This document shows positions 1-50,743 of a stretch of DNA of 50,743 nt, piece after piece. This DNA comes from a virus. The DNA is taken from IMG/VR virus record IMGVR_UViG_3300047557_003366, positions 1 through 50,743 of that record; one strand, 5' to 3'. The notes under the pieces are model-generated. The model worked only from the letters and a program-made list of their open reading frames with translations. It ran no database searches and was not told the DNA's origin. How positions within the stretch are numbered: the stretch's first letter is position 1; the number at the start of each line of letters is the position of its first letter. The position numbers and the translations under genes are program-made.

Positions 1-19
1 TCAAGTTTTATCCAAAATT

Positions 20-46
20 AAAAGGCCGGTTTTACCGGCCTTTTTT
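20..46. terminator. Bidirectional rho-independent terminator downstream of thyX
   Basis: An 11-bp GC-rich perfect stem (AAAAGGCCGGT, 3-base loop, ACCGGCCTTTT) is followed by T residues on the plus strand and by an AATTTT tract on the minus strand. It lies just past the stop codon of the minus-strand thyX gene, so it probably ends that transcript. The symmetric A/T flanks would also allow termination of a plus-strand transcript entering from the right-hand neighbour. Confidence 0.85.
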
Positions 47-52
47 ATGTTA

Positions 53-976
53 TCATAACGAGAATTTTTCTTTAAACTCTTTAAATTCTCTCTTGGATAG
101 ACGATATGAGTTTAAAAAATTAGCCTCAGAAGAATGTGTTGACATTACTGAATTGAAGGCATTCAAAAATGATACGCTATTACTATTACTATAATTAATT
201 ATATCTTGTAGCAATTGGTTGTCCATTTTACTGATATTAACTCTGTTTTTCCAGTAATCTTCAAACGCCTCAAAAGCTATAGGGCAAATCTCCCTAACAA
301 AATTTTCAAATAAATTAGACAGAGAAATAATTTCTTGTTGTGCATGATGGTCAGATCTCAGCTGCATATAATGTAATAGATTTTTCAAATCAATTTTCCA
401 ATATAGTTCAGTATAATTGTTTAATGGCAAAACAATTCGTGAAAGCTCTCTGGACAGACCTTGATGATCTTCATGATATGATTCAGCCTCTTCTGAATTT
501 AACAGTGACAGATAGGTATCATAGCTATCAACAGTATGCTTATGAATTCTTTCACTGATAATAGATTTCTCACGGTCCACTAATTCTTCACCGCTACCTT
601 GCTTATTAGTCTTACTTTGTGCTTGCAACCGGTCTTTTGGTGGTATATAAAACTCATCAGTCATAATGCTATATCGGCCACTATATTCATTAATAGTTGC
701 CATTCTATGACGAACATGCTGCCTCATAACAAATATAGGAATTTTAATATGGAATTTAAATTCAACCATTTCTAGGGGAGTAGTATGATAGTTTTTAACA
801 AGATATCTGATGAGAGACCTATCCTCACTTACAGTCTTGGTCCCATCGCCATAACTTACTCTGGCAGCTTCAACTATGCTTTTATCGTTTCCCATAACAT
901 CTTTAAGACCAACAAAACCATGGTCTAAGTAAGGTATATAACTTGGGTTATTTAAAACGTCTTTTTGCAGTGTCAT
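53..976 (-). CDS. thyX: Flavin-dependent thymidylate synthase ThyX
   Basis: 307 residues. ThyX makes dTMP from dUMP using FAD, NADPH and methylene-tetrahydrofolate, supplying thymidylate for phage DNA synthesis. The family signature RHRx7S is present as RHRMATINEYS and continues into GRY, and the C-terminal half carries LRSDHHAQQEI, matching the conserved LRxxxxAQxEI segment. Length is normal for phage ThyX. T4 itself uses the unrelated ThyA-type enzyme, so this is a replacement found in many aquatic phages. The ATG is preceded by AGAGGA. That ribosome site and the start codon lie in a strong hairpin (974-1005), suggesting translational control. The gene ends a minus-strand cluster at the terminator at 20-46. 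Confidence 0.95.
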   Translation of the reverse strand: MTLQKDVLNNPSYIPYLDHGFVGLKDVMGNDKSIVEAARVSYGDGTKTVSEDRSLIRYLVKNYHTTPLEMVEFKFHIKIPIFVMRQHVRHRMATINEYSGRYSIMTDEFYIPPKDRLQAQSKTNKQGSGEELVDREKSIISERIHKHTVDSYDTYLSLLNSEEAESYHEDHQGLSRELSRIVLPLNNYTELYWKIDLKNLLHYMQLRSDHHAQQEIISLSNLFENFVREICPIAFEAFEDYWKNRVNISKMDNQLLQDIINYSNSNSVSFLNAFNSVMSTHSSEANFLNSYRLSKREFKEFKEKFSL

Positions 977-1005
977 GATTTGTATCCTCTTGATACATAA
1001 TCATG
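974..1005 (-). promoter_or_regulatory. Hairpin sequestering the thyX ribosome site and start codon
   Basis: On the minus-strand RNA the arms CATGATT and AATCATG (7 bp) and the inner arms GTATC and GATAC (5 bp) pair around a 5-base AAGAG loop, with small 2x1 internal mismatches. The thyX start codon lies in the outer 3' arm and the Shine-Dalgarno AGAGGA spans the loop and inner arm. T4 genes e, soc and 49 are known to use comparable hairpins to silence translation from long early transcripts. A similar role here is inferred. Confidence 0.55.
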
Positions 1006-1020
1006 CTAAATCTTTAGGAT

Positions 1021-1392
1021 TCAGTCAATTTTTCTATTACTTAGTTTTTTACGCGGTTTTCTAGCTTTGCTTTTTGGTTTGTTAGCTTTTAATTCAGATA
1101 ATACAGTTGATTCAATTGTAGAGAAAAATTCTTTAGTCCACTTGTTAACGTCCCTTTTTACCTTTGACGAATTTATTGTGACTTCGTAGCTTTGAATGTC
1201 TCTTAGCTCTGGGTCTATACTTCTTTCCCGTAAAACTAATTCTGCAAAATCTGCAGGTGAAATAATAATTTTACAACCATTTTTGGTAATTATAGTAGCA
1301 TTTTTAATATATTCTATGGGTGGTTCGCCATCCAGAATTAACTCATTGAAAATTTGATCCCAGATATCATTTTTTTGTTGTGGTTTTGTCAT
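1021..1392 (-). CDS. Conserved-looking phage protein of unknown function
   Basis: 123 residues, not recognised. The N-terminal two thirds is a mixed, mildly acidic sequence (DIWDQIFNELILDGEPPIEYI). The last 25 residues are strongly basic (KPKSKARKPRKKL), a tail that could bind nucleic acid. The ATG is preceded by AGAGG, and a perfect T4-type late octamer TATAAATA lies 28 bases upstream (1421-1428), so it is probably expressed late. It runs into thyX 44 bases downstream and may be co-transcribed with it. No function is assigned. Confidence 0.7.
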   Translation of the reverse strand: MTKPQQKNDIWDQIFNELILDGEPPIEYIKNATIITKNGCKIIISPADFAELVLRERSIDPELRDIQSYEVTINSSKVKRDVNKWTKEFFSTIESTVLSELKANKPKSKARKPRKKLSNRKID

Positions 1393-1420
1393 ATCTATAC
1401 CTCTGGGTTTCTGTTATATG

Positions 1421-1428
1421 TATTTATA
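1421..1428 (-). promoter_or_regulatory. Late promoter octamer TATAAATA
   Basis: Exact match to the T4 late -10 octamer on the minus strand, 28 bases ahead of the start at 1392. It is the best-matching late promoter in the left part of the window and probably drives the small gene and thyX. Confidence 0.7.
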
Positions 1429-1522
1429 CATCAAGATGATCTTGTTGTCTGGTTTTTCTTTACAATTAGAAGTACAAAAAACAGTTGTATTAGTAATTTG
1501 TTCACAGCCAGGATATTTGTTA

Positions 1523-2521
1523 TTACTCAGAACCACTAGGAGGCGGTTCTGGTGGTGACGGTGGCACTGGAGGTGTAAATGACCCCGGTGGGGTTGGTGG
1601 ATTCGGTGTTGGTCCTGCGCCACTTGCTGTCAATCCAAGTAATGTGCCAGTTGTGCCGCCGATATAATTGGAAAAAAACGTTATGGAGTATCCAGGTTGA
1701 CCACCACTTCCACCGCTTGTGTATGTAGTCTGTCCAACTGACCCTGCTGATGCTAAACTGCCTCCATTGCCACCATCTGCAACAAATTGATTACCACCTG
1801 TTCCTCCTAGCCCACCAGTTGTTTGGTTTCCTGGATTTCCATTGCTTCCAAATCTACCTTCAGTGACACCACATCCGTTTGCAATTCCAACGTTGCCAAA
1901 TCCTGCTCCACCTCCACCGGCACCGGCACTGGCATTCCAGTAACTATCTTCGCCTCCGCCACCTCCACCGCCTCCACCGCCCGCGATTGTGCCATTATTG
2001 GTAAGACGAGTTGGAGATAACATTCTAAAGGCATGGCCCCCATCTCCGCCCCCACCACCAGTAAAAAATCCACAGCCTACCGCAGGTGTACCATCACCTC
2101 CTGCACCACCTTTGCCAATTATGTAAGAACCAGGATTAATTATAACATCTACAACAGATCCGCTAGGAAATGTCCCAGTATCAAATGCAAACTTAGTTGG
2201 GTCTGTACAAAAAACATCTCCTGTGACAGTCACATTAGTACCAATTGAAGAAACACCGTCCCATCCACGGGCTAATACATAAGTACTAGCTACAAAATTA
2301 TAAGTAGACCCACTTAGATTTATTAAAACATATTTGGATTTTCCATAAAAATCTGAAAATTTGATATTGGTTGTTGGAAATTTTGAAATAACATCTGTAC
2401 TTGGAGCAAATCTATTAACACTTTTATATGCATTCATGTTGAGGTTAGTTGCACCAGCAGCTAATTTAAATTCATTTTGAATAGTTGCGAAGGACAGTGC
2501 ACCTGATGATGGAATAGTCAT
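1523..2521 (-). CDS. Glycine-rich virion protein, candidate gp38-like fibre-tip adhesin
   Basis: 332 residues. The N-terminus (MTIPSSGALSFATIQNEF) is the motif that opens many tail-fibre-associated proteins of marine T4-like phages. After residue ~130 the protein becomes a glycine-rich array (runs such as GGAGGDG, GGGGGDGG, GAGGGGAGFG), and it ends in a proline-rich tail (PPVPPSPPEPPP). Glycine-rich motifs of this kind build the polyglycine-II sandwich of gp38 adhesins at the fibre tips of phages such as S16. The gene starts 2 bases after the stop of the preceding long fibre gene, the same order as 37-38 in T-even phages. The adhesin role is inferred from composition and position. AAGGAA precedes the ATG. 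Confidence 0.6.
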   Translation of the reverse strand: MTIPSSGALSFATIQNEFKLAAGATNLNMNAYKSVNRFAPSTDVISKFPTTNIKFSDFYGKSKYVLINLSGSTYNFVASTYVLARGWDGVSSIGTNVTVTGDVFCTDPTKFAFDTGTFPSGSVVDVIINPGSYIIGKGGAGGDGTPAVGCGFFTGGGGGDGGHAFRMLSPTRLTNNGTIAGGGGGGGGGGEDSYWNASAGAGGGGAGFGNVGIANGCGVTEGRFGSNGNPGNQTTGGLGGTGGNQFVADGGNGGSLASAGSVGQTTYTSGGSGGQPGYSITFFSNYIGGTTGTLLGLTASGAGPTPNPPTPPGSFTPPVPPSPPEPPPSGSE

Positions 2522-2523
2522 GA

Positions 2524-4602
2524 TTATTCCTTAAGTTTAGATTTTAATTCATCTATTTGGACTTGCTGTTCTTTAACTGCTTCAATTAACAATGAAACTA
2601 TTCTGTCATATTTTACTGCAAGAAATCCGTCGTCTCTCTGTCCCACTATTTCAGGTAGAACTTCTTTAACTTCTTGTGCAATTACTCCAATATCATTTTT
2701 TCTGACAAAATATCCATCTATTCCACCATGCTTAGTGATGTAATCATCATTCCAGTCAAAATAAACACCATTAATACGTTTAACTTTATCAAGTGCATTA
2801 TCTATAGTTTTTATGTTTTCCTTAAACCTAATGTCAGATGAGTAGAATGCAGTAATATCATTGGTTGCACGAATTTCTCCCGTTGTTCCAGAAGATGCTG
2901 TCCCAACACCCAAACTAGTTACACGTGTGCCACCATTAACCTCTAGGTTTTCACTTGGTGTTGCAGTATTAATACCAAAGTAACCACTGCTTGCATTAAA
3001 GAAAAGTTTGTTTGTCGTTACTTTGACAGTTTGTGGTGATCCTGCTGCTGATACCATCATAGGATATAATGTTGTGCTTGCAGTGTCATTGGTTGCTGTT
3101 AACGTAAATGCACTTGTTGTACTTGAGCTTGCATACAGATTTGTTCCATCACTGTAAAAAACAAATATATCACGTGAATTTGGTGCAGTGCTTAATGTTG
3201 GTGGAACGTTATTAACCCACTTAAATGCACTTCCCCATGTTGTGATTGTTCTATTACCGCCGCTATCCTGTAGTACATTTAGAGTGTATGTACCAATTTT
3301 TAAATTTGTTGGATCAACGAAGGTTCTGCCTGTATTTGTAAGTGTTACAGTGGCAATTTGTCCAAGTGACGCATCCCAGGATATTGTTCCACTTGTGTCT
3401 AATAATGTGATACTTAATATATTAGCTTTTGCAGTGCTAAAACTGCCTAATACATCTAACGTTGCAGCTGGCACAGAGGTTCCAATCCCAACACTTCCGG
3501 TGCTGGTGACTCTAATAGTCTCTGTCCCATTATTAAACATTTGAATGACACCAGTAGACGAACTAAACATGCCAGTATCGCCATCCGTACCAAAGCTATA
3601 ACCAACGTTACTTGAGTCACTAGTAGGCACTCCAACAATACTTCGTATGCCACCATTTACTTGCAGGGTTGAGTTGACACTTGATGTGTTTATACCTAGT
3701 GTGCCAGCGGCAGCATTAAATGCAAATTTTGTTGTTGTTACTTTTGCCGGTTGAGAACTTCCACTTGACGCAACCATTACAGGATATAATACACTTGATG
3801 CTAGATCGTTAGAAGCCTCTATTCCAGACGAAGATAATGCAGATGTTGCTGTACCAACAAGGTTGGTTGCATAGACATTAGCAAACCTAAAACTGGTACT
3901 ACCCATGTTGTAAGTGTTATCGGCGGCTGGTAAGTTATTTTGGCTTCCACGAAATACAGATAGGTCACCTGTAACGCCTATTCCTGAGATACTACTATTC
4001 AAATTTAAACCAGGACGTATTACGCTGAATCCCGTGATTGCAGGGTTTGGTGTAAATTGTGCATCCAGTGAAAAAATAGCCAGTAATGTATTATTGATTA
4101 TAATTCGCCAAACATTATGGTTTAACGCACCATCCGAAATTCTTACTGAGTCTACAGTTGAATAGCCTGTCAATGCTGGACTAATAGGATCTAATCCATT
4201 ACTAGCCCCCAGTGGGCCTAATAAAAGCCATGCCGCTCCGCTATAAACAAATAATTGATTCGTGGCTGTATTATACCAAAAATCACCTGTGGTTGCAGCA
4301 CCTGATGGTGTTGATCCTGAAATTATAACACCGCCAACGGATGTCCAAGATGAGCTAGTTGAATCATATACTTTCAATACTTGATTGGCAGTATCATACC
4401 ATGTCTGGCCATTTACAGGATTATCTGGTGCTGTGTTTGCAGCGAAATTTTGCATAATCCACAGCATGTTTTCATTCACTGGTGCCCCGTAGTTTACAAA
4501 CCCTCGTCCAGGAAATTTAATACTTGCTGCGGTGGTTGATATACTACCATCTGCAACAGTGGTTAAAAGACTTCCATCATAATTGTAAATATTTGTAGAC
4601 AT
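2524..4602 (-). CDS. Tail fibre with C-terminal S74 (intramolecular chaperone) domain
   Basis: 692 residues. Residues 1-128 form a module shared with two other proteins in this window (NIYNYDGSL, ADGSISTTAASIKFPG, NPVNGQTWYDT) and probably anchor the fibre to the virion. The shaft contains two related ~60-residue repeats (around 265-325 and 505-562, each reading NDxASxxLYPxMV then FNA...GxxGINT). The last 105 residues are a peptidase-S74 chaperone: SSDIRFKENI at ~588, then DIGVIAQEV and a C-terminal coiled coil. In this family the chaperone trimerises the fibre and cleaves itself off just before the Ser-Asp. A late promoter lies 25 bases upstream and AAAGG precedes the ATG. Overall this is a receptor-binding fibre; the receptor is unknown. 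Confidence 0.85.
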   Translation of the reverse strand: MSTNIYNYDGSLLTTVADGSISTTAASIKFPGRGFVNYGAPVNENMLWIMQNFAANTAPDNPVNGQTWYDTANQVLKVYDSTSSSWTSVGGVIISGSTPSGAATTGDFWYNTATNQLFVYSGAAWLLLGPLGASNGLDPISPALTGYSTVDSVRISDGALNHNVWRIIINNTLLAIFSLDAQFTPNPAITGFSVIRPGLNLNSSISGIGVTGDLSVFRGSQNNLPAADNTYNMGSTSFRFANVYATNLVGTATSALSSSGIEASNDLASSVLYPVMVASSGSSQPAKVTTTKFAFNAAAGTLGINTSSVNSTLQVNGGIRSIVGVPTSDSSNVGYSFGTDGDTGMFSSSTGVIQMFNNGTETIRVTSTGSVGIGTSVPAATLDVLGSFSTAKANILSITLLDTSGTISWDASLGQIATVTLTNTGRTFVDPTNLKIGTYTLNVLQDSGGNRTITTWGSAFKWVNNVPPTLSTAPNSRDIFVFYSDGTNLYASSSTTSAFTLTATNDTASTTLYPMMVSAAGSPQTVKVTTNKLFFNASSGYFGINTATPSENLEVNGGTRVTSLGVGTASSGTTGEIRATNDITAFYSSDIRFKENIKTIDNALDKVKRINGVYFDWNDDYITKHGGIDGYFVRKNDIGVIAQEVKEVLPEIVGQRDDGFLAVKYDRIVSLLIEAVKEQQVQIDELKSKLKE

Positions 4603-4627
4603 TCATTTTACCTTTGACAATTTACTT

Positions 4628-4635
4628 TATTTATG
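4628..4635 (-). promoter_or_regulatory. Late promoter octamer CATAAATA
   Basis: One mismatch from TATAAATA, 25 bases upstream of the fibre start at 4602, with the same spacing as other late promoters here. It should drive the fibre and the adhesin candidate downstream. Confidence 0.65.
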
Positions 4636-4671
4636 CCAATTACGACATTATTCATACGCCACATACTTTGA

Positions 4672-5787
4672 TTATGTTTTGATAATTTTATTAAGCATGA
4701 TGGTAGGCTGGGTATTTTGATGGGCTCCACCGCCACCAGTACTGCTCGTTGTTGCAGTGCCTAATCCAGCTGATCCTGATGAAATTAATTGTTCTGAACC
4801 ACCCACAATAGCAGAAACTGTATGTGTGTGTGCAGGCATTTCAGCAGTAATTAGTGTGTGTGTTTGTGTACCACCTGTGCCTCCTAAAAGTGTTCCAGAA
4901 ATTCCCGCGCCAGCCAGTGTAATTCTATTTGCGGCAGTGCCATCCATGTTGTCTATTCCTGCAGCGACTCTACCGCGTAAATCAGGGAGATTGAAGGTCG
5001 TGGAGTTATCGCCTATACCAAACGTAGTTCCTATTACTGCAAATAATGCTGAGTAGGTTGTACGGCTCACCGCTTGCCCTGCGCAAAGTAAGAATCCGCC
5101 AGGAGCAGTTGATCCTGCAAAGTCTAAAATAGTTCCAGTTGGGACTTCAGTTGCTGATCCACTGTACCCACTAAATCCACTGACACCACTGTAGCCACTA
5201 AACCCACTATATCCACTAAACCCACTAAATCCACTTGCGCTGCTATATCCGCTGAATCCACTAAAGCTGCTGTATCCGCTAAATCCACTAAAGCTGCTAT
5301 ATCCGCTGAAACCACTAAAACTACTGAAGCCACTATAGCCACTCAGTCCTAGGCCACTGAATCCACTTACACCAGAATATCCACTTGTCAAATCCATAGG
5401 GCCTAAAAGTGTCCAAGCTGCCCCTGTCCATATATAAATTTTATTATCACTTGTATTATACCAAAATGCACCAAGGTTAGCTCCTGCTCCTGGATCGGCT
5501 GCGGCAGCAATAACACCCCCTCCACTTATCCAAGTTGCAGATACACTATCATATACTTTTAATATTTTATTGACTGTGTCATACCATGTTTGGCCATTAA
5601 CTGGGTTAGATGGGGCAGATATTGCCGCAAAGTTTTGCATTACCCATAGCATATTTTGATTAATGGCCGCACCATACGGTACATATCCTTTACCAGGAAA
5701 TTTTATACTTGCTGCAGTCGTAGATATGCTACCATCTGCCAAGGTGATGAATAGTGTGCCATCATAATTATAAATGTTTGTTGCCAT
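4672..5787 (-). CDS. Collar-domain tail fibre with Gly-X-Ser repeat shaft
   Basis: 371 residues from the ATG at 5787; a TTG one codon upstream is less likely. Residues 1-128 closely match the N-terminal module of the S74 fibre (NIYNYDGTL, GSISTTAASIKFPGKG, NPVNGQTWYDT). Then comes ~80 residues of GFSGYS-type triplets, a collagen-like shaft. Next is a phage tail-collar domain (GTILDFAGSTAPGGFLLCAGQ, NLPDLRGRVAAG). The protein ends in a short segment with HTHTVSA, as in short-tail-fibre and microcystin-dependent-protein-like tips. It sits between the S74 fibre and a 196-residue structural gene, 23 bases after the latter. Probably a trimeric fibre or receptor-binding protein. Confidence 0.85.
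   Translation of the reverse strand: MATNIYNYDGTLFITLADGSISTTAASIKFPGKGYVPYGAAINQNMLWVMQNFAAISAPSNPVNGQTWYDTVNKILKVYDSVSATWISGGGVIAAAADPGAGANLGAFWYNTSDNKIYIWTGAAWTLLGPMDLTSGYSGVSGFSGLGLSGYSGFSSFSGFSGYSSFSGFSGYSSFSGFSGYSSASGFSGFSGYSGFSGYSGVSGFSGYSGSATEVPTGTILDFAGSTAPGGFLLCAGQAVSRTTYSALFAVIGTTFGIGDNSTTFNLPDLRGRVAAGIDNMDGTAANRITLAGAGISGTLLGGTGGTQTHTLITAEMPAHTHTVSAIVGGSEQLISSGSAGLGTATTSSTGGGGAHQNTQPTIMLNKIIKT
5160..5385 (-). repeat. Tandem repeat coding for Gly-X-Ser triplets
   Basis: Within the collar fibre, 18- to 36-base units reading roughly CCACTAAATCCACTGTA on the plus strand repeat over about 220 bases. They encode GFSGYS, GFSSFS and GVSGFS. The triplets keep Gly-X-Ser register with aromatic X, which is unlike the Pro-rich triplets of animal collagen. 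Such DNA is prone to copy-number change, so fibre length could vary between isolates. Confidence 0.85.
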
Positions 5788-5810
5788 CAAATATTTCCTT
5801 CGTACATAAA

Positions 5811-6401
5811 TTAAACTGTTTGAATTCTTATAGTATAAACTATTGCTATTTGTCTATTTAAACTTTTTTGTATTGGGCTAAAAATAACGTGAGATAATAG
5901 CCTGCCTTCTGCTGGGCCATTTGGATCATATGCCTTAAGTCCAAGTTCATTAAAAACATACGGACCTGTCATAGTTGTTGCTGTATCAAATGCATCTTGT
6001 CCTGCTGGTTCTCCAACACCAAGATTACATGTTACAATAACATCTGTGTAAGTAGTGCCACTCACATGTGATGTTACGATAAAATTATCCGTTGGTTGTG
6101 GGTTAAGAGGGCTCATATCGTTGACACACTTTGAATAAGTTTGATTATATAGTTGTGCAGATGTGCCCACTACATTGGGTGGTAGATATGTTATAGTTCC
6201 AGTGCCACTGACAGTTGCAGCACCATTTCCAAATACCATGTCTTGAATCCAACTATCTGGTCTATTTGCAATAGTTCTTGCCAAACTTATACTGAAGTTT
6301 TCATAATTTATTGCATTCTTTTTATCTAGTATAATTTCATTAGTTACAGCGTCCTTTATAAGAACATGTCCTTCTACAAAAACCTTAGAATAGTTATTCA
6401 T
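5811..6401 (-). CDS. Putative virion structural protein
   Basis: 196 residues. The N-terminus reads VFVEGHVLIKDAVTNEIILDKKNAINYEN, a segment of the kind (GxVxIxDxxTxExxxxKxNxI) that opens many phage tail-associated proteins; the string is split here as VFVEGHVLIKDAVTN and EIILDKKNAINYEN. The rest is beta-rich with no enzymatic motif. It starts one base after the stop of a 43-residue ORF carrying the same N-terminal motif and lies upstream of the collar fibre. AGGA precedes the ATG. A tail or fibre-attachment role is inferred from context. Confidence 0.65.
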   Translation of the reverse strand: MNNYSKVFVEGHVLIKDAVTNEIILDKKNAINYENFSISLARTIANRPDSWIQDMVFGNGAATVSGTGTITYLPPNVVGTSAQLYNQTYSKCVNDMSPLNPQPTDNFIVTSHVSGTTYTDVIVTCNLGVGEPAGQDAFDTATTMTGPYVFNELGLKAYDPNGPAEGRLLSHVIFSPIQKSLNRQIAIVYTIRIQTV

Positions 6402-6402
6402 A

Positions 6403-6534
6403 TTATGTCCTTTTATTCACTAGTATTTCTCCGGTATTTACATCAATAATTTTTAAATTACCGTAGACCATTACACCTGCTTGATCTTTAATACCGTTGT
6501 TTTCTGATTTCTTTTCTTGTTTTTTATTGTCCAT
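6403..6534 (-). CDS. 43-residue ORF, truncated paralogue of the next protein's N-terminus
   Basis: A short ORF in the gap between the giant protein and the 196-residue protein. After a basic, polar head (MDNKKQEKKSENNG) it reads VMVYGNLKIIDVNTGEILVN, which aligns with VFVEGHVLIKDAVTNEIILD of the downstream neighbour. It stops where the neighbour continues into NAINYEN. It ends one base before the neighbour's ATG, and its last codons (AAAAGGACA) supply that gene's ribosome site, so the two may be translationally coupled. A CATAAATA late octamer lies only 4 bases upstream of its ATG, so a transcript from it would have almost no leader. It is either a real small virion protein or a remnant of a duplication. 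Confidence 0.5.
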   Translation of the reverse strand: MDNKKQEKKSENNGIKDQAGVMVYGNLKIIDVNTGEILVNKRT

Positions 6535-6538
6535 GGCT

Positions 6539-6546
6539 TATTTATG
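6539..6546 (-). promoter_or_regulatory. Late promoter octamer CATAAATA
   Basis: Overlaps the stop codon of the giant gene and lies 4 bases before the 43-residue ORF. The expected start site falls at or near that ORF's ATG. It could drive the fibre genes downstream independently of the wedge operon. Confidence 0.5.
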
Positions 6547-9500
6547 GCTCGTAAGGGTGTGACTGATAAAATTCTGACTGAGTTGTTCTACTATATTGAA
6601 ATCCATTTGGTGAAGCTTCCCAGGTATACGGCATAGGTGGTGTAACTTCTGATCCTGCATCTCTAACTACTGAGCTTATAGGATGACATAAATTAGTTCC
6701 ATTAGAAATTAAGCTGGCAATTTTTATATTTTTATATCCAATATTTGGTGCAGACTTCATAAAATGAACGTAACGTCCCGCAGGTAAACTTGGAGGATCA
6801 ATAACAAATTCATAGTCAGCGTTGTCTGGATCAATGTCATAATTTATTTGTATATTTCCATCAACAAATACGCTTTCAGCTAATGCAACACCTGGGCCTT
6901 CACACGCAAAGTAAACTGTTGAAGAATCTCCATTATAATATATCGCATTATATGTTGATTGCGGATTGCCGGATGTGCCAAGTCGATTACGACCCAGTCC
7001 AGACAACAAGGCCCGGTTAGGATAAGTCATAGTTGGTGCAAGAACTAATGAATTAAAACTTATCAGTTCATTGTTGATATAGACATATCCAAGTTGTCCA
7101 TTCGTAAATGAAATTGCATTATAATTTTCTATTTCAATTGTTTCACTGGTTGTAAGTACGTTGGATAACAGGTTTGTAACTCTACTAAAGTCTAAAACCG
7201 TAGTCTTTGTTGTGTTTTCATACACCAATGTTCTCCATGCCAGTGAAGGTCTGTATGGAATGCTGTGCATGTAATTAACGACAACGACAGTTCCAGTATG
7301 AACATCTGGGTTAAACTTTATAACTGCTGCAGGATCTATGATACTATTTTGTCCAGGAGAAACCGTGTAATCAATTCCTTGTGTTTGTAATGTACCATCA
7401 ACCCATACTCGTATTGTTGCAGGATCGTAACTTGATTTAGTAAGATTGTAAATTCCTGTCGGATCATATGCAAACTCTTCCATATGATATTCATAATCAA
7501 TGTCTTGCGGATAAGTTGAAATTTGTACTTCATCATTCAACAGTAGGATTCCTGAATTAAATGTAATTTGATCTCCTATGATTGTGTAGTTTGTGCCAGT
7601 CTTAATAACTACCATCTGAATATCTGCATTAGATTTTGGAGCAAATGTAAATGTAATGTTAGCTCCAACTATTGAATATGCCGTTGTAAGAATTTGATCT
7701 ACGTAAACATCTGTACTTAGTGCCCCTGTCAAATCAATTGTAATTGGGAATGTAACAGTAGAATTATCACCTACCCATTGCTGCATCAATGGTGGTGTTA
7801 TAAGTTGGTCATTAACAGTCACTATTGTAGTTAAGTAATTTGGTAAGGTACTGCGAGGCTCTGAATCAACAGTATATGTTAATTGAGCAGGATTAGTGAT
7901 GACTATGTTGGTATTAGTAACCACACTATATTCAGGGCTACTAAATGTTGTAATAATTACAGTAGCACCATAAACTGGGGCAGATGCAAATCTAACTCCA
8001 TCAGCAATTCTTGTTAATATGGGGGTATTAACCCCATCAATTGTGCAGAAAACTCCTTGTGGGATAGTGGCTGTAAGACCAGGGACTGTGAAATCAGTTT
8101 CAACTCCGTCACCAGTGTATCTATAAGTCTGTAAAGTACTGGTAAACTTCACATTGAATGTTGCTCCTGTACCTTCTGATGAACTTTGTTGTGTGATTGG
8201 TTGTGCTGGCATTCTTGCATACAGTCCTGGTGAATTAACACTAACCGTGTTCACACCCCATGATAAAGTAATAGAAGCATCAACAAAGGTATTTGGTGTC
8301 TCTCTGTTCATACTAAATGAATTTGTGGCAGGCAATGCACTCCAATTACCTGGATTTTGAATTTCCAGTGATAGAATTCCACCAAAATCATCAATTTCTG
8401 TGACTTTTAATATAGTAAGATTTCCATCAACTATAGTTCCGGATCCTTCATTTAGATACAGGAGATCTCCAACGATATATCCACTTCCATTCAGTGCACT
8501 ATCAAAAGCCTCCATATCCCAACCGTCCATATCCCAGCTCTCTTCAATGTACATATTTGACAATTTAACAGTGGATACTTCTAGGATCCCACTGATAGCG
8601 CCCATTGATGTGTCTAAGTTTATGGCACTTCCTGGTATATAACCATAACCTGGATTTACAGTGTATGCACTTGCAATCGATCTGCTACCTCCACCAGTAG
8701 AAATTACAAAAATTTGTAGTTTTTGTCCTATTGTGGGGGTACTTACAAATACAACTCTATTACTGTCATAGTTAATTACATAGTCGTTTAAGTAACCTTC
8801 TTCTAATAGAGACCCAGCCAGATAAACTTGCACAGATTCGTTATTTTGGGGTGTAATTCCAAGATCAAATTGGCTGTTTACACCATCAGTAATATAAACT
8901 CTGCTTGAAACCAGTGGACGGCCACCCTGTTTACTTGTAATTGTGTCAATTAATACTGAATCTCTAGCTTTAAACAAGTAAAGCTCTTCTGGATGGTTAT
9001 CATCAACGAATGGCTGTATAAACTCATTACCATCGTATATAGTATCACTTTCCTCTGTGGGGGCAGCACCGAATGTTTGCCCAATATAAAGAACATAAAC
9101 GTTAGGTACTGCGCTACTAATTGGTGGTGACATGAATCTTATGAAATCACAGCTCCAATCAATACTTAATAATAGTCCACTTCCCAGACCAGGATACAAT
9201 GTTGGGTATTCAGTTGTATAAGGTCCAGGTAAAACAGTTATGTAACTTCCTTTTCCTAGAATTTCTAATCCTGTTACAACACCACTTTGCACTGATGTGA
9301 CACGTAAACGTGTTGCTGCAATTTTATTACCGGCTGGAACATCCAAAAAGTCTCCAACATTATAATTTATTCCACCATTTATGATCTGAACGGATAAAGC
9401 ATACGTTGGTATATAATAATCTAATCCATATACTCTTAAGGAATTATCACTCCACACTACAATTTCATTTGGATTTGATACATTTTTAGTCAACGGAAAC

Positions 9501-12500
9501 TCCGTGACTATTCCATTACCTACTGCAGTATCATAAACAGGAATTGCACCACCCTGTATTATCTGATCAAGATAGTTTTCAATATCAACGGAATTTGCAT
9601 TCCATGTGATTGCATTCCATTCGTTGTTATCCCATCCTATATCAAAATTAAATCCAAATGACTGCAATCTTGTGCCTTTATACGCAGCACCACTTAATAA
9701 TTCTGATATTATTTTTGGAATCATACCAGCGGTAGGTTCATAATAAGAATTAATACGATCTATCGCTCCATTAGTAGAACCTTCTCCACCTTCCCATACA
9801 TTTGTATTCCAGATATAACTCCAGGCAGGAGATAACTCCGGTGTAGAAATACGATCAAAGATTATAGTTGTTGCCAGATTTCTTACTAGTTCTCCATTTG
9901 TTTGATAGTTATTCAACCAGCTTTGGTACGCTTGATAATAACTGTAATCCGCTGAGTCAACATCTGGTTCTATTACGTATGGACTTCCTGGTGGCCTATC
10001 AAAATCAACAATACTCGCATTTGCAATATCTGTTTTACTTTTTCCAGTAACAAATTCACGTATTTTTACATGATATGGCTTTGCTTCATTAATAAACCCT
10101 AGAATACTATCTACAGTGTCTGCTTGCAACAACTGAGTTTGCTCTAATGGTTGGTTAAATCCTTTCAAAATAATGTCACTTGTTTTCAGTAGCCAATCAA
10201 CCTGGAGTTGCTCACTCGGAACATAATTTATCATGGCAAAAAACAGTGTATTTAATTCTAATGAATTTGGTGCACTGAATATAACATTTTTAATTCCATC
10301 TATTATGTTGGCAAACTCTATGGATGCATTAGAATCAAATGCAACTTCAGCAAATGGAGCACTATCAAATCCCCCTGGAGTAACCTGCCAGTCATAAACG
10401 GTGCTTAATACCTGTATGCTACCATCTTGTTGACCAACCAGTGACCACTTTCCAGTCCAAGTATATAATTGCCACTTGTTATTTCCATTATTCAAGACTT
10501 TTATAACTGCATTTGTAGTTGGTGTGACATTTTCCAAGTCAGATGTGGTTTGTACAGTTTGTGTAATAATAGTATTAGAACTATAACCAGTAAAATACCA
10601 GTCTACGTATTGCCAGTAGTTGTTAGTATTATAGTTTTGACGTTGTATCAATTCCCATGTGTTATCAAATGATATGAATTTCCACATGGTCCATAAATTA
10701 TTAGTTACAGCTGTTGGTGCAACAAGAACAACTTGATTATTTGTGATTGCTCCTAAGAGACTATCACGCTCAATCAACGATGATACGAAATAGTCGTATT
10801 CAGACTCCGGTGGATAAGGTTCAGCCATCGTAAAATATGCTTCCCATCCAACAACATTTGGGTCATCTACAAATGGTGTAACCCGTGATGAAAGTATGTC
10901 ATTAAACGTATTGACAAACAGGCTACTGGCAGCTACTCGGTTTATAAACCATGTCTGACGTGGACGTATTGTTGTTCCATATTTTTGTGATGATGGTAGA
11001 CGATAATCCGGTACATCATTTCCAAGACCATCAAATGTAACTAAGCTGGCTTTTAATTTTTGCCATGCATTATCTGTAATTGGACTTGTTGGATCACCCT
11101 GTCTAATTAATTGCCATTGGTTATAATTATTAAGATTATTTGGCTGACTAGAATATGTGATTCTCTGTACAATCTTGTCAGAATTTAAAAGTCGCTTGAC
11201 ATTTCCTAAAATAATACTGCGACTGCTAATGGCAGCAAACCATGGTAGATCATCAATACTGGGATCTTGGATAAGTCTTGAAATATTCAACGTGGTTAAC
11301 TTACGTGTTGGTACCCCAGGTGACATAATACTATTTTTAACCCAGTAATAATAGTAAATTACTGCAGTGTTACCCGGTCCATACTCAGTTACTTCGCTCC
11401 AGTTTGGATTATCTGGGTTTCTGACTGATCCCGAAGGGATATAACTTCTGCCATTTTCTGTGATGCTTTCGCCTGACGCAACAGCATTTGCCCAGTCTGT
11501 AGGCGATATAGTTGTTCGTATCCATTCATATACATCAACACTTGTTCCGGAAGCAATTTTTCCCCAGTGTTGAATTCTATATCGGTCATCTCCTTGTTCA
11601 TAATCAATATACCTTACTGTTGATAGATCCCACCATACTTGTCCAACCTGAGCACTACTCCATGCTTCGCTTTCACTTACAGCATAGTTGTCAGACGAAC
11701 CTCTGTTGTATTTTGCCGGATCAAAATCTGTTTTATAAGTTATTTCTGTGTCAGCTTTTCCACTGATTCTACCTTGTGCTGGATCCCAGTATGTTACAAC
11801 AGAAACTTCGCTTCCTGTATCAATATTATATAACTTACTATTACCAACTAAACTGCTGTTTATTATATATTCTTGCTGACGATATGAAATAAAGTTATTA
11901 TTAGTGTACTTATACACAGTCCATGCGCCTTCAACTTGACCTCCTTCATCAACATAGGTCAAAATATTCTCGGGCCATCCACCAGGAGGTGTTCCACTAT
12001 CTCTTTCAAAAATTGTTGAAAATCTAGTTGGTCTATAGACAAGTATTGTACCGCCAACTCCAGGTTCAAATGTACTTACATCTATTTGAAAAGTTAAAGG
12101 AGTTACATTACTAACGACATATGTACCATTCAAGAGATCAACTCCTGATACACCATAGATAATAATTATATCACCATCCGTGAGACCATGTTCACTTGTG
12201 GTTGTAATTACAGTGGGTCCACCAGTTGTAGAGCTTGGTAGGGTGTTGCTAATTTGTCCCAGGGCTTTTACTAGAACCCATGATGTCCAACTACCAGTAT
12301 CTGTAGTAAACTGCCAAACAGTGTCATTTATTTGTAAAGGTGTTGTTGTAGATAATCTGTCATTATACAGTGAGAATAGCTCTGATGTGTTCCCGACTGT
12401 ATAGGTTGTTTCTCCGAGTTGAACATAACCGGCTAATGGTAAGTCAGTTTTAACATCAGGTTTGTAGGAGGTTCGTAACGTAAATAACTTGTCTTGATAA

Positions 12501-15500
12501 CTTTCAGGTGGCACAACTATTATTGGGTCATTTGGGACAATTTCTAAAACATCATCATTTACTGGATCTATATCACTTGTGCTGAACAAACGAATCCACT
12601 GAGGGTTGCTTGTAACTTGTGATTGTGGAAGTCTAAATTCAATGATGTTATTAAGATTTACGGCACCATACCAAGAATTTCTCATCATCCATTCTTCATA
12701 GTACTCAAATGTGCTGGTTTCTGGTATTATTGAAGTATTTCTTAGCAGACGGTTAATAACAGTCTGCGTGCCCTTGTTTCGTATGAACCCTTGATAGAAT
12801 TCAAACTCTATTGCATCTTCCAACAGAAGATTTTGTAGATACAATCTATTCTGATACCCAAGTAAATGTCTGCTTAAATTTTGTATATCTTGTCTTGCAA
12901 CTGCACCAAGTTCAGTTGACATCTTCATTACAAGATTGTCATTTGTAATTAGGTCAAAGTTCTTTGGCTGTTCAATATTAAAATATTGTGTAAACTGATT
13001 AGCTGTGTTGTCATAATTGGGTACCATAGACCATGTATTTGTGTTGTTATTTTTTGTCAAAATAAATCCGGGAGCATCAAGTCTGCCGTTCCAATCATTA
13101 GCTCTGTATGCATAAATTTTTATACGTTGTTGACGTAGATCAAACAAGGGCTGATAAATTATATCACCAAATCCTGTAAGATTATCCCAGAAAATGGCAC
13201 TTTCTATTGTTGTTCTGTACAATTTTAATCCGAAAATTCCCTGCTCGTTGTCTGGTTTAACACGCAGTGATCCATCATCTCTTATTGTTGTGAAATTTTG
13301 GGGTTGTATAAGTATGCCAGACCTATCTACAATTGGATACGTGCCACTAAACAGTCCGCTGATAAATTGGATGTTTCCATATTTCTTTTCAAACTTCATT
13401 TCGTCCGCGCTTGGACTGACTGTAATGAATGTTCCGTTTTGCCAGTCGCCTTGACTCCAGAATAAAAATTCTTTTGCACTTTGGCTCCAATCAAACACTG
13501 CATTACTATCCGCGTTGAACTGTTCAAATACCCAACCCTGGCTGGTTAGCCACCTACCGTAAGAAATCAAAAAGTCAAACACTGCTTGTCTAGTAGGTAA
13601 GATTGACCCATATAACACTTCTTGTGTCTCATTCATGCCACTAAGATATTCAATTGCACGTTTATTGCCAACAAGAACAGTTGTTTGAGGGCCATTGACG
13701 TTACTTGGAATAATAATAAAACGTTGGTTTATTGTATCATAGCCATAAACTTTATATCCTTCTTTTACCTGTTCAATCATTACACCGCTGTAAATTGCTT
13801 CACCAATACTGGTACTTCTGTATAAAAATGTTTTTAAATTATCATTTGGTATAATTTGACTCTGATACCCAATATCTCCAAAACTATCAACCATTGTTCT
13901 AACTGTGTCAGAATTAATAAATCCTGCCATGCGATGTGCCAATTGTACATTGCCACCTCTGATTAAATTACCAAAGTATGATGTGACATTTAATCCTTGT
14001 GTGTACAGATACTCGCTGACCCAATGTTGAAATCCACAACTACCAAAATAAGTTAAATTACTTTCTTCTGGTATTGTAATTCCAATACTTAAATTTATTG
14101 GACTTTCTCTATGAACATAAAATTGATTGCTTGCTCTGCGAGAATACGTATCCACATAAAGCCATTGTTTATTTGCTGTGTTAGCATAAATTTCTTGAGT
14201 GCGTAAGCTATCCCACGTATATTCTATGAATCGTGCTGGCTTCATCAGATAACCAACCTGTGCTAATATAAATGGATATTCCTGACTGTTAATCCATACA
14301 CTCTCGACTGGTGATCCATCTCCGAAAATCCATTCACTTCGTGCAGAATAAACGTCAGGCAGAGAACTTACACATCCAGCTTGATATGGGGGTAATAAGT
14401 TCCCCTGGTCATCAACAGGTATACAACTTAATAACCCAGGTCGTGACCACTGGTAATAATAGCCCTGCCTTGGACCTTGTCGGATATATCCATCACGAAG
14501 ATCCTGCCATAGTGCCAAGTTTCCATTTGTATATGGAGCAGGACCATATTCTGACTCCCACCATTCTGGCATTTGACTGAATCCCAGCATTTCCCATGGA
14601 TGGGTGTGGGGACGATCAGTATCATAGAACCATCTATAAATTCCTTGCCAATGTCCTGGCACTGGATACCCATCATTATCTACTACAGATCTATAGTTAT
14701 AACTAAATTGATCTGTGGTTTGATATCCAGTATTTGCCTGATAATTAATTTGATTACTTATTGTCCATTTATCAAAAGACCCCCTCTGAAGTTTAATTAC
14801 TTCAGGACGAGTATAGTCAGTGTTTCGCCATTTACCGGGCATATAGGATGTAACTGGAAAAACATAATTAGCCTGTGAATTTTTATATGCATTTGGCAGA
14901 TTATTAAACAGGTTTAACTCAAATTGTAGCCATGCCGCTGCAACCGGATCAGTTAATTCCTCTGGATTGGTAGTACTGTTTTGACCATGCACAAATGTAC
15001 CAAGTTGTTCGCCCTGCTCATTTACCATAACAATTCGCGAACCATCATGGCACTGTATCACCAATTTTGGAGTTGTATAACTTGTGTCCATATAGACTAT
15101 TGGTTGGTAGGCAGGGGTAATTCCTAATCTTGTGGCAGTGGCTGGGACCCAGGATGGATTTTGTGCTTGTTGTGAACAATAGCTTCCGGAAATTCCATCT
15201 GGGCCACTATTGGTCCATGGACTATCAACAGTTTTGCCGATGTTTATTTGTTTCAAGGTTGATGTTACAAGTTGATTTATAAATGTTGGATCACATCCAC
15301 TCGGACTTTGATTACCTCCAAGTTTTTTTACCTGTGCAAATAACGTCAACAAGAAACGATTGTAAAATCTTTGATATGACCGTTGAGCATTTTGCATCGC
15401 CAGCATAGGGTCAATTGCACTGTTTATAGATGAAATATCTTCTAATGCAGTGCTATTCATAACACTTAACTTTAACAACGGTGCACGATGTTGTAATATG

Positions 15501-17524
15501 CTTAATCCTAGTCCTAGATTTTGGCTAGTATCTCTGTAATTATTATTTCCAAGAGCGCTTCCAGTAAATCCAGTTTGGTTATTAATTATTTCTAAGAACT
15601 GACCAAGAAACTGGCTTCTGCTAATAACAGATATATCTTCATTGTTTGGATTAGCACTTAAGTTTTTAGGTATTTCATAGAACCCTTTGATTAAAGTTGG
15701 CGTTTCCTTGCTCCAGCTTTTAATTATTATTCTGGTATTATTTCTTGGTGCTACTGTAAATGTTACTTGGTTTTCTATAACAACATAATCAACATTTTTT
15801 TGACAAATTATCTCTTCATTATTCTCTGTAATTAAACTTACAAATATTGTTGGGAGAGTATTTGCTAATTGATTAGCTGGCTCTTGGTCTATCTCATAAG
15901 TTTTTTCTTCACCATCTGCTAAAAATTCATTGATTATATACTGTCTGCTTGGTTCTGGCGCGGTGTTCCAAGCGTTACTATAATAATCCCCAACCTTTGC
16001 AAACAAATTTCCAACATAGTTTACAGTTTTACCATCTGAAATGTATGAAATAGTTGTAGAAATTAAGTTGTTCGTAAAGACAAAATCTCCATATTGATCT
16101 AATTTTGCATTGATACCAAGCTCAGTGTCAATTGTGCTATTAGTGTCTGTTGTATACGAAAACACTGGACTACCATTAAAGGTTGATGACGGGTAGACAA
16201 CAGGATCATCTAACATATTGCCATTGTAATCATACAGCACAAATTGTGGGGGAACTCCAGGTACTATTTGCTGTCCATTTGTCACCCATGTAGAACCATT
16301 ATAATATATATTGTACCCTTGCAATGCACCAAAATTAACGGAGGCTCTGTCTCCAAATACTGGTGACCCATTTCCACTAGTGCCTGAGGTGTCTAAGGTC
16401 AATTCTATGTTTCCTTCAGACACTCCACTAACAATATAAATTCTGCCATATTCATTTGGGAATTGTTGCTTTAATGTAGAACTTATTCCCATAATTCTCA
16501 TGCCGTCTCTAAGTGGAATAAAATCTATTGTGTATGATGATTGTCCGACTATTGATCCTAGTAAGTCAGGCGTTGTAGTATCTACTATATCAATAATTCC
16601 ACGACTATGTATTCCATACTTGTATAGTTCAATATTTGGTAGAAATTCTATGATTGGTCTTCTTGATTGAAAAGACGTGATATCACTAATCTGCGTTTTA
16701 CTTACTTTGAGAATATCGTCATGGAACCACCGGTTAGTTAAACTCCACTGGTTCTCATCTTGACTTGCCCTGGAAATTGTTATGTATTGTTTGTCAGTAT
16801 ATTCTTGTGCACTATCCCAGCTATCTAAATCCCAGCCAACCGTATCCCATCCTGGATTGGAGGTGGGTGGAATTTCAATTAGAACGATACTTTTTCCTAC
16901 ACCTTCAATAACAAAAACTTCTTGATTATAAGCAATGTTTCTGTCAGCTGTAGGGACAACAACTAAACCACTTGTAAAATCTAAGGTGACATTTGCAGTT
17001 TGTCCAGTACTTCTATATCTGACCCATCCACTATAGGTATAATTTTGTTTACCTTGTACTTGATTAACAAAATCGGTGGTATCCAACAGTTCTATTGGAC
17101 TAGGACCGGATGGTAACCAAAAATACTTTGTAAAATTGACAAATTTATCAATATCTATCGGGGGACACCAAGAATAGTATTCCTGCTCAAAAAGTCTACT
17201 GTGGTTGGTAGTTATAGCGCCCTGAAATCTCAACTGATTTACTAAGTCGTCATAAAACAATGCATTTGTTAACCTGCCACTTTGAAAGTTTACACTTACG
17301 GCAGTTGGTGTTAACTGGTAATCTTGTCTATTTTTATCTGGCTCTTGAATATAAAAATCTTTTGAAGGAATGTACCATGGTGGTTTAATCCCTGCATAGC
17401 CAGAAATAAACTCAACGCTCTCAGGTTGAAACAATTGATCAACCGTTGCTGAGAACATTTTTCTTAATGTTTCAGACCTTAGATAATTAGGCAGTAAATC
17501 AATAGTTTTACGTTTGTCATCCAT
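6542..17524 (-). CDS. Giant (~3660-residue) baseplate/tail structural protein
   Basis: 3660 residues from ATG 17524, with an alternative GTG at 17533. The ATG overlaps the end of gp6 by 8 bases and has GGGTG at good spacing. The N-terminus (KTIDLLPNYLRSETLRKMF) is typical of wedge-associated structural proteins. Visible internal repeats: three Trp-Asp motifs (GWDTVGWDLDSWDS near residue 230; GWDNNEWNAITWN near 2635; SWDMDGWDMEAFDS near 3000), and about five ~65-residue beta modules of the form DGxxTxFxL...VxVdG...Yxi...vxFxxxPxxgxxIxI (near 540-610, 2665, 2885-2945, 3135-3200, 3250-3315). Position after gp25-gp6 is where T4 has gp7, gp8 and gp10, so it may replace several wedge proteins. No enzymatic motif was recognised. 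Exact homology is unproven. Confidence 0.75.
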   Translation of the reverse strand: MDDKRKTIDLLPNYLRSETLRKMFSATVDQLFQPESVEFISGYAGIKPPWYIPSKDFYIQEPDKNRQDYQLTPTAVSVNFQSGRLTNALFYDDLVNQLRFQGAITTNHSRLFEQEYYSWCPPIDIDKFVNFTKYFWLPSGPSPIELLDTTDFVNQVQGKQNYTYSGWVRYRSTGQTANVTLDFTSGLVVVPTADRNIAYNQEVFVIEGVGKSIVLIEIPPTSNPGWDTVGWDLDSWDSAQEYTDKQYITISRASQDENQWSLTNRWFHDDILKVSKTQISDITSFQSRRPIIEFLPNIELYKYGIHSRGIIDIVDTTTPDLLGSIVGQSSYTIDFIPLRDGMRIMGISSTLKQQFPNEYGRIYIVSGVSEGNIELTLDTSGTSGNGSPVFGDRASVNFGALQGYNIYYNGSTWVTNGQQIVPGVPPQFVLYDYNGNMLDDPVVYPSSTFNGSPVFSYTTDTNSTIDTELGINAKLDQYGDFVFTNNLISTTISYISDGKTVNYVGNLFAKVGDYYSNAWNTAPEPSRQYIINEFLADGEEKTYEIDQEPANQLANTLPTIFVSLITENNEEIICQKNVDYVVIENQVTFTVAPRNNTRIIIKSWSKETPTLIKGFYEIPKNLSANPNNEDISVISRSQFLGQFLEIINNQTGFTGSALGNNNYRDTSQNLGLGLSILQHRAPLLKLSVMNSTALEDISSINSAIDPMLAMQNAQRSYQRFYNRFLLTLFAQVKKLGGNQSPSGCDPTFINQLVTSTLKQINIGKTVDSPWTNSGPDGISGSYCSQQAQNPSWVPATATRLGITPAYQPIVYMDTSYTTPKLVIQCHDGSRIVMVNEQGEQLGTFVHGQNSTTNPEELTDPVAAAWLQFELNLFNNLPNAYKNSQANYVFPVTSYMPGKWRNTDYTRPEVIKLQRGSFDKWTISNQINYQANTGYQTTDQFSYNYRSVVDNDGYPVPGHWQGIYRWFYDTDRPHTHPWEMLGFSQMPEWWESEYGPAPYTNGNLALWQDLRDGYIRQGPRQGYYYQWSRPGLLSCIPVDDQGNLLPPYQAGCVSSLPDVYSARSEWIFGDGSPVESVWINSQEYPFILAQVGYLMKPARFIEYTWDSLRTQEIYANTANKQWLYVDTYSRRASNQFYVHRESPINLSIGITIPEESNLTYFGSCGFQHWVSEYLYTQGLNVTSYFGNLIRGGNVQLAHRMAGFINSDTVRTMVDSFGDIGYQSQIIPNDNLKTFLYRSTSIGEAIYSGVMIEQVKEGYKVYGYDTINQRFIIIPSNVNGPQTTVLVGNKRAIEYLSGMNETQEVLYGSILPTRQAVFDFLISYGRWLTSQGWVFEQFNADSNAVFDWSQSAKEFLFWSQGDWQNGTFITVSPSADEMKFEKKYGNIQFISGLFSGTYPIVDRSGILIQPQNFTTIRDDGSLRVKPDNEQGIFGLKLYRTTIESAIFWDNLTGFGDIIYQPLFDLRQQRIKIYAYRANDWNGRLDAPGFILTKNNNTNTWSMVPNYDNTANQFTQYFNIEQPKNFDLITNDNLVMKMSTELGAVARQDIQNLSRHLLGYQNRLYLQNLLLEDAIEFEFYQGFIRNKGTQTVINRLLRNTSIIPETSTFEYYEEWMMRNSWYGAVNLNNIIEFRLPQSQVTSNPQWIRLFSTSDIDPVNDDVLEIVPNDPIIVVPPESYQDKLFTLRTSYKPDVKTDLPLAGYVQLGETTYTVGNTSELFSLYNDRLSTTTPLQINDTVWQFTTDTGSWTSWVLVKALGQISNTLPSSTTGGPTVITTTSEHGLTDGDIIIIYGVSGVDLLNGTYVVSNVTPLTFQIDVSTFEPGVGGTILVYRPTRFSTIFERDSGTPPGGWPENILTYVDEGGQVEGAWTVYKYTNNNFISYRQQEYIINSSLVGNSKLYNIDTGSEVSVVTYWDPAQGRISGKADTEITYKTDFDPAKYNRGSSDNYAVSESEAWSSAQVGQVWWDLSTVRYIDYEQGDDRYRIQHWGKIASGTSVDVYEWIRTTISPTDWANAVASGESITENGRSYIPSGSVRNPDNPNWSEVTEYGPGNTAVIYYYYWVKNSIMSPGVPTRKLTTLNISRLIQDPSIDDLPWFAAISSRSIILGNVKRLLNSDKIVQRITYSSQPNNLNNYNQWQLIRQGDPTSPITDNAWQKLKASLVTFDGLGNDVPDYRLPSSQKYGTTIRPRQTWFINRVAASSLFVNTFNDILSSRVTPFVDDPNVVGWEAYFTMAEPYPPESEYDYFVSSLIERDSLLGAITNNQVVLVAPTAVTNNLWTMWKFISFDNTWELIQRQNYNTNNYWQYVDWYFTGYSSNTIITQTVQTTSDLENVTPTTNAVIKVLNNGNNKWQLYTWTGKWSLVGQQDGSIQVLSTVYDWQVTPGGFDSAPFAEVAFDSNASIEFANIIDGIKNVIFSAPNSLELNTLFFAMINYVPSEQLQVDWLLKTSDIILKGFNQPLEQTQLLQADTVDSILGFINEAKPYHVKIREFVTGKSKTDIANASIVDFDRPPGSPYVIEPDVDSADYSYYQAYQSWLNNYQTNGELVRNLATTIIFDRISTPELSPAWSYIWNTNVWEGGEGSTNGAIDRINSYYEPTAGMIPKIISELLSGAAYKGTRLQSFGFNFDIGWDNNEWNAITWNANSVDIENYLDQIIQGGAIPVYDTAVGNGIVTEFPLTKNVSNPNEIVVWSDNSLRVYGLDYYIPTYALSVQIINGGINYNVGDFLDVPAGNKIAATRLRVTSVQSGVVTGLEILGKGSYITVLPGPYTTEYPTLYPGLGSGLLLSIDWSCDFIRFMSPPISSAVPNVYVLYIGQTFGAAPTEESDTIYDGNEFIQPFVDDNHPEELYLFKARDSVLIDTITSKQGGRPLVSSRVYITDGVNSQFDLGITPQNNESVQVYLAGSLLEEGYLNDYVINYDSNRVVFVSTPTIGQKLQIFVISTGGGSRSIASAYTVNPGYGYIPGSAINLDTSMGAISGILEVSTVKLSNMYIEESWDMDGWDMEAFDSALNGSGYIVGDLLYLNEGSGTIVDGNLTILKVTEIDDFGGILSLEIQNPGNWSALPATNSFSMNRETPNTFVDASITLSWGVNTVSVNSPGLYARMPAQPITQQSSSEGTGATFNVKFTSTLQTYRYTGDGVETDFTVPGLTATIPQGVFCTIDGVNTPILTRIADGVRFASAPVYGATVIITTFSSPEYSVVTNTNIVITNPAQLTYTVDSEPRSTLPNYLTTIVTVNDQLITPPLMQQWVGDNSTVTFPITIDLTGALSTDVYVDQILTTAYSIVGANITFTFAPKSNADIQMVVIKTGTNYTIIGDQITFNSGILLLNDEVQISTYPQDIDYEYHMEEFAYDPTGIYNLTKSSYDPATIRVWVDGTLQTQGIDYTVSPGQNSIIDPAAVIKFNPDVHTGTVVVVNYMHSIPYRPSLAWRTLVYENTTKTTVLDFSRVTNLLSNVLTTSETIEIENYNAISFTNGQLGYVYINNELISFNSLVLAPTMTYPNRALLSGLGRNRLGTSGNPQSTYNAIYYNGDSSTVYFACEGPGVALAESVFVDGNIQINYDIDPDNADYEFVIDPPSLPAGRYVHFMKSAPNIGYKNIKIASLISNGTNLCHPISSVVRDAGSEVTPPMPYTWEASPNGFQYSRTTQSEFYQSHPYEP

Positions 17525-20500
17525 TTGTGGCACCCAATGTTATTTCAGTAAGGGCTGGAACTATTTGTACATCAGTTACCCTTGCTCCACTTATAAAGAT
17601 TTCATCGCTTGCACAGGGGATTTCAAATAAATCACCAAATTTTGCCTGTGCATTTAGTGGTGTTATTACGACACTGCCTACAATCGTTGCTAGGGTTTGA
17701 TGGATATACGCAGCTAACTCAGTAAAGAAAAAGCTTTGTCCAAAGTCCCAATTAGATAAAGCAAAATACTGATTAACAGTCTGAATAACCAGTGATTTTA
17801 CTTCATTATCTGTAACTGTTGTTCCTGGAGTTTTAACCACTTTGAATTTTGCCTGTAATGATGGATCTGCCTGTGTACCGAATAGTACTTTATATTTAAC
17901 CGGATGCCATATAATCTGGTCAGTCATCATTTTATATTGCTCAAGTGGTAGAAAATTAGCTTTTAGCTCAGCACTAGTAGGAGGTTGTGGTTTGGTTGCC
18001 GCACTTCCATTAGTTGCAATCCAGTTTCTAAAAACAATATCATATGATGAGGTCAACACATACATATCAATAATATTCATTACTGCTGGATTTATTCTTT
18101 GATCGCTTGGCGCGTAGTGTTTCCACAAATATGATAAATTATTTCTGCCTATACGCATCTTATGAGTGGTAGTCACATCCAACAATTCTTCATCCATGTA
18201 TTCATAAAACTTTTCTGTGCTGATTACATAGATTAAATCGCCGTTTTCCCATATTGAACTGCTAACGCTTGGAACTTGGGTTGGTGTATTATAAATTTTA
18301 TTTGTTGGTATATCTATTGGTTGCCAAAATTGGTAACCATCGCTGGATTGTTGTAGCTCCCAGAATAGCATTTTTTCAGCTGAAATAGATGGATTTACAA
18401 TTTCATTGTATTCATCGGGATTGTCGGGTATACCAAAATTAGTTCCTTCCCACATTGTAACTTGAACAGTTCTGGGGTCTTGATATCCATCAGGGTACGT
18501 ATACTGACCGGATATTTGCCACAGATAGTCTTCCCCAAGTGCAAGTCCACTAGTAGGATTTGGATTCACACTTAACACACTTACATAATCTCTTAGCGCA
18601 GACCCTGAGTTTGGGTCATATGTTTTACTTATATTTTCAAAATAAAAACGTGTTTGTCTGACGCTTTCAAATACGTAGGATAATGCTCTTGTGTATGCAG
18701 TCCATCCAGTGTTACTCCATTCAACTTTCATTAACCAACTGGCATCTTTATTTGTGCTACTAGTATTTCCAGTGAACTGCAAACTAAAAACTGGGTTAGT
18801 ACTTAGGTTATCTGCAGTGATTATTTTCCAGGAAAGGTTTGCTGTGTCATAGCGCAGACCAAATGTTCTCTGTTGTGCCATGGCAGCTGCTATTTCGGAT
18901 GTTTCCGCTGCGGTAAAAGTAGTTCTGAATGCTGCAATTACACTTGTTGGACTATCGTTGTTATCTACTAACCCACTTAATGTTATTGCACCAAGACCGT
19001 TTGCTAGTACTCCAGTTTGATTTTGTCCAGTTCCATTTCCAACTAACCCTATTACTGAACTTTGCTGACCACTTGCAAATGATATTAGTGCCCCTTGTGT
19101 GATATAATGTAATGAATTGTTTGTACTTACACTTTCTCCAACGGGCACTGCAACATTGTTAAGGTAAAATGCACCTGTACAACTCTTTGTTGCAGACGTT
19201 CTATTGGTCCAATCATATTCTTGTGGTATTGAATACCGTGGAAAATTATAGTAATAAAAATTCTTTAGTTGTAATGCCTCTGTTTGCTCACCTTGGCTAC
19301 CATTGACCATGGGTTGCAGTTCATTGGTGACTAGCAAAGTATAATTAACACCTGGATTAAAAGGAATCTCTCGCATGTTAAGTATGGTTTCACTGTATAG
19401 AATCCCATCTGTTCCAAAAACATTAAGTGCACTGTAATTTCCTGTTGGATCAGCAATGTCTAAGTACCTGCTTTGACCGCTGTATGTTCTGTTTACAGCT
19501 TTATTTTTAAGAATTTGACCATTACTTAAGGGGAAAAGATTATAATCTTCTCCATTTACCATGCGATCTTGTGTATAGTATGTCTGTGGAGCACTTCTGG
19601 CTATTCTAGCGTTGCTCTCAGTACTTTGTGCATTATTGATTGTATACTGTAGGTTACAGGTAAACGCGACATTCCACGCATTATTTAAATTATCAAGGTA
19701 TGAGAATGCAAACACTTGGTTAGTTAAATCACTGGGTCTTATTTGGTATGTAAGGTTGTTACTTATTCTGTACCAAATTCGTAACACACCAATTGGTACA
19801 TTACCAAAGTTGCCATCTGCAAATCGAATGCTTATTGCATCTTCTCCGTCTTGATCCCTGCTTATCACACTGTAAATATCGCGGATATCCTTATCAATAC
19901 TGTTATAAATTACGTTGAATCCATTGACGCTGGGAACTTTTGTCCAGTCAAGTGTTACAAGACCATTGCTATCAATATTTTGTACCCAAATATCAGTTTG
20001 ATTTATATTAGACGCCTGTATGTCTATAACACGATTTGGTATGGGAACACTAAGCTGGAAATCGCTGAAATCTAATGATCCTTGTTTAAAATACAAAAAG
20101 AACCCAGTGTCAGGACTTGCAAATCCATTTCCATCACGCCGGTATACGATGTTCCATGCATTTAACGGATTTGGACTAACCTCATAAAAATTCCCACTGT
20201 TCGCTAAGTTTGTTGTGGATCCTTCATTGAAATTAACATTTGCCAGTTCCATGTTTGTTTCATTTCCAGCCACATTAATATTAAATGGTATTACACTTGT
20301 TACTACTGGGGTGTTGTTCATGCTATAAAGTTCTGTTGGTATATTTCCAACCAACCCACTTTTACTAGGATCTCCAAATGTATTAGTGCTATTAAGTGTT
20401 GCATTTATCACCAGGATAAATTGTTCATACCAATCAGGGTTATTCTGGTCATTCCAAACAATTTGAATGTTTTGTAAGTTATTGCCAAAACTATCATAAA

Positions 20501-20891
20501 CCGGTTGATTGGTAGTTACAGAAGTAATCTTGATAAGACCACTAGCTGGAATAGATCTTTGAGGTTGATAAGATAGCATTCTGGCCAGCCTGAAAATACT
20601 TTCACGTCTGGTCGCAGTATCAAGAAAATTCTCACGAGTGTTAAGGTCCATGCGGAACGCCAAACTTTGTCCAAGATACGCTAGCAAATCAACGATTGCG
20701 ACAAATTCGCTGCTTTCAATCCAATCATTAAAATCTTCAGGATAATTAATCCTTATATAGTCAACCATGGCTGTTCTGATTGTATTAAAATCATACGCAT
20801 TAAAGTTTACTTGCTTGAATGCCGTGTAAATTACACGCCAATCTTCTGCTGCAAATATTTGACTTTGTCTAACTTGTTGAGTAATAGCCAT
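17517..20891 (-). CDS. gp6: Baseplate wedge protein gp6 (Baseplate_J family)
   Basis: 1124 residues, against 660 in T4. In T4, gp6 dimers form the inner ring of the baseplate that joins the wedges around the hub. The N-terminal ~130 residues are highly characteristic: FNAYDFNTIRTAMVDYI, then DWIESSEFVAIVDLLAYLG and RENFLDTATRRESIFRLARM. The C-terminal region contains the KFGDLFEIP and FFFTELAAYIHQTL segments typical of the family. The extra length lies in the middle of the protein. AAGGA precedes the ATG, which starts 9 bases after gp25. The end overlaps the giant gene, indicating translational coupling in one wedge operon. Confidence 0.92.
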   Translation of the reverse strand: MAITQQVRQSQIFAAEDWRVIYTAFKQVNFNAYDFNTIRTAMVDYIRINYPEDFNDWIESSEFVAIVDLLAYLGQSLAFRMDLNTRENFLDTATRRESIFRLARMLSYQPQRSIPASGLIKITSVTTNQPVYDSFGNNLQNIQIVWNDQNNPDWYEQFILVINATLNSTNTFGDPSKSGLVGNIPTELYSMNNTPVVTSVIPFNINVAGNETNMELANVNFNEGSTTNLANSGNFYEVSPNPLNAWNIVYRRDGNGFASPDTGFFLYFKQGSLDFSDFQLSVPIPNRVIDIQASNINQTDIWVQNIDSNGLVTLDWTKVPSVNGFNVIYNSIDKDIRDIYSVISRDQDGEDAISIRFADGNFGNVPIGVLRIWYRISNNLTYQIRPSDLTNQVFAFSYLDNLNNAWNVAFTCNLQYTINNAQSTESNARIARSAPQTYYTQDRMVNGEDYNLFPLSNGQILKNKAVNRTYSGQSRYLDIADPTGNYSALNVFGTDGILYSETILNMREIPFNPGVNYTLLVTNELQPMVNGSQGEQTEALQLKNFYYYNFPRYSIPQEYDWTNRTSATKSCTGAFYLNNVAVPVGESVSTNNSLHYITQGALISFASGQQSSVIGLVGNGTGQNQTGVLANGLGAITLSGLVDNNDSPTSVIAAFRTTFTAAETSEIAAAMAQQRTFGLRYDTANLSWKIITADNLSTNPVFSLQFTGNTSSTNKDASWLMKVEWSNTGWTAYTRALSYVFESVRQTRFYFENISKTYDPNSGSALRDYVSVLSVNPNPTSGLALGEDYLWQISGQYTYPDGYQDPRTVQVTMWEGTNFGIPDNPDEYNEIVNPSISAEKMLFWELQQSSDGYQFWQPIDIPTNKIYNTPTQVPSVSSSIWENGDLIYVISTEKFYEYMDEELLDVTTTHKMRIGRNNLSYLWKHYAPSDQRINPAVMNIIDMYVLTSSYDIVFRNWIATNGSAATKPQPPTSAELKANFLPLEQYKMMTDQIIWHPVKYKVLFGTQADPSLQAKFKVVKTPGTTVTDNEVKSLVIQTVNQYFALSNWDFGQSFFFTELAAYIHQTLATIVGSVVITPLNAQAKFGDLFEIPCASDEIFISGARVTDVQIVPALTEITLGATNG

Positions 20892-20900
20892 TATATATCC

Positions 20901-21287
20901 TTAACTCATTTCTGTGCTTCTGCGGTCAAAATCTACTGAAAAGGTGCTTATTGCATTGGTAGGTATGAACAGTAATATCATGTTTAATCGCAATCCTTGA
21001 TCATATTCCAATACTTCTACATTTTGTAACGATACTCGTGGGTCACTATCAATTACTTTTTGCACTTCAAGTATGACAGCTTCCTTGGTTGCGTTATCAA
21101 ACGGTTCAAACAAATATTCCCATACTCCGCATCCCCATCCAGGCATCATAACTCTTTCATTTTTTCGTGTATTGAAATGATTCAGTAAGTCCTGCTTGAC
21201 CAACGCCAAATCAGCCAACTGCAAGCTTTTGGGTGCGCCTATACTTGAATATCCTACAAATAAATTCTTATTAAAAATTCCAGCCAT
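20901..21287 (-). CDS. gp25: Baseplate wedge protein gp25
   Basis: 128 residues from ATG 21287; an in-frame ATG two codons upstream (21293) is also possible. The protein shows the gp25/TssE-type core: DLLNHFNTRKNERVMMPGWG, then WEYLFEPFDNATK and the C-terminal strand RLNMILLFIP. gp25 contacts gp6 and helps start sheath assembly; T4 gp25 is 132 residues. It is the first gene of a wedge operon (gp25-gp6-giant). The late octamer TATAAATA ends only 3 bases before the first ATG, so late transcripts would begin about at the start codon. That favours the 21287 start as a nearly leaderless message. Confidence 0.92.
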   Translation of the reverse strand: MAGIFNKNLFVGYSSIGAPKSLQLADLALVKQDLLNHFNTRKNERVMMPGWGCGVWEYLFEPFDNATKEAVILEVQKVIDSDPRVSLQNVEVLEYDQGLRLNMILLFIPTNAISTFSVDFDRRSTEMS

Positions 21288-21296
21288 GATCATATA

Positions 21297-21304
21297 TATT
21301 TATA
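21297..21304 (-). promoter_or_regulatory. Late promoter octamer TATAAATA ahead of gp25
   Basis: Exact T4-consensus octamer on the minus strand. The first gp25 ATG is 3 bases and the second 9 bases downstream, much closer than the 20-30 bases seen for most other late promoters in the window. Confidence 0.65.
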
Positions 21305-21317
21305 CTTGGTTAAGCTT

Positions 21318-21325
21318 TCTAAATA
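21318..21325 (+). promoter_or_regulatory. Possible late octamer TCTAAATA
   Basis: Matches the NCTAAATA variant found before gp20, gp21 and gp26. It lies 14-23 bases ahead of the candidate starts of the metallopeptidase-like gene and is back-to-back with the gp25 promoter. Confidence 0.35.
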
Positions 21326-21348
21326 TAGAAAATACAGGGATGATTAAT

Positions 21349-21846
21349 ATGTATATTTTCATTCAAGGTGGCAGGTTAAGCAGGTATAAAAAAGAATTGT
21401 ATAAGGATTTTGTGCGGTGGACAGGCAAAAAATTACTTAGCCAGAGGGTTTACCGCAGAATTAGCCTATTAATTGAATTCCAAAATCCTAAAAAATTTGA
21501 CGGAAAAGACGACTTGGCATACTGTCTACCCAGGGATGAAAAAAAACGTCCCAGAAATTATTATATAATATGTATTTCAAATAAATTAAAAATAATGCAG
21601 ACTTTGGTTATTTTAGGTCACGAAATGGTGCACATTAAACAATATGCAAGTAAAGAACTACGACATTGTAATAAAACTGGATACTTAATGTGGAAAAACT
21701 CGCTGGTTGATGACGACCACATTTATTATTATGACCTACCCTGGGAAATAGAAGCCAATGGCCGTCAAAAAGGACTTGTTTATCAGTGGGCAAAAGAGCG
21801 TGGCCATGATGAGAATGCTCCGTGGTTCCGCAGGTTTTTTGGATAA
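21349..21846 (+). CDS. Putative zinc metallopeptidase-like protein (HExxH)
   Basis: 165 residues from ATG 21349, which has AGGGA at good spacing; ATG 21340 is an alternative. The centre contains LVILGHEMVHIKQY, a HExxH zinc-peptidase helix in a hydrophobic context, and 35-40 residues later PWEIEANGRQKGL, which can supply the third ligand Glu. This layout (GHExxH...WExEA) occurs in small phage and bacterial zincin-like proteins. The N-terminal half is basic. The gene is the first of a plus-strand island between two minus-strand baseplate blocks and is divergent from gp25. Substrate unknown; host-protein cleavage or a processing role would be guesses. Confidence 0.6.
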   Translation: MYIFIQGGRLSRYKKELYKDFVRWTGKKLLSQRVYRRISLLIEFQNPKKFDGKDDLAYCLPRDEKKRPRNYYIICISNKLKIMQTLVILGHEMVHIKQYASKELRHCNKTGYLMWKNSLVDDDHIYYYDLPWEIEANGRQKGLVYQWAKERGHDENAPWFRRFFG

Positions 21847-21851
21847 ATGTC

Positions 21852-21893
21852 TTGACTAATTACAAAACCACGGTATGATAGCCTGCGTTTAAC
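21852..21893 (+). promoter_or_regulatory. Sigma70-like promoter with downstream AGC...GTT.AAC element
   Basis: TTGACT (21852-21857), 16-base spacer, TATGAT (21874-21879), immediately followed by AGCCTGCGTTTAAC. The downstream element recurs at the promoters at 38414 and, less exactly, 22841. It drives the HARP-SNF2 genes. Confidence 0.7.
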
Positions 21894-21906
21894 TGTGAGA
21901 GAACCC

Positions 21907-22596
21907 ATGAGTGATACTCAAAATACCCCAACTGCCGAAAGCATGATTTGTAAACTTGCTGATATGTGTGACCATGCGGTTGGCATAGATGGCCAGGGTT
22001 TCAACAAATATGACTCTGATTTTGGTCATAAAATGGCTAAAATTGCCCGTGAGAATTTGCCGTGGACTCCTGCTCAGTCACAGGCTGTGTTAAAAATTAT
22101 TAAAAAATATCAAAATCAACTTGGCGGAGCCGTTTTTATTGATAATTGGCTGAAAACTCCTGTTTTTTCCAATGAGCCTGTGATCCGACAAAAAATTTCA
22201 AAAAAAAGCAACGCTAGGTTGTTTAGTCAAGATAATATTGCGTGTTTTCAATTTGAATTTAACGCTGAAATAATTAAGGATATTAAAAAGATAGCTGGCG
22301 ATTATAAGGGTGCAAAATATAATGCAATATGGAATTCTTCAGAAAAAATATGGAAAATTCCAGTCAATTCCCATAGTATTGTTGGTATTATTGAAGTTGC
22401 AGAAAAATATGAATTTGAAATTGAAGAAAGATTCAAAGAATATTATGAAAAAGTAAAAGAAAAAACCATGGAAAGTAAAACTATGCTTGCGTTAAATAAC
22501 AACCAACATATTACTATCCTTTCCGATTCTATTCAAATTAGTATTAATAATCTGGCGATTTTAGAGGAGATTGAAAATGCTATCAGCTCAAAGTAA
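21907..22596 (+). CDS. Stand-alone HARP-domain protein, partner of the SNF2 helicase
   Basis: 229 residues from ATG 21907; a GTG four codons upstream is less likely. The N-terminal part has DGQGFNKYDSDFGHKMAKI and LPWTPAQSQAVLKIIKKY, a segment seen in phage and bacterial helicase-associated proteins. Residues ~113-178 read as a HARP domain: FQFEFNAEIIKDIKKI, then YNAIWNSSEKIWKIPV and KYEFEIEERF. In SMARCAL1-type annealing helicases HARP precedes the SNF2 motor and binds fork-type DNA. Here the SNF2 motor is encoded separately 285 bases downstream, so the two may act as a complex in replication-fork repair, like T4 UvsW. The interaction is inferred. The end overlaps the zinc-ribbon gene by 20 bases. 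Confidence 0.6.
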   Translation: MSDTQNTPTAESMICKLADMCDHAVGIDGQGFNKYDSDFGHKMAKIARENLPWTPAQSQAVLKIIKKYQNQLGGAVFIDNWLKTPVFSNEPVIRQKISKKSNARLFSQDNIACFQFEFNAEIIKDIKKIAGDYKGAKYNAIWNSSEKIWKIPVNSHSIVGIIEVAEKYEFEIEERFKEYYEKVKEKTMESKTMLALNNNQHITILSDSIQISINNLAILEEIENAISSK

Positions 22597-22834
22597 TTTT
22601 GTAAAACATGATAATGAGATTCCGCATGGTACGACATTTGATGATGGCAGACGTTGGTGTGTAATTTGTAAAACCCCAAAATTAACTTGTATTGCAACCA
22701 CTGACCAAGATTCTTTACAACACTGGGGGTGTACACGCTGCCAAACTGTTTGGCCTGAATACGAACATGAATTTGCTCAGATGCTTTACGATTACCTAGA
22801 AGACGGTGAATATATCTTGCAATCTATACATTAA
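22577..22834 (+). CDS. Small zinc-ribbon protein
   Basis: 85 residues from ATG 22577. Two Cys pairs, CVIC and CTRC, about 25 residues apart form a probable zinc ribbon (WCVICKTPKLTC ... HWGCTRCQTVWP). The C-terminus is acidic and aromatic. Its start lies inside the end of the HARP gene, and GAGGAG about 8 bases upstream provides the ribosome site, so the two are likely coupled. Placement between HARP and SNF2 genes suggests a DNA- or helicase-associated adaptor. No family was recognised. Confidence 0.65.
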   Translation: MLSAQSNFVKHDNEIPHGTTFDDGRRWCVICKTPKLTCIATTDQDSLQHWGCTRCQTVWPEYEHEFAQMLYDYLEDGEYILQSIH

Positions 22835-22859
22835 CCGTGATACTGTAGCGCGGGTTAAC
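22817..22859 (+). promoter_or_regulatory. Candidate sigma70-like promoter for the SNF2 gene
   Basis: TTGCAA (22817-22822), 18-base spacer, TACTGT (22841-22846), then AGCGCGGGTTAAC. The hexamers are weak. The site is supported mainly because the AGC...GTT.AAC element after the -10 box is shared with two stronger promoters. Confidence 0.4.
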
Positions 22860-22880
22860 GTGACTGTAGGAGATTAATAC

Positions 22881-24482
22881 ATGCTTACCATTGATGCCAA
22901 TGTTGCAAATGCTCGCAAAGTATTTCGTATTGCTACCAAATACTCTCTGAATATTGATCCAGCTATTCATGAGATTTTGGCACCTAAGGAAGTTTCTACA
23001 ACTATTCCTGGCTTTTCATTTAAGCTTTTGCCATTTCAGGCGCAAGGGGTGGCATGGCTGGAGAGTCATCTAGGAACAGGAATCTTGGCTGATGAGCAAG
23101 GACTTGGTAAAACTATTCAAGCATTAGCGTATGCTCATAAAAATAATAAATTTCCACTGTTGATTGTTTGTCCAAACACGCTCAAGCTAAATTGGCGTAA
23201 TGAAATCATTTCAACTACTGGCAATCAGTATAAAATTAATATAGTTGGTAAACTTCTCAGTAAGTATCAAGAAAAACTCCAGAAAGAAAAGTATCCAAAT
23301 GTAACATATTCCAAGACTGCTGAAGTCGGATATGATGTTTACATTATTAATTATGAAATCCTAACTTCAAATCTGAAAAGTTTGTTTGAGATCAATTTTG
23401 AGCTTATGGTTTTGGATGAAAGTCATAAAATTAAAAATGGACTGTCTCAGAGAAGTATGGCATTCAGAACTCTTGCCACTGGAGAAGTTCCTGTAAGTGA
23501 AGGTGGTGCACGTGTTATTAGGTGGGATAAGGTATATACTCCAATTCCCTGTGTTATTCTTCTTAGTGGCACTCCATTGTTGAATAGGCCAGTTGAACTT
23601 TTTTCCAGTTTAAATGCAATTTCTAGATATGTGCCACAATTTAGTAAGTATAAAGCTTTTGTTATTAGATATTGTAACCCTGTGTACAATGGTTTTGCAC
23701 TTAATTGTCAAGGTTTTGATGCAAAGACCGCACCAGAATTACATGAACTTTTGTGCACACACACTATGCTGCGTCGTGTTAAACAAGATGTTTTGACAGA
23801 ACTCCCTGAAAAAGCGTGGCAAACTATTCCATTAGAATTTAATAGATCTGAATATGACAAAGTAGAACGGGCATTTTCTGGAATGGACTGGAGAAGTGGC
23901 ATGGAAACTATAGTGCAATTTGGTGGCAATCCCCCAAAAAGTGACGCACGAATTGTTGCAATTCAAAAACTAAGAGAAATTGCCGCATATGCAAAAGTTG
24001 ATAGTGTTATTGACTGGATTAAGGATTATGTACAGGAGGGTGAAAAACTCGTTGTATTTGCACACCATAGAGCTATTATTGACAAAATTTGCGTGGCACT
24101 GCGTGAGGACAAAACACTGACCCATTCTGTGCGTGAAATTCATGGTGAAATATCAGCAGAAGACCGCCAGCAAGCAGTTAATGATTTTCAAAATAACTCA
24201 TATGTTAAAGTTATTGTCATTAGTATTTCTGCGGGTGGGTATGGTCTTACACTGACTGCTGCAAAAGCTGCGGCATTTGTGCAACTTCCGTGGTCACCCG
24301 GTGAGATTCAACAGTGTGCTGATCGTATTCACCGTATTGGACAAAAAAATTCTGTTACTATCTACAATCTAATTGCGGAAAATACAATTGAAGAGGACAT
24401 CGCCAATCTTTTGATGCATAAAGGAAAAATTTTGGATGCAATCCTTGATAAAAATCAAAAAATTAATACAATTGATCTTTAA
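22881..24482 (+). CDS. SNF2-family (SMARCAL1-type) DNA helicase
   Basis: 533 residues. All core SF2/SNF2 motifs are present: FQAQGVAWL (Q-type), ADEQGLGKT (Walker A, ~70-78), DESH (179-182), LLSGTPLLNRPVELF (~227-241), ISAGGYGLTLTAA, and QQCADRIHRIGQ (~477-488). The QLPWSPGEIQQ...RIGQ ending resembles SMARCAL1/HARP annealing helicases. The HARP domain that normally precedes the motor is missing and is encoded by the gene at 21907. A likely role is ATP-driven reannealing or fork regression, functionally comparable to T4 UvsW. TAGGAGA precedes the ATG. Its stop overlaps the convergent gp5 stop by 3 bases within a palindrome. Confidence 0.92.
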   Translation: MLTIDANVANARKVFRIATKYSLNIDPAIHEILAPKEVSTTIPGFSFKLLPFQAQGVAWLESHLGTGILADEQGLGKTIQALAYAHKNNKFPLLIVCPNTLKLNWRNEIISTTGNQYKINIVGKLLSKYQEKLQKEKYPNVTYSKTAEVGYDVYIINYEILTSNLKSLFEINFELMVLDESHKIKNGLSQRSMAFRTLATGEVPVSEGGARVIRWDKVYTPIPCVILLSGTPLLNRPVELFSSLNAISRYVPQFSKYKAFVIRYCNPVYNGFALNCQGFDAKTAPELHELLCTHTMLRRVKQDVLTELPEKAWQTIPLEFNRSEYDKVERAFSGMDWRSGMETIVQFGGNPPKSDARIVAIQKLREIAAYAKVDSVIDWIKDYVQEGEKLVVFAHHRAIIDKICVALREDKTLTHSVREIHGEISAEDRQQAVNDFQNNSYVKVIVISISAGGYGLTLTAAKAAAFVQLPWSPGEIQQCADRIHRIGQKNSVTIYNLIAENTIEEDIANLLMHKGKILDAILDKNQKINTIDL

Positions 24483-24506
24483 AGATTGATGGTTTCCGTA
24501 TTAATT
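24461..24506. terminator. Nested palindromes at a convergent stop-stop junction
   Basis: The SNF2 and gp5 genes converge and their stop codons overlap inside the 12-bp palindrome ATCTTTAAAGAT (24475-24486). This is flanked by a 9-bp inverted repeat AATTAATAC (24461-24469) and GTATTAATT (24498-24506). The arrangement could fold on either strand and act as a weak bidirectional terminator, but it lacks a GC-rich stem. Confidence 0.3.
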
Positions 24507-27500
24507 ACAGTGTTACTCTGATTCTGGGGCAAGTTAGTTGCTGGTCCTTGCATAAACTGTACTACTTCTGATCTTCTACGGATTTTTAGCTGAGGCACAA
24601 CTTTATTTGCTCCATTTTTAGTATGCTGTAACCATGAATTGGGGACTTTTTGTAAATTGTCATCATTGAATGCTTTCAATGCTGGACTTGATGTAAACAT
24701 CATTTGTCCAATGTTAAATGCAAGGCTGCAAAACATATCATATTGTGTCTGACTACAATCTTTTTTAATAAGAGGTCTCATCCAATTTTGAAGTAGTCTC
24801 ATGTCTTCTTCAAACAGATCATCAATATTTTGCTGACTTAGATTTTGTTCCAGACTTAACGTCTGTCCTTTTATTCTGATTGTTTTTGTTCGTATTTCTT
24901 CTGGCGTTAAGTTATGTCCATATCCTATTTCCTGATGTGGTGGTTCACCAACTGAAATAGGTCTATAGCTGCCGTTTTCATACGATTTAATAAATTGAGA
25001 TCCTGGCGTACTTAGTTGTAATGTTGCTGGGGCAAGTAACGATGAAGTGTCTAATGAACTTTCCAATCTATATAAAGGTTGATTTCGTGAATTATACCCA
25101 GATCCTCTGTATACAGCGGCTGTCATATCACTTCTGGGAGACCCATACACGTCTAATGGATCGTTACTATTGACCACAATCTCTCCATCTCTTAATCCCG
25201 TTGCAGTATCTAAACTTGTAGCGTCTCGTATATTTGCATAATTTCTGCCACCGTGGTTTTCATATGGCTCATGATAAGGCAAATGCGGTAAAATGGTATC
25301 AGTCATAATAGCGACAACATTTCCTATGCTATTGACCACTGCATCAGTTTGACGATAACTTACTGGGCCTACTGCTTGTGCTGCTGAAATTCCAGCCACT
25401 GGTGTTATGCCATTCCAGTCAACTCTTACTGCACTTGCCACCATATTCTGGCCCATAGACAGTTGAAAATCGCCTTTGATACTTTCATGTACATAACCAC
25501 CTGCAACACGGTTTATATTTTTAAACGTTGTTGTAAAACTATTACCGCCTGCTAAATGGTGCATGTCTTTGCTACTTGACACAAACATATGTTGGCTACT
25601 CAACACATGCATACTATTTGTGCTTTCTATTCGTATGAATCCACCCTGAAGCGTTGGATCAGGTTCGCTTATACTGCCACTGGCTGCTGCACTTTGGTCA
25701 CTTGGGGTAGCTGGATATCCATCTACTTCTCTACCTGTTGGTTGTTGCCCCACTAAGTCAGGACGTTCACGGTATAAATTAGCCTCTCGTTTTCTACGCG
25801 GAATCAATCCAGTGGGATTACCTTTCCATCCCTTATAACCAAACTCTTCTATAAGCCGTGCTGCACCGTCTATATCGTTTCGATTTATTAAATCAGTGAG
25901 GTTATTTGCCAGAAGTGGATTTAACCCTCCAGGACCACAATTATAAGTATAACTTACCAGTGCGGCTTTCTGATATGGTCCTAAAACTTCCCACGCGCCC
26001 TTGAGTTTGGCACTGGTTGGATTAGCACCCCTATTAAGCAAATCTTGTTGAAAAAGACCTTCTGCTTGTTCTGCAGTCATTACTGTATCACGTCCACCAG
26101 GACCAACAATCGGAACAGTTCCTGCGCTGCCACAATTTAAAACTGTTGCCCCACTTTTAATATCAAATTTCATTAAATGACCAAATCCTATACTATAGTC
26201 TATATTTTGGTTAGGTGGATCCTTATACGCAGTTAAATGTGGCTTCCCTCCACCTTCTTCTTGCTTGATAAATTGTGATGCTATTTCTTGCCATGATACG
26301 GGTGAAGTTGTTGGGGGTGGAGACGCACCGGGTGCAGTTTGGGTAACTTCAGGTGCTGAAGATTGCTGGGCTGTTGTGCTACTGGTTTTCCCTTGTCCTT
26401 GTAGCTTTTCCAGAGTAGCATTTGCTGATGATTCTTCAGCCACCAAACTATTTACTTGTGCCTCTGTATAAAATTCAGGATTAAATCTGGCGTAATCAGC
26501 TGCAACTCTTGCACTTTGCGCAGCTAATGTAGCCTTAGTCAAATCTTCAAAATACTGTGGGGTTGTATCTTGGTTGCTACCTGTATTATTACTTGTTGTA
26601 GATGCGTCTTGGATAAAAAGAGAACTAGCTTGATTGGCAACTAATGCATAATCAACAGGGTGTAAATTATCGTTTGTGCTAAATGTTTGTAAATTTACCA
26701 CACTGTCATTGTTAGATAATGCAAAATCGTTTACAACAATATTGGCCTGATAATTATATGGCAGTATCCAGATATATTTTTGTGCTTTTAAAGATTCTCT
26801 AATTTTTTGCAGATTTGACTGCAGTAATTCTGCGTCACCCCCATTTACAAAATCATATGATCCTACACTGACTACTGCGTTGACAAACCCTGATAAGTTT
26901 GTATTATTTTCTAATTTCAGAGCAACTTGAGTACTAGTGTCAGTTTGACCAGCTGACACTAAACTTGCTTTAATTCTTGCTCCTATACCCTGTGCAATAC
27001 TATCACCAACCGCTACGCTAGGTCCTTTTGGTTGTGGTGGGGGTTGGTCAGACAGTGGGTTTACTGTGATATTAGCACTGGCAACTTTTTTGCCACGTGC
27101 CCTCATATTAATATCACGGCCACTTTCAATGTTGACATCTAAATCTGCGCGTAAATTTAAGCTTCCCTGACTTCTAATACTTATATCATCCTGTGCATAA
27201 ATGTCAATTCTTCCGTTTGCATCCAAGCTAATCCAATTTTTGCCATCAACTGAATTTAAATATATAAACCCACTTGTATCATTAAGCATAATCTGTGCGC
27301 CACTACGTGTGCGGAGTCGTATGTAATTGTTGGCATCACTATCATCAAATACAAATTGACTACCACCCGGTGTAAGAATACCATACACACTATTAGTAGG
27401 TTCTGCTCGCCTTGCACCGCTATCGCTAACGCCTCGTACAGTGTCTTTTTCCAATCCCTGAATTACAAGTTGTTCGGCAAGTGGTTCATACAATGGTCTC

Positions 27501-27988
27501 GCTGGATTATTGATGTCAGGTATTGCTGTTCTTTTATTATATTCTGCAACTGGTAACTTTTCTGTTGTGTTTTGTCCAGGAAGACCTGGAACCATATGAT
27601 TCATATTTTGTTGATAGAGACACCCTAACCATATACCTCGCCCTGGGTCTCCATTTATAAAAGCACATATTACTTCATTATTAATGTCTGGTGGAATAAA
27701 CCACATTCCATAACTTTTTTGTGTGGCTGCAAAAGTATTTTCATTTTTGCTATCTATAATGTTTGTTGCGCCTGCAAACGGTGAGCAATAGTTTACGATA
27801 AACCATCCTCCTTCGTTATTTGGGTCTCCGCCTAGTTCTGGAATCCATACTTTTAAACGACCCATTCTAAGTACATCATCGGCTACTTTTACAAATCCTA
27901 CATAAAGCTTGTCCTGTAACGTAGATCGTCCAGGTCCTTGTAAATCGTAATTTTTAGGAGTAGATACGCTTCTTCTCAGTGTTACCAT
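24479..27988 (-). CDS. gp5: Baseplate hub spike gp5 with SGNH-like domain and two GH24-like domains
   Basis: 1169 residues, against 575 in T4. Domains in order: gp5-type OB fold (~25-125, YVGFVKV...GRLKVWIPELGG); short beta-helix repeats (~222-300); a GDSL/SGNH-like hydrolase region (~322-460) with GDSIAQG at 328, GSYD at 376-379 and DxxHP at 440-444; a linker; a GH24 lysozyme (~568-740) with catalytic-type EE at 577-578, YKD at 588-590 and SIGFGH at 599-604; further beta-helix (~780-850); and a second GH24-like region (~995-1145) with SYENG at 1002-1006 and EIGYGH at 1020-1025. In T4 gp5 forms the membrane-piercing spike and its lysozyme opens peptidoglycan. The second GH24-like copy lacks a clear catalytic Asp. 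GGG precedes the ATG. Confidence 0.88.
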   Translation of the reverse strand: MVTLRRSVSTPKNYDLQGPGRSTLQDKLYVGFVKVADDVLRMGRLKVWIPELGGDPNNEGGWFIVNYCSPFAGATNIIDSKNENTFAATQKSYGMWFIPPDINNEVICAFINGDPGRGIWLGCLYQQNMNHMVPGLPGQNTTEKLPVAEYNKRTAIPDINNPARPLYEPLAEQLVIQGLEKDTVRGVSDSGARRAEPTNSVYGILTPGGSQFVFDDSDANNYIRLRTRSGAQIMLNDTSGFIYLNSVDGKNWISLDANGRIDIYAQDDISIRSQGSLNLRADLDVNIESGRDINMRARGKKVASANITVNPLSDQPPPQPKGPSVAVGDSIAQGIGARIKASLVSAGQTDTSTQVALKLENNTNLSGFVNAVVSVGSYDFVNGGDAELLQSNLQKIRESLKAQKYIWILPYNYQANIVVNDFALSNNDSVVNLQTFSTNDNLHPVDYALVANQASSLFIQDASTTSNNTGSNQDTTPQYFEDLTKATLAAQSARVAADYARFNPEFYTEAQVNSLVAEESSANATLEKLQGQGKTSSTTAQQSSAPEVTQTAPGASPPPTTSPVSWQEIASQFIKQEEGGGKPHLTAYKDPPNQNIDYSIGFGHLMKFDIKSGATVLNCGSAGTVPIVGPGGRDTVMTAEQAEGLFQQDLLNRGANPTSAKLKGAWEVLGPYQKAALVSYTYNCGPGGLNPLLANNLTDLINRNDIDGAARLIEEFGYKGWKGNPTGLIPRRKREANLYRERPDLVGQQPTGREVDGYPATPSDQSAAASGSISEPDPTLQGGFIRIESTNSMHVLSSQHMFVSSSKDMHHLAGGNSFTTTFKNINRVAGGYVHESIKGDFQLSMGQNMVASAVRVDWNGITPVAGISAAQAVGPVSYRQTDAVVNSIGNVVAIMTDTILPHLPYHEPYENHGGRNYANIRDATSLDTATGLRDGEIVVNSNDPLDVYGSPRSDMTAAVYRGSGYNSRNQPLYRLESSLDTSSLLAPATLQLSTPGSQFIKSYENGSYRPISVGEPPHQEIGYGHNLTPEEIRTKTIRIKGQTLSLEQNLSQQNIDDLFEEDMRLLQNWMRPLIKKDCSQTQYDMFCSLAFNIGQMMFTSSPALKAFNDDNLQKVPNSWLQHTKNGANKVVPQLKIRRRSEVVQFMQGPATNLPQNQSNTVINTETINL

Positions 27989-27994
27989 GTTTTG

Positions 27995-30424
27995 TTACCC
28001 TGTATTTTTTGTGGTTTGCTCTGACGCAACTTTTGGTATGTATAAACTATCTCTGGATGCTTTAAGATTTTGTCGAAACTGACCATTTGAAAAATAACTT
28101 TTTACTGTATGTACATTATATATTCCTGCAAATGCAACAGATTCAGATGAGAAATCCATTAATCCAGTTTTTTCACTTGGCGCGGTGCCACTTCGGAAAG
28201 TAAGTACAAATCCTGTTTCACCATTTAAGAACCATGCTGCTGTTTTTGTATCTTTTGGCGCTTGCATAGTTGCAATAACTTCGTCCTCTTTTACATTTCC
28301 TAATCCAATCCAGTATGGATCTCCTCTAATTTCTAAATCACATTCAACTAGATAAGGGTTGAATGTAACATCATTTAAGACAGTGGCAACCAAGCTTCTA
28401 CCAGGAGGTATATTTCCTGGACCAGAATTATTAGAGGACTTTTCTGGGGGTGCACCATCTCCTCCTCCAGTAGCTCCCTGACTAACTGGTTCTTGAGTTG
28501 ATACGAAACTTACAGGAATCGGATTTTCAACAGCTAAACTGGGAAGATCTTCCAGGTATAAATTAAGTCTGGGATCATCTGACATTTTCTTCCAAACTTG
28601 CATATTTGCAAGATCTCTTATAACTCTGGGATCTGCCAGCAGGTTTCTATCTCCAATCTGAATATTTTGTGATTGTGACTCAGTTGCGCCTTCAATTGCC
28701 TGAGACCCTGGACTTAAATCTCCCCATAATACCTGAAACCTTCTGGCACTTTGGCCAAAACTTGCAATTTCTTCCTGTGTGCGAGTAATTTCTTGGTTCA
28801 CTTGTAAAAGAGCATTTCGTGCCAATTCTTCCCATTCAACTTCAGTGACCCCACTTAATTTCCTTGTCAAACTTTCTTTTTCGGCCTGTGCTTTGGCGAG
28901 TCTTGCTTTTGCACTTTTATACTGGTTAAGAATATTAACTAATGGGCCACTATTATTCAGTTGAGGTGCAACCGTCCAGTTGGAGTAAACGTTTGTTCCT
29001 AATTGATTTGGAATTGGACTTTGCCAAAACCATTTTAATTTAATATCAAACCTTATTATATCTAAATTTCTTCCAGTGAAAATATATTCATATACTTTGT
29101 TATATCTGCCGGATGCAGACAACACTGCTTTTTTGTCTTTCTGTTGATTTTCCTGCATGGCAGCTGCTGCATTACTTGGACTTACTAATGCTTTTGCAGT
29201 TGGATAAGCGGTGAATGTGTAAGTTATTTTTCGTACATAGTCATTTGTTAAATAATCAAAGCCAATTAATTGTGCTTTTGAGTGAATCAATATTATATTA
29301 GCCATGCCATTGGCTGATAGACTACTTCCAGTATTACCTGCAGTTGGTGATGATGGGGATCCTGGGCTTCTATTTTCACCTGCGACAAACTGCTGTCCCT
29401 CCTTGGTCATGCTAATAACAAAATATAAAACAGTATTAATATCCATACCTTTAGATATGCTTATCGTTGGATTAGAAAGATTATTTTTATCCTTTACATC
29501 AATTTCACTATTTCTTGTGCTTGTTGTTGGCGACTGACTAAATTTCCAATTGGACATCCAATCCGGAACAACAAATTTATATGTAATTCGTTTTTTGGAG
29601 TCATATTCTAAATTGTCCTGTACATTGTTTAATTCTGTTTCATACTGTTTAAAAAAATCTCCAATGGTCACTACAGGTCCTATATTTAAGGCAGCAGAAA
29701 TCATAACATGGTCAGTAGTGGCATACATATTATCAAACACACCTTCAAGACTATAGGTTGTTCCTTCTGCTGTTGTGTCACTATCCATGTCAGTTATAAT
29801 TACTCGGAATAGTTTATATAACGAATTCTTTAATTGAGGTGTTTGTATATTTCCTTGCTCATCATATCCTGTAAACCATAATTCTATAAATGAACTATTT
29901 GTAAGATGATTTTTAACCCCCATAGTTCTACTTGCACTGTAAATTTTATCTAATAGACTGAACCCATATGGTTCTTTAATTGTCATTTTAAATTTAACAT
30001 GAATACTTGTCTGTGTTTTCATGTTGGGTGCACAAATATTTTCCAATTCAAAATCAATAATATTAAATCCAGTAGTCATGCCACTTTCAGCTATTACTAT
30101 TTTCTTTACATTATTAAATTCTTCTCGGTTTTTTACCGTTGACCCACTTATATCATCAGTAAGACTCCATCGTAGATGGTAGGTATAATTTGCATACTGA
30201 TCTAATACGTTAGGTACATGTTCAAATCCTAAGCCTACCTTATTAAGTGTTTGTTGAAATTCTGCTCGTTGCAGGTTAATATCTCCTTGGCCTGCAGCTA
30301 ATCTAGTTAGATTACTATCAGGGTTAAGACCTGTTACTTTATTAAGTTCGCTACGGCTTACAATTACTTCATTATCAAGCTTTCTTGGATTTGGTTTAAT
30401 CGCCTGTGGTGCATCTTCTAACAT
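27995..30424 (-). CDS. Large baseplate hub-associated structural protein
   Basis: 809 residues from ATG 30424, with GGTGGG just upstream. The ATG is 2 bases after the gp53 stop, so translation is coupled; an in-frame GTG at 30430 is the alternative. The protein begins polar, then is beta-rich (TYHLRWSLTDD, FNIIDFELENICAPN, IELWFTGYDEQGN, LFRVIITDMDSDT), with a helical coiled segment around 520-580 and a linker rich in Gly, Ser and Pro before a final beta region (VECDLEIRGDPYWIGLG). Location between gp53 and gp5 suggests a hub or gp27-like role, but no sequence signature for gp27 was recognised. Confidence 0.7.
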   Translation of the reverse strand: MLEDAPQAIKPNPRKLDNEVIVSRSELNKVTGLNPDSNLTRLAAGQGDINLQRAEFQQTLNKVGLGFEHVPNVLDQYANYTYHLRWSLTDDISGSTVKNREEFNNVKKIVIAESGMTTGFNIIDFELENICAPNMKTQTSIHVKFKMTIKEPYGFSLLDKIYSASRTMGVKNHLTNSSFIELWFTGYDEQGNIQTPQLKNSLYKLFRVIITDMDSDTTAEGTTYSLEGVFDNMYATTDHVMISAALNIGPVVTIGDFFKQYETELNNVQDNLEYDSKKRITYKFVVPDWMSNWKFSQSPTTSTRNSEIDVKDKNNLSNPTISISKGMDINTVLYFVISMTKEGQQFVAGENRSPGSPSSPTAGNTGSSLSANGMANIILIHSKAQLIGFDYLTNDYVRKITYTFTAYPTAKALVSPSNAAAAMQENQQKDKKAVLSASGRYNKVYEYIFTGRNLDIIRFDIKLKWFWQSPIPNQLGTNVYSNWTVAPQLNNSGPLVNILNQYKSAKARLAKAQAEKESLTRKLSGVTEVEWEELARNALLQVNQEITRTQEEIASFGQSARRFQVLWGDLSPGSQAIEGATESQSQNIQIGDRNLLADPRVIRDLANMQVWKKMSDDPRLNLYLEDLPSLAVENPIPVSFVSTQEPVSQGATGGGDGAPPEKSSNNSGPGNIPPGRSLVATVLNDVTFNPYLVECDLEIRGDPYWIGLGNVKEDEVIATMQAPKDTKTAAWFLNGETGFVLTFRSGTAPSEKTGLMDFSSESVAFAGIYNVHTVKSYFSNGQFRQNLKASRDSLYIPKVASEQTTKNTG

Positions 30425-30426
30425 GT

Positions 30427-30741
30427 TCACCCACCGTATGTTTTAGGTAAATTTTGTTTATTAGGTACAATGATAGTTTTTCCAGCAACAAAATCATATA
30501 TTGGATCTTGTATTTTATCTGGATTGTATAACATGAAAATCCACCACCAAGACGTAGTATTATATAAATCTTGACTTAGTAAATCAGGGCGCTTATCATA
30601 CTTTGCTTCAAGGGTCATAGTCACATCATTGCTGTTTGAGTTTACGAAATCGCCCTTCCAAAATCCTAGATACTCTAAGTATTGATTTAATTGGGGTGTG
30701 TTTGCATACAAACTGTTTGGGTTATAAGTGATATCTGTCAT
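30427..30741 (-). CDS. gp53: Baseplate wedge protein gp53
   Basis: 104 residues from ATG 30741, chosen because AAGGCGG is at ideal spacing; ATG 30747 is also in frame. The family signature is clear: YDKRPDLLSQDLYN, WWWIFMLYNPDKIQDPIYDF and an AGKTIIVP ending, matching the gp53 core that binds the wedge and hub. T4 gp53 is 196 residues, so this is a short form. The gene overlaps the tube-cap stop by a few bases and is coupled to the next hub gene. Confidence 0.85.
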   Translation of the reverse strand: MTDITYNPNSLYANTPQLNQYLEYLGFWKGDFVNSNSNDVTMTLEAKYDKRPDLLSQDLYNTTSWWWIFMLYNPDKIQDPIYDFVAGKTIIVPNKQNLPKTYGG

Positions 30742-31598
30742 ATCCATCCGCCTTGCTTAATAAGTTGACCAGTTCTAAATTTATCCAAATCAAACTGTCG
30801 TAGCTTTTGTGGTGTATTTTGCACAACAAGATTAGTCTCTATTGTAAAAAGAACTGGTAACCATGCTATGTTGTTGGACGATGATAAATTTTTTAATTTT
30901 ACAGCCGCTATTTCTGATGATAAATTGGAAAATGTTGTGGTTAAATTAGACAAGTCTACGGGATAATAATCCACATCTTGAGGAAGAGTCACTGAAAAAC
31001 TGTTAACAATTACAGGTAAACAGTTAAACATATTTTGACCATATGCATCAAAAAGGAGCACAGGTGGAGGTGTTCCTTGTAATCCCTCCACATTACTTCC
31101 TGGCATTCCACCAAAATACATTTTGGTTACAGTCTGAAAAAATCTTATGCATGCCAGGGCATATAATCCTTCTTTTTGTGTTTGAACACTCCAAGAACCA
31201 GAAACAGTAAATTTAGCTGCTTTTGTTGTTTTGTAGGTGAGGAACTCTTGTATTGAATGTACCAAATCAGTTGTACTATACTCAACTTCCTGTTGATAAG
31301 AAATAGCAGGCTGAAATGGCCAAACAACCCCTCTTGTATTAGTTAAAATTTTACCCATAAGGCTACTTGCTGGTCCATAAATTTGTGCTACTGCATCTGG
31401 TTTTGGACGAAGCCTAACTCGTCTTCCTGCAGCATCATCTATATTTGCCGTATCTAATGCCGACTGGTTGACTTTTGGTTGGACATCTGGCAAGGGTACT
31501 TTTGCTGCAACTTGGTTTGCGGCCTGCCCAGGTTGTTGACTTGCAGTTCTGGCATTATCAAATTGTGCAGGGGTGCGGTATTCGTAATCAAATGACAT
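30738..31598 (-). CDS. Baseplate tail-tube cap protein (gp48/gp54 type)
   Basis: 286 residues. The first ~85 residues are polar and Gln/Ala-rich. The core reads RGVVWPFQPAISY, then YSTTDLVHSIQEFLTYKTT, FTVSGSWSVQTQKEGLY and FQTVTKMYFGG, a pattern of the gp48/gp54 proteins that cap the baseplate and nucleate the tail tube. T4 has two paralogues. Only one is seen here, so which T4 gene it corresponds to cannot be decided. It heads the hub operon (cap-gp53-hub protein-gp5). AAGGATTT precedes the ATG, and a GATAAATA late octamer lies 23 bases upstream. Confidence 0.75.
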   Translation of the reverse strand: MSFDYEYRTPAQFDNARTASQQPGQAANQVAAKVPLPDVQPKVNQSALDTANIDDAAGRRVRLRPKPDAVAQIYGPASSLMGKILTNTRGVVWPFQPAISYQQEVEYSTTDLVHSIQEFLTYKTTKAAKFTVSGSWSVQTQKEGLYALACIRFFQTVTKMYFGGMPGSNVEGLQGTPPPVLLFDAYGQNMFNCLPVIVNSFSVTLPQDVDYYPVDLSNLTTTFSNLSSEIAAVKLKNLSSSNNIAWLPVLFTIETNLVVQNTPQKLRQFDLDKFRTGQLIKQGGWI

Positions 31599-31621
31599 GT
31601 AATGAAATCCTTGTATTGTAA

Positions 31622-31629
31622 TATTTATC
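31622..31629 (-). promoter_or_regulatory. Late promoter octamer GATAAATA
   Basis: Minus-strand late octamer 23 bases ahead of the tube-cap start, probably driving the whole hub operon down to gp5. Confidence 0.65.
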
Positions 31630-31650
31630 TGTATTAATGCTGATAAAATT

Positions 31651-31680
31651 TTGACAACATAATCATAAAATCATTAAAAT
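31651..31680 (+). promoter_or_regulatory. Sigma70-like promoter for gp55
   Basis: TTGACA (31651-31656), 18-base spacer, TAAAAT (31675-31680), 26 bases before the gp55 ATG. A host-type promoter is expected for the gene that makes the late sigma factor. Confidence 0.6.
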
Positions 31681-31705
31681 TATAAATGTTTTTCAAAGGA
31701 AAATT

Positions 31706-33454
31706 ATGAATAATCTGGCCTCCAAGACAAAATATCTTACAAATAGAAATATTTTGGAAGAAATTCACAAAAGTAAAGTTTCCTATTGCTCTTATTTAGA
31801 CCCCGCTTATGTAAATTACGATTTCATAGTTGACGATCTTAAACAGGTTACCAAAAAACGTATTGAGGAAGCGCGCCGAAAGAAATTAGCTGATCTAACT
31901 TCAATTATGAAAAAAGAAAATATCAGTAAAGGTTTACCGGCAGACAATATATCTATAAAATTAAAAGATATACCAGAGGAAAGCATAGTTGTCCGTTTAA
32001 TGACAAAAGACCATATTCCGCTTGTGGAAAGCATAAATGCAAAAACTAAAGAAACAGAACTGAATCCATTACGCTGTAATTTTCCTCCATTTCAGCACTA
32101 CATACGTAAAAATGGAGAATTAGTGTGCGTGTTAAAAAGTCACTGGATTGGTGGATTACAAAATGGACACTTTTCTAAAGACCATGGACAAATGACAAAA
32201 ACTCTGGTCAACATGTTTATTAAGCTAGTAGAACGATACAGTTATAAAAGTAACTGGAGAGGGTATTGTGTAGATTCTGAAACAGAAGCACTTACTGGAA
32301 GAGGTTGGCTAAACATAGACCATATAACAGCCAGTGATAAAATACTATCATATAACGGCAGTGACACGGTTTGGTCTAATATAAAGTCAATATATAAAGG
32401 TGAATTCAAAGGAAAAATGCATAGACTTACTACAGGAAACTTTGACACCCTTATCACACCTAATCACAAATTGGTTACTCAGCGCGGTCTTATTCCAGTA
32501 GAACATGTTCTTCAATCAGATAAAGTAATTCTTATGGGTCCTGCGTTGGTTAACGAAAAGACTAAACACGCAGATGAATACATACAACTTGCCTCGTATA
32601 TTATTAAGTTTTCAAACTTTGATCCAACTGAAATTAAAATTGAGTTAAAAAATAAAGATGATGTGGCAAATTTAGAATCTTGTTTGACAAAACTTAGGTT
32701 GGAATATAGTATGATCTTGCCTAAAAAACGTAATTTTACAATACACACCTCTAATTCAAAGCTTAAAAATATAATTGGAGTAAACAACAGAATAATGCCT
32801 GCATTTATTTTTGAACTTAGCAGTATTCAGAGAGAAAATTTGATACACCTTATATTCGGCTCTAATCCTGAAAATAAAAGTTTCAGGACAAAGTATAAAG
32901 ATATAGCAGACTTACTTTCTATGCTATGTTCAATATCTGGTTACAGAACAAAAATAGTCACTAAAAATAAAATAATACATTTAAAAATATTATCTGTGCG
33001 TAATAATACGGTACTTGCCAGAAATATTGACTTTAATGGCGGAAACAACGCAGGTAAAAAAGACAAAACAGCTGGACAAAGAAAGTTACTGCATCCCAAC
33101 AAACCAACAAAGACATATGATGGAATGGTTTGGTGTCCAGAAACAGAATATGGGTGTTTTATAGCCAGACGAAACGGTACTGTTTATTTAACAGGCAATA
33201 CGTACCTTGATGAAATGAAGAGTCAGGCATTATTGCAACTAAGTCAGGTGGGGTTACAATTTGACGAGAGTAGAAGTAGCAATCCATTTGCCTATTACAC
33301 TCAAATTTTAACTAACAGTTTCAGACGAATACTTGCAATAGAAAAAAATCATCAAAATATCAGAGATGATATTCTTATTATGAATGGAGTTGCACCATCA
33401 TATACAAGGCAAACAGAAGACCAGATAAATCAAAATAAAAACAATAACGAGTAA
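31706..33454 (+). CDS. gp55: Late-transcription sigma factor gp55 interrupted by an intein
   Basis: 582 residues as encoded. The N-extein (1-187) contains SYCSYLDPAYVNYDFIVDDL and ends RYSYKSNWRGY. The C-extein (499-582) resumes with TYLDEMKSQALLQLSQVGLQ and SNPFAYYTQILTNSFRRIL, the sigma region-2-like core of T4 gp55. Joining them gives a continuous 271-residue sigma factor (T4: 185). gp55 binds host RNA polymerase and recognises TATAAATA late promoters, many of which occur in this window. The intein sits inside the most conserved part of the protein, so the factor should be inactive until splicing. AAGGAAA precedes the ATG, with a host-type promoter upstream. Confidence 0.9.
   Translation: MNNLASKTKYLTNRNILEEIHKSKVSYCSYLDPAYVNYDFIVDDLKQVTKKRIEEARRKKLADLTSIMKKENISKGLPADNISIKLKDIPEESIVVRLMTKDHIPLVESINAKTKETELNPLRCNFPPFQHYIRKNGELVCVLKSHWIGGLQNGHFSKDHGQMTKTLVNMFIKLVERYSYKSNWRGYCVDSETEALTGRGWLNIDHITASDKILSYNGSDTVWSNIKSIYKGEFKGKMHRLTTGNFDTLITPNHKLVTQRGLIPVEHVLQSDKVILMGPALVNEKTKHADEYIQLASYIIKFSNFDPTEIKIELKNKDDVANLESCLTKLRLEYSMILPKKRNFTIHTSNSKLKNIIGVNNRIMPAFIFELSSIQRENLIHLIFGSNPENKSFRTKYKDIADLLSMLCSISGYRTKIVTKNKIIHLKILSVRNNTVLARNIDFNGGNNAGKKDKTAGQRKLLHPNKPTKTYDGMVWCPETEYGCFIARRNGTVYLTGNTYLDEMKSQALLQLSQVGLQFDESRSSNPFAYYTQILTNSFRRILAIEKNHQNIRDDILIMNGVAPSYTRQTEDQINQNKNNNE
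32267..33199 (+). other. Intein within gp55 (311 residues, degenerate endonuclease)
   Basis: Residues 188-498 of the gp55 precursor. Block A begins CVDSETEALTGRGW. Block B is LITPNHKLV (TPNH at 251-254). Blocks F/G read GCFIARRNGTVYLTGN, followed by Thr as the +1 nucleophile. The penultimate residue is Gly rather than the usual His. The middle (~288-430) resembles a two-repeat LAGLIDADG region (YIQLASYIIKFSNFD; FIFELSSIQRENLIHLIFG), but neither helix ends in the catalytic Asp/Glu pattern, so the endonuclease looks inactive. Splicing is inferred from the exact continuity of the gp55 core across the junctions. Confidence 0.88.
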
Positions 33455-33457
33455 TCT

Positions 33458-35005
33458 TCAAAATTTGTATTTTTTCATGCACAACTGCAGGTTTTCGTGA
33501 ATTTCGTTATTAATTTTTTTGTTTAATACGTGCTGTTTTTTAACTTCATTCCAATTAGGTAATCCAACAAGCATTTCAAATAATTTGTTGGCATCTACAT
33601 TATGTTTTGAAGCAAGGGTTTTAACATCTGTGCCTTTTGCAAACTGAGTAATCAACGACTCAGCCAGATTTCTCTTACGTAATGTGGCTGATATTACTGA
33701 AGGAAGCCTCTTTAATTTTCCTGCAATTTCTGACCATTTTTTTCCTTGCTTACGCATTTTAACTGCAGTTCTTATATCTTGCGGTGTCATTCTGTAATAT
33801 TTTTCGTCTCGTTGTTTCTTTAACTGCTTGTAATTTGGCAGAGCTTTAAGTTTGCTGATAATAGTGCTCATAGATGTTCCATATTTTTCTGACATTTCCT
33901 TTGGAGAAACTCCAGCAGAAAAATCTTTTGCCATACGATTGATATCTCTTTTTCCAAAAGTTTTTTTAACTTGCTTGGCAATACGTGGCTCTTGAGCAAC
34001 GTCTGTTTGTGGAATTTCTGTATCTGGTGTTGAGACAGGTTCTGCCGCAGGTTCTGCCTTTGTTGTAACGGATGGTTCAGCAGCTTGTGCTGACTGTGTT
34101 GGCGTTGCTGGTTCTTCTGGATATGGTTTCAAGGTAGGTGAAATTAACTGTGGCGAATACACTCTTGTTGGTTGATGGTTTCTGCGACGTGATAAATTTT
34201 CAGATCTTAGTCTGACTAATTGCTCATAGTTATTAAGTGATTCCAGATTATACAAAATTGAGCTATTGCTTATTTCATATTTCCCCATCATTTCATTCAG
34301 ACTCATTCCACTTGCATAGTCTGCTGCCATGAGTTGAATTCTTTTATCTGCGGTGTCAAATTCTTTATTTGGTTCTCTTGCTGCTCTATATACAGTTGTT
34401 TGATTTCGTCCTAATGTTTGAGCAATCGTTTGCCAACTTGCACCTTGTCTTCTTAGTTCTTGTGCCTGATTTACTTCTTCTCTGGAAAGTGTTTGACGAC
34501 CAATGATTTGTCTTCTTTTGGCGTCAAGTGTTGAAAAATTATCTAATTTTTGTAGTTTTGACTTGATTGTACCATATGTTAATCCATAAGTTCTCTCTAA
34601 ATCAGCTACTGATACGCCATCAGCCCAATCCTTGCCTATTATTTCTAGCTCTTCTTGTGAATAACTGCGTTTATGATCAGCACGAATAGCTCTTTCAGGA
34701 TAAAATGCGTCTAATGCCTGCTGAATTTCCCATCCAGGCTTTTTCATTTCCTGTGCGATTGTAGGCACACTGTAATTTTTGTCGTAAAGCATAATAAGAA
34801 GAATTTTTTGGTCGTCGTCCCAGCTTTCCAACCCTTGTCCTTCTATTAAAAGTTTGTTCTCAATTAGTTCAATACAATGATCCCAATCTTCAAATCCAAA
34901 CTTTTCACATGTTTCAAAAATATAACTGGCTCGTTGATACTTAGTTTCAACTAATTCAAGCGATTCAACCAAATTAATATAATTTCTTATGCTATAATTA
35001 TCCAT
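33458..35005 (-). CDS. Tandem helix-turn-helix protein with possible capsid-targeting leader
   Basis: 515 residues from ATG 35005, which has TGAGG 6 bases upstream; an ATG at 35017 is less likely. The first ~30 residues (YSIRNYINLVESLELVE) resemble short leaders on T4-like internal virion proteins, with Leu-x-Glu sites of the type cut by gp21. The rest is an array of about seven HTH-like units of two types. Type A, as in GVSVADLERTYGLTYGTIKSKL, lies near 118-163, 222-266, 353-397 and 449-491. Type B, as in RRQGASWQTIAQTLGRNQTT, lies near 64-105, 175-212 and 407-446. A Pro/Ala/Thr-rich linker (~280-340) divides the array. A late octamer lies 21 bases upstream. Probably a multi-site DNA-binding, virion-associated protein; function unknown. 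Confidence 0.65.
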   Translation of the reverse strand: MDNYSIRNYINLVESLELVETKYQRASYIFETCEKFGFEDWDHCIELIENKLLIEGQGLESWDDDQKILLIMLYDKNYSVPTIAQEMKKPGWEIQQALDAFYPERAIRADHKRSYSQEELEIIGKDWADGVSVADLERTYGLTYGTIKSKLQKLDNFSTLDAKRRQIIGRQTLSREEVNQAQELRRQGASWQTIAQTLGRNQTTVYRAAREPNKEFDTADKRIQLMAADYASGMSLNEMMGKYEISNSSILYNLESLNNYEQLVRLRSENLSRRRNHQPTRVYSPQLISPTLKPYPEEPATPTQSAQAAEPSVTTKAEPAAEPVSTPDTEIPQTDVAQEPRIAKQVKKTFGKRDINRMAKDFSAGVSPKEMSEKYGTSMSTIISKLKALPNYKQLKKQRDEKYYRMTPQDIRTAVKMRKQGKKWSEIAGKLKRLPSVISATLRKRNLAESLITQFAKGTDVKTLASKHNVDANKLFEMLVGLPNWNEVKKQHVLNKKINNEIHENLQLCMKKYKF

Positions 35006-35026
35006 GATGTGCCTCATTATATATTT

Positions 35027-35034
35027 TATTTATC
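35027..35034 (-). promoter_or_regulatory. Late promoter octamer GATAAATA
   Basis: Minus-strand late octamer 21 bases upstream of the chosen start of the tandem-HTH gene, indicating late expression. Confidence 0.6.
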
Positions 35035-35046
35035 ATTTTAGAAGCC

Positions 35047-35083
35047 TTGACTGTTTAACAGTTCATTGGATAGACTGTATGAT
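35047..35083 (+). promoter_or_regulatory. Candidate sigma70-like promoter for gp47-gp46
   Basis: TTGACT (35047-35052) is followed at 18 bases by TAGACT (35071-35076), and a better -10 box TATGAT lies at 35078-35083 but at 25-base spacing. One of these probably drives gp47-gp46. Confidence 0.45.
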
Positions 35084-35101
35084 AACCTCAAGGTATAAAA
35101 C

Positions 35102-36118
35102 ATGAAATCTTCAATGGATCTTTCTAAAATTGTAATGTTTACTGACATACATTTTGGACTGCGGAACAACAGTAAAGAGCATAATGAAAATTGTTTAAAC
35201 TTTATTGAATGGATGATAGAACAAGCAAAAAAACATGATATTAAAACATGTGTTTTTGGTGGCGACTGGCATCACGTAAGGGCAGCAATTAATGTAGCTA
35301 CGTTAAATTATTCAGTGAATTGTTTAAAACTAATAAACGACTATTTTGACCATACCTTTTTTATTATTGGAAACCATGATCTTTACTACCGGGACAAATA
35401 TGAACTTCATAGCTTGCCATATATTACTCAATTTCCAAAAATACAAGTAATTGATAAGATTGCAACATATGAAGATATTACTTTTGCTCCATGGTTAGTA
35501 GCGGAAGACTGGAAGAAAGTGCAAAAAATTAAAAGTCCGTACATGTTTGGGCATTTTGAACTGCCAAAATTCAAAATGAATGCCATGGTTGATATGCCAG
35601 ATCATGGGATGTTAAACGAAAATCACTTTATTAATCAAAAAATGGTTTTTTCAGGGCATTTTCATAAGAGACAAAACAAAGGAAAGATTTGGTACATTGG
35701 TAACTGCTTCCCACATAATTATTCAGATGTGTGGGATGATGATCGTGGTATCATGATATGGAAAAATAGAGAAACCCCTGAGTTTATGTCGTGGCCAAAT
35801 GCTCCAAAATTTAGAATTCTGAATTTCAGTGACGTTCTGACTGATCCAGAATCTCTAATAGATAAGAATACCTGGGTTAAAATTAATATTGATGTACCAG
35901 CATCATATGAGGATATACAGTTTGTAAAAGAATTATTAGAAAACAACCTTGGTGCTAAGGAAGTTCAGTTGGTCACCCCTAAAATACAAGATGATAATGA
36001 CGATGAAGTTAATATTGATTTTGAAAGTGTTGACAGTATAGTTATTTCACATCTTGATTCAATTGAATCAAACAGTATTGACAAGCAAAAACTCAAGAAA
36101 ATTTACCAGGAGATTTAA
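35102..36118 (+). CDS. gp47: Recombination endonuclease subunit gp47 (Mre11/SbcD-like)
   Basis: 338 residues, almost exactly the T4 length (339). Calcineurin-type metallophosphoesterase motifs are in order: FTDIHFG (~13-19), FGGDWHHVRA, IGNHDLYYRDK and FSGHFHKRQN. With gp46 it forms the nuclease-ATPase complex that resects DNA ends for recombination-dependent replication. It starts 18 bases after a TATGAT box. A second in-frame ATG four codons in is a possible start. It is followed after one base by gp46, so the subunits are translationally linked. Confidence 0.93.
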   Translation: MKSSMDLSKIVMFTDIHFGLRNNSKEHNENCLNFIEWMIEQAKKHDIKTCVFGGDWHHVRAAINVATLNYSVNCLKLINDYFDHTFFIIGNHDLYYRDKYELHSLPYITQFPKIQVIDKIATYEDITFAPWLVAEDWKKVQKIKSPYMFGHFELPKFKMNAMVDMPDHGMLNENHFINQKMVFSGHFHKRQNKGKIWYIGNCFPHNYSDVWDDDRGIMIWKNRETPEFMSWPNAPKFRILNFSDVLTDPESLIDKNTWVKINIDVPASYEDIQFVKELLENNLGAKEVQLVTPKIQDDNDDEVNIDFESVDSIVISHLDSIESNSIDKQKLKKIYQEI

Positions 36119-36119
36119 C

Positions 36120-37895
36120 ATGTTGATAATTAAAAATGTTACAATTCGGAATTTTTTGAGTTGCGGTAATGTTACTCAAACTGTTGAACTTAATAAAAAT
36201 GGTTTAAATCTGGTAATAGGTGAAAACCTTGACCTTGGTGGAAATGGCAGTAGAAATGGTGTTGGTAAAACCACATTACTTCAGGCAATTACGTTTGGCT
36301 TATATGGACAGGGATTAACAAATATTCGCGTTAATAATCTGATTAATAATATCAATCAAAAGAACATGATGGTTGCTATTGAATTTGATAAAAATGGCAG
36401 AAGTTACAGAATTGAAAGGGGGCGCAAACCTACTTTTTTCCGGTATATTGTTGATGGGAAAAATATGGAAGAGTCTACAGATGAATCGCAGGGTGAAGGT
36501 CGCGAAACACAAAAAGAAATTGATCAAGTTCTAGGCATGAGCCACTTGTTATTCAAGCATGTTGTGGCGTTAAATGCATATACCGAACCATTTTTAAGTT
36601 TGGGTGCACAAAAACAGCGTGATATAATAGAAGAACTACTTGGCATAACACTTCTCAGTCAAAAAGCCGACAATCTAAAACTATTAATCAAAGATACAAA
36701 AACCGCAATTGAACAAGAAGAATTTAAAATCAAAACTATCAAACAAAGCAATGAGAGAATACAGCTTTCAATTAATGAAATCCAAAGAAAATCTGATAAC
36801 TGGGACAACACCAATAAAAAAACAATAGAAAATCTTAATTCTGCAATTGAAAAATTACAAGAACTAGATTTATCGGTAGAAATTCAATCTCATAAAGACA
36901 ATGAAATTTTTAAAAAGCAAACTATACTGGTGGACAATTTACAAAAGCAGGCAAATTCAAAAAGTAAACTATTGCAAAACTACAAACAGCAATTAAATGC
37001 AATAATATTAAACTATGAACAAGCAAAGGACCATGAATGCCCAACATGCGGTCAAGAGTTGCATGATGACAAGCATGATCAAATTATCAAATCGTTAGAA
37101 GAAAAACTTATTAGTATGGATTCTTCAGTTAAAGATGCAGAAACAGATTACGACACAACCAAAAATAGTCTTGACGCTGCAACCAAAGAGTTGTCAAAGT
37201 ATAAAAATACTTCTACGGTATATGATAACCTAGAACAGGCATTAGCTCATAAAAATACATTGCAGCAGTTTATGAACGATCTAGATAAAGAGATTAATGC
37301 AAGCAACCCATTCAAAGATCAGGCAGATACTCTCAGTAACAATCTTCAAGAAGTTACATATGATAACTTGAATGTTCTTTCAATTGAAAAAGATCATCAA
37401 GAGTTCTTGCTTAAACTACTTACAAATAAAGATAGTTTCATCCGTAAGAAAATCATGGATCAAAATCTGTCATATTTAAATATAAGATTAAGTGACTATC
37501 TGGAACGACTTGGTCTTCCTCATCAGGTTAAATTCTTAAATGATTTATCAGTTGAAATCCAGTTATATGGTCAAGATTTAGATTTTGATAATTTAAGCAG
37601 AGGTGAGCGTACACGACTTATACTGGGGCTAAGCTGGGCATTTCGTGATATTTTTGAAAATACATCTCATTCAGTAAACTTGGTTTTTGTTGATGAATTG
37701 CTAGACAGTGGTCTTGATGGACTTGGATTAGAAAACGCCATTGAAGTATTGAAAAAGATGGAATATGAAAGAGAGAAAAATATATTTGTTATTAGTCATC
37801 GAGAAGAATTAGTAAATCGTATTCATAACATATTGACTGTTATTAAAGAAGGAAACTTCACCCAGTTTAGTTGGGATTACTCTCATCAGGTTTAA
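36120..37895 (+). CDS. gp46: Recombination endonuclease subunit gp46 (Rad50/SbcC-like)
   Basis: 591 residues from ATG 36120, which has CAGGAG upstream; in-frame extension into gp47 is rejected. SMC-like ATPase: Walker A NGVGKTT (46-52), long coiled-coil arms, a Zn-hook CPTC (307-310), ABC signature LSRGERTRLILGL (~490) and Walker B VFVDELLDSGLDG (~521). It partners gp47 in end resection. T4 gp46 is 560 residues. The last 29 bases overlap the convergent minus-strand gene at 37867. Confidence 0.94.
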   Translation: MLIIKNVTIRNFLSCGNVTQTVELNKNGLNLVIGENLDLGGNGSRNGVGKTTLLQAITFGLYGQGLTNIRVNNLINNINQKNMMVAIEFDKNGRSYRIERGRKPTFFRYIVDGKNMEESTDESQGEGRETQKEIDQVLGMSHLLFKHVVALNAYTEPFLSLGAQKQRDIIEELLGITLLSQKADNLKLLIKDTKTAIEQEEFKIKTIKQSNERIQLSINEIQRKSDNWDNTNKKTIENLNSAIEKLQELDLSVEIQSHKDNEIFKKQTILVDNLQKQANSKSKLLQNYKQQLNAIILNYEQAKDHECPTCGQELHDDKHDQIIKSLEEKLISMDSSVKDAETDYDTTKNSLDAATKELSKYKNTSTVYDNLEQALAHKNTLQQFMNDLDKEINASNPFKDQADTLSNNLQEVTYDNLNVLSIEKDHQEFLLKLLTNKDSFIRKKIMDQNLSYLNIRLSDYLERLGLPHQVKFLNDLSVEIQLYGQDLDFDNLSRGERTRLILGLSWAFRDIFENTSHSVNLVFVDELLDSGLDGLGLENAIEVLKKMEYEREKNIFVISHREELVNRIHNILTVIKEGNFTQFSWDYSHQV

Positions 37896-38367
37896 AAACT
37901 CTGTAATTTTTGGTTCTTACAGATTGTTCATCTGGTGATTCATTTGGTGGAATGAATTTTATACCGCTAACATTTTTGTTGTAGTATTTTTTTGTTACAC
38001 CATCTGGAAGAGTTTGTCGTAGCACATCTTCGTAGACATGTGCTACTACCTCTGCATAGTGCAGTGATCCTTTAGTTTTATGTAACGATTCTATAATAAA
38101 CTTGTAATTTTGTTTACCTTTTTGTTCAATTGACTCATTAAGATGCGTAGATGAGCTTGTATATGTCTTCCAATTAGATGACGACCGCACATGTTTGCGA
38201 TTTTTCCTACCTTTTACGATTTTACGTTTTAATTTTGTAAATTGTTTTTTCCCAATATATTCTCTGCCAGTATCAATCTCAATAACTCTGTATATAAATC
38301 CAAACCAATCATCAGGGTTAAATTTAAAATTGCATTCCCAATGACCGATATCATCTAACTCATCCAT
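37867..38367 (-). CDS. Phage protein related to GIY-YIG-type nucleases
   Basis: 166 residues. The N-terminal part reads WFGFIYRVIEIDTGREYIGKKQF, a GIY-YIG-like pattern (given here as FGFIYRVIEI and REYIGKKQF), followed by a very basic stretch (KLKRKIVKGRKNRKHVRSSS) and SNWKTYTSSSTHLNESI. Proteins with YIGKK...SDWKxYxSS are widespread in T4-like phages and often annotated as putative endonucleases, but their activity is mostly unproven. A late-type octamer lies just 6 bases upstream of the ATG. The 3' end overlaps gp46. Confidence 0.6.
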   Translation of the reverse strand: MDELDDIGHWECNFKFNPDDWFGFIYRVIEIDTGREYIGKKQFTKLKRKIVKGRKNRKHVRSSSNWKTYTSSSTHLNESIEQKGKQNYKFIIESLHKTKGSLHYAEVVAHVYEDVLRQTLPDGVTKKYYNKNVSGIKFIPPNESPDEQSVRTKNYRVFKPDESNPN

Positions 38368-38373
38368 AAAATG

Positions 38374-38381
38374 TATTTATT
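38374..38381 (-). promoter_or_regulatory. Late promoter octamer AATAAATA
   Basis: Minus-strand octamer 6 bases before the start at 38367. The expected transcript start would be at or near the ATG. It lies back-to-back with the host-type promoter at 38391. Confidence 0.45.
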
Positions 38382-38390
38382 ATTATGTTG

Positions 38391-38433
38391 TTGACATACC
38401 TGATTAAATGTCGTACACTAGCGCACGTTCAAC
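38391..38433 (+). promoter_or_regulatory. Strong sigma70-like promoter with AGC...GTT.AAC element
   Basis: Perfect TTGACA (38391-38396), 17-base spacer, TACACT (38414-38419), directly followed by AGCGCACGTTCAAC. It is the closest to consensus in the window and drives the gene at 38454. Confidence 0.8.
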
Positions 38434-38453
38434 AACATAAAGAGGATTTAATC

Positions 38454-39254
38454 ATGACTTTCAATTTCAAGCGGCGCGGAAACGTGAGTCGTACATATGA
38501 GCTTAAGCTTACTCCTATGGCTAAGAAGCGTCTTTCTTACTTCATTAAGGAAGAACTGACTTATTACAATGCTCTAGTTGAGGGTCTTACTCCTTATCTG
38601 CGTAGCTTTCCACAGGAATTTGGAGTGTTTAAAGCTCATGAAAAAAAGGTGTGGACTGTAATTGCTGAACATAGCATTGATCCTCAAGATCTTCTTGCTG
38701 GGTTTAGCAATGCAGATCGTGCAAATAAGTTGCCACCTGTAATTCAGGAGCAGCTTAAGGAATTGCGTGGTGTGATGGTGGATGGCAACTCCAAGAGCCG
38801 CTTCAGTGAACGTCAGAAGAATATTCTGCGGGTGCTTAGTTCTCCTGCCAAGATTCCGCGTATGACTCGTAATCTCATGGCAAATGAGGTTCTGAAGTAC
38901 ATGCAGAATCAAGCGGTAGTTTTGGAAACCGCCATGAAGACTGATGTCATGAAAAACGCCATTCAACTTCTGCAAGTGCAGAGTCTTGACACCAAGCGAC
39001 ATGTTCAGGTTCCTGCGAAGATTTTGATGGGTGTTACCTATGACCATTCTACAAATCGGTCTTTTGTAAAGACACCGTTTTGTGTTGATGCTTTGGAAAT
39101 TCCAAATGTCAACCTGAATGAACAAAAGTTTAAGATGCTGGTGATTAAATCACCTCATCGGAATGACGTGCAGGATCGGTGGTCTGTTGAACTAAAAGAC
39201 TTTGAAACATATGACGTTCTGCTTACAGACTTTGATGTAAAGCGGAAAAAGTAA
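38454..39254 (+). CDS. Unknown protein, probably strongly expressed early
   Basis: 266 residues from ATG 38454, with AGAGGA at ideal spacing; the longer in-frame extension would overlap the promoter and is rejected. No family was recognised. The protein is basic and mixed alpha/beta: KRRGNVSRTYELKLTPMAKK at the start, a helical middle, and a C-terminal beta region ending KRKK. Codons use more C/G third positions (CGT, AAG, CTG) than neighbours, like the capsid genes, suggesting high expression. It is a single-gene unit with a near-consensus promoter and a strong terminator. An early host-takeover or DNA-binding role is possible but unproven. Confidence 0.75.
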   Translation: MTFNFKRRGNVSRTYELKLTPMAKKRLSYFIKEELTYYNALVEGLTPYLRSFPQEFGVFKAHEKKVWTVIAEHSIDPQDLLAGFSNADRANKLPPVIQEQLKELRGVMVDGNSKSRFSERQKNILRVLSSPAKIPRMTRNLMANEVLKYMQNQAVVLETAMKTDVMKNAIQLLQVQSLDTKRHVQVPAKILMGVTYDHSTNRSFVKTPFCVDALEIPNVNLNEQKFKMLVIKSPHRNDVQDRWSVELKDFETYDVLLTDFDVKRKK

Positions 39255-39255
39255 G

Positions 39256-39288
39256 AAAAAGGCAGTAGACTATCTACTGCCTTTTTTT
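39256..39288 (+). terminator. Rho-independent terminator
   Basis: A 14-bp perfect stem (AAAAAGGCAGTAGA, CTA loop, TCTACTGCCTTTTT) and T tract lie just after the stop of the gene at 38454. Confidence 0.9.
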
Positions 39289-39289
39289 A

Positions 39290-39318
39290 TTGACATGATG
39301 CATTCATTAACTTAAACT
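39290..39318 (+). promoter_or_regulatory. Sigma70-like promoter placing the start site at the next ATG
   Basis: TTGACA (39290-39295), 17-base spacer, TAAACT (39313-39318). The expected transcription start (~39325) coincides with the ATG of the 88-residue gene, which has no visible Shine-Dalgarno, pointing to a leaderless message. Confidence 0.6.
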
Positions 39319-39324
39319 TTTTGA

Positions 39325-39591
39325 ATGAAAAATACAAAAAAAGATATGGTGCAACAAGCACCAATTCAGTCTATTACTGCACCAAATATGCATGCAGGAT
39401 TCATTTTCAGAGATGAATTTGAAGTTTTAGTAAAAAAATTGTATAAACGGTTAAGCGAAGACAAAAAGAAAAAATTATGGCTATTAACCAGCGAGATAAT
39501 TCTTAAAAATACACAGGCTGAAATTGATCTTCATGTAAAACTTTATGAATCAATTCAACAAGCCTACGAGAATATGAATAAAAATCGCTAA
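39325..39591 (+). CDS. Small helical protein of unknown function
   Basis: 88 residues, not recognised. A short polar N-terminus (QAPIQSITAPNM) precedes a charged, mostly helical body (VKKLYKRLSEDKKKKLWLLT, then KNTQAEIDLHVKLYESIQQA). It follows a terminator-promoter pair and ends 2 bases from the convergent minus-strand gene. There is no ribosome site before the ATG; an in-frame ATG at 39346 is an alternative but also lacks one. It could bind a host or phage protein. No function is assigned. Confidence 0.6.
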   Translation: MKNTKKDMVQQAPIQSITAPNMHAGFIFRDEFEVLVKKLYKRLSEDKKKKLWLLTSEIILKNTQAEIDLHVKLYESIQQAYENMNKNR

Positions 39592-39593
39592 CA

Positions 39594-39788
39594 TTATCCA
39601 ATAATATTGCTTGATTTTTTAGGATTTTGTGCTTCTCTGTATTCTTCAATCACTTTTACCATAAGTTTTCTTTGTTGAAGGCTCAAGCAGTAAGCGTCGC
39701 TAAAATCAACACTTCCGTGCATATAAAATACTAAACTTGCTACATCTTTATGGATTAATTCTCTGTTTTTATCCATTTGATTTCGCAT
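39594..39788 (-). CDS. Small conserved protein downstream of gp26
   Basis: 64 residues; an in-frame ATG at 39776 is a possible alternative start. The sequence IHKDVASLVFYMHGSVDFSD, then LQQRKLMVKVIEEY, is compact and helical, and resembles short ORFs found beside gp26 in other marine T4-like phages. It follows the gp26 stop by 8 bases and is surely co-transcribed. Its place next to gp26 and opposite the tape-measure gene suggests a tail-assembly chaperone or hub-assembly role, like the small ORFs beside tape-measure genes in other tailed phages. This is inferred only. Confidence 0.6.
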   Translation of the reverse strand: MRNQMDKNRELIHKDVASLVFYMHGSVDFSDAYCLSLQQRKLMVKVIEEYREAQNPKKSSNIIG

Positions 39789-39796
39789 TTCAGTAA

Positions 39797-40666
39797 TCAG
39801 GGTTGCATCACCTGACTTGAGCGTTTGCCAAAAAAACTTGTTGGATCAAAGTTAAGCTTTTCATTCCATTGATGCGTACATTTGTGACAGCTTAGATTTA
39901 TTTGTTTCATAACCCCAATTTCGTTAAGTTTGTTAACAGAATCAATGATAGCCTCGCTTTTGCCACTGTCAATGCTAACAAGCCATTCTGCGATATGCTC
40001 TTGGTTACTAACAACTGTATTTGATGATTTCAATACAATTTTTTCAATACTTCTTGCCACTAATCCAAAAGTCATTTGTGCAATTTTTTGAACGCTTTCT
40101 GCTAATAAATTTGCTTTTTGTAATTCATCCAACGTTGCATTTTGTTTTTCTAACGCTGAAATAGCTCTTTCTTCTTCAAACTCTTTTCTAATCCAAATCT
40201 GCCTCATTTCAAAGTCATATGGCTTGATATATACTAGCAAATCTCCCAAATCTAAAACCGTCATGTCCGCACTAATTGTAGATACAGTATCTAGCAATAA
40301 ATTAGCATTTAACTCTAACTCATTATCATAACTGCACTTCGGACAACTTTTTTTAAGTTCAATTTTGCCGTTGTGAGACGCAGACTTTATGCCTACCAGG
40401 ATTGCATCAAAATCGGGTATTAAAAGTCTTTTAACATTTTTTACTTCCGGCACACAATTTTGTATGACTTTTTCTAATGCTTGACCATTCAGCATGGCAT
40501 CAGGCGTGTTCATCAAAATATCATCAATGGCACCCATGGGATATACTGCGACTTCACCCTCCGCATTCATAGTAACATCTTCTGGTTTATACCATTTTCC
40601 TTGGCTAGGTAATTTTACATAAGCCGCTGGTTGTTTGAAGTATTGTTTTAAGGGATTATCAGACAT
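39797..40666 (-). CDS. gp26: Baseplate hub assembly protein gp26
   Basis: 289 residues from ATG 40666; an upstream TTG is rejected. The start NPLKQYFKQPAAYVKLPSQG, followed by VAVYPMGAIDDILMNTPDAM and NCVPEV, is characteristic of gp26-like hub proteins of marine T4-like phages. Two Cys pairs, CPKC in the middle and CHKC near the C-terminus, could bind zinc. T4 gp26 is 208 residues. It is divergent from the tape measure, and the two promoters overlap. An ACTAAATA octamer lies 26 bases upstream. A role in hub or tape-measure assembly is known for T4 genetically. Confidence 0.8.
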   Translation of the reverse strand: MSDNPLKQYFKQPAAYVKLPSQGKWYKPEDVTMNAEGEVAVYPMGAIDDILMNTPDAMLNGQALEKVIQNCVPEVKNVKRLLIPDFDAILVGIKSASHNGKIELKKSCPKCSYDNELELNANLLLDTVSTISADMTVLDLGDLLVYIKPYDFEMRQIWIRKEFEEERAISALEKQNATLDELQKANLLAESVQKIAQMTFGLVARSIEKIVLKSSNTVVSNQEHIAEWLVSIDSGKSEAIIDSVNKLNEIGVMKQINLSCHKCTHQWNEKLNFDPTSFFGKRSSQVMQP

Positions 40667-40676
40667 ACACAATCTC

Positions 40677-40684
40677 GCTAAATA
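40677..40684 (+). promoter_or_regulatory. Possible late octamer GCTAAATA for the tape measure
   Basis: Plus-strand NCTAAATA motif, 54 bases before the tape-measure ATG. It faces the minus-strand ACTAAATA only 8 bases away, so the two start regions overlap. Confidence 0.4.
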
Positions 40685-40692
40685 GTTAATAA

Positions 40693-40700
40693 TATTTAGT
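40693..40700 (-). promoter_or_regulatory. Late octamer ACTAAATA for gp26
   Basis: Minus-strand NCTAAATA motif 26 bases ahead of the gp26 start, matching the usual late-promoter spacing in this window. Confidence 0.5.
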
Positions 40701-40738
40701 GGCTATAACATAGGTACAATAGAAAAAATAAAACAAAA

Positions 40739-43270
40739 ATGTCTGATGTAAGAATAACAGATATCGACGGCAATGCTAAACAAACGTTACTCAGTGCAGG
40801 TTGGGCAACGGAAGCAACGCTGCGTGAAATATTAAACAGGATGGGTCGTGGGGGTGGACTTGGTGGTTCCCCCAGCAGATCAACATCAGCCAACCAAACT
40901 CAAAATGAGGCAATAGTACGTAGAAGTACTGCTTCCATGGGACAATTTAATCTACAAATCAGAGATGGATTAGTTCACACTAAGGAATGGAATGATAACA
41001 TTTTCAAAAGTTCTTCCAAATTAAAAGTATTTGTAGGCGCACTAGGTGACTCAGCCAAGGCTATTGCAAGTAGCCAAACTGCGTCTGCATTAAAAGGTGT
41101 CGTCACAGAAAAATCTAAATTTGAAGATATTATATCAGGTCTTGGTGGCGATATAGGTAGTTTTAGTAAAACGTTTGGAGATAAAATTCCGTTCGTTGGA
41201 AAACTTCTTGGAGGGTTAGGTAGTGGTTTAGGTCTGTTAACAAAAGGTGTTGGGGCTGCATTTAGTACACTGCGTATGTTTAATGAAATGGAAAATCAAT
41301 TATATTCTAGTGGAATATATCTTCAAGGGGGTTTTAGAACATTAACAGATGCATCTATTGAGACTGGTGTTAAAATGCAAACTCTGGTGGGAATTTTAAC
41401 TAAATTTGGTGCAGTTACTGTGACGCTTGGTACTAAACGTCTGACAGAATTGTCAGGACAGTTTGCTAGGGGCAGTAAAATGGGTGCCGAGTATATGATG
41501 AATACGGAGCAAACACAAGAAGCGTTTATGGACACGCTGGAAATGCTACGTGCAACTAATGAGTTAACTTCTCTGAACGACGCTGAAATATTACAGAAAG
41601 GTCGTAAAACTGTAACTATGTTTAACGAACTTGCCTTAGAGTCAGGCAGAAATCGTGAACAATTACGTCAGAATACTTTGACTATATTAAAGAGCACTGA
41701 GTCATTTGCTGCAATGCGCTCCATGGGTAAAGAGGGTTCAGCCGCATTTACGCAAATGACAGCAAATCTACAGGCACAATTTGGAAATGAAGGAGGACAA
41801 CAATTATCTAGCCTGATAGCAAAATATACTCGTCTTGGAATGGCTGGGTTATCAGAAACAGAACGAGCATTTGTGTCTATGGGTCAATTTGGTCCCCTAT
41901 TAGATCAAGCACGAAACGATTTGAATAAAGGTAAATTTGATCCAAAAGTTATTGACCAGTTTACAACTATGCTTCATAGCATGCCTCAGGAACAACTAAA
42001 AATTATCTCTCTGGCTAAGCCTGAAGTTGCAGACATGATGCTAAAATTCCAACAACATTCACAACAATACGTTGATTCAAAAACTGCATTAGCTAACATG
42101 ACTGAGGCACAACGAAAGGATTTTGAGGCTGATCAAGAAAGCAAAAAAGCCGCTATAGCAGCACAAAATGCGGCAGATGCAGCAGCAAACGCTGCCGCAG
42201 TATCATTTCAAAGATTAGTCAGAGAATCTTTAGAGCCAATAATTCCAAAAATACCAGCTATGGCAGAAGGATTTGAAACTTTAATTAGAGATCTTAACAA
42301 AAACCTTATGCCACATATGATGAATTTAGGTAAATGGATAGACGACAACATATTAAAAATGCTTGATGAGAAAACTAAAGAAGCAATAAAATCATTAAGA
42401 GAGGCATTTACTAACATAAATTGGAAAGAGTTAGGCGAAAATATTCAGTGGTTTAGTACGAAATTTACGGAATGGAAAAAATGGATTGAAGACAACCCTT
42501 GGGCGGCTGTGTTGGCTGGCCTAGGTGTTGCCGTAGCAGGCGTTGCGGCTGCATTGGGGGCTATAGCTTTACCTGCAAAATTGGCAGCTAGTGTACTGTC
42601 TAATATTGGTGGAGGAGGCGGCGCTGGTGGTGGAGGTGCCGGTGGTGGTCCAAAACCTGGGGCTGGAGGGGGTGCTGGTGGTGCTGGTGGCGCTGGTGGA
42701 AGTGGTACTCCAAAACCAGGGGGCGCACCAAGTGTTGGTGCCAATTCTCTTGCAAGCGCAGTCAAAAATGCAGCAAAATTTATAGGAAAAGGTCTTTTTG
42801 CAGCAATTGCTATAGAAGCAACTGACACAATTGCAACTAAACTTGGAGTTGGTACGGAAGATGTTGATGAAGAACAAGATAAAAAAAATTGGGAAGCTAT
42901 GTCTGCATGGCAAAAGCTTCAAAGTGGTATAGCACGAGGTATTGAAACTGCAGGTGGATATGTGATTCCATCGTTCGCAAATCAGGCAAGGTCTGACCGT
43001 GTTAAAGCAGAAACCGCGTACTTGGGTACTAAAATTGAACCTGCTGCAGACCCAGCACTAGCAGGAATGACACCCTATTATGGAGAAGCAGGTGGACAAA
43101 ATCCTGCATTAACGTCACTTGCTGATGTCGCTAAGATGGCAGAAGAGCAACGCAAGACAAACGAACTTTTAAGACAAAAAATAGAAGCCGATGCAGCCAG
43201 AGAAAAAGCAGCAGAAGACAGACATCGTCAAATAAAAAATTATAACGAAACTTTCCACTTCCCAATGTGA
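40739..43270 (+). CDS. gp29: Tail tape-measure protein gp29
   Basis: 843 residues (T4: 590). Long, mostly helical protein with an amphipathic N-terminal half and an Ala-rich coiled segment (QNAADAAANAAAVSFQRLV). A hydrophobic segment at ~586-615 (AAVLAGLGVAVAGVAAALGA) could enter the host membrane, as expected of tape measures. It is followed by a Gly/Pro-rich linker (~625-665) and a charged C-terminus. It lies directly before the portal gene and opposite gp26. The extra length predicts a tail longer than that of T4 if it is all used as ruler. No clear Shine-Dalgarno precedes the ATG. Confidence 0.82.
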   Translation: MSDVRITDIDGNAKQTLLSAGWATEATLREILNRMGRGGGLGGSPSRSTSANQTQNEAIVRRSTASMGQFNLQIRDGLVHTKEWNDNIFKSSSKLKVFVGALGDSAKAIASSQTASALKGVVTEKSKFEDIISGLGGDIGSFSKTFGDKIPFVGKLLGGLGSGLGLLTKGVGAAFSTLRMFNEMENQLYSSGIYLQGGFRTLTDASIETGVKMQTLVGILTKFGAVTVTLGTKRLTELSGQFARGSKMGAEYMMNTEQTQEAFMDTLEMLRATNELTSLNDAEILQKGRKTVTMFNELALESGRNREQLRQNTLTILKSTESFAAMRSMGKEGSAAFTQMTANLQAQFGNEGGQQLSSLIAKYTRLGMAGLSETERAFVSMGQFGPLLDQARNDLNKGKFDPKVIDQFTTMLHSMPQEQLKIISLAKPEVADMMLKFQQHSQQYVDSKTALANMTEAQRKDFEADQESKKAAIAAQNAADAAANAAAVSFQRLVRESLEPIIPKIPAMAEGFETLIRDLNKNLMPHMMNLGKWIDDNILKMLDEKTKEAIKSLREAFTNINWKELGENIQWFSTKFTEWKKWIEDNPWAAVLAGLGVAVAGVAAALGAIALPAKLAASVLSNIGGGGGAGGGGAGGGPKPGAGGGAGGAGGAGGSGTPKPGGAPSVGANSLASAVKNAAKFIGKGLFAAIAIEATDTIATKLGVGTEDVDEEQDKKNWEAMSAWQKLQSGIARGIETAGGYVIPSFANQARSDRVKAETAYLGTKIEPAADPALAGMTPYYGEAGGQNPALTSLADVAKMAEEQRKTNELLRQKIEADAAREKAAEDRHRQIKNYNETFHFPM

Positions 43271-43271
43271 C

Positions 43272-43279
43272 GCTAAATA
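43272..43279 (+). promoter_or_regulatory. Late octamer GCTAAATA ahead of portal gene
   Basis: NCTAAATA motif 30 bases before the gp20 ATG, immediately after the tape-measure stop. Confidence 0.5.
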
Positions 43280-43309
43280 TTAAACAACATAGTTTTAATA
43301 GGAAAAATC

Positions 43310-45076
43310 ATGCCGTCCTGGAAAAAGTATTTCTCAGCAACACCTAATTACAATAAATCTATAGCTAAACCGGCTGCTACATCAAATGCTCATGCCAGCA
43401 ACGCAAAGTATAGTAGCTATTTGCCTGAAGTTTATAGCGGTGCACCAAATCGTGTTGAAAGGTACATTCAATATGAGCAGATGGATCTAGATAGTGAAAT
43501 AAGCAAAGGGTTAGATATTATTGCTGACTATAGCACTCAAAATTATGAGTCTAAACAGGAGCCGTTTGACATTATCTACAAAGATAACATGACAGAAACT
43601 GAAATTAAAATATTAAAAAATATGTTGTCACAATGGTGTAGTCTTAACAAGTGGCAACAGCGGTTGTGGAGAGCATTCAGAAATACAATTAAGTATGGTG
43701 ATCAAATTTATATCAGGGATCCAGAAACATTTAAGTTAATATGGGTTGATCCTACAAAAGTTGAAAAAATCATTGTAAATGAAGCCAAAGGTAAAGAAGT
43801 TGAACAATATGTAATCAAAGATATTGATATAAATTTAACAACACTTGTAGGAACAAACATGTTGATTCACGATCAATATAGTTTTCCAGGGGGATATCCA
43901 CGCAGCAGTAATCCAGCGGCAGGAGCAGGAACTATTAATTATGGCACTCCTAGCACACCTGGGTCACGTACAAGTCGATTTGACAACATGCCAAATCAGA
44001 CTGCAATAAATGCAGCACACGTCATGCATTTAAGCCTGAGTGAAGGCATGGATAGTCAGTGGCCTTTTGGTACTAGTCTGCTTGAAAGTATATACAAGGT
44101 GTACAAACAAAAGGATCTACTTGAAGATTGTATCCTGATTTATCGTATTGTTAGGGCACCAGAGCGCAGAGTTTTCTATATTGACACAGGTAGTTTGAGT
44201 GGCCCCAGGGCACAAGCAGTTGTTGAACGTATGAAGAATGAAATCTATCAACGACGCATACCAAGCAGAACAGGTGGCGGTGCTAGTATATTGGATGCTG
44301 CATACTCTCCCCTTGCCATTAATGAAGATTACTTTTTGGCACAGAATAGTGAAGGGAAAGGCACCAAGATTGAAACACTTGGCGGAGGCGAAAACCTTGG
44401 ACAAATTGACGACTTGAAATACTTTAATAATAAGCTTATCAGAGGTCTTGGAATTCCAAGCAGTTACCTTCCTACAGGACCTGATGACGGCACAACTGCT
44501 TTCACAGATGGGAAAGTTGGTACAGCATATGTTCAAGAGTTTCGATTTAGCAAATATTGCCAACGTCTTCAAAATAATCTAGCCCCAACACTTGATCGTG
44601 AGTTCAAATTATATTTGAAAAATCGCGGAATAGAAATTGATAGTGGGTCTTTTGAATTGCAGTTTCATCCTCCACAAAGCTTTGCTCAATATAGACAGAT
44701 GGCACTGGACACAGAACAAATTGGTGTATTTTCAAGCTTGATACAGACTGAAGCTGCAAAATATATAAGTAAGCGTTTTGCATTAATGAGATATCTCAAC
44801 TGGTCTGAAGAAGATGTCCTTAAAAATGAAGAAATGTGGAAACAGGAAAATGCTAAAAAGGTCAAAGATAAAATTGGAATTATTGATCCTGATGAAGATC
44901 AGAAGCCTGGGTTAAGAAGTGTTGGGGTCGGTCCAAATGCACCAGAAAGTCCTGAAGTGGCATTAGATACAGGTGAAGCAGGTGGGTCTGCACCCACCGC
45001 TGAATTAGGTGGTGAAGCACCAGCATTAGGAGAACCTGGGGCTGAACCTACCAGCCCAGCTGGACTACCGGCTTGA
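43310..45076 (+). CDS. gp20: Portal vertex protein gp20
   Basis: 588 residues (T4: 524). Portal signature segments include YIQYEQMDLDSEISKGLDII, LWRAFRNTIKYGDQIYIRDP, FGTSLLESIYKVYKQKDLLE and YRIVRAPERRVFYIDTG; SSYLPTGPDDGTTAF matches the conserved wing region. It forms the dodecameric portal through which DNA enters the head. The last ~50 residues are a low-complexity acidic Gly/Ala/Pro tail absent from T4. GGAAAAATC precedes the ATG. Confidence 0.95.
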   Translation: MPSWKKYFSATPNYNKSIAKPAATSNAHASNAKYSSYLPEVYSGAPNRVERYIQYEQMDLDSEISKGLDIIADYSTQNYESKQEPFDIIYKDNMTETEIKILKNMLSQWCSLNKWQQRLWRAFRNTIKYGDQIYIRDPETFKLIWVDPTKVEKIIVNEAKGKEVEQYVIKDIDINLTTLVGTNMLIHDQYSFPGGYPRSSNPAAGAGTINYGTPSTPGSRTSRFDNMPNQTAINAAHVMHLSLSEGMDSQWPFGTSLLESIYKVYKQKDLLEDCILIYRIVRAPERRVFYIDTGSLSGPRAQAVVERMKNEIYQRRIPSRTGGGASILDAAYSPLAINEDYFLAQNSEGKGTKIETLGGGENLGQIDDLKYFNNKLIRGLGIPSSYLPTGPDDGTTAFTDGKVGTAYVQEFRFSKYCQRLQNNLAPTLDREFKLYLKNRGIEIDSGSFELQFHPPQSFAQYRQMALDTEQIGVFSSLIQTEAAKYISKRFALMRYLNWSEEDVLKNEEMWKQENAKKVKDKIGIIDPDEDQKPGLRSVGVGPNAPESPEVALDTGEAGGSAPTAELGGEAPALGEPGAEPTSPAGLPA

Positions 45077-45093
45077 CGTTTTAGCGGTTAAAA

Positions 45094-45101
45094 GATAAAT
45101 A
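45094..45101 (+). promoter_or_regulatory. Late promoter octamer GATAAATA
   Basis: Plus-strand late octamer 23 bases ahead of the 79-residue core gene, at the typical spacing. Confidence 0.65.
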
Positions 45102-45124
45102 ATTTTTCCAGAGAAAGAACTATT

Positions 45125-45364
45125 ATGCGTGCTGATGAATTAAAACCGGAATATAAAGACCTTGCCAACGATAAATTAATGCAACGACAAATTTTTAATA
45201 GTAGAAAGCCAAAAGTCACTCTTGCCGCATTAAATAAACTAAAGAAAATGCGCGCCGCCAAAGATCTTCAAAACCTTATGAGAAACGACTTTTTACAAAT
45301 CATGTATGGTCCCCAAGAAGAAGGTGGTGGTGGTGGTGCCGGTGGTGGAGGAATGGGTTTATAA
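45125..45364 (+). CDS. Small basic protein between portal and core genes (gp67-like position)
   Basis: 79 residues. The body is basic and helical (RKPKVTLAALNKLKKMRAAK, LQNLMRNDFLQIMYGP) and the C-terminus is a glycine run. Cyanophages carry comparable small ORFs after gp20, where T4 has prohead-core gene 67. Whether it is a core protein is inferred from position only. Its stop shares one base with the next gene's ATG, so the two are translationally coupled. Confidence 0.65.
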   Translation: MRADELKPEYKDLANDKLMQRQIFNSRKPKVTLAALNKLKKMRAAKDLQNLMRNDFLQIMYGPQEEGGGGGAGGGGMGL

Positions 45365-46443
45365 TGTATAATATTACAAAATATGACGGCGATCCGCTTG
45401 CAACGGTTCAAGATGGTACTCTTAATACATCAAGTAGTAGCATTACCTTAATTGGAAAAAACGCAGTAAATTATGGGTTGGCATTAAATGAAAATTTTGT
45501 TGCTTTGCTGCAAAATTTTGCTAATAGTAGTCCTCCTCCTATGCCACAACAAGGACAAATCTGGTTTGACACAGTAAGTAGTGCAATAAAAATTTTCAAT
45601 GGAATATCGTGGATTGTTGTAAGCCCGCCTTTTGATGGAAATGCCGGTATTGCTCAAGTGTCCATCAATCCCACATTAGAAGTAATGGTTATGCTAAGTG
45701 GTGCACAAATTGTTGGTGCAGTCAGTCATGTCAGTCTTGATCCAAGTCAACTAGCAAATGATGTCAGCATAGCTGATTTTAGTTATGCATTTAAATCTAG
45801 ATTCCCAACTGGACTAGCCGCTGGCATTACTTTAGCCACTGATTCTAACAATTATACCTTTTCTGGTGTGGCAACTAAAGCAAATGTTTTGACAACTTCA
45901 AGAACTATCACATTATCGGGTTCAATGAGTGGTAATGTAGCGTTTGACGGTAGCAGTAATGTTACACTACAATCAAATCTAATAAATGTTCTGAACAGTA
46001 ATTTAAACACAAGCAGTTTTTGGAGTAAAGTTCAGGTAAGTAGTAATGGACTTGTAACTGATGCAAATGTAATCGTACAAAATGATGTTCTGCTTGCTCT
46101 GGGATATGTTCCACCAAGTGATATAATAATACAGGGTGATGCAACTGGAAATGCCGTTGCTAATAACACGGTTTTTACAGTAAATGTTTCACTTGGAAAT
46201 ACCACCGTGACTCCTGGTTCCTATAACAATGTCACAGTGGGGGCTGATGGTCGAGTTATATCCGGTACAAATGACCAACCTGTTCCAATTAAAAGTATTG
46301 TTTTATGGGAAGATATTTTAATTCCCAACAATTGGGCATTATGTGACGGACAGGTAATTACAACACCAAGTGGGGTTATCAATACTCCAAATTTAATACC
46401 ATATCAGATCGGAAATACACAATTTATTATGCGTGTAACCTAA
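45364..46443 (+). CDS. Fibre-like virion protein inside the capsid operon
   Basis: 359 residues. The first ~90 residues match the N-terminal module of the two fibre proteins at 2524 and 4672: YNITKYDGDPLATVQDG, NYGLALNENFVALLQNFA, GQIWFDT. The middle has fibre-type repeats (SRTITLSGSMSGNVAFDGSS). The C-terminus is a reduced collar-like tip: IPNNWALCDGQ, NTPNLIPYQIG and FIMRV. It is coupled by one base to the small core gene and is followed by the acidic core gene, so it is expressed with the head proteins. It may decorate the head or neck (whisker-like) or be a tail fibre that has moved. GAGGAATGGG supplies the ribosome site. Confidence 0.7.
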   Translation: MYNITKYDGDPLATVQDGTLNTSSSSITLIGKNAVNYGLALNENFVALLQNFANSSPPPMPQQGQIWFDTVSSAIKIFNGISWIVVSPPFDGNAGIAQVSINPTLEVMVMLSGAQIVGAVSHVSLDPSQLANDVSIADFSYAFKSRFPTGLAAGITLATDSNNYTFSGVATKANVLTTSRTITLSGSMSGNVAFDGSSNVTLQSNLINVLNSNLNTSSFWSKVQVSSNGLVTDANVIVQNDVLLALGYVPPSDIIIQGDATGNAVANNTVFTVNVSLGNTTVTPGSYNNVTVGADGRVISGTNDQPVPIKSIVLWEDILIPNNWALCDGQVITTPSGVINTPNLIPYQIGNTQFIMRVT

Positions 46444-46499
46444 TTTTTCTCAAAAAATAGCCTTTTTTCAGGTAATTAAGCCGGATTTTTGATTATTTG

Positions 46500-46507
46500 A
46501 TTAAATA
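46500..46507 (+). promoter_or_regulatory. Possible late octamer ATTAAATA
   Basis: Two mismatches from TATAAATA, 44 bases before the acidic core gene, within a 108-base AT-rich gap that holds no gene. Confidence 0.35.
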
Positions 46508-46551
46508 AATCCTGAGTCTGTCTTTAAAATTTGGCAAAAAGGAGAAAAAGC

Positions 46552-47670
46552 ATGACTGATAATACAAAACTCACAAAGGTATTAGAATACCTAATAAAGA
46601 ACCAAGAAGATAAAGCAAAAGAACTATTGCACCAAGTATTTATTGAAAAAGCGCGTGCGATTCACGAAGAGCTAATGTCTGACGATGACATGCAGGATGA
46701 CGTTGATGAAACCATGCATGGCGATATGGAAGAAGCTGCGCATGATGATGAAGACATGCATGACGACATGGAAGAAGGTATGCATGGTGACATGGATGAA
46801 GGCATGCACGGTGACATGGAAGAGGGTCATGATGACATGGTCCATGGAAGTGGAGATCTCGGAGAAGACCTGACAAAGGACATTGAAGAGATGGATTCTG
46901 AAATTAACTTTGAAGAAATGATGAACGAAGTTGATGAAGTATCTGCAGATGATGCAGCAGGTTCCGCCGCAGATGATGCTGACAAAGATCGTATCGCCAG
47001 CACAATAAGCACCCTAGAAAAAGCTCTGCAAGATCTCAGAGATGAATTCAAACTTCCATCAGATGATAAAGTTGAAGATGTTGAAGACATGGAAACAGTA
47101 GCAACGGATGACGAAGGTGACACAGAAGTCACAGACGTTGAAGACGTTGAAGACATGGATGACTCTGATGACGAAGATAGTGAAATGTCTGACGAAGACT
47201 CCGAAGAAGAAGATGAGGAAGATGACGAAGATGTCAAAGAACAGTGGGAGTTAGACGAAGATTTCGCTGATCTCGCAGAAAGCCTTGATCTTGAAGTTAT
47301 CACTAAAGACATGGAAAAAAGTCAGAAGTCTCCAAAAGACGCTGGTTATGCTGACAGTGGCATGAGCAAAGGTGCCAATGCAAAAAGTCCAGTCCCACCA
47401 TCTCAGACATCTCGTATGGGTGCCTCGCCTGTAAAAATCGGTGATGGTCCAACCCACAAGGGTTATAACCTAGAAACTGCTCCAAAAAGCGATAAGTTAG
47501 GAATTGAAAGCACTGATAATCGTCGTAAGACAGCAGAACAGGGTATGAAAAAAATGAGCAAAGAAGGCGCACCATCCGCTAAGCTCAATCACCCAGAACC
47601 AAAGGTTGAAAAGTCTATCAGCCCATTGACCTATGGTGGTAAAAACTTAGAAGGCGGCAAGAAAAAGTAA
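46552..47670 (+). CDS. Extremely acidic prohead-core-like protein with His-Gly-Asp-Met repeats
   Basis: 372 residues from ATG 46552, with AAGGAG at ideal spacing; an upstream TTG is rejected. The N-terminal ~45 residues are helical (LEYLIKNQEDKAKELLHQVF), as in core proteins gp67/gp68. Then come tandem acidic repeats of MHGDMEEG type (~65-105), more Asp/Glu-rich sequence with near-continuous acid runs (~200-240), and a basic, Ser/Pro-rich C-terminus (KKMSKEGAPSAKL). The position between portal and gp21 is that of T4 core genes 67-68. A scaffold or core role that is later degraded by gp21 is likely. The His/Asp/Met repeats could also bind metal; that is speculation. Confidence 0.65.
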   Translation: MTDNTKLTKVLEYLIKNQEDKAKELLHQVFIEKARAIHEELMSDDDMQDDVDETMHGDMEEAAHDDEDMHDDMEEGMHGDMDEGMHGDMEEGHDDMVHGSGDLGEDLTKDIEEMDSEINFEEMMNEVDEVSADDAAGSAADDADKDRIASTISTLEKALQDLRDEFKLPSDDKVEDVEDMETVATDDEGDTEVTDVEDVEDMDDSDDEDSEMSDEDSEEEDEEDDEDVKEQWELDEDFADLAESLDLEVITKDMEKSQKSPKDAGYADSGMSKGANAKSPVPPSQTSRMGASPVKIGDGPTHKGYNLETAPKSDKLGIESTDNRRKTAEQGMKKMSKEGAPSAKLNHPEPKVEKSISPLTYGGKNLEGGKKK

Positions 47671-47680
47671 GTGAAAATGG

Positions 47681-47717
47681 AAAATCTGGCTGAAATTAAA
47701 AATTCAGCCAGATTTTT
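47681..47717 (+). terminator. Rho-independent terminator
   Basis: A 14-bp perfect stem (AAAATCTGGCTGAA, 8-base loop, TTCAGCCAGATTTT) ending in Ts, located between the acidic core gene and the gp21 promoter. Confidence 0.85.
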
Positions 47718-47746
47718 GCATGATTACGGCTTAAAAAAAACATTAA

Positions 47747-47754
47747 ACTAAATA
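47747..47754 (+). promoter_or_regulatory. Late octamer ACTAAATA ahead of gp21
   Basis: NCTAAATA motif 21 bases before the gp21 start and just after a terminator, so it should be the main promoter for gp21-gp22-gp23. Confidence 0.6.
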
Positions 47755-47775
47755 TAATATATCAACAGAAAAAAC

Positions 47776-48420
47776 ATGAATAAACTTTTAATTGAAACAT
47801 TAAACTACGATACCGCAAAAACAGAAATTATTGTTGAAGGTGATTCTTCAAACTCTGGTGGCGTAAAAAACATTTTCATGAAAGGTATTTTCATTCAAGG
47901 TGATATACGAAACCACAATGGAAGAGTTTATCCTTTAAATGAAATACGTCGTGCGGTTGATAACATAAGTAAAGCTATTAAAGATGATGCTGGTGTTCTA
48001 GGTGAATGCGATCATCCTCAAGAATTGCAAATACATCTCGATAGAGTCAGCCACAAAATTACCGAGATGTGGATGGATGGTGCCAATGGTTACGGAAAAC
48101 TTCAAATTCTTCCAACACCATGTGGAAACATCGTCAAAACATTATTAGATTGCGGGATTAAACTCGGCGTTAGTTCTCGTGGATCAGGTAACGTTGATGA
48201 CAACGGTAAGGTTTCAGACTTTGATATGCTTACTGTTGACATTGTGGCAAAACCATCTGCGCCAAATGCATACCCTTCACCAATTTATGAAGCAATCATG
48301 AATCGCAGACACGGACACAAAGTCTACAACATAGCCGAAAGTGTAAAACATGACGCTACAGCTCAAAAGCATCTTAAAAAGATACTTCTGAGTTGGGTAG
48401 ATGAATTGAAACTAAGATAA
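47776..48420 (+). CDS. gp21: Prohead protease gp21
   Basis: 214 residues, close to T4 (212). Serine protease of the herpes-assemblin fold that degrades the scaffold and trims capsid proteins at (L/I)xE sites. Key segments: FIQGDIRNHNGRVYP, GECDHP (catalytic-type His at 80), GVSSRGSG (Ser 133/134) and the following VDIVAKPSAPNA. No GG-type ribosome site is visible (CAACAGAAAAAAC before the ATG), unlike gp22 and gp23, which fits lower protease output from the same transcript. Confidence 0.93.
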   Translation: MNKLLIETLNYDTAKTEIIVEGDSSNSGGVKNIFMKGIFIQGDIRNHNGRVYPLNEIRRAVDNISKAIKDDAGVLGECDHPQELQIHLDRVSHKITEMWMDGANGYGKLQILPTPCGNIVKTLLDCGIKLGVSSRGSGNVDDNGKVSDFDMLTVDIVAKPSAPNAYPSPIYEAIMNRRHGHKVYNIAESVKHDATAQKHLKKILLSWVDELKLR

Positions 48421-48433
48421 GGAGTGTCGTCCT

Positions 48434-49642
48434 ATGGATAACGAAATAAAAGATCTCCTGGAAAATGAAGTGCTTGGCAACGATGTCAAGGCTGCACTAC
48501 AGGAGGCCTTTAACAACAAGATTAAGGCTGTGGAGCAAAAACTCCACGAGGATTATGCTGCTAGGTATAGTAGTGACAAAGCAGCACTTGTTACTGCCAT
48601 GGACAAAATGCTGAGCGAAAGTATTCGTAACGAACTTACTGAGTTTGCAGAAGATAGAACTGCCCTCATTAAGCAACGTGCGAAGCTAAGTCAAAAAGTC
48701 GCAGAATGCAAAAAACTCTATGCTACTAAAGTTGTTGAGCACACAAAAAAGCTTAACGAATTTGTAGCAAAACAGTTAAGAGCAGAACTGAATGAATTTG
48801 TTGATGATAGAAAGTCACTGGAAACTCAGCGTAACCAAATGGCAAGAGAACTAGCCGAAATGAAAAAGGTTAGTGCACACGCTCTAAAAGATCGTGTTAA
48901 CAAGTTAGAAGGCTTTGTTCTAAAACAACTCAGCGAAGAAATCGCAGAGTTCCATGCTGATAAAAAAGCACTGGTAGAACAGCGTGCTAGACTTGCTCAA
49001 GAAGGCAAGAAAAAGCTAGCGGAAGTACAAAATAAGTTTATAAATCGTACTACAGAAGCAGTTGATAAAACTCTAAATGAAGTGATTAAAACTGAACTTG
49101 TACAGTGGCGTCAGGATATCAAAACTGCCAGAGAAAATAACTTTGGTCGTAAGATTTTTGAAGCAGTTGCGGCAGAATATATGGCCAGTTACCTTTCAGA
49201 AGGTAGCATGGTCAAGAAACTAAATCGCAAACTAAATGCTAATCAAAAGGCTCTCAACGAAGCAAAAGCTGCCCTAAACAAGCAACAGACGCTTCTTGAA
49301 AAAGCTAATAGTCAAATATCAGTCGCCAATGAACGTGTGCAACGAGTCCAAATTCTAAATGAATTACTGGCTCCTCTAACACGCGAAAAGAAATCCGTTA
49401 TGGAAAACATGTTGAAAGACATTAAGACTAGTAATCTTAAAGAAGCTTACAACAGATATCTACCAACGGTAGTAAACGGTGCTGCATCTAAGGTTACCTT
49501 AGCAGAAAGCACACGCACTAATAACTCTGTTGCCAAAACTGGTGACAGAACAAACAACCAACTAGCCAAAGCAGTGATTGAAGAATCCAAGACACCAGAT
49601 GATCTTGGCGTAATCCTTCACCTCGCAGGTATCAAGAATTAA
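48434..49642 (+). CDS. gp22: Prohead scaffold protein gp22
   Basis: 402 residues (T4: 269). Almost entirely charged alpha-helix and coiled coil. Four units repeat every 51-52 residues, each starting with a segment like LTEFAEDRTALIKQR (68), LNEFVDDRKSLETQR (119), IAEFHADKKALVEQR (170) and LVQWRQDIK (222), which explains the extra length. The C-terminal third includes GRKIFEAVAAEYMASYL, conserved in gp22. It builds the core around which gp23 assembles and is destroyed by gp21. AAGGAGTG precedes the ATG, and it lies between gp21 and gp23 as in T4. Confidence 0.9.
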   Translation: MDNEIKDLLENEVLGNDVKAALQEAFNNKIKAVEQKLHEDYAARYSSDKAALVTAMDKMLSESIRNELTEFAEDRTALIKQRAKLSQKVAECKKLYATKVVEHTKKLNEFVAKQLRAELNEFVDDRKSLETQRNQMARELAEMKKVSAHALKDRVNKLEGFVLKQLSEEIAEFHADKKALVEQRARLAQEGKKKLAEVQNKFINRTTEAVDKTLNEVIKTELVQWRQDIKTARENNFGRKIFEAVAAEYMASYLSEGSMVKKLNRKLNANQKALNEAKAALNKQQTLLEKANSQISVANERVQRVQILNELLAPLTREKKSVMENMLKDIKTSNLKEAYNRYLPTVVNGAASKVTLAESTRTNNSVAKTGDRTNNQLAKAVIEESKTPDDLGVILHLAGIKN

Positions 49643-49656
49643 GGAGTGATATAATT

Positions 49657-50743
49657 ATGAGTAAGAACCTATTCGAGACACACTGGACGGCTACCAAAAC
49701 CGCTCTCTGCGAGGGTCTATCAGGCAATCGCAAAAAGGTAATGGAAGTCATCCTAGAAAACACACGCAAGGACCTACAAAGCAAGAGTGGAATCCTGTTT
49801 GAGCATGCAACCCCCGGTTCAACAAGCGCCGGTAACGTTGCTACCCTCAACAAGGTAATTCTACCTGTAATTCGTCGTGTCATGCCAACAGTTATTGCCA
49901 ACGAAATCATCGGCGTACAGCCAATGAGTGGCCCTGTTGGACAGATCCATACACTACGTGTTCGCTACGCTGACACATTTGGTGCTCCAGCCCCAGGTGT
50001 CATCGCAGGTGCCGAGGCCCTAAGCCCATTTGATATCGCACGTTTCTATTCAGGTAACGGCGATACAGTAAATCCAAGAGCCGCTAATACAAGCGTCCTT
50101 GAAGGTACTGCTGGTAAGAGACTGAACATTCAGATTCTCAAAGAAACAGTTGAAGCCAAGACACGTAAACTGTCTGCTCGCTGGACCTTTGAAGCTGCTC
50201 AGGACTCACAAGCTCAACAGGGCATTGATATTGAAGCCGAAATTATGGCTGCACTAGCCCAGGAAATCACAGCAGAAGTTGACCAGGAAATCCTAGTTAG
50301 CCTACGCACCCTGGCTGGTACAACCCTCACATACGACCAGGGCAACGTTTCTGGTACTGCAACATACGTTGGTGACGAACATGCCGCACTGGCTGTTCTA
50401 ATCAACCGTGGTGCAAACCTCATCGCTGCTCGTACCCGTCGTGGGGCAGGTAACTGGGTTGTTGTTTCACCAACAGCACTCACCATCCTGCAGAGCGCCA
50501 CAACTTCAGCATTTGCACGTACAACTGAAGGAACTTTTGAAGCTCCAACCAACACCAAGTTCGTTGGAACTCTCAATAACAGCATGCGCGTCTACGTTGA
50601 CCAGTATGCTGCTGATAACACAAACGTACTCGTTGGATACAAAGGTCCAGGCGAAATTGACGCTGCGGCGTACTATTGCCCATATGTTCCACTGACAAGC
50701 TCAGGGGTTATCATTGATCCAAACACCTTTGAACCAGTTGTAA
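49657..50743 (+). CDS. gp23: Major capsid protein gp23 (5' part, runs off the window)
   Basis: 362 codons are visible with no stop, so the gene is cut at the right edge. Diagnostic gp23 segments include NKVILPVIRRVMPTVIANEI, GVQPMSGPVGQIHTLRVRY, KARKLSARW-type helix (as TRKLSARWTFEAAQD) and, near the end, YYCPYVPLTSSGVIIDPNTF. It forms the hexameric capsid lattice after gp21 removes the N-terminal propeptide; the site is not obvious here. The propeptide region before the conserved core is only ~50 residues, shorter than in T4. AAGGAGTG precedes the ATG. Codon use is markedly richer in C-ending codons than in neighbouring genes, as expected for the most abundant protein. Confidence 0.97.
   Translation, partial: MSKNLFETHWTATKTALCEGLSGNRKKVMEVILENTRKDLQSKSGILFEHATPGSTSAGNVATLNKVILPVIRRVMPTVIANEIIGVQPMSGPVGQIHTLRVRYADTFGAPAPGVIAGAEALSPFDIARFYSGNGDTVNPRAANTSVLEGTAGKRLNIQILKETVEAKTRKLSARWTFEAAQDSQAQQGIDIEAEIMAALAQEITAEVDQEILVSLRTLAGTTLTYDQGNVSGTATYVGDEHAALAVLINRGANLIAARTRRGAGNWVVVSPTALTILQSATTSAFARTTEGTFEAPTNTKFVGTLNNSMRVYVDQYAADNTNVLVGYKGPGEIDAAAYYCPYVPLTSSGVIIDPNTFEPVV

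Follow-up and report, generated by a model that had tools for sequence, protein, structure and literature searches.

What is the long in-frame insert in the gp55-type late sigma factor gene of the virus record IMGVR_UViG_3300047557_003366, and what becomes of a protein that is the master switch of T4-type late transcription when its gene is interrupted in this way? We analysed positions 1-50,743 of the record (50,743 nt), and "the window" denotes this whole stretch. Judged by its genes for portal, prohead protease, baseplate wedge and SbcCD-like gp46/47, the window phage is a T4-like myovirus.

A late sigma factor gene interrupted in frame

The gp55-type gene occupies 31706..33454 on the plus strand, as do all of its parts described here, and encodes a precursor of 582 aa, not counting the stop. 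Its first part, an N-extein of 187 aa ending in SNWRGY (31706..32266), matches PHROG 12791 (E 9e-77) and is 52-60% identical to its closest relatives, and its last part, a C-extein of 84 aa starting with TYLDEM (33200..33451), matches PHROG 234 (E 7e-15), is 66-79% identical to its closest relatives and aligns with T4 gp55 from helix H3 onward. Late-sigma PHROGs thus match both flanks of the insert, and together with the alignment to the sigma-R2 residues of T4 gp55 they identify the exteins, 271 aa in total, as gp55. Between them lie 311 stop-free codons (32267..33199), from the Cys codon at 32267-32269 to the Asn codon at 33197-33199; the insert starts with Cys, ends with Thr-Gly-Asn and is followed by Thr (NWRGY|C...TGN|TYLDEM). 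A preliminary description had proposed a 311-residue intein between NWRGY and TYLDEM, and its coordinates, frame and sequence proved exact. That the insert is an unrelated free-standing gene was considered and rejected.

Intein signals and class

Searched alone, the insert matched the TIGR01445 intein_Nterm model with an E-value of 8e-4, under the curated cut-off, and the Spl DnaX mini-intein in the PDB with an E-value of 0.004, while a Pfam search of the window copy returned no intein match. Since family models by themselves give only modest scores, relatives were needed; the sequence signals from the window insert alone are weak but consistent, and become overwhelming once the relatives described below are added. 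An AlphaFold model of the insert (mean pLDDT 93.3) predicts a HINT fold joined to a LAGLIDADG fold, and its best group of PDB fold matches comprised the TliVMA and PhoVMA inteins, PI-PfuI and PI-SceI, followed by I-DmoI; the top matches are inteins bearing a homing endonuclease.

The residues expected of a class 1 intein are present: Cys1 of block A as N-terminal nucleophile (32267..32269), TPNH in block B (T64 and H67; 32456..32467), the terminal Asn311 that closes blocks F and G (MVWCPETEYGCFIARRNGTVYLTGN, 33125..33199), and Thr at +1 as second nucleophile (33200..33202), in addition to the predicted HINT fold and the in-frame position in a conserved protein of which empty-site alleles exist. 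The penultimate His that is usual, though not obligatory, in class 1 inteins is replaced by Gly. Class 3 inteins lack the N-terminal nucleophile and carry a WCT triplet, Trp at B:12, Cys at F:4 and Thr at G:5. This class was rejected, as Cys1 is present and B:12 is Leu69 in the window; the 62 distinct inteins of the family (see below) have Leu, Phe, Ile, Met or Val at B:12 and in no case Trp. With Cys1 present and no Trp at B:12, the insert falls into class 1 by definition. The other two WCT residues do occur, with block positions assigned from motifs: C290 at F:4 is invariant and T309 at G:5 is found in 59 of the 62, so that the family, combining these residues with Cys1, may stand chemically between class 1 and class 3.

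A family of inteins at the same gp55 site

When the window intein was used as a single-sequence query, IMG/VR yielded no relative. A tblastn search of phage records led to Synechococcus phage B23 (MN695335), a sequenced isolate whose gene b23_0289, annotated as a hypothetical protein, encodes a T4-like gp55; its insert aligns across all 311 window residues with 36.8% identity and interrupts gp55 at the identical junction, here called gp55-a. An IMG/VR scan with the N-extein only, which is blind to the presence of an intein, was then informative on occupancy. Among the 80 loci in the matches listed, the exteins were directly joined (NWRGY|TY...) in 76, two stopped at a contig edge and two carried inserts at the same point (L005, 180 residues; L008, 336 residues), so that 76 of the 78 related gp55 genes whose site could be read lacked an insert. 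The preliminary description had named such a search for empty alleles among metagenomic gp55 genes as a test that could refute the intein, and at least 76 uninterrupted sites were thus found. Scanning IMG/VR with an alignment of four inteins gave 115 matching stretches, and in all 80 of these that were examined gp55 was interrupted at the identical junction wherever the ends were visible (the contigs of L152 and L162 start within the intein). These occupancy numbers are not estimates of prevalence, since both scans are limited by their search patterns and cover at most 80 loci each. A search of genome contigs added one same-site intein, L164, on a contig in a MAG named Prevotella, and two distant inteins.

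Counting the window, at least 82 complete inteins, 62 of them distinct, occupy gp55-a, and their sizes range from 180 to 346 aa. The junction position is retained in the shorter gp55 of cyanophage/T4 type, for example PNFANY|SYKEDL. All 62 distinct inteins share Cys1, T64, H67, W289, C290, P291, T293, E294, R301 and Asn311 without exception, and wherever the +1 position can be read in a relative it holds Thr or Ser. The penultimate Gly recurs in 60 of the 62 and is, to judge from these sequences, the norm of the gp55-a family. The preliminary description had rightly pointed to this Gly in place of His, but as a family trait it is no sign of decay. A mycobacteriophage class 1 intein with a penultimate Gly splices completely, and changing this Gly to His slows its splicing (PMC5050341).

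It had also been noted that no intein was known to be described at this gp55 site. Within the part of the open-access literature covered by our search there is no description of an intein in gp55 or in any phage late sigma factor, and the insertion site appears to be new to the literature; its occupation is nevertheless widespread and involves many phages. The element is therefore of a known kind, a class 1 intein, at an apparently new and widespread site, and not a new mechanism.

Decay of the endonuclease region

Both LAGLIDADG catalytic acids, the Glu of TEG in block C and the Asp of DGDG in block E, are kept in 59 of the 62 distinct inteins, and the endonucleases of these relatives are presumed active from their sequences. 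The window intein retains a degenerate LAGLIDADG homing endonuclease region at about residues 93-275 (32543..33091), with a fold like those of I-DmoI and intein endonucleases. Its block C remnant, YIQLASYIIKFS (32579..32614; ..VELxGWIVTEG in others), has KFS in place of TEG, with Phe115 instead of Glu, and its block E remnant, NLIHLIFGSNP (32837..32869; ..LLxTMIDGDG in others), has GSNP in place of DGDG, with Asn200 instead of Asp, so that neither of the two LAGLIDADG helices carries its catalytic acid, as the preliminary description had recognised.

On average the window intein shares 0.62 identity with the family across the splicing region, a normal value for the family, but 0.24 across the endonuclease region, where most other members listed reach 0.37-0.47. 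The next lowest among the members listed, L161, has 0.25, but its splicing part has diverged too. The gap between splicing and endonuclease identity is the largest in the window intein (0.387; family mean 0.191, SD 0.035). In divergence, the window's endonuclease part thus stands clearly apart from the family, whereas its splicing part shows the conservation usual among the others. As it is read in frame with gp55, the endonuclease part tolerates no stop or frameshift even if it is useless, and its open frame is consequently no sign of endonuclease function. With the splicing residues kept, both acids lost and the least conserved endonuclease region of the family, the intein would no longer be mobile through its own enzyme, the endonuclease part drifting freely; the earlier suggestion of lost mobility is borne out to this extent. 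The endonuclease domain is gone altogether in the 180-aa mini-intein L005 and mostly gone in the 255-aa inteins L158-L160, all at gp55-a.

Position of the site and proposed splicing of gp55

When aligned with T4 gp55 (taken from AF158101), with a gap of two residues at the junction, gp55-a falls at about Y63|T64 in T4 numbering. In the cryo-EM structure of T4 gp55, E70, D74 and E77 of helix H3 lie on the clamp helices of RNA polymerase, and N13, L54, R57, F86, H95, Y97 and T99 lie in promoter pockets (PMC7892883). The junction directly precedes H3 and separates the pocket residues N13, L54 and R57 from F86, H95, Y97 and T99, so that the intein splits sigma-R2 in two. The structure predicted for the precursor (pTM 0.59) has one helix, at 165-181, that ends just before the insert and another, at 501-518, that starts just after it, with low confidence at 182-186. 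Given a site in sigma-R2 just before the helix that binds RNA polymerase, the unspliced precursor is probably inactive. We propose that after translation the intein would excise itself and ligate the sigma-R2 halves into a gp55 of 271 residues, and that before splicing the precursor would neither dock on RNA polymerase in the proper way nor read the promoter. With an intein in the polymerase-docking domain of gp55, the entire virion programme would hinge on protein splicing.

The preliminary description had suggested that splicing could act as a timer on the switch to virion production, and we considered whether such a dependency may itself be under selection, slow or conditional splicing delaying active gp55 and timing late transcription, with the dead endonuclease region kept for control. 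A site in the domain that binds RNA polymerase and promoter leads one to expect that splicing gates activity, the penultimate residue tunes precursor accumulation in the mycobacteriophage intein (PMC5050341), and conditional splicing is reported for the DnaB inteins of M. smegmatis (PMC6195587). On the other hand, a size range of 180-346 aa and the poor conservation of the window endonuclease region argue against a regulatory role for which this region is kept, the phage intein tested with a penultimate Gly splices faster than its His version (PMC5050341), and most relatives among the N-extein matches listed have no intein at all. We consider a regulated switch of this kind quite unlikely, and likewise regard it as unlikely that virion production begins at a time fixed by the rate or conditions of gp55 splicing, with selection on this keeping the immobile copy.

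It is very improbable that the insert is a degenerate Hint domain, folded and permanently retained, with which gp55 works unspliced. The loss of splicing is conceivable where the endonuclease has already degenerated, but drift in the remainder of the insert has spared all splicing residues, among them both junction nucleophiles and the Asn, empty alleles and a mini-intein exist, and the insert is positioned inside the sigma-R2 domain. As little credence can be given to an endonuclease region still active through an unusual arrangement of acids, because, intact as its predicted LAGLIDADG fold is, KFS and GSNP stand where both acids are retained in 59 of 62 relatives, and the PhoVMA intein, likewise devoid of the active-site acids, has been called degenerated and inactive (PMC8966425). 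The window insert is almost certainly a class 1 intein at a recurrent site with a dead endonuclease, presumably retained because gp55 needs it to splice, where splicing itself is inferred from comparative evidence.

A probable homing cycle and possible transfer

In the proposed cycle the gp55-a family would spread by means of its LAGLIDADG homing endonuclease, and the window copy, having lost both acids, would not be self-mobile and would persist only since gp55 needs splicing. The empty, full, degenerate and mini forms found at one site fit the intein homing cycle, a model summarised in PMC8966425. Identities of inteins and exteins were moderately correlated (r = 0.51), and some pairs have far closer inteins than exteins, such as L087 and L088 (inteins 93%, exteins 65%), which suggests transfer. 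Parsimony on the extein tree requires at least eight changes of occupancy, just three of them forced by well-supported branches; the tree has long branches and is poorly resolved, so that any tally of gains, losses or transfers would be uncertain. In the tree of splicing domains the three endonuclease-deficient inteins did not group together (weak support). At one site of one gene, gp55-a combines empty and full alleles with others that are catalytically dead or lack the endonuclease, a natural series for studying the homing cycle in phages and for asking whether the splicing rate affects phage timing.

Possible late promoters and neighbouring genes

The window shows no enrichment of TATAAATA, the T4 late promoter in its exact form. 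TAAATA, a motif picked after inspection, occurs in the 90 nt preceding 8 of 14 virion genes as compared to 2.2 expected, and in seven of these eight it lies 26-39 nt upstream (starts at 43310, 46531, 47776, 40672, 31598, 4602 and 6401). These boxes may be a less strict version of the T4 late promoter, and their position upstream of virion genes is what the use of a gp55-type factor would lead one to expect.

Rfam and tRNA searches of the window were empty. Several other genes, all on the minus strand, were observed. Directly convergent with gp55 lies 33461-35017, encoding 519 aa with several helix-turn-helix-like matches (a D5-like regulator and the DNA-binding families of invertases and transposases). 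The gene at 37870-38367 (166 aa), whose PHROG matches are homing endonucleases and one entry labelled NAD synthetase, adjoins the gp46/47-like genes and is a possible free-standing homing endonuclease. A very large ORF of 3663 aa (6542-17533) lies among tail and baseplate genes, and in a baseplate-hub protein of 1169 aa (24482-27988) PHROG matches mark two separate endolysin-like regions.

Comparison with known systems

A second group of inteins interrupts the same sigma factor at another site, site b (L149:5150-6124, L151:5135-6085, L155:5144-6115, and also L169-L172), which lies between ..FYTQIIKN and CFRRV.. at about N104|A105 of T4 gp55. Unlike gp55-a, site b is about 39 codons downstream, has Cys at +1, and its inteins are kin not to those of gp55-a but to inserts in other genes, some of them ribonucleotide-reductase-like, their nearest relatives including inserts in apparent ribonucleotide reductase and primase genes. 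The site-b genes also carry the site-a intein, so that one sigma factor holds two.

Next nearest to the window intein in phage records are the portal-protein inteins of Gordonia and mangrove phages and the mycobacteriophage methylase inteins, which align over the full length but are only 21-29% identical and sit in other host proteins and at other sites. The intein in gp51 (RDF) of mycobacteriophage Bethlehem is likewise a phage class 1 intein with a penultimate Gly, and was shown to splice (PMC5050341); its host protein differs. The PhoVMA intein of Pyrococcus horikoshii (PDB 7qst) shares with the window intein a folded LAGLIDADG domain without active-site acids, and this studied intein, whose LAGLIDADG active-site residues are absent, has been described as degenerated (PMC8966425), but it is archaeal, resides in the catalytic subunit of a V-type ATPase and is 17% identical. 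Among these known systems the B23 intein resembles that of the window most closely, with the same host protein, the same junction and end-to-end homology, whereas it has 340 aa, keeps both LAGLIDADG acids, is not annotated as an intein and follows a shorter N-extein of cyanophage/T4 type. A "hypothetical" gene of a sequenced cyanophage is thus an interrupted sigma factor, which bears on the annotation of many metagenomic phages.
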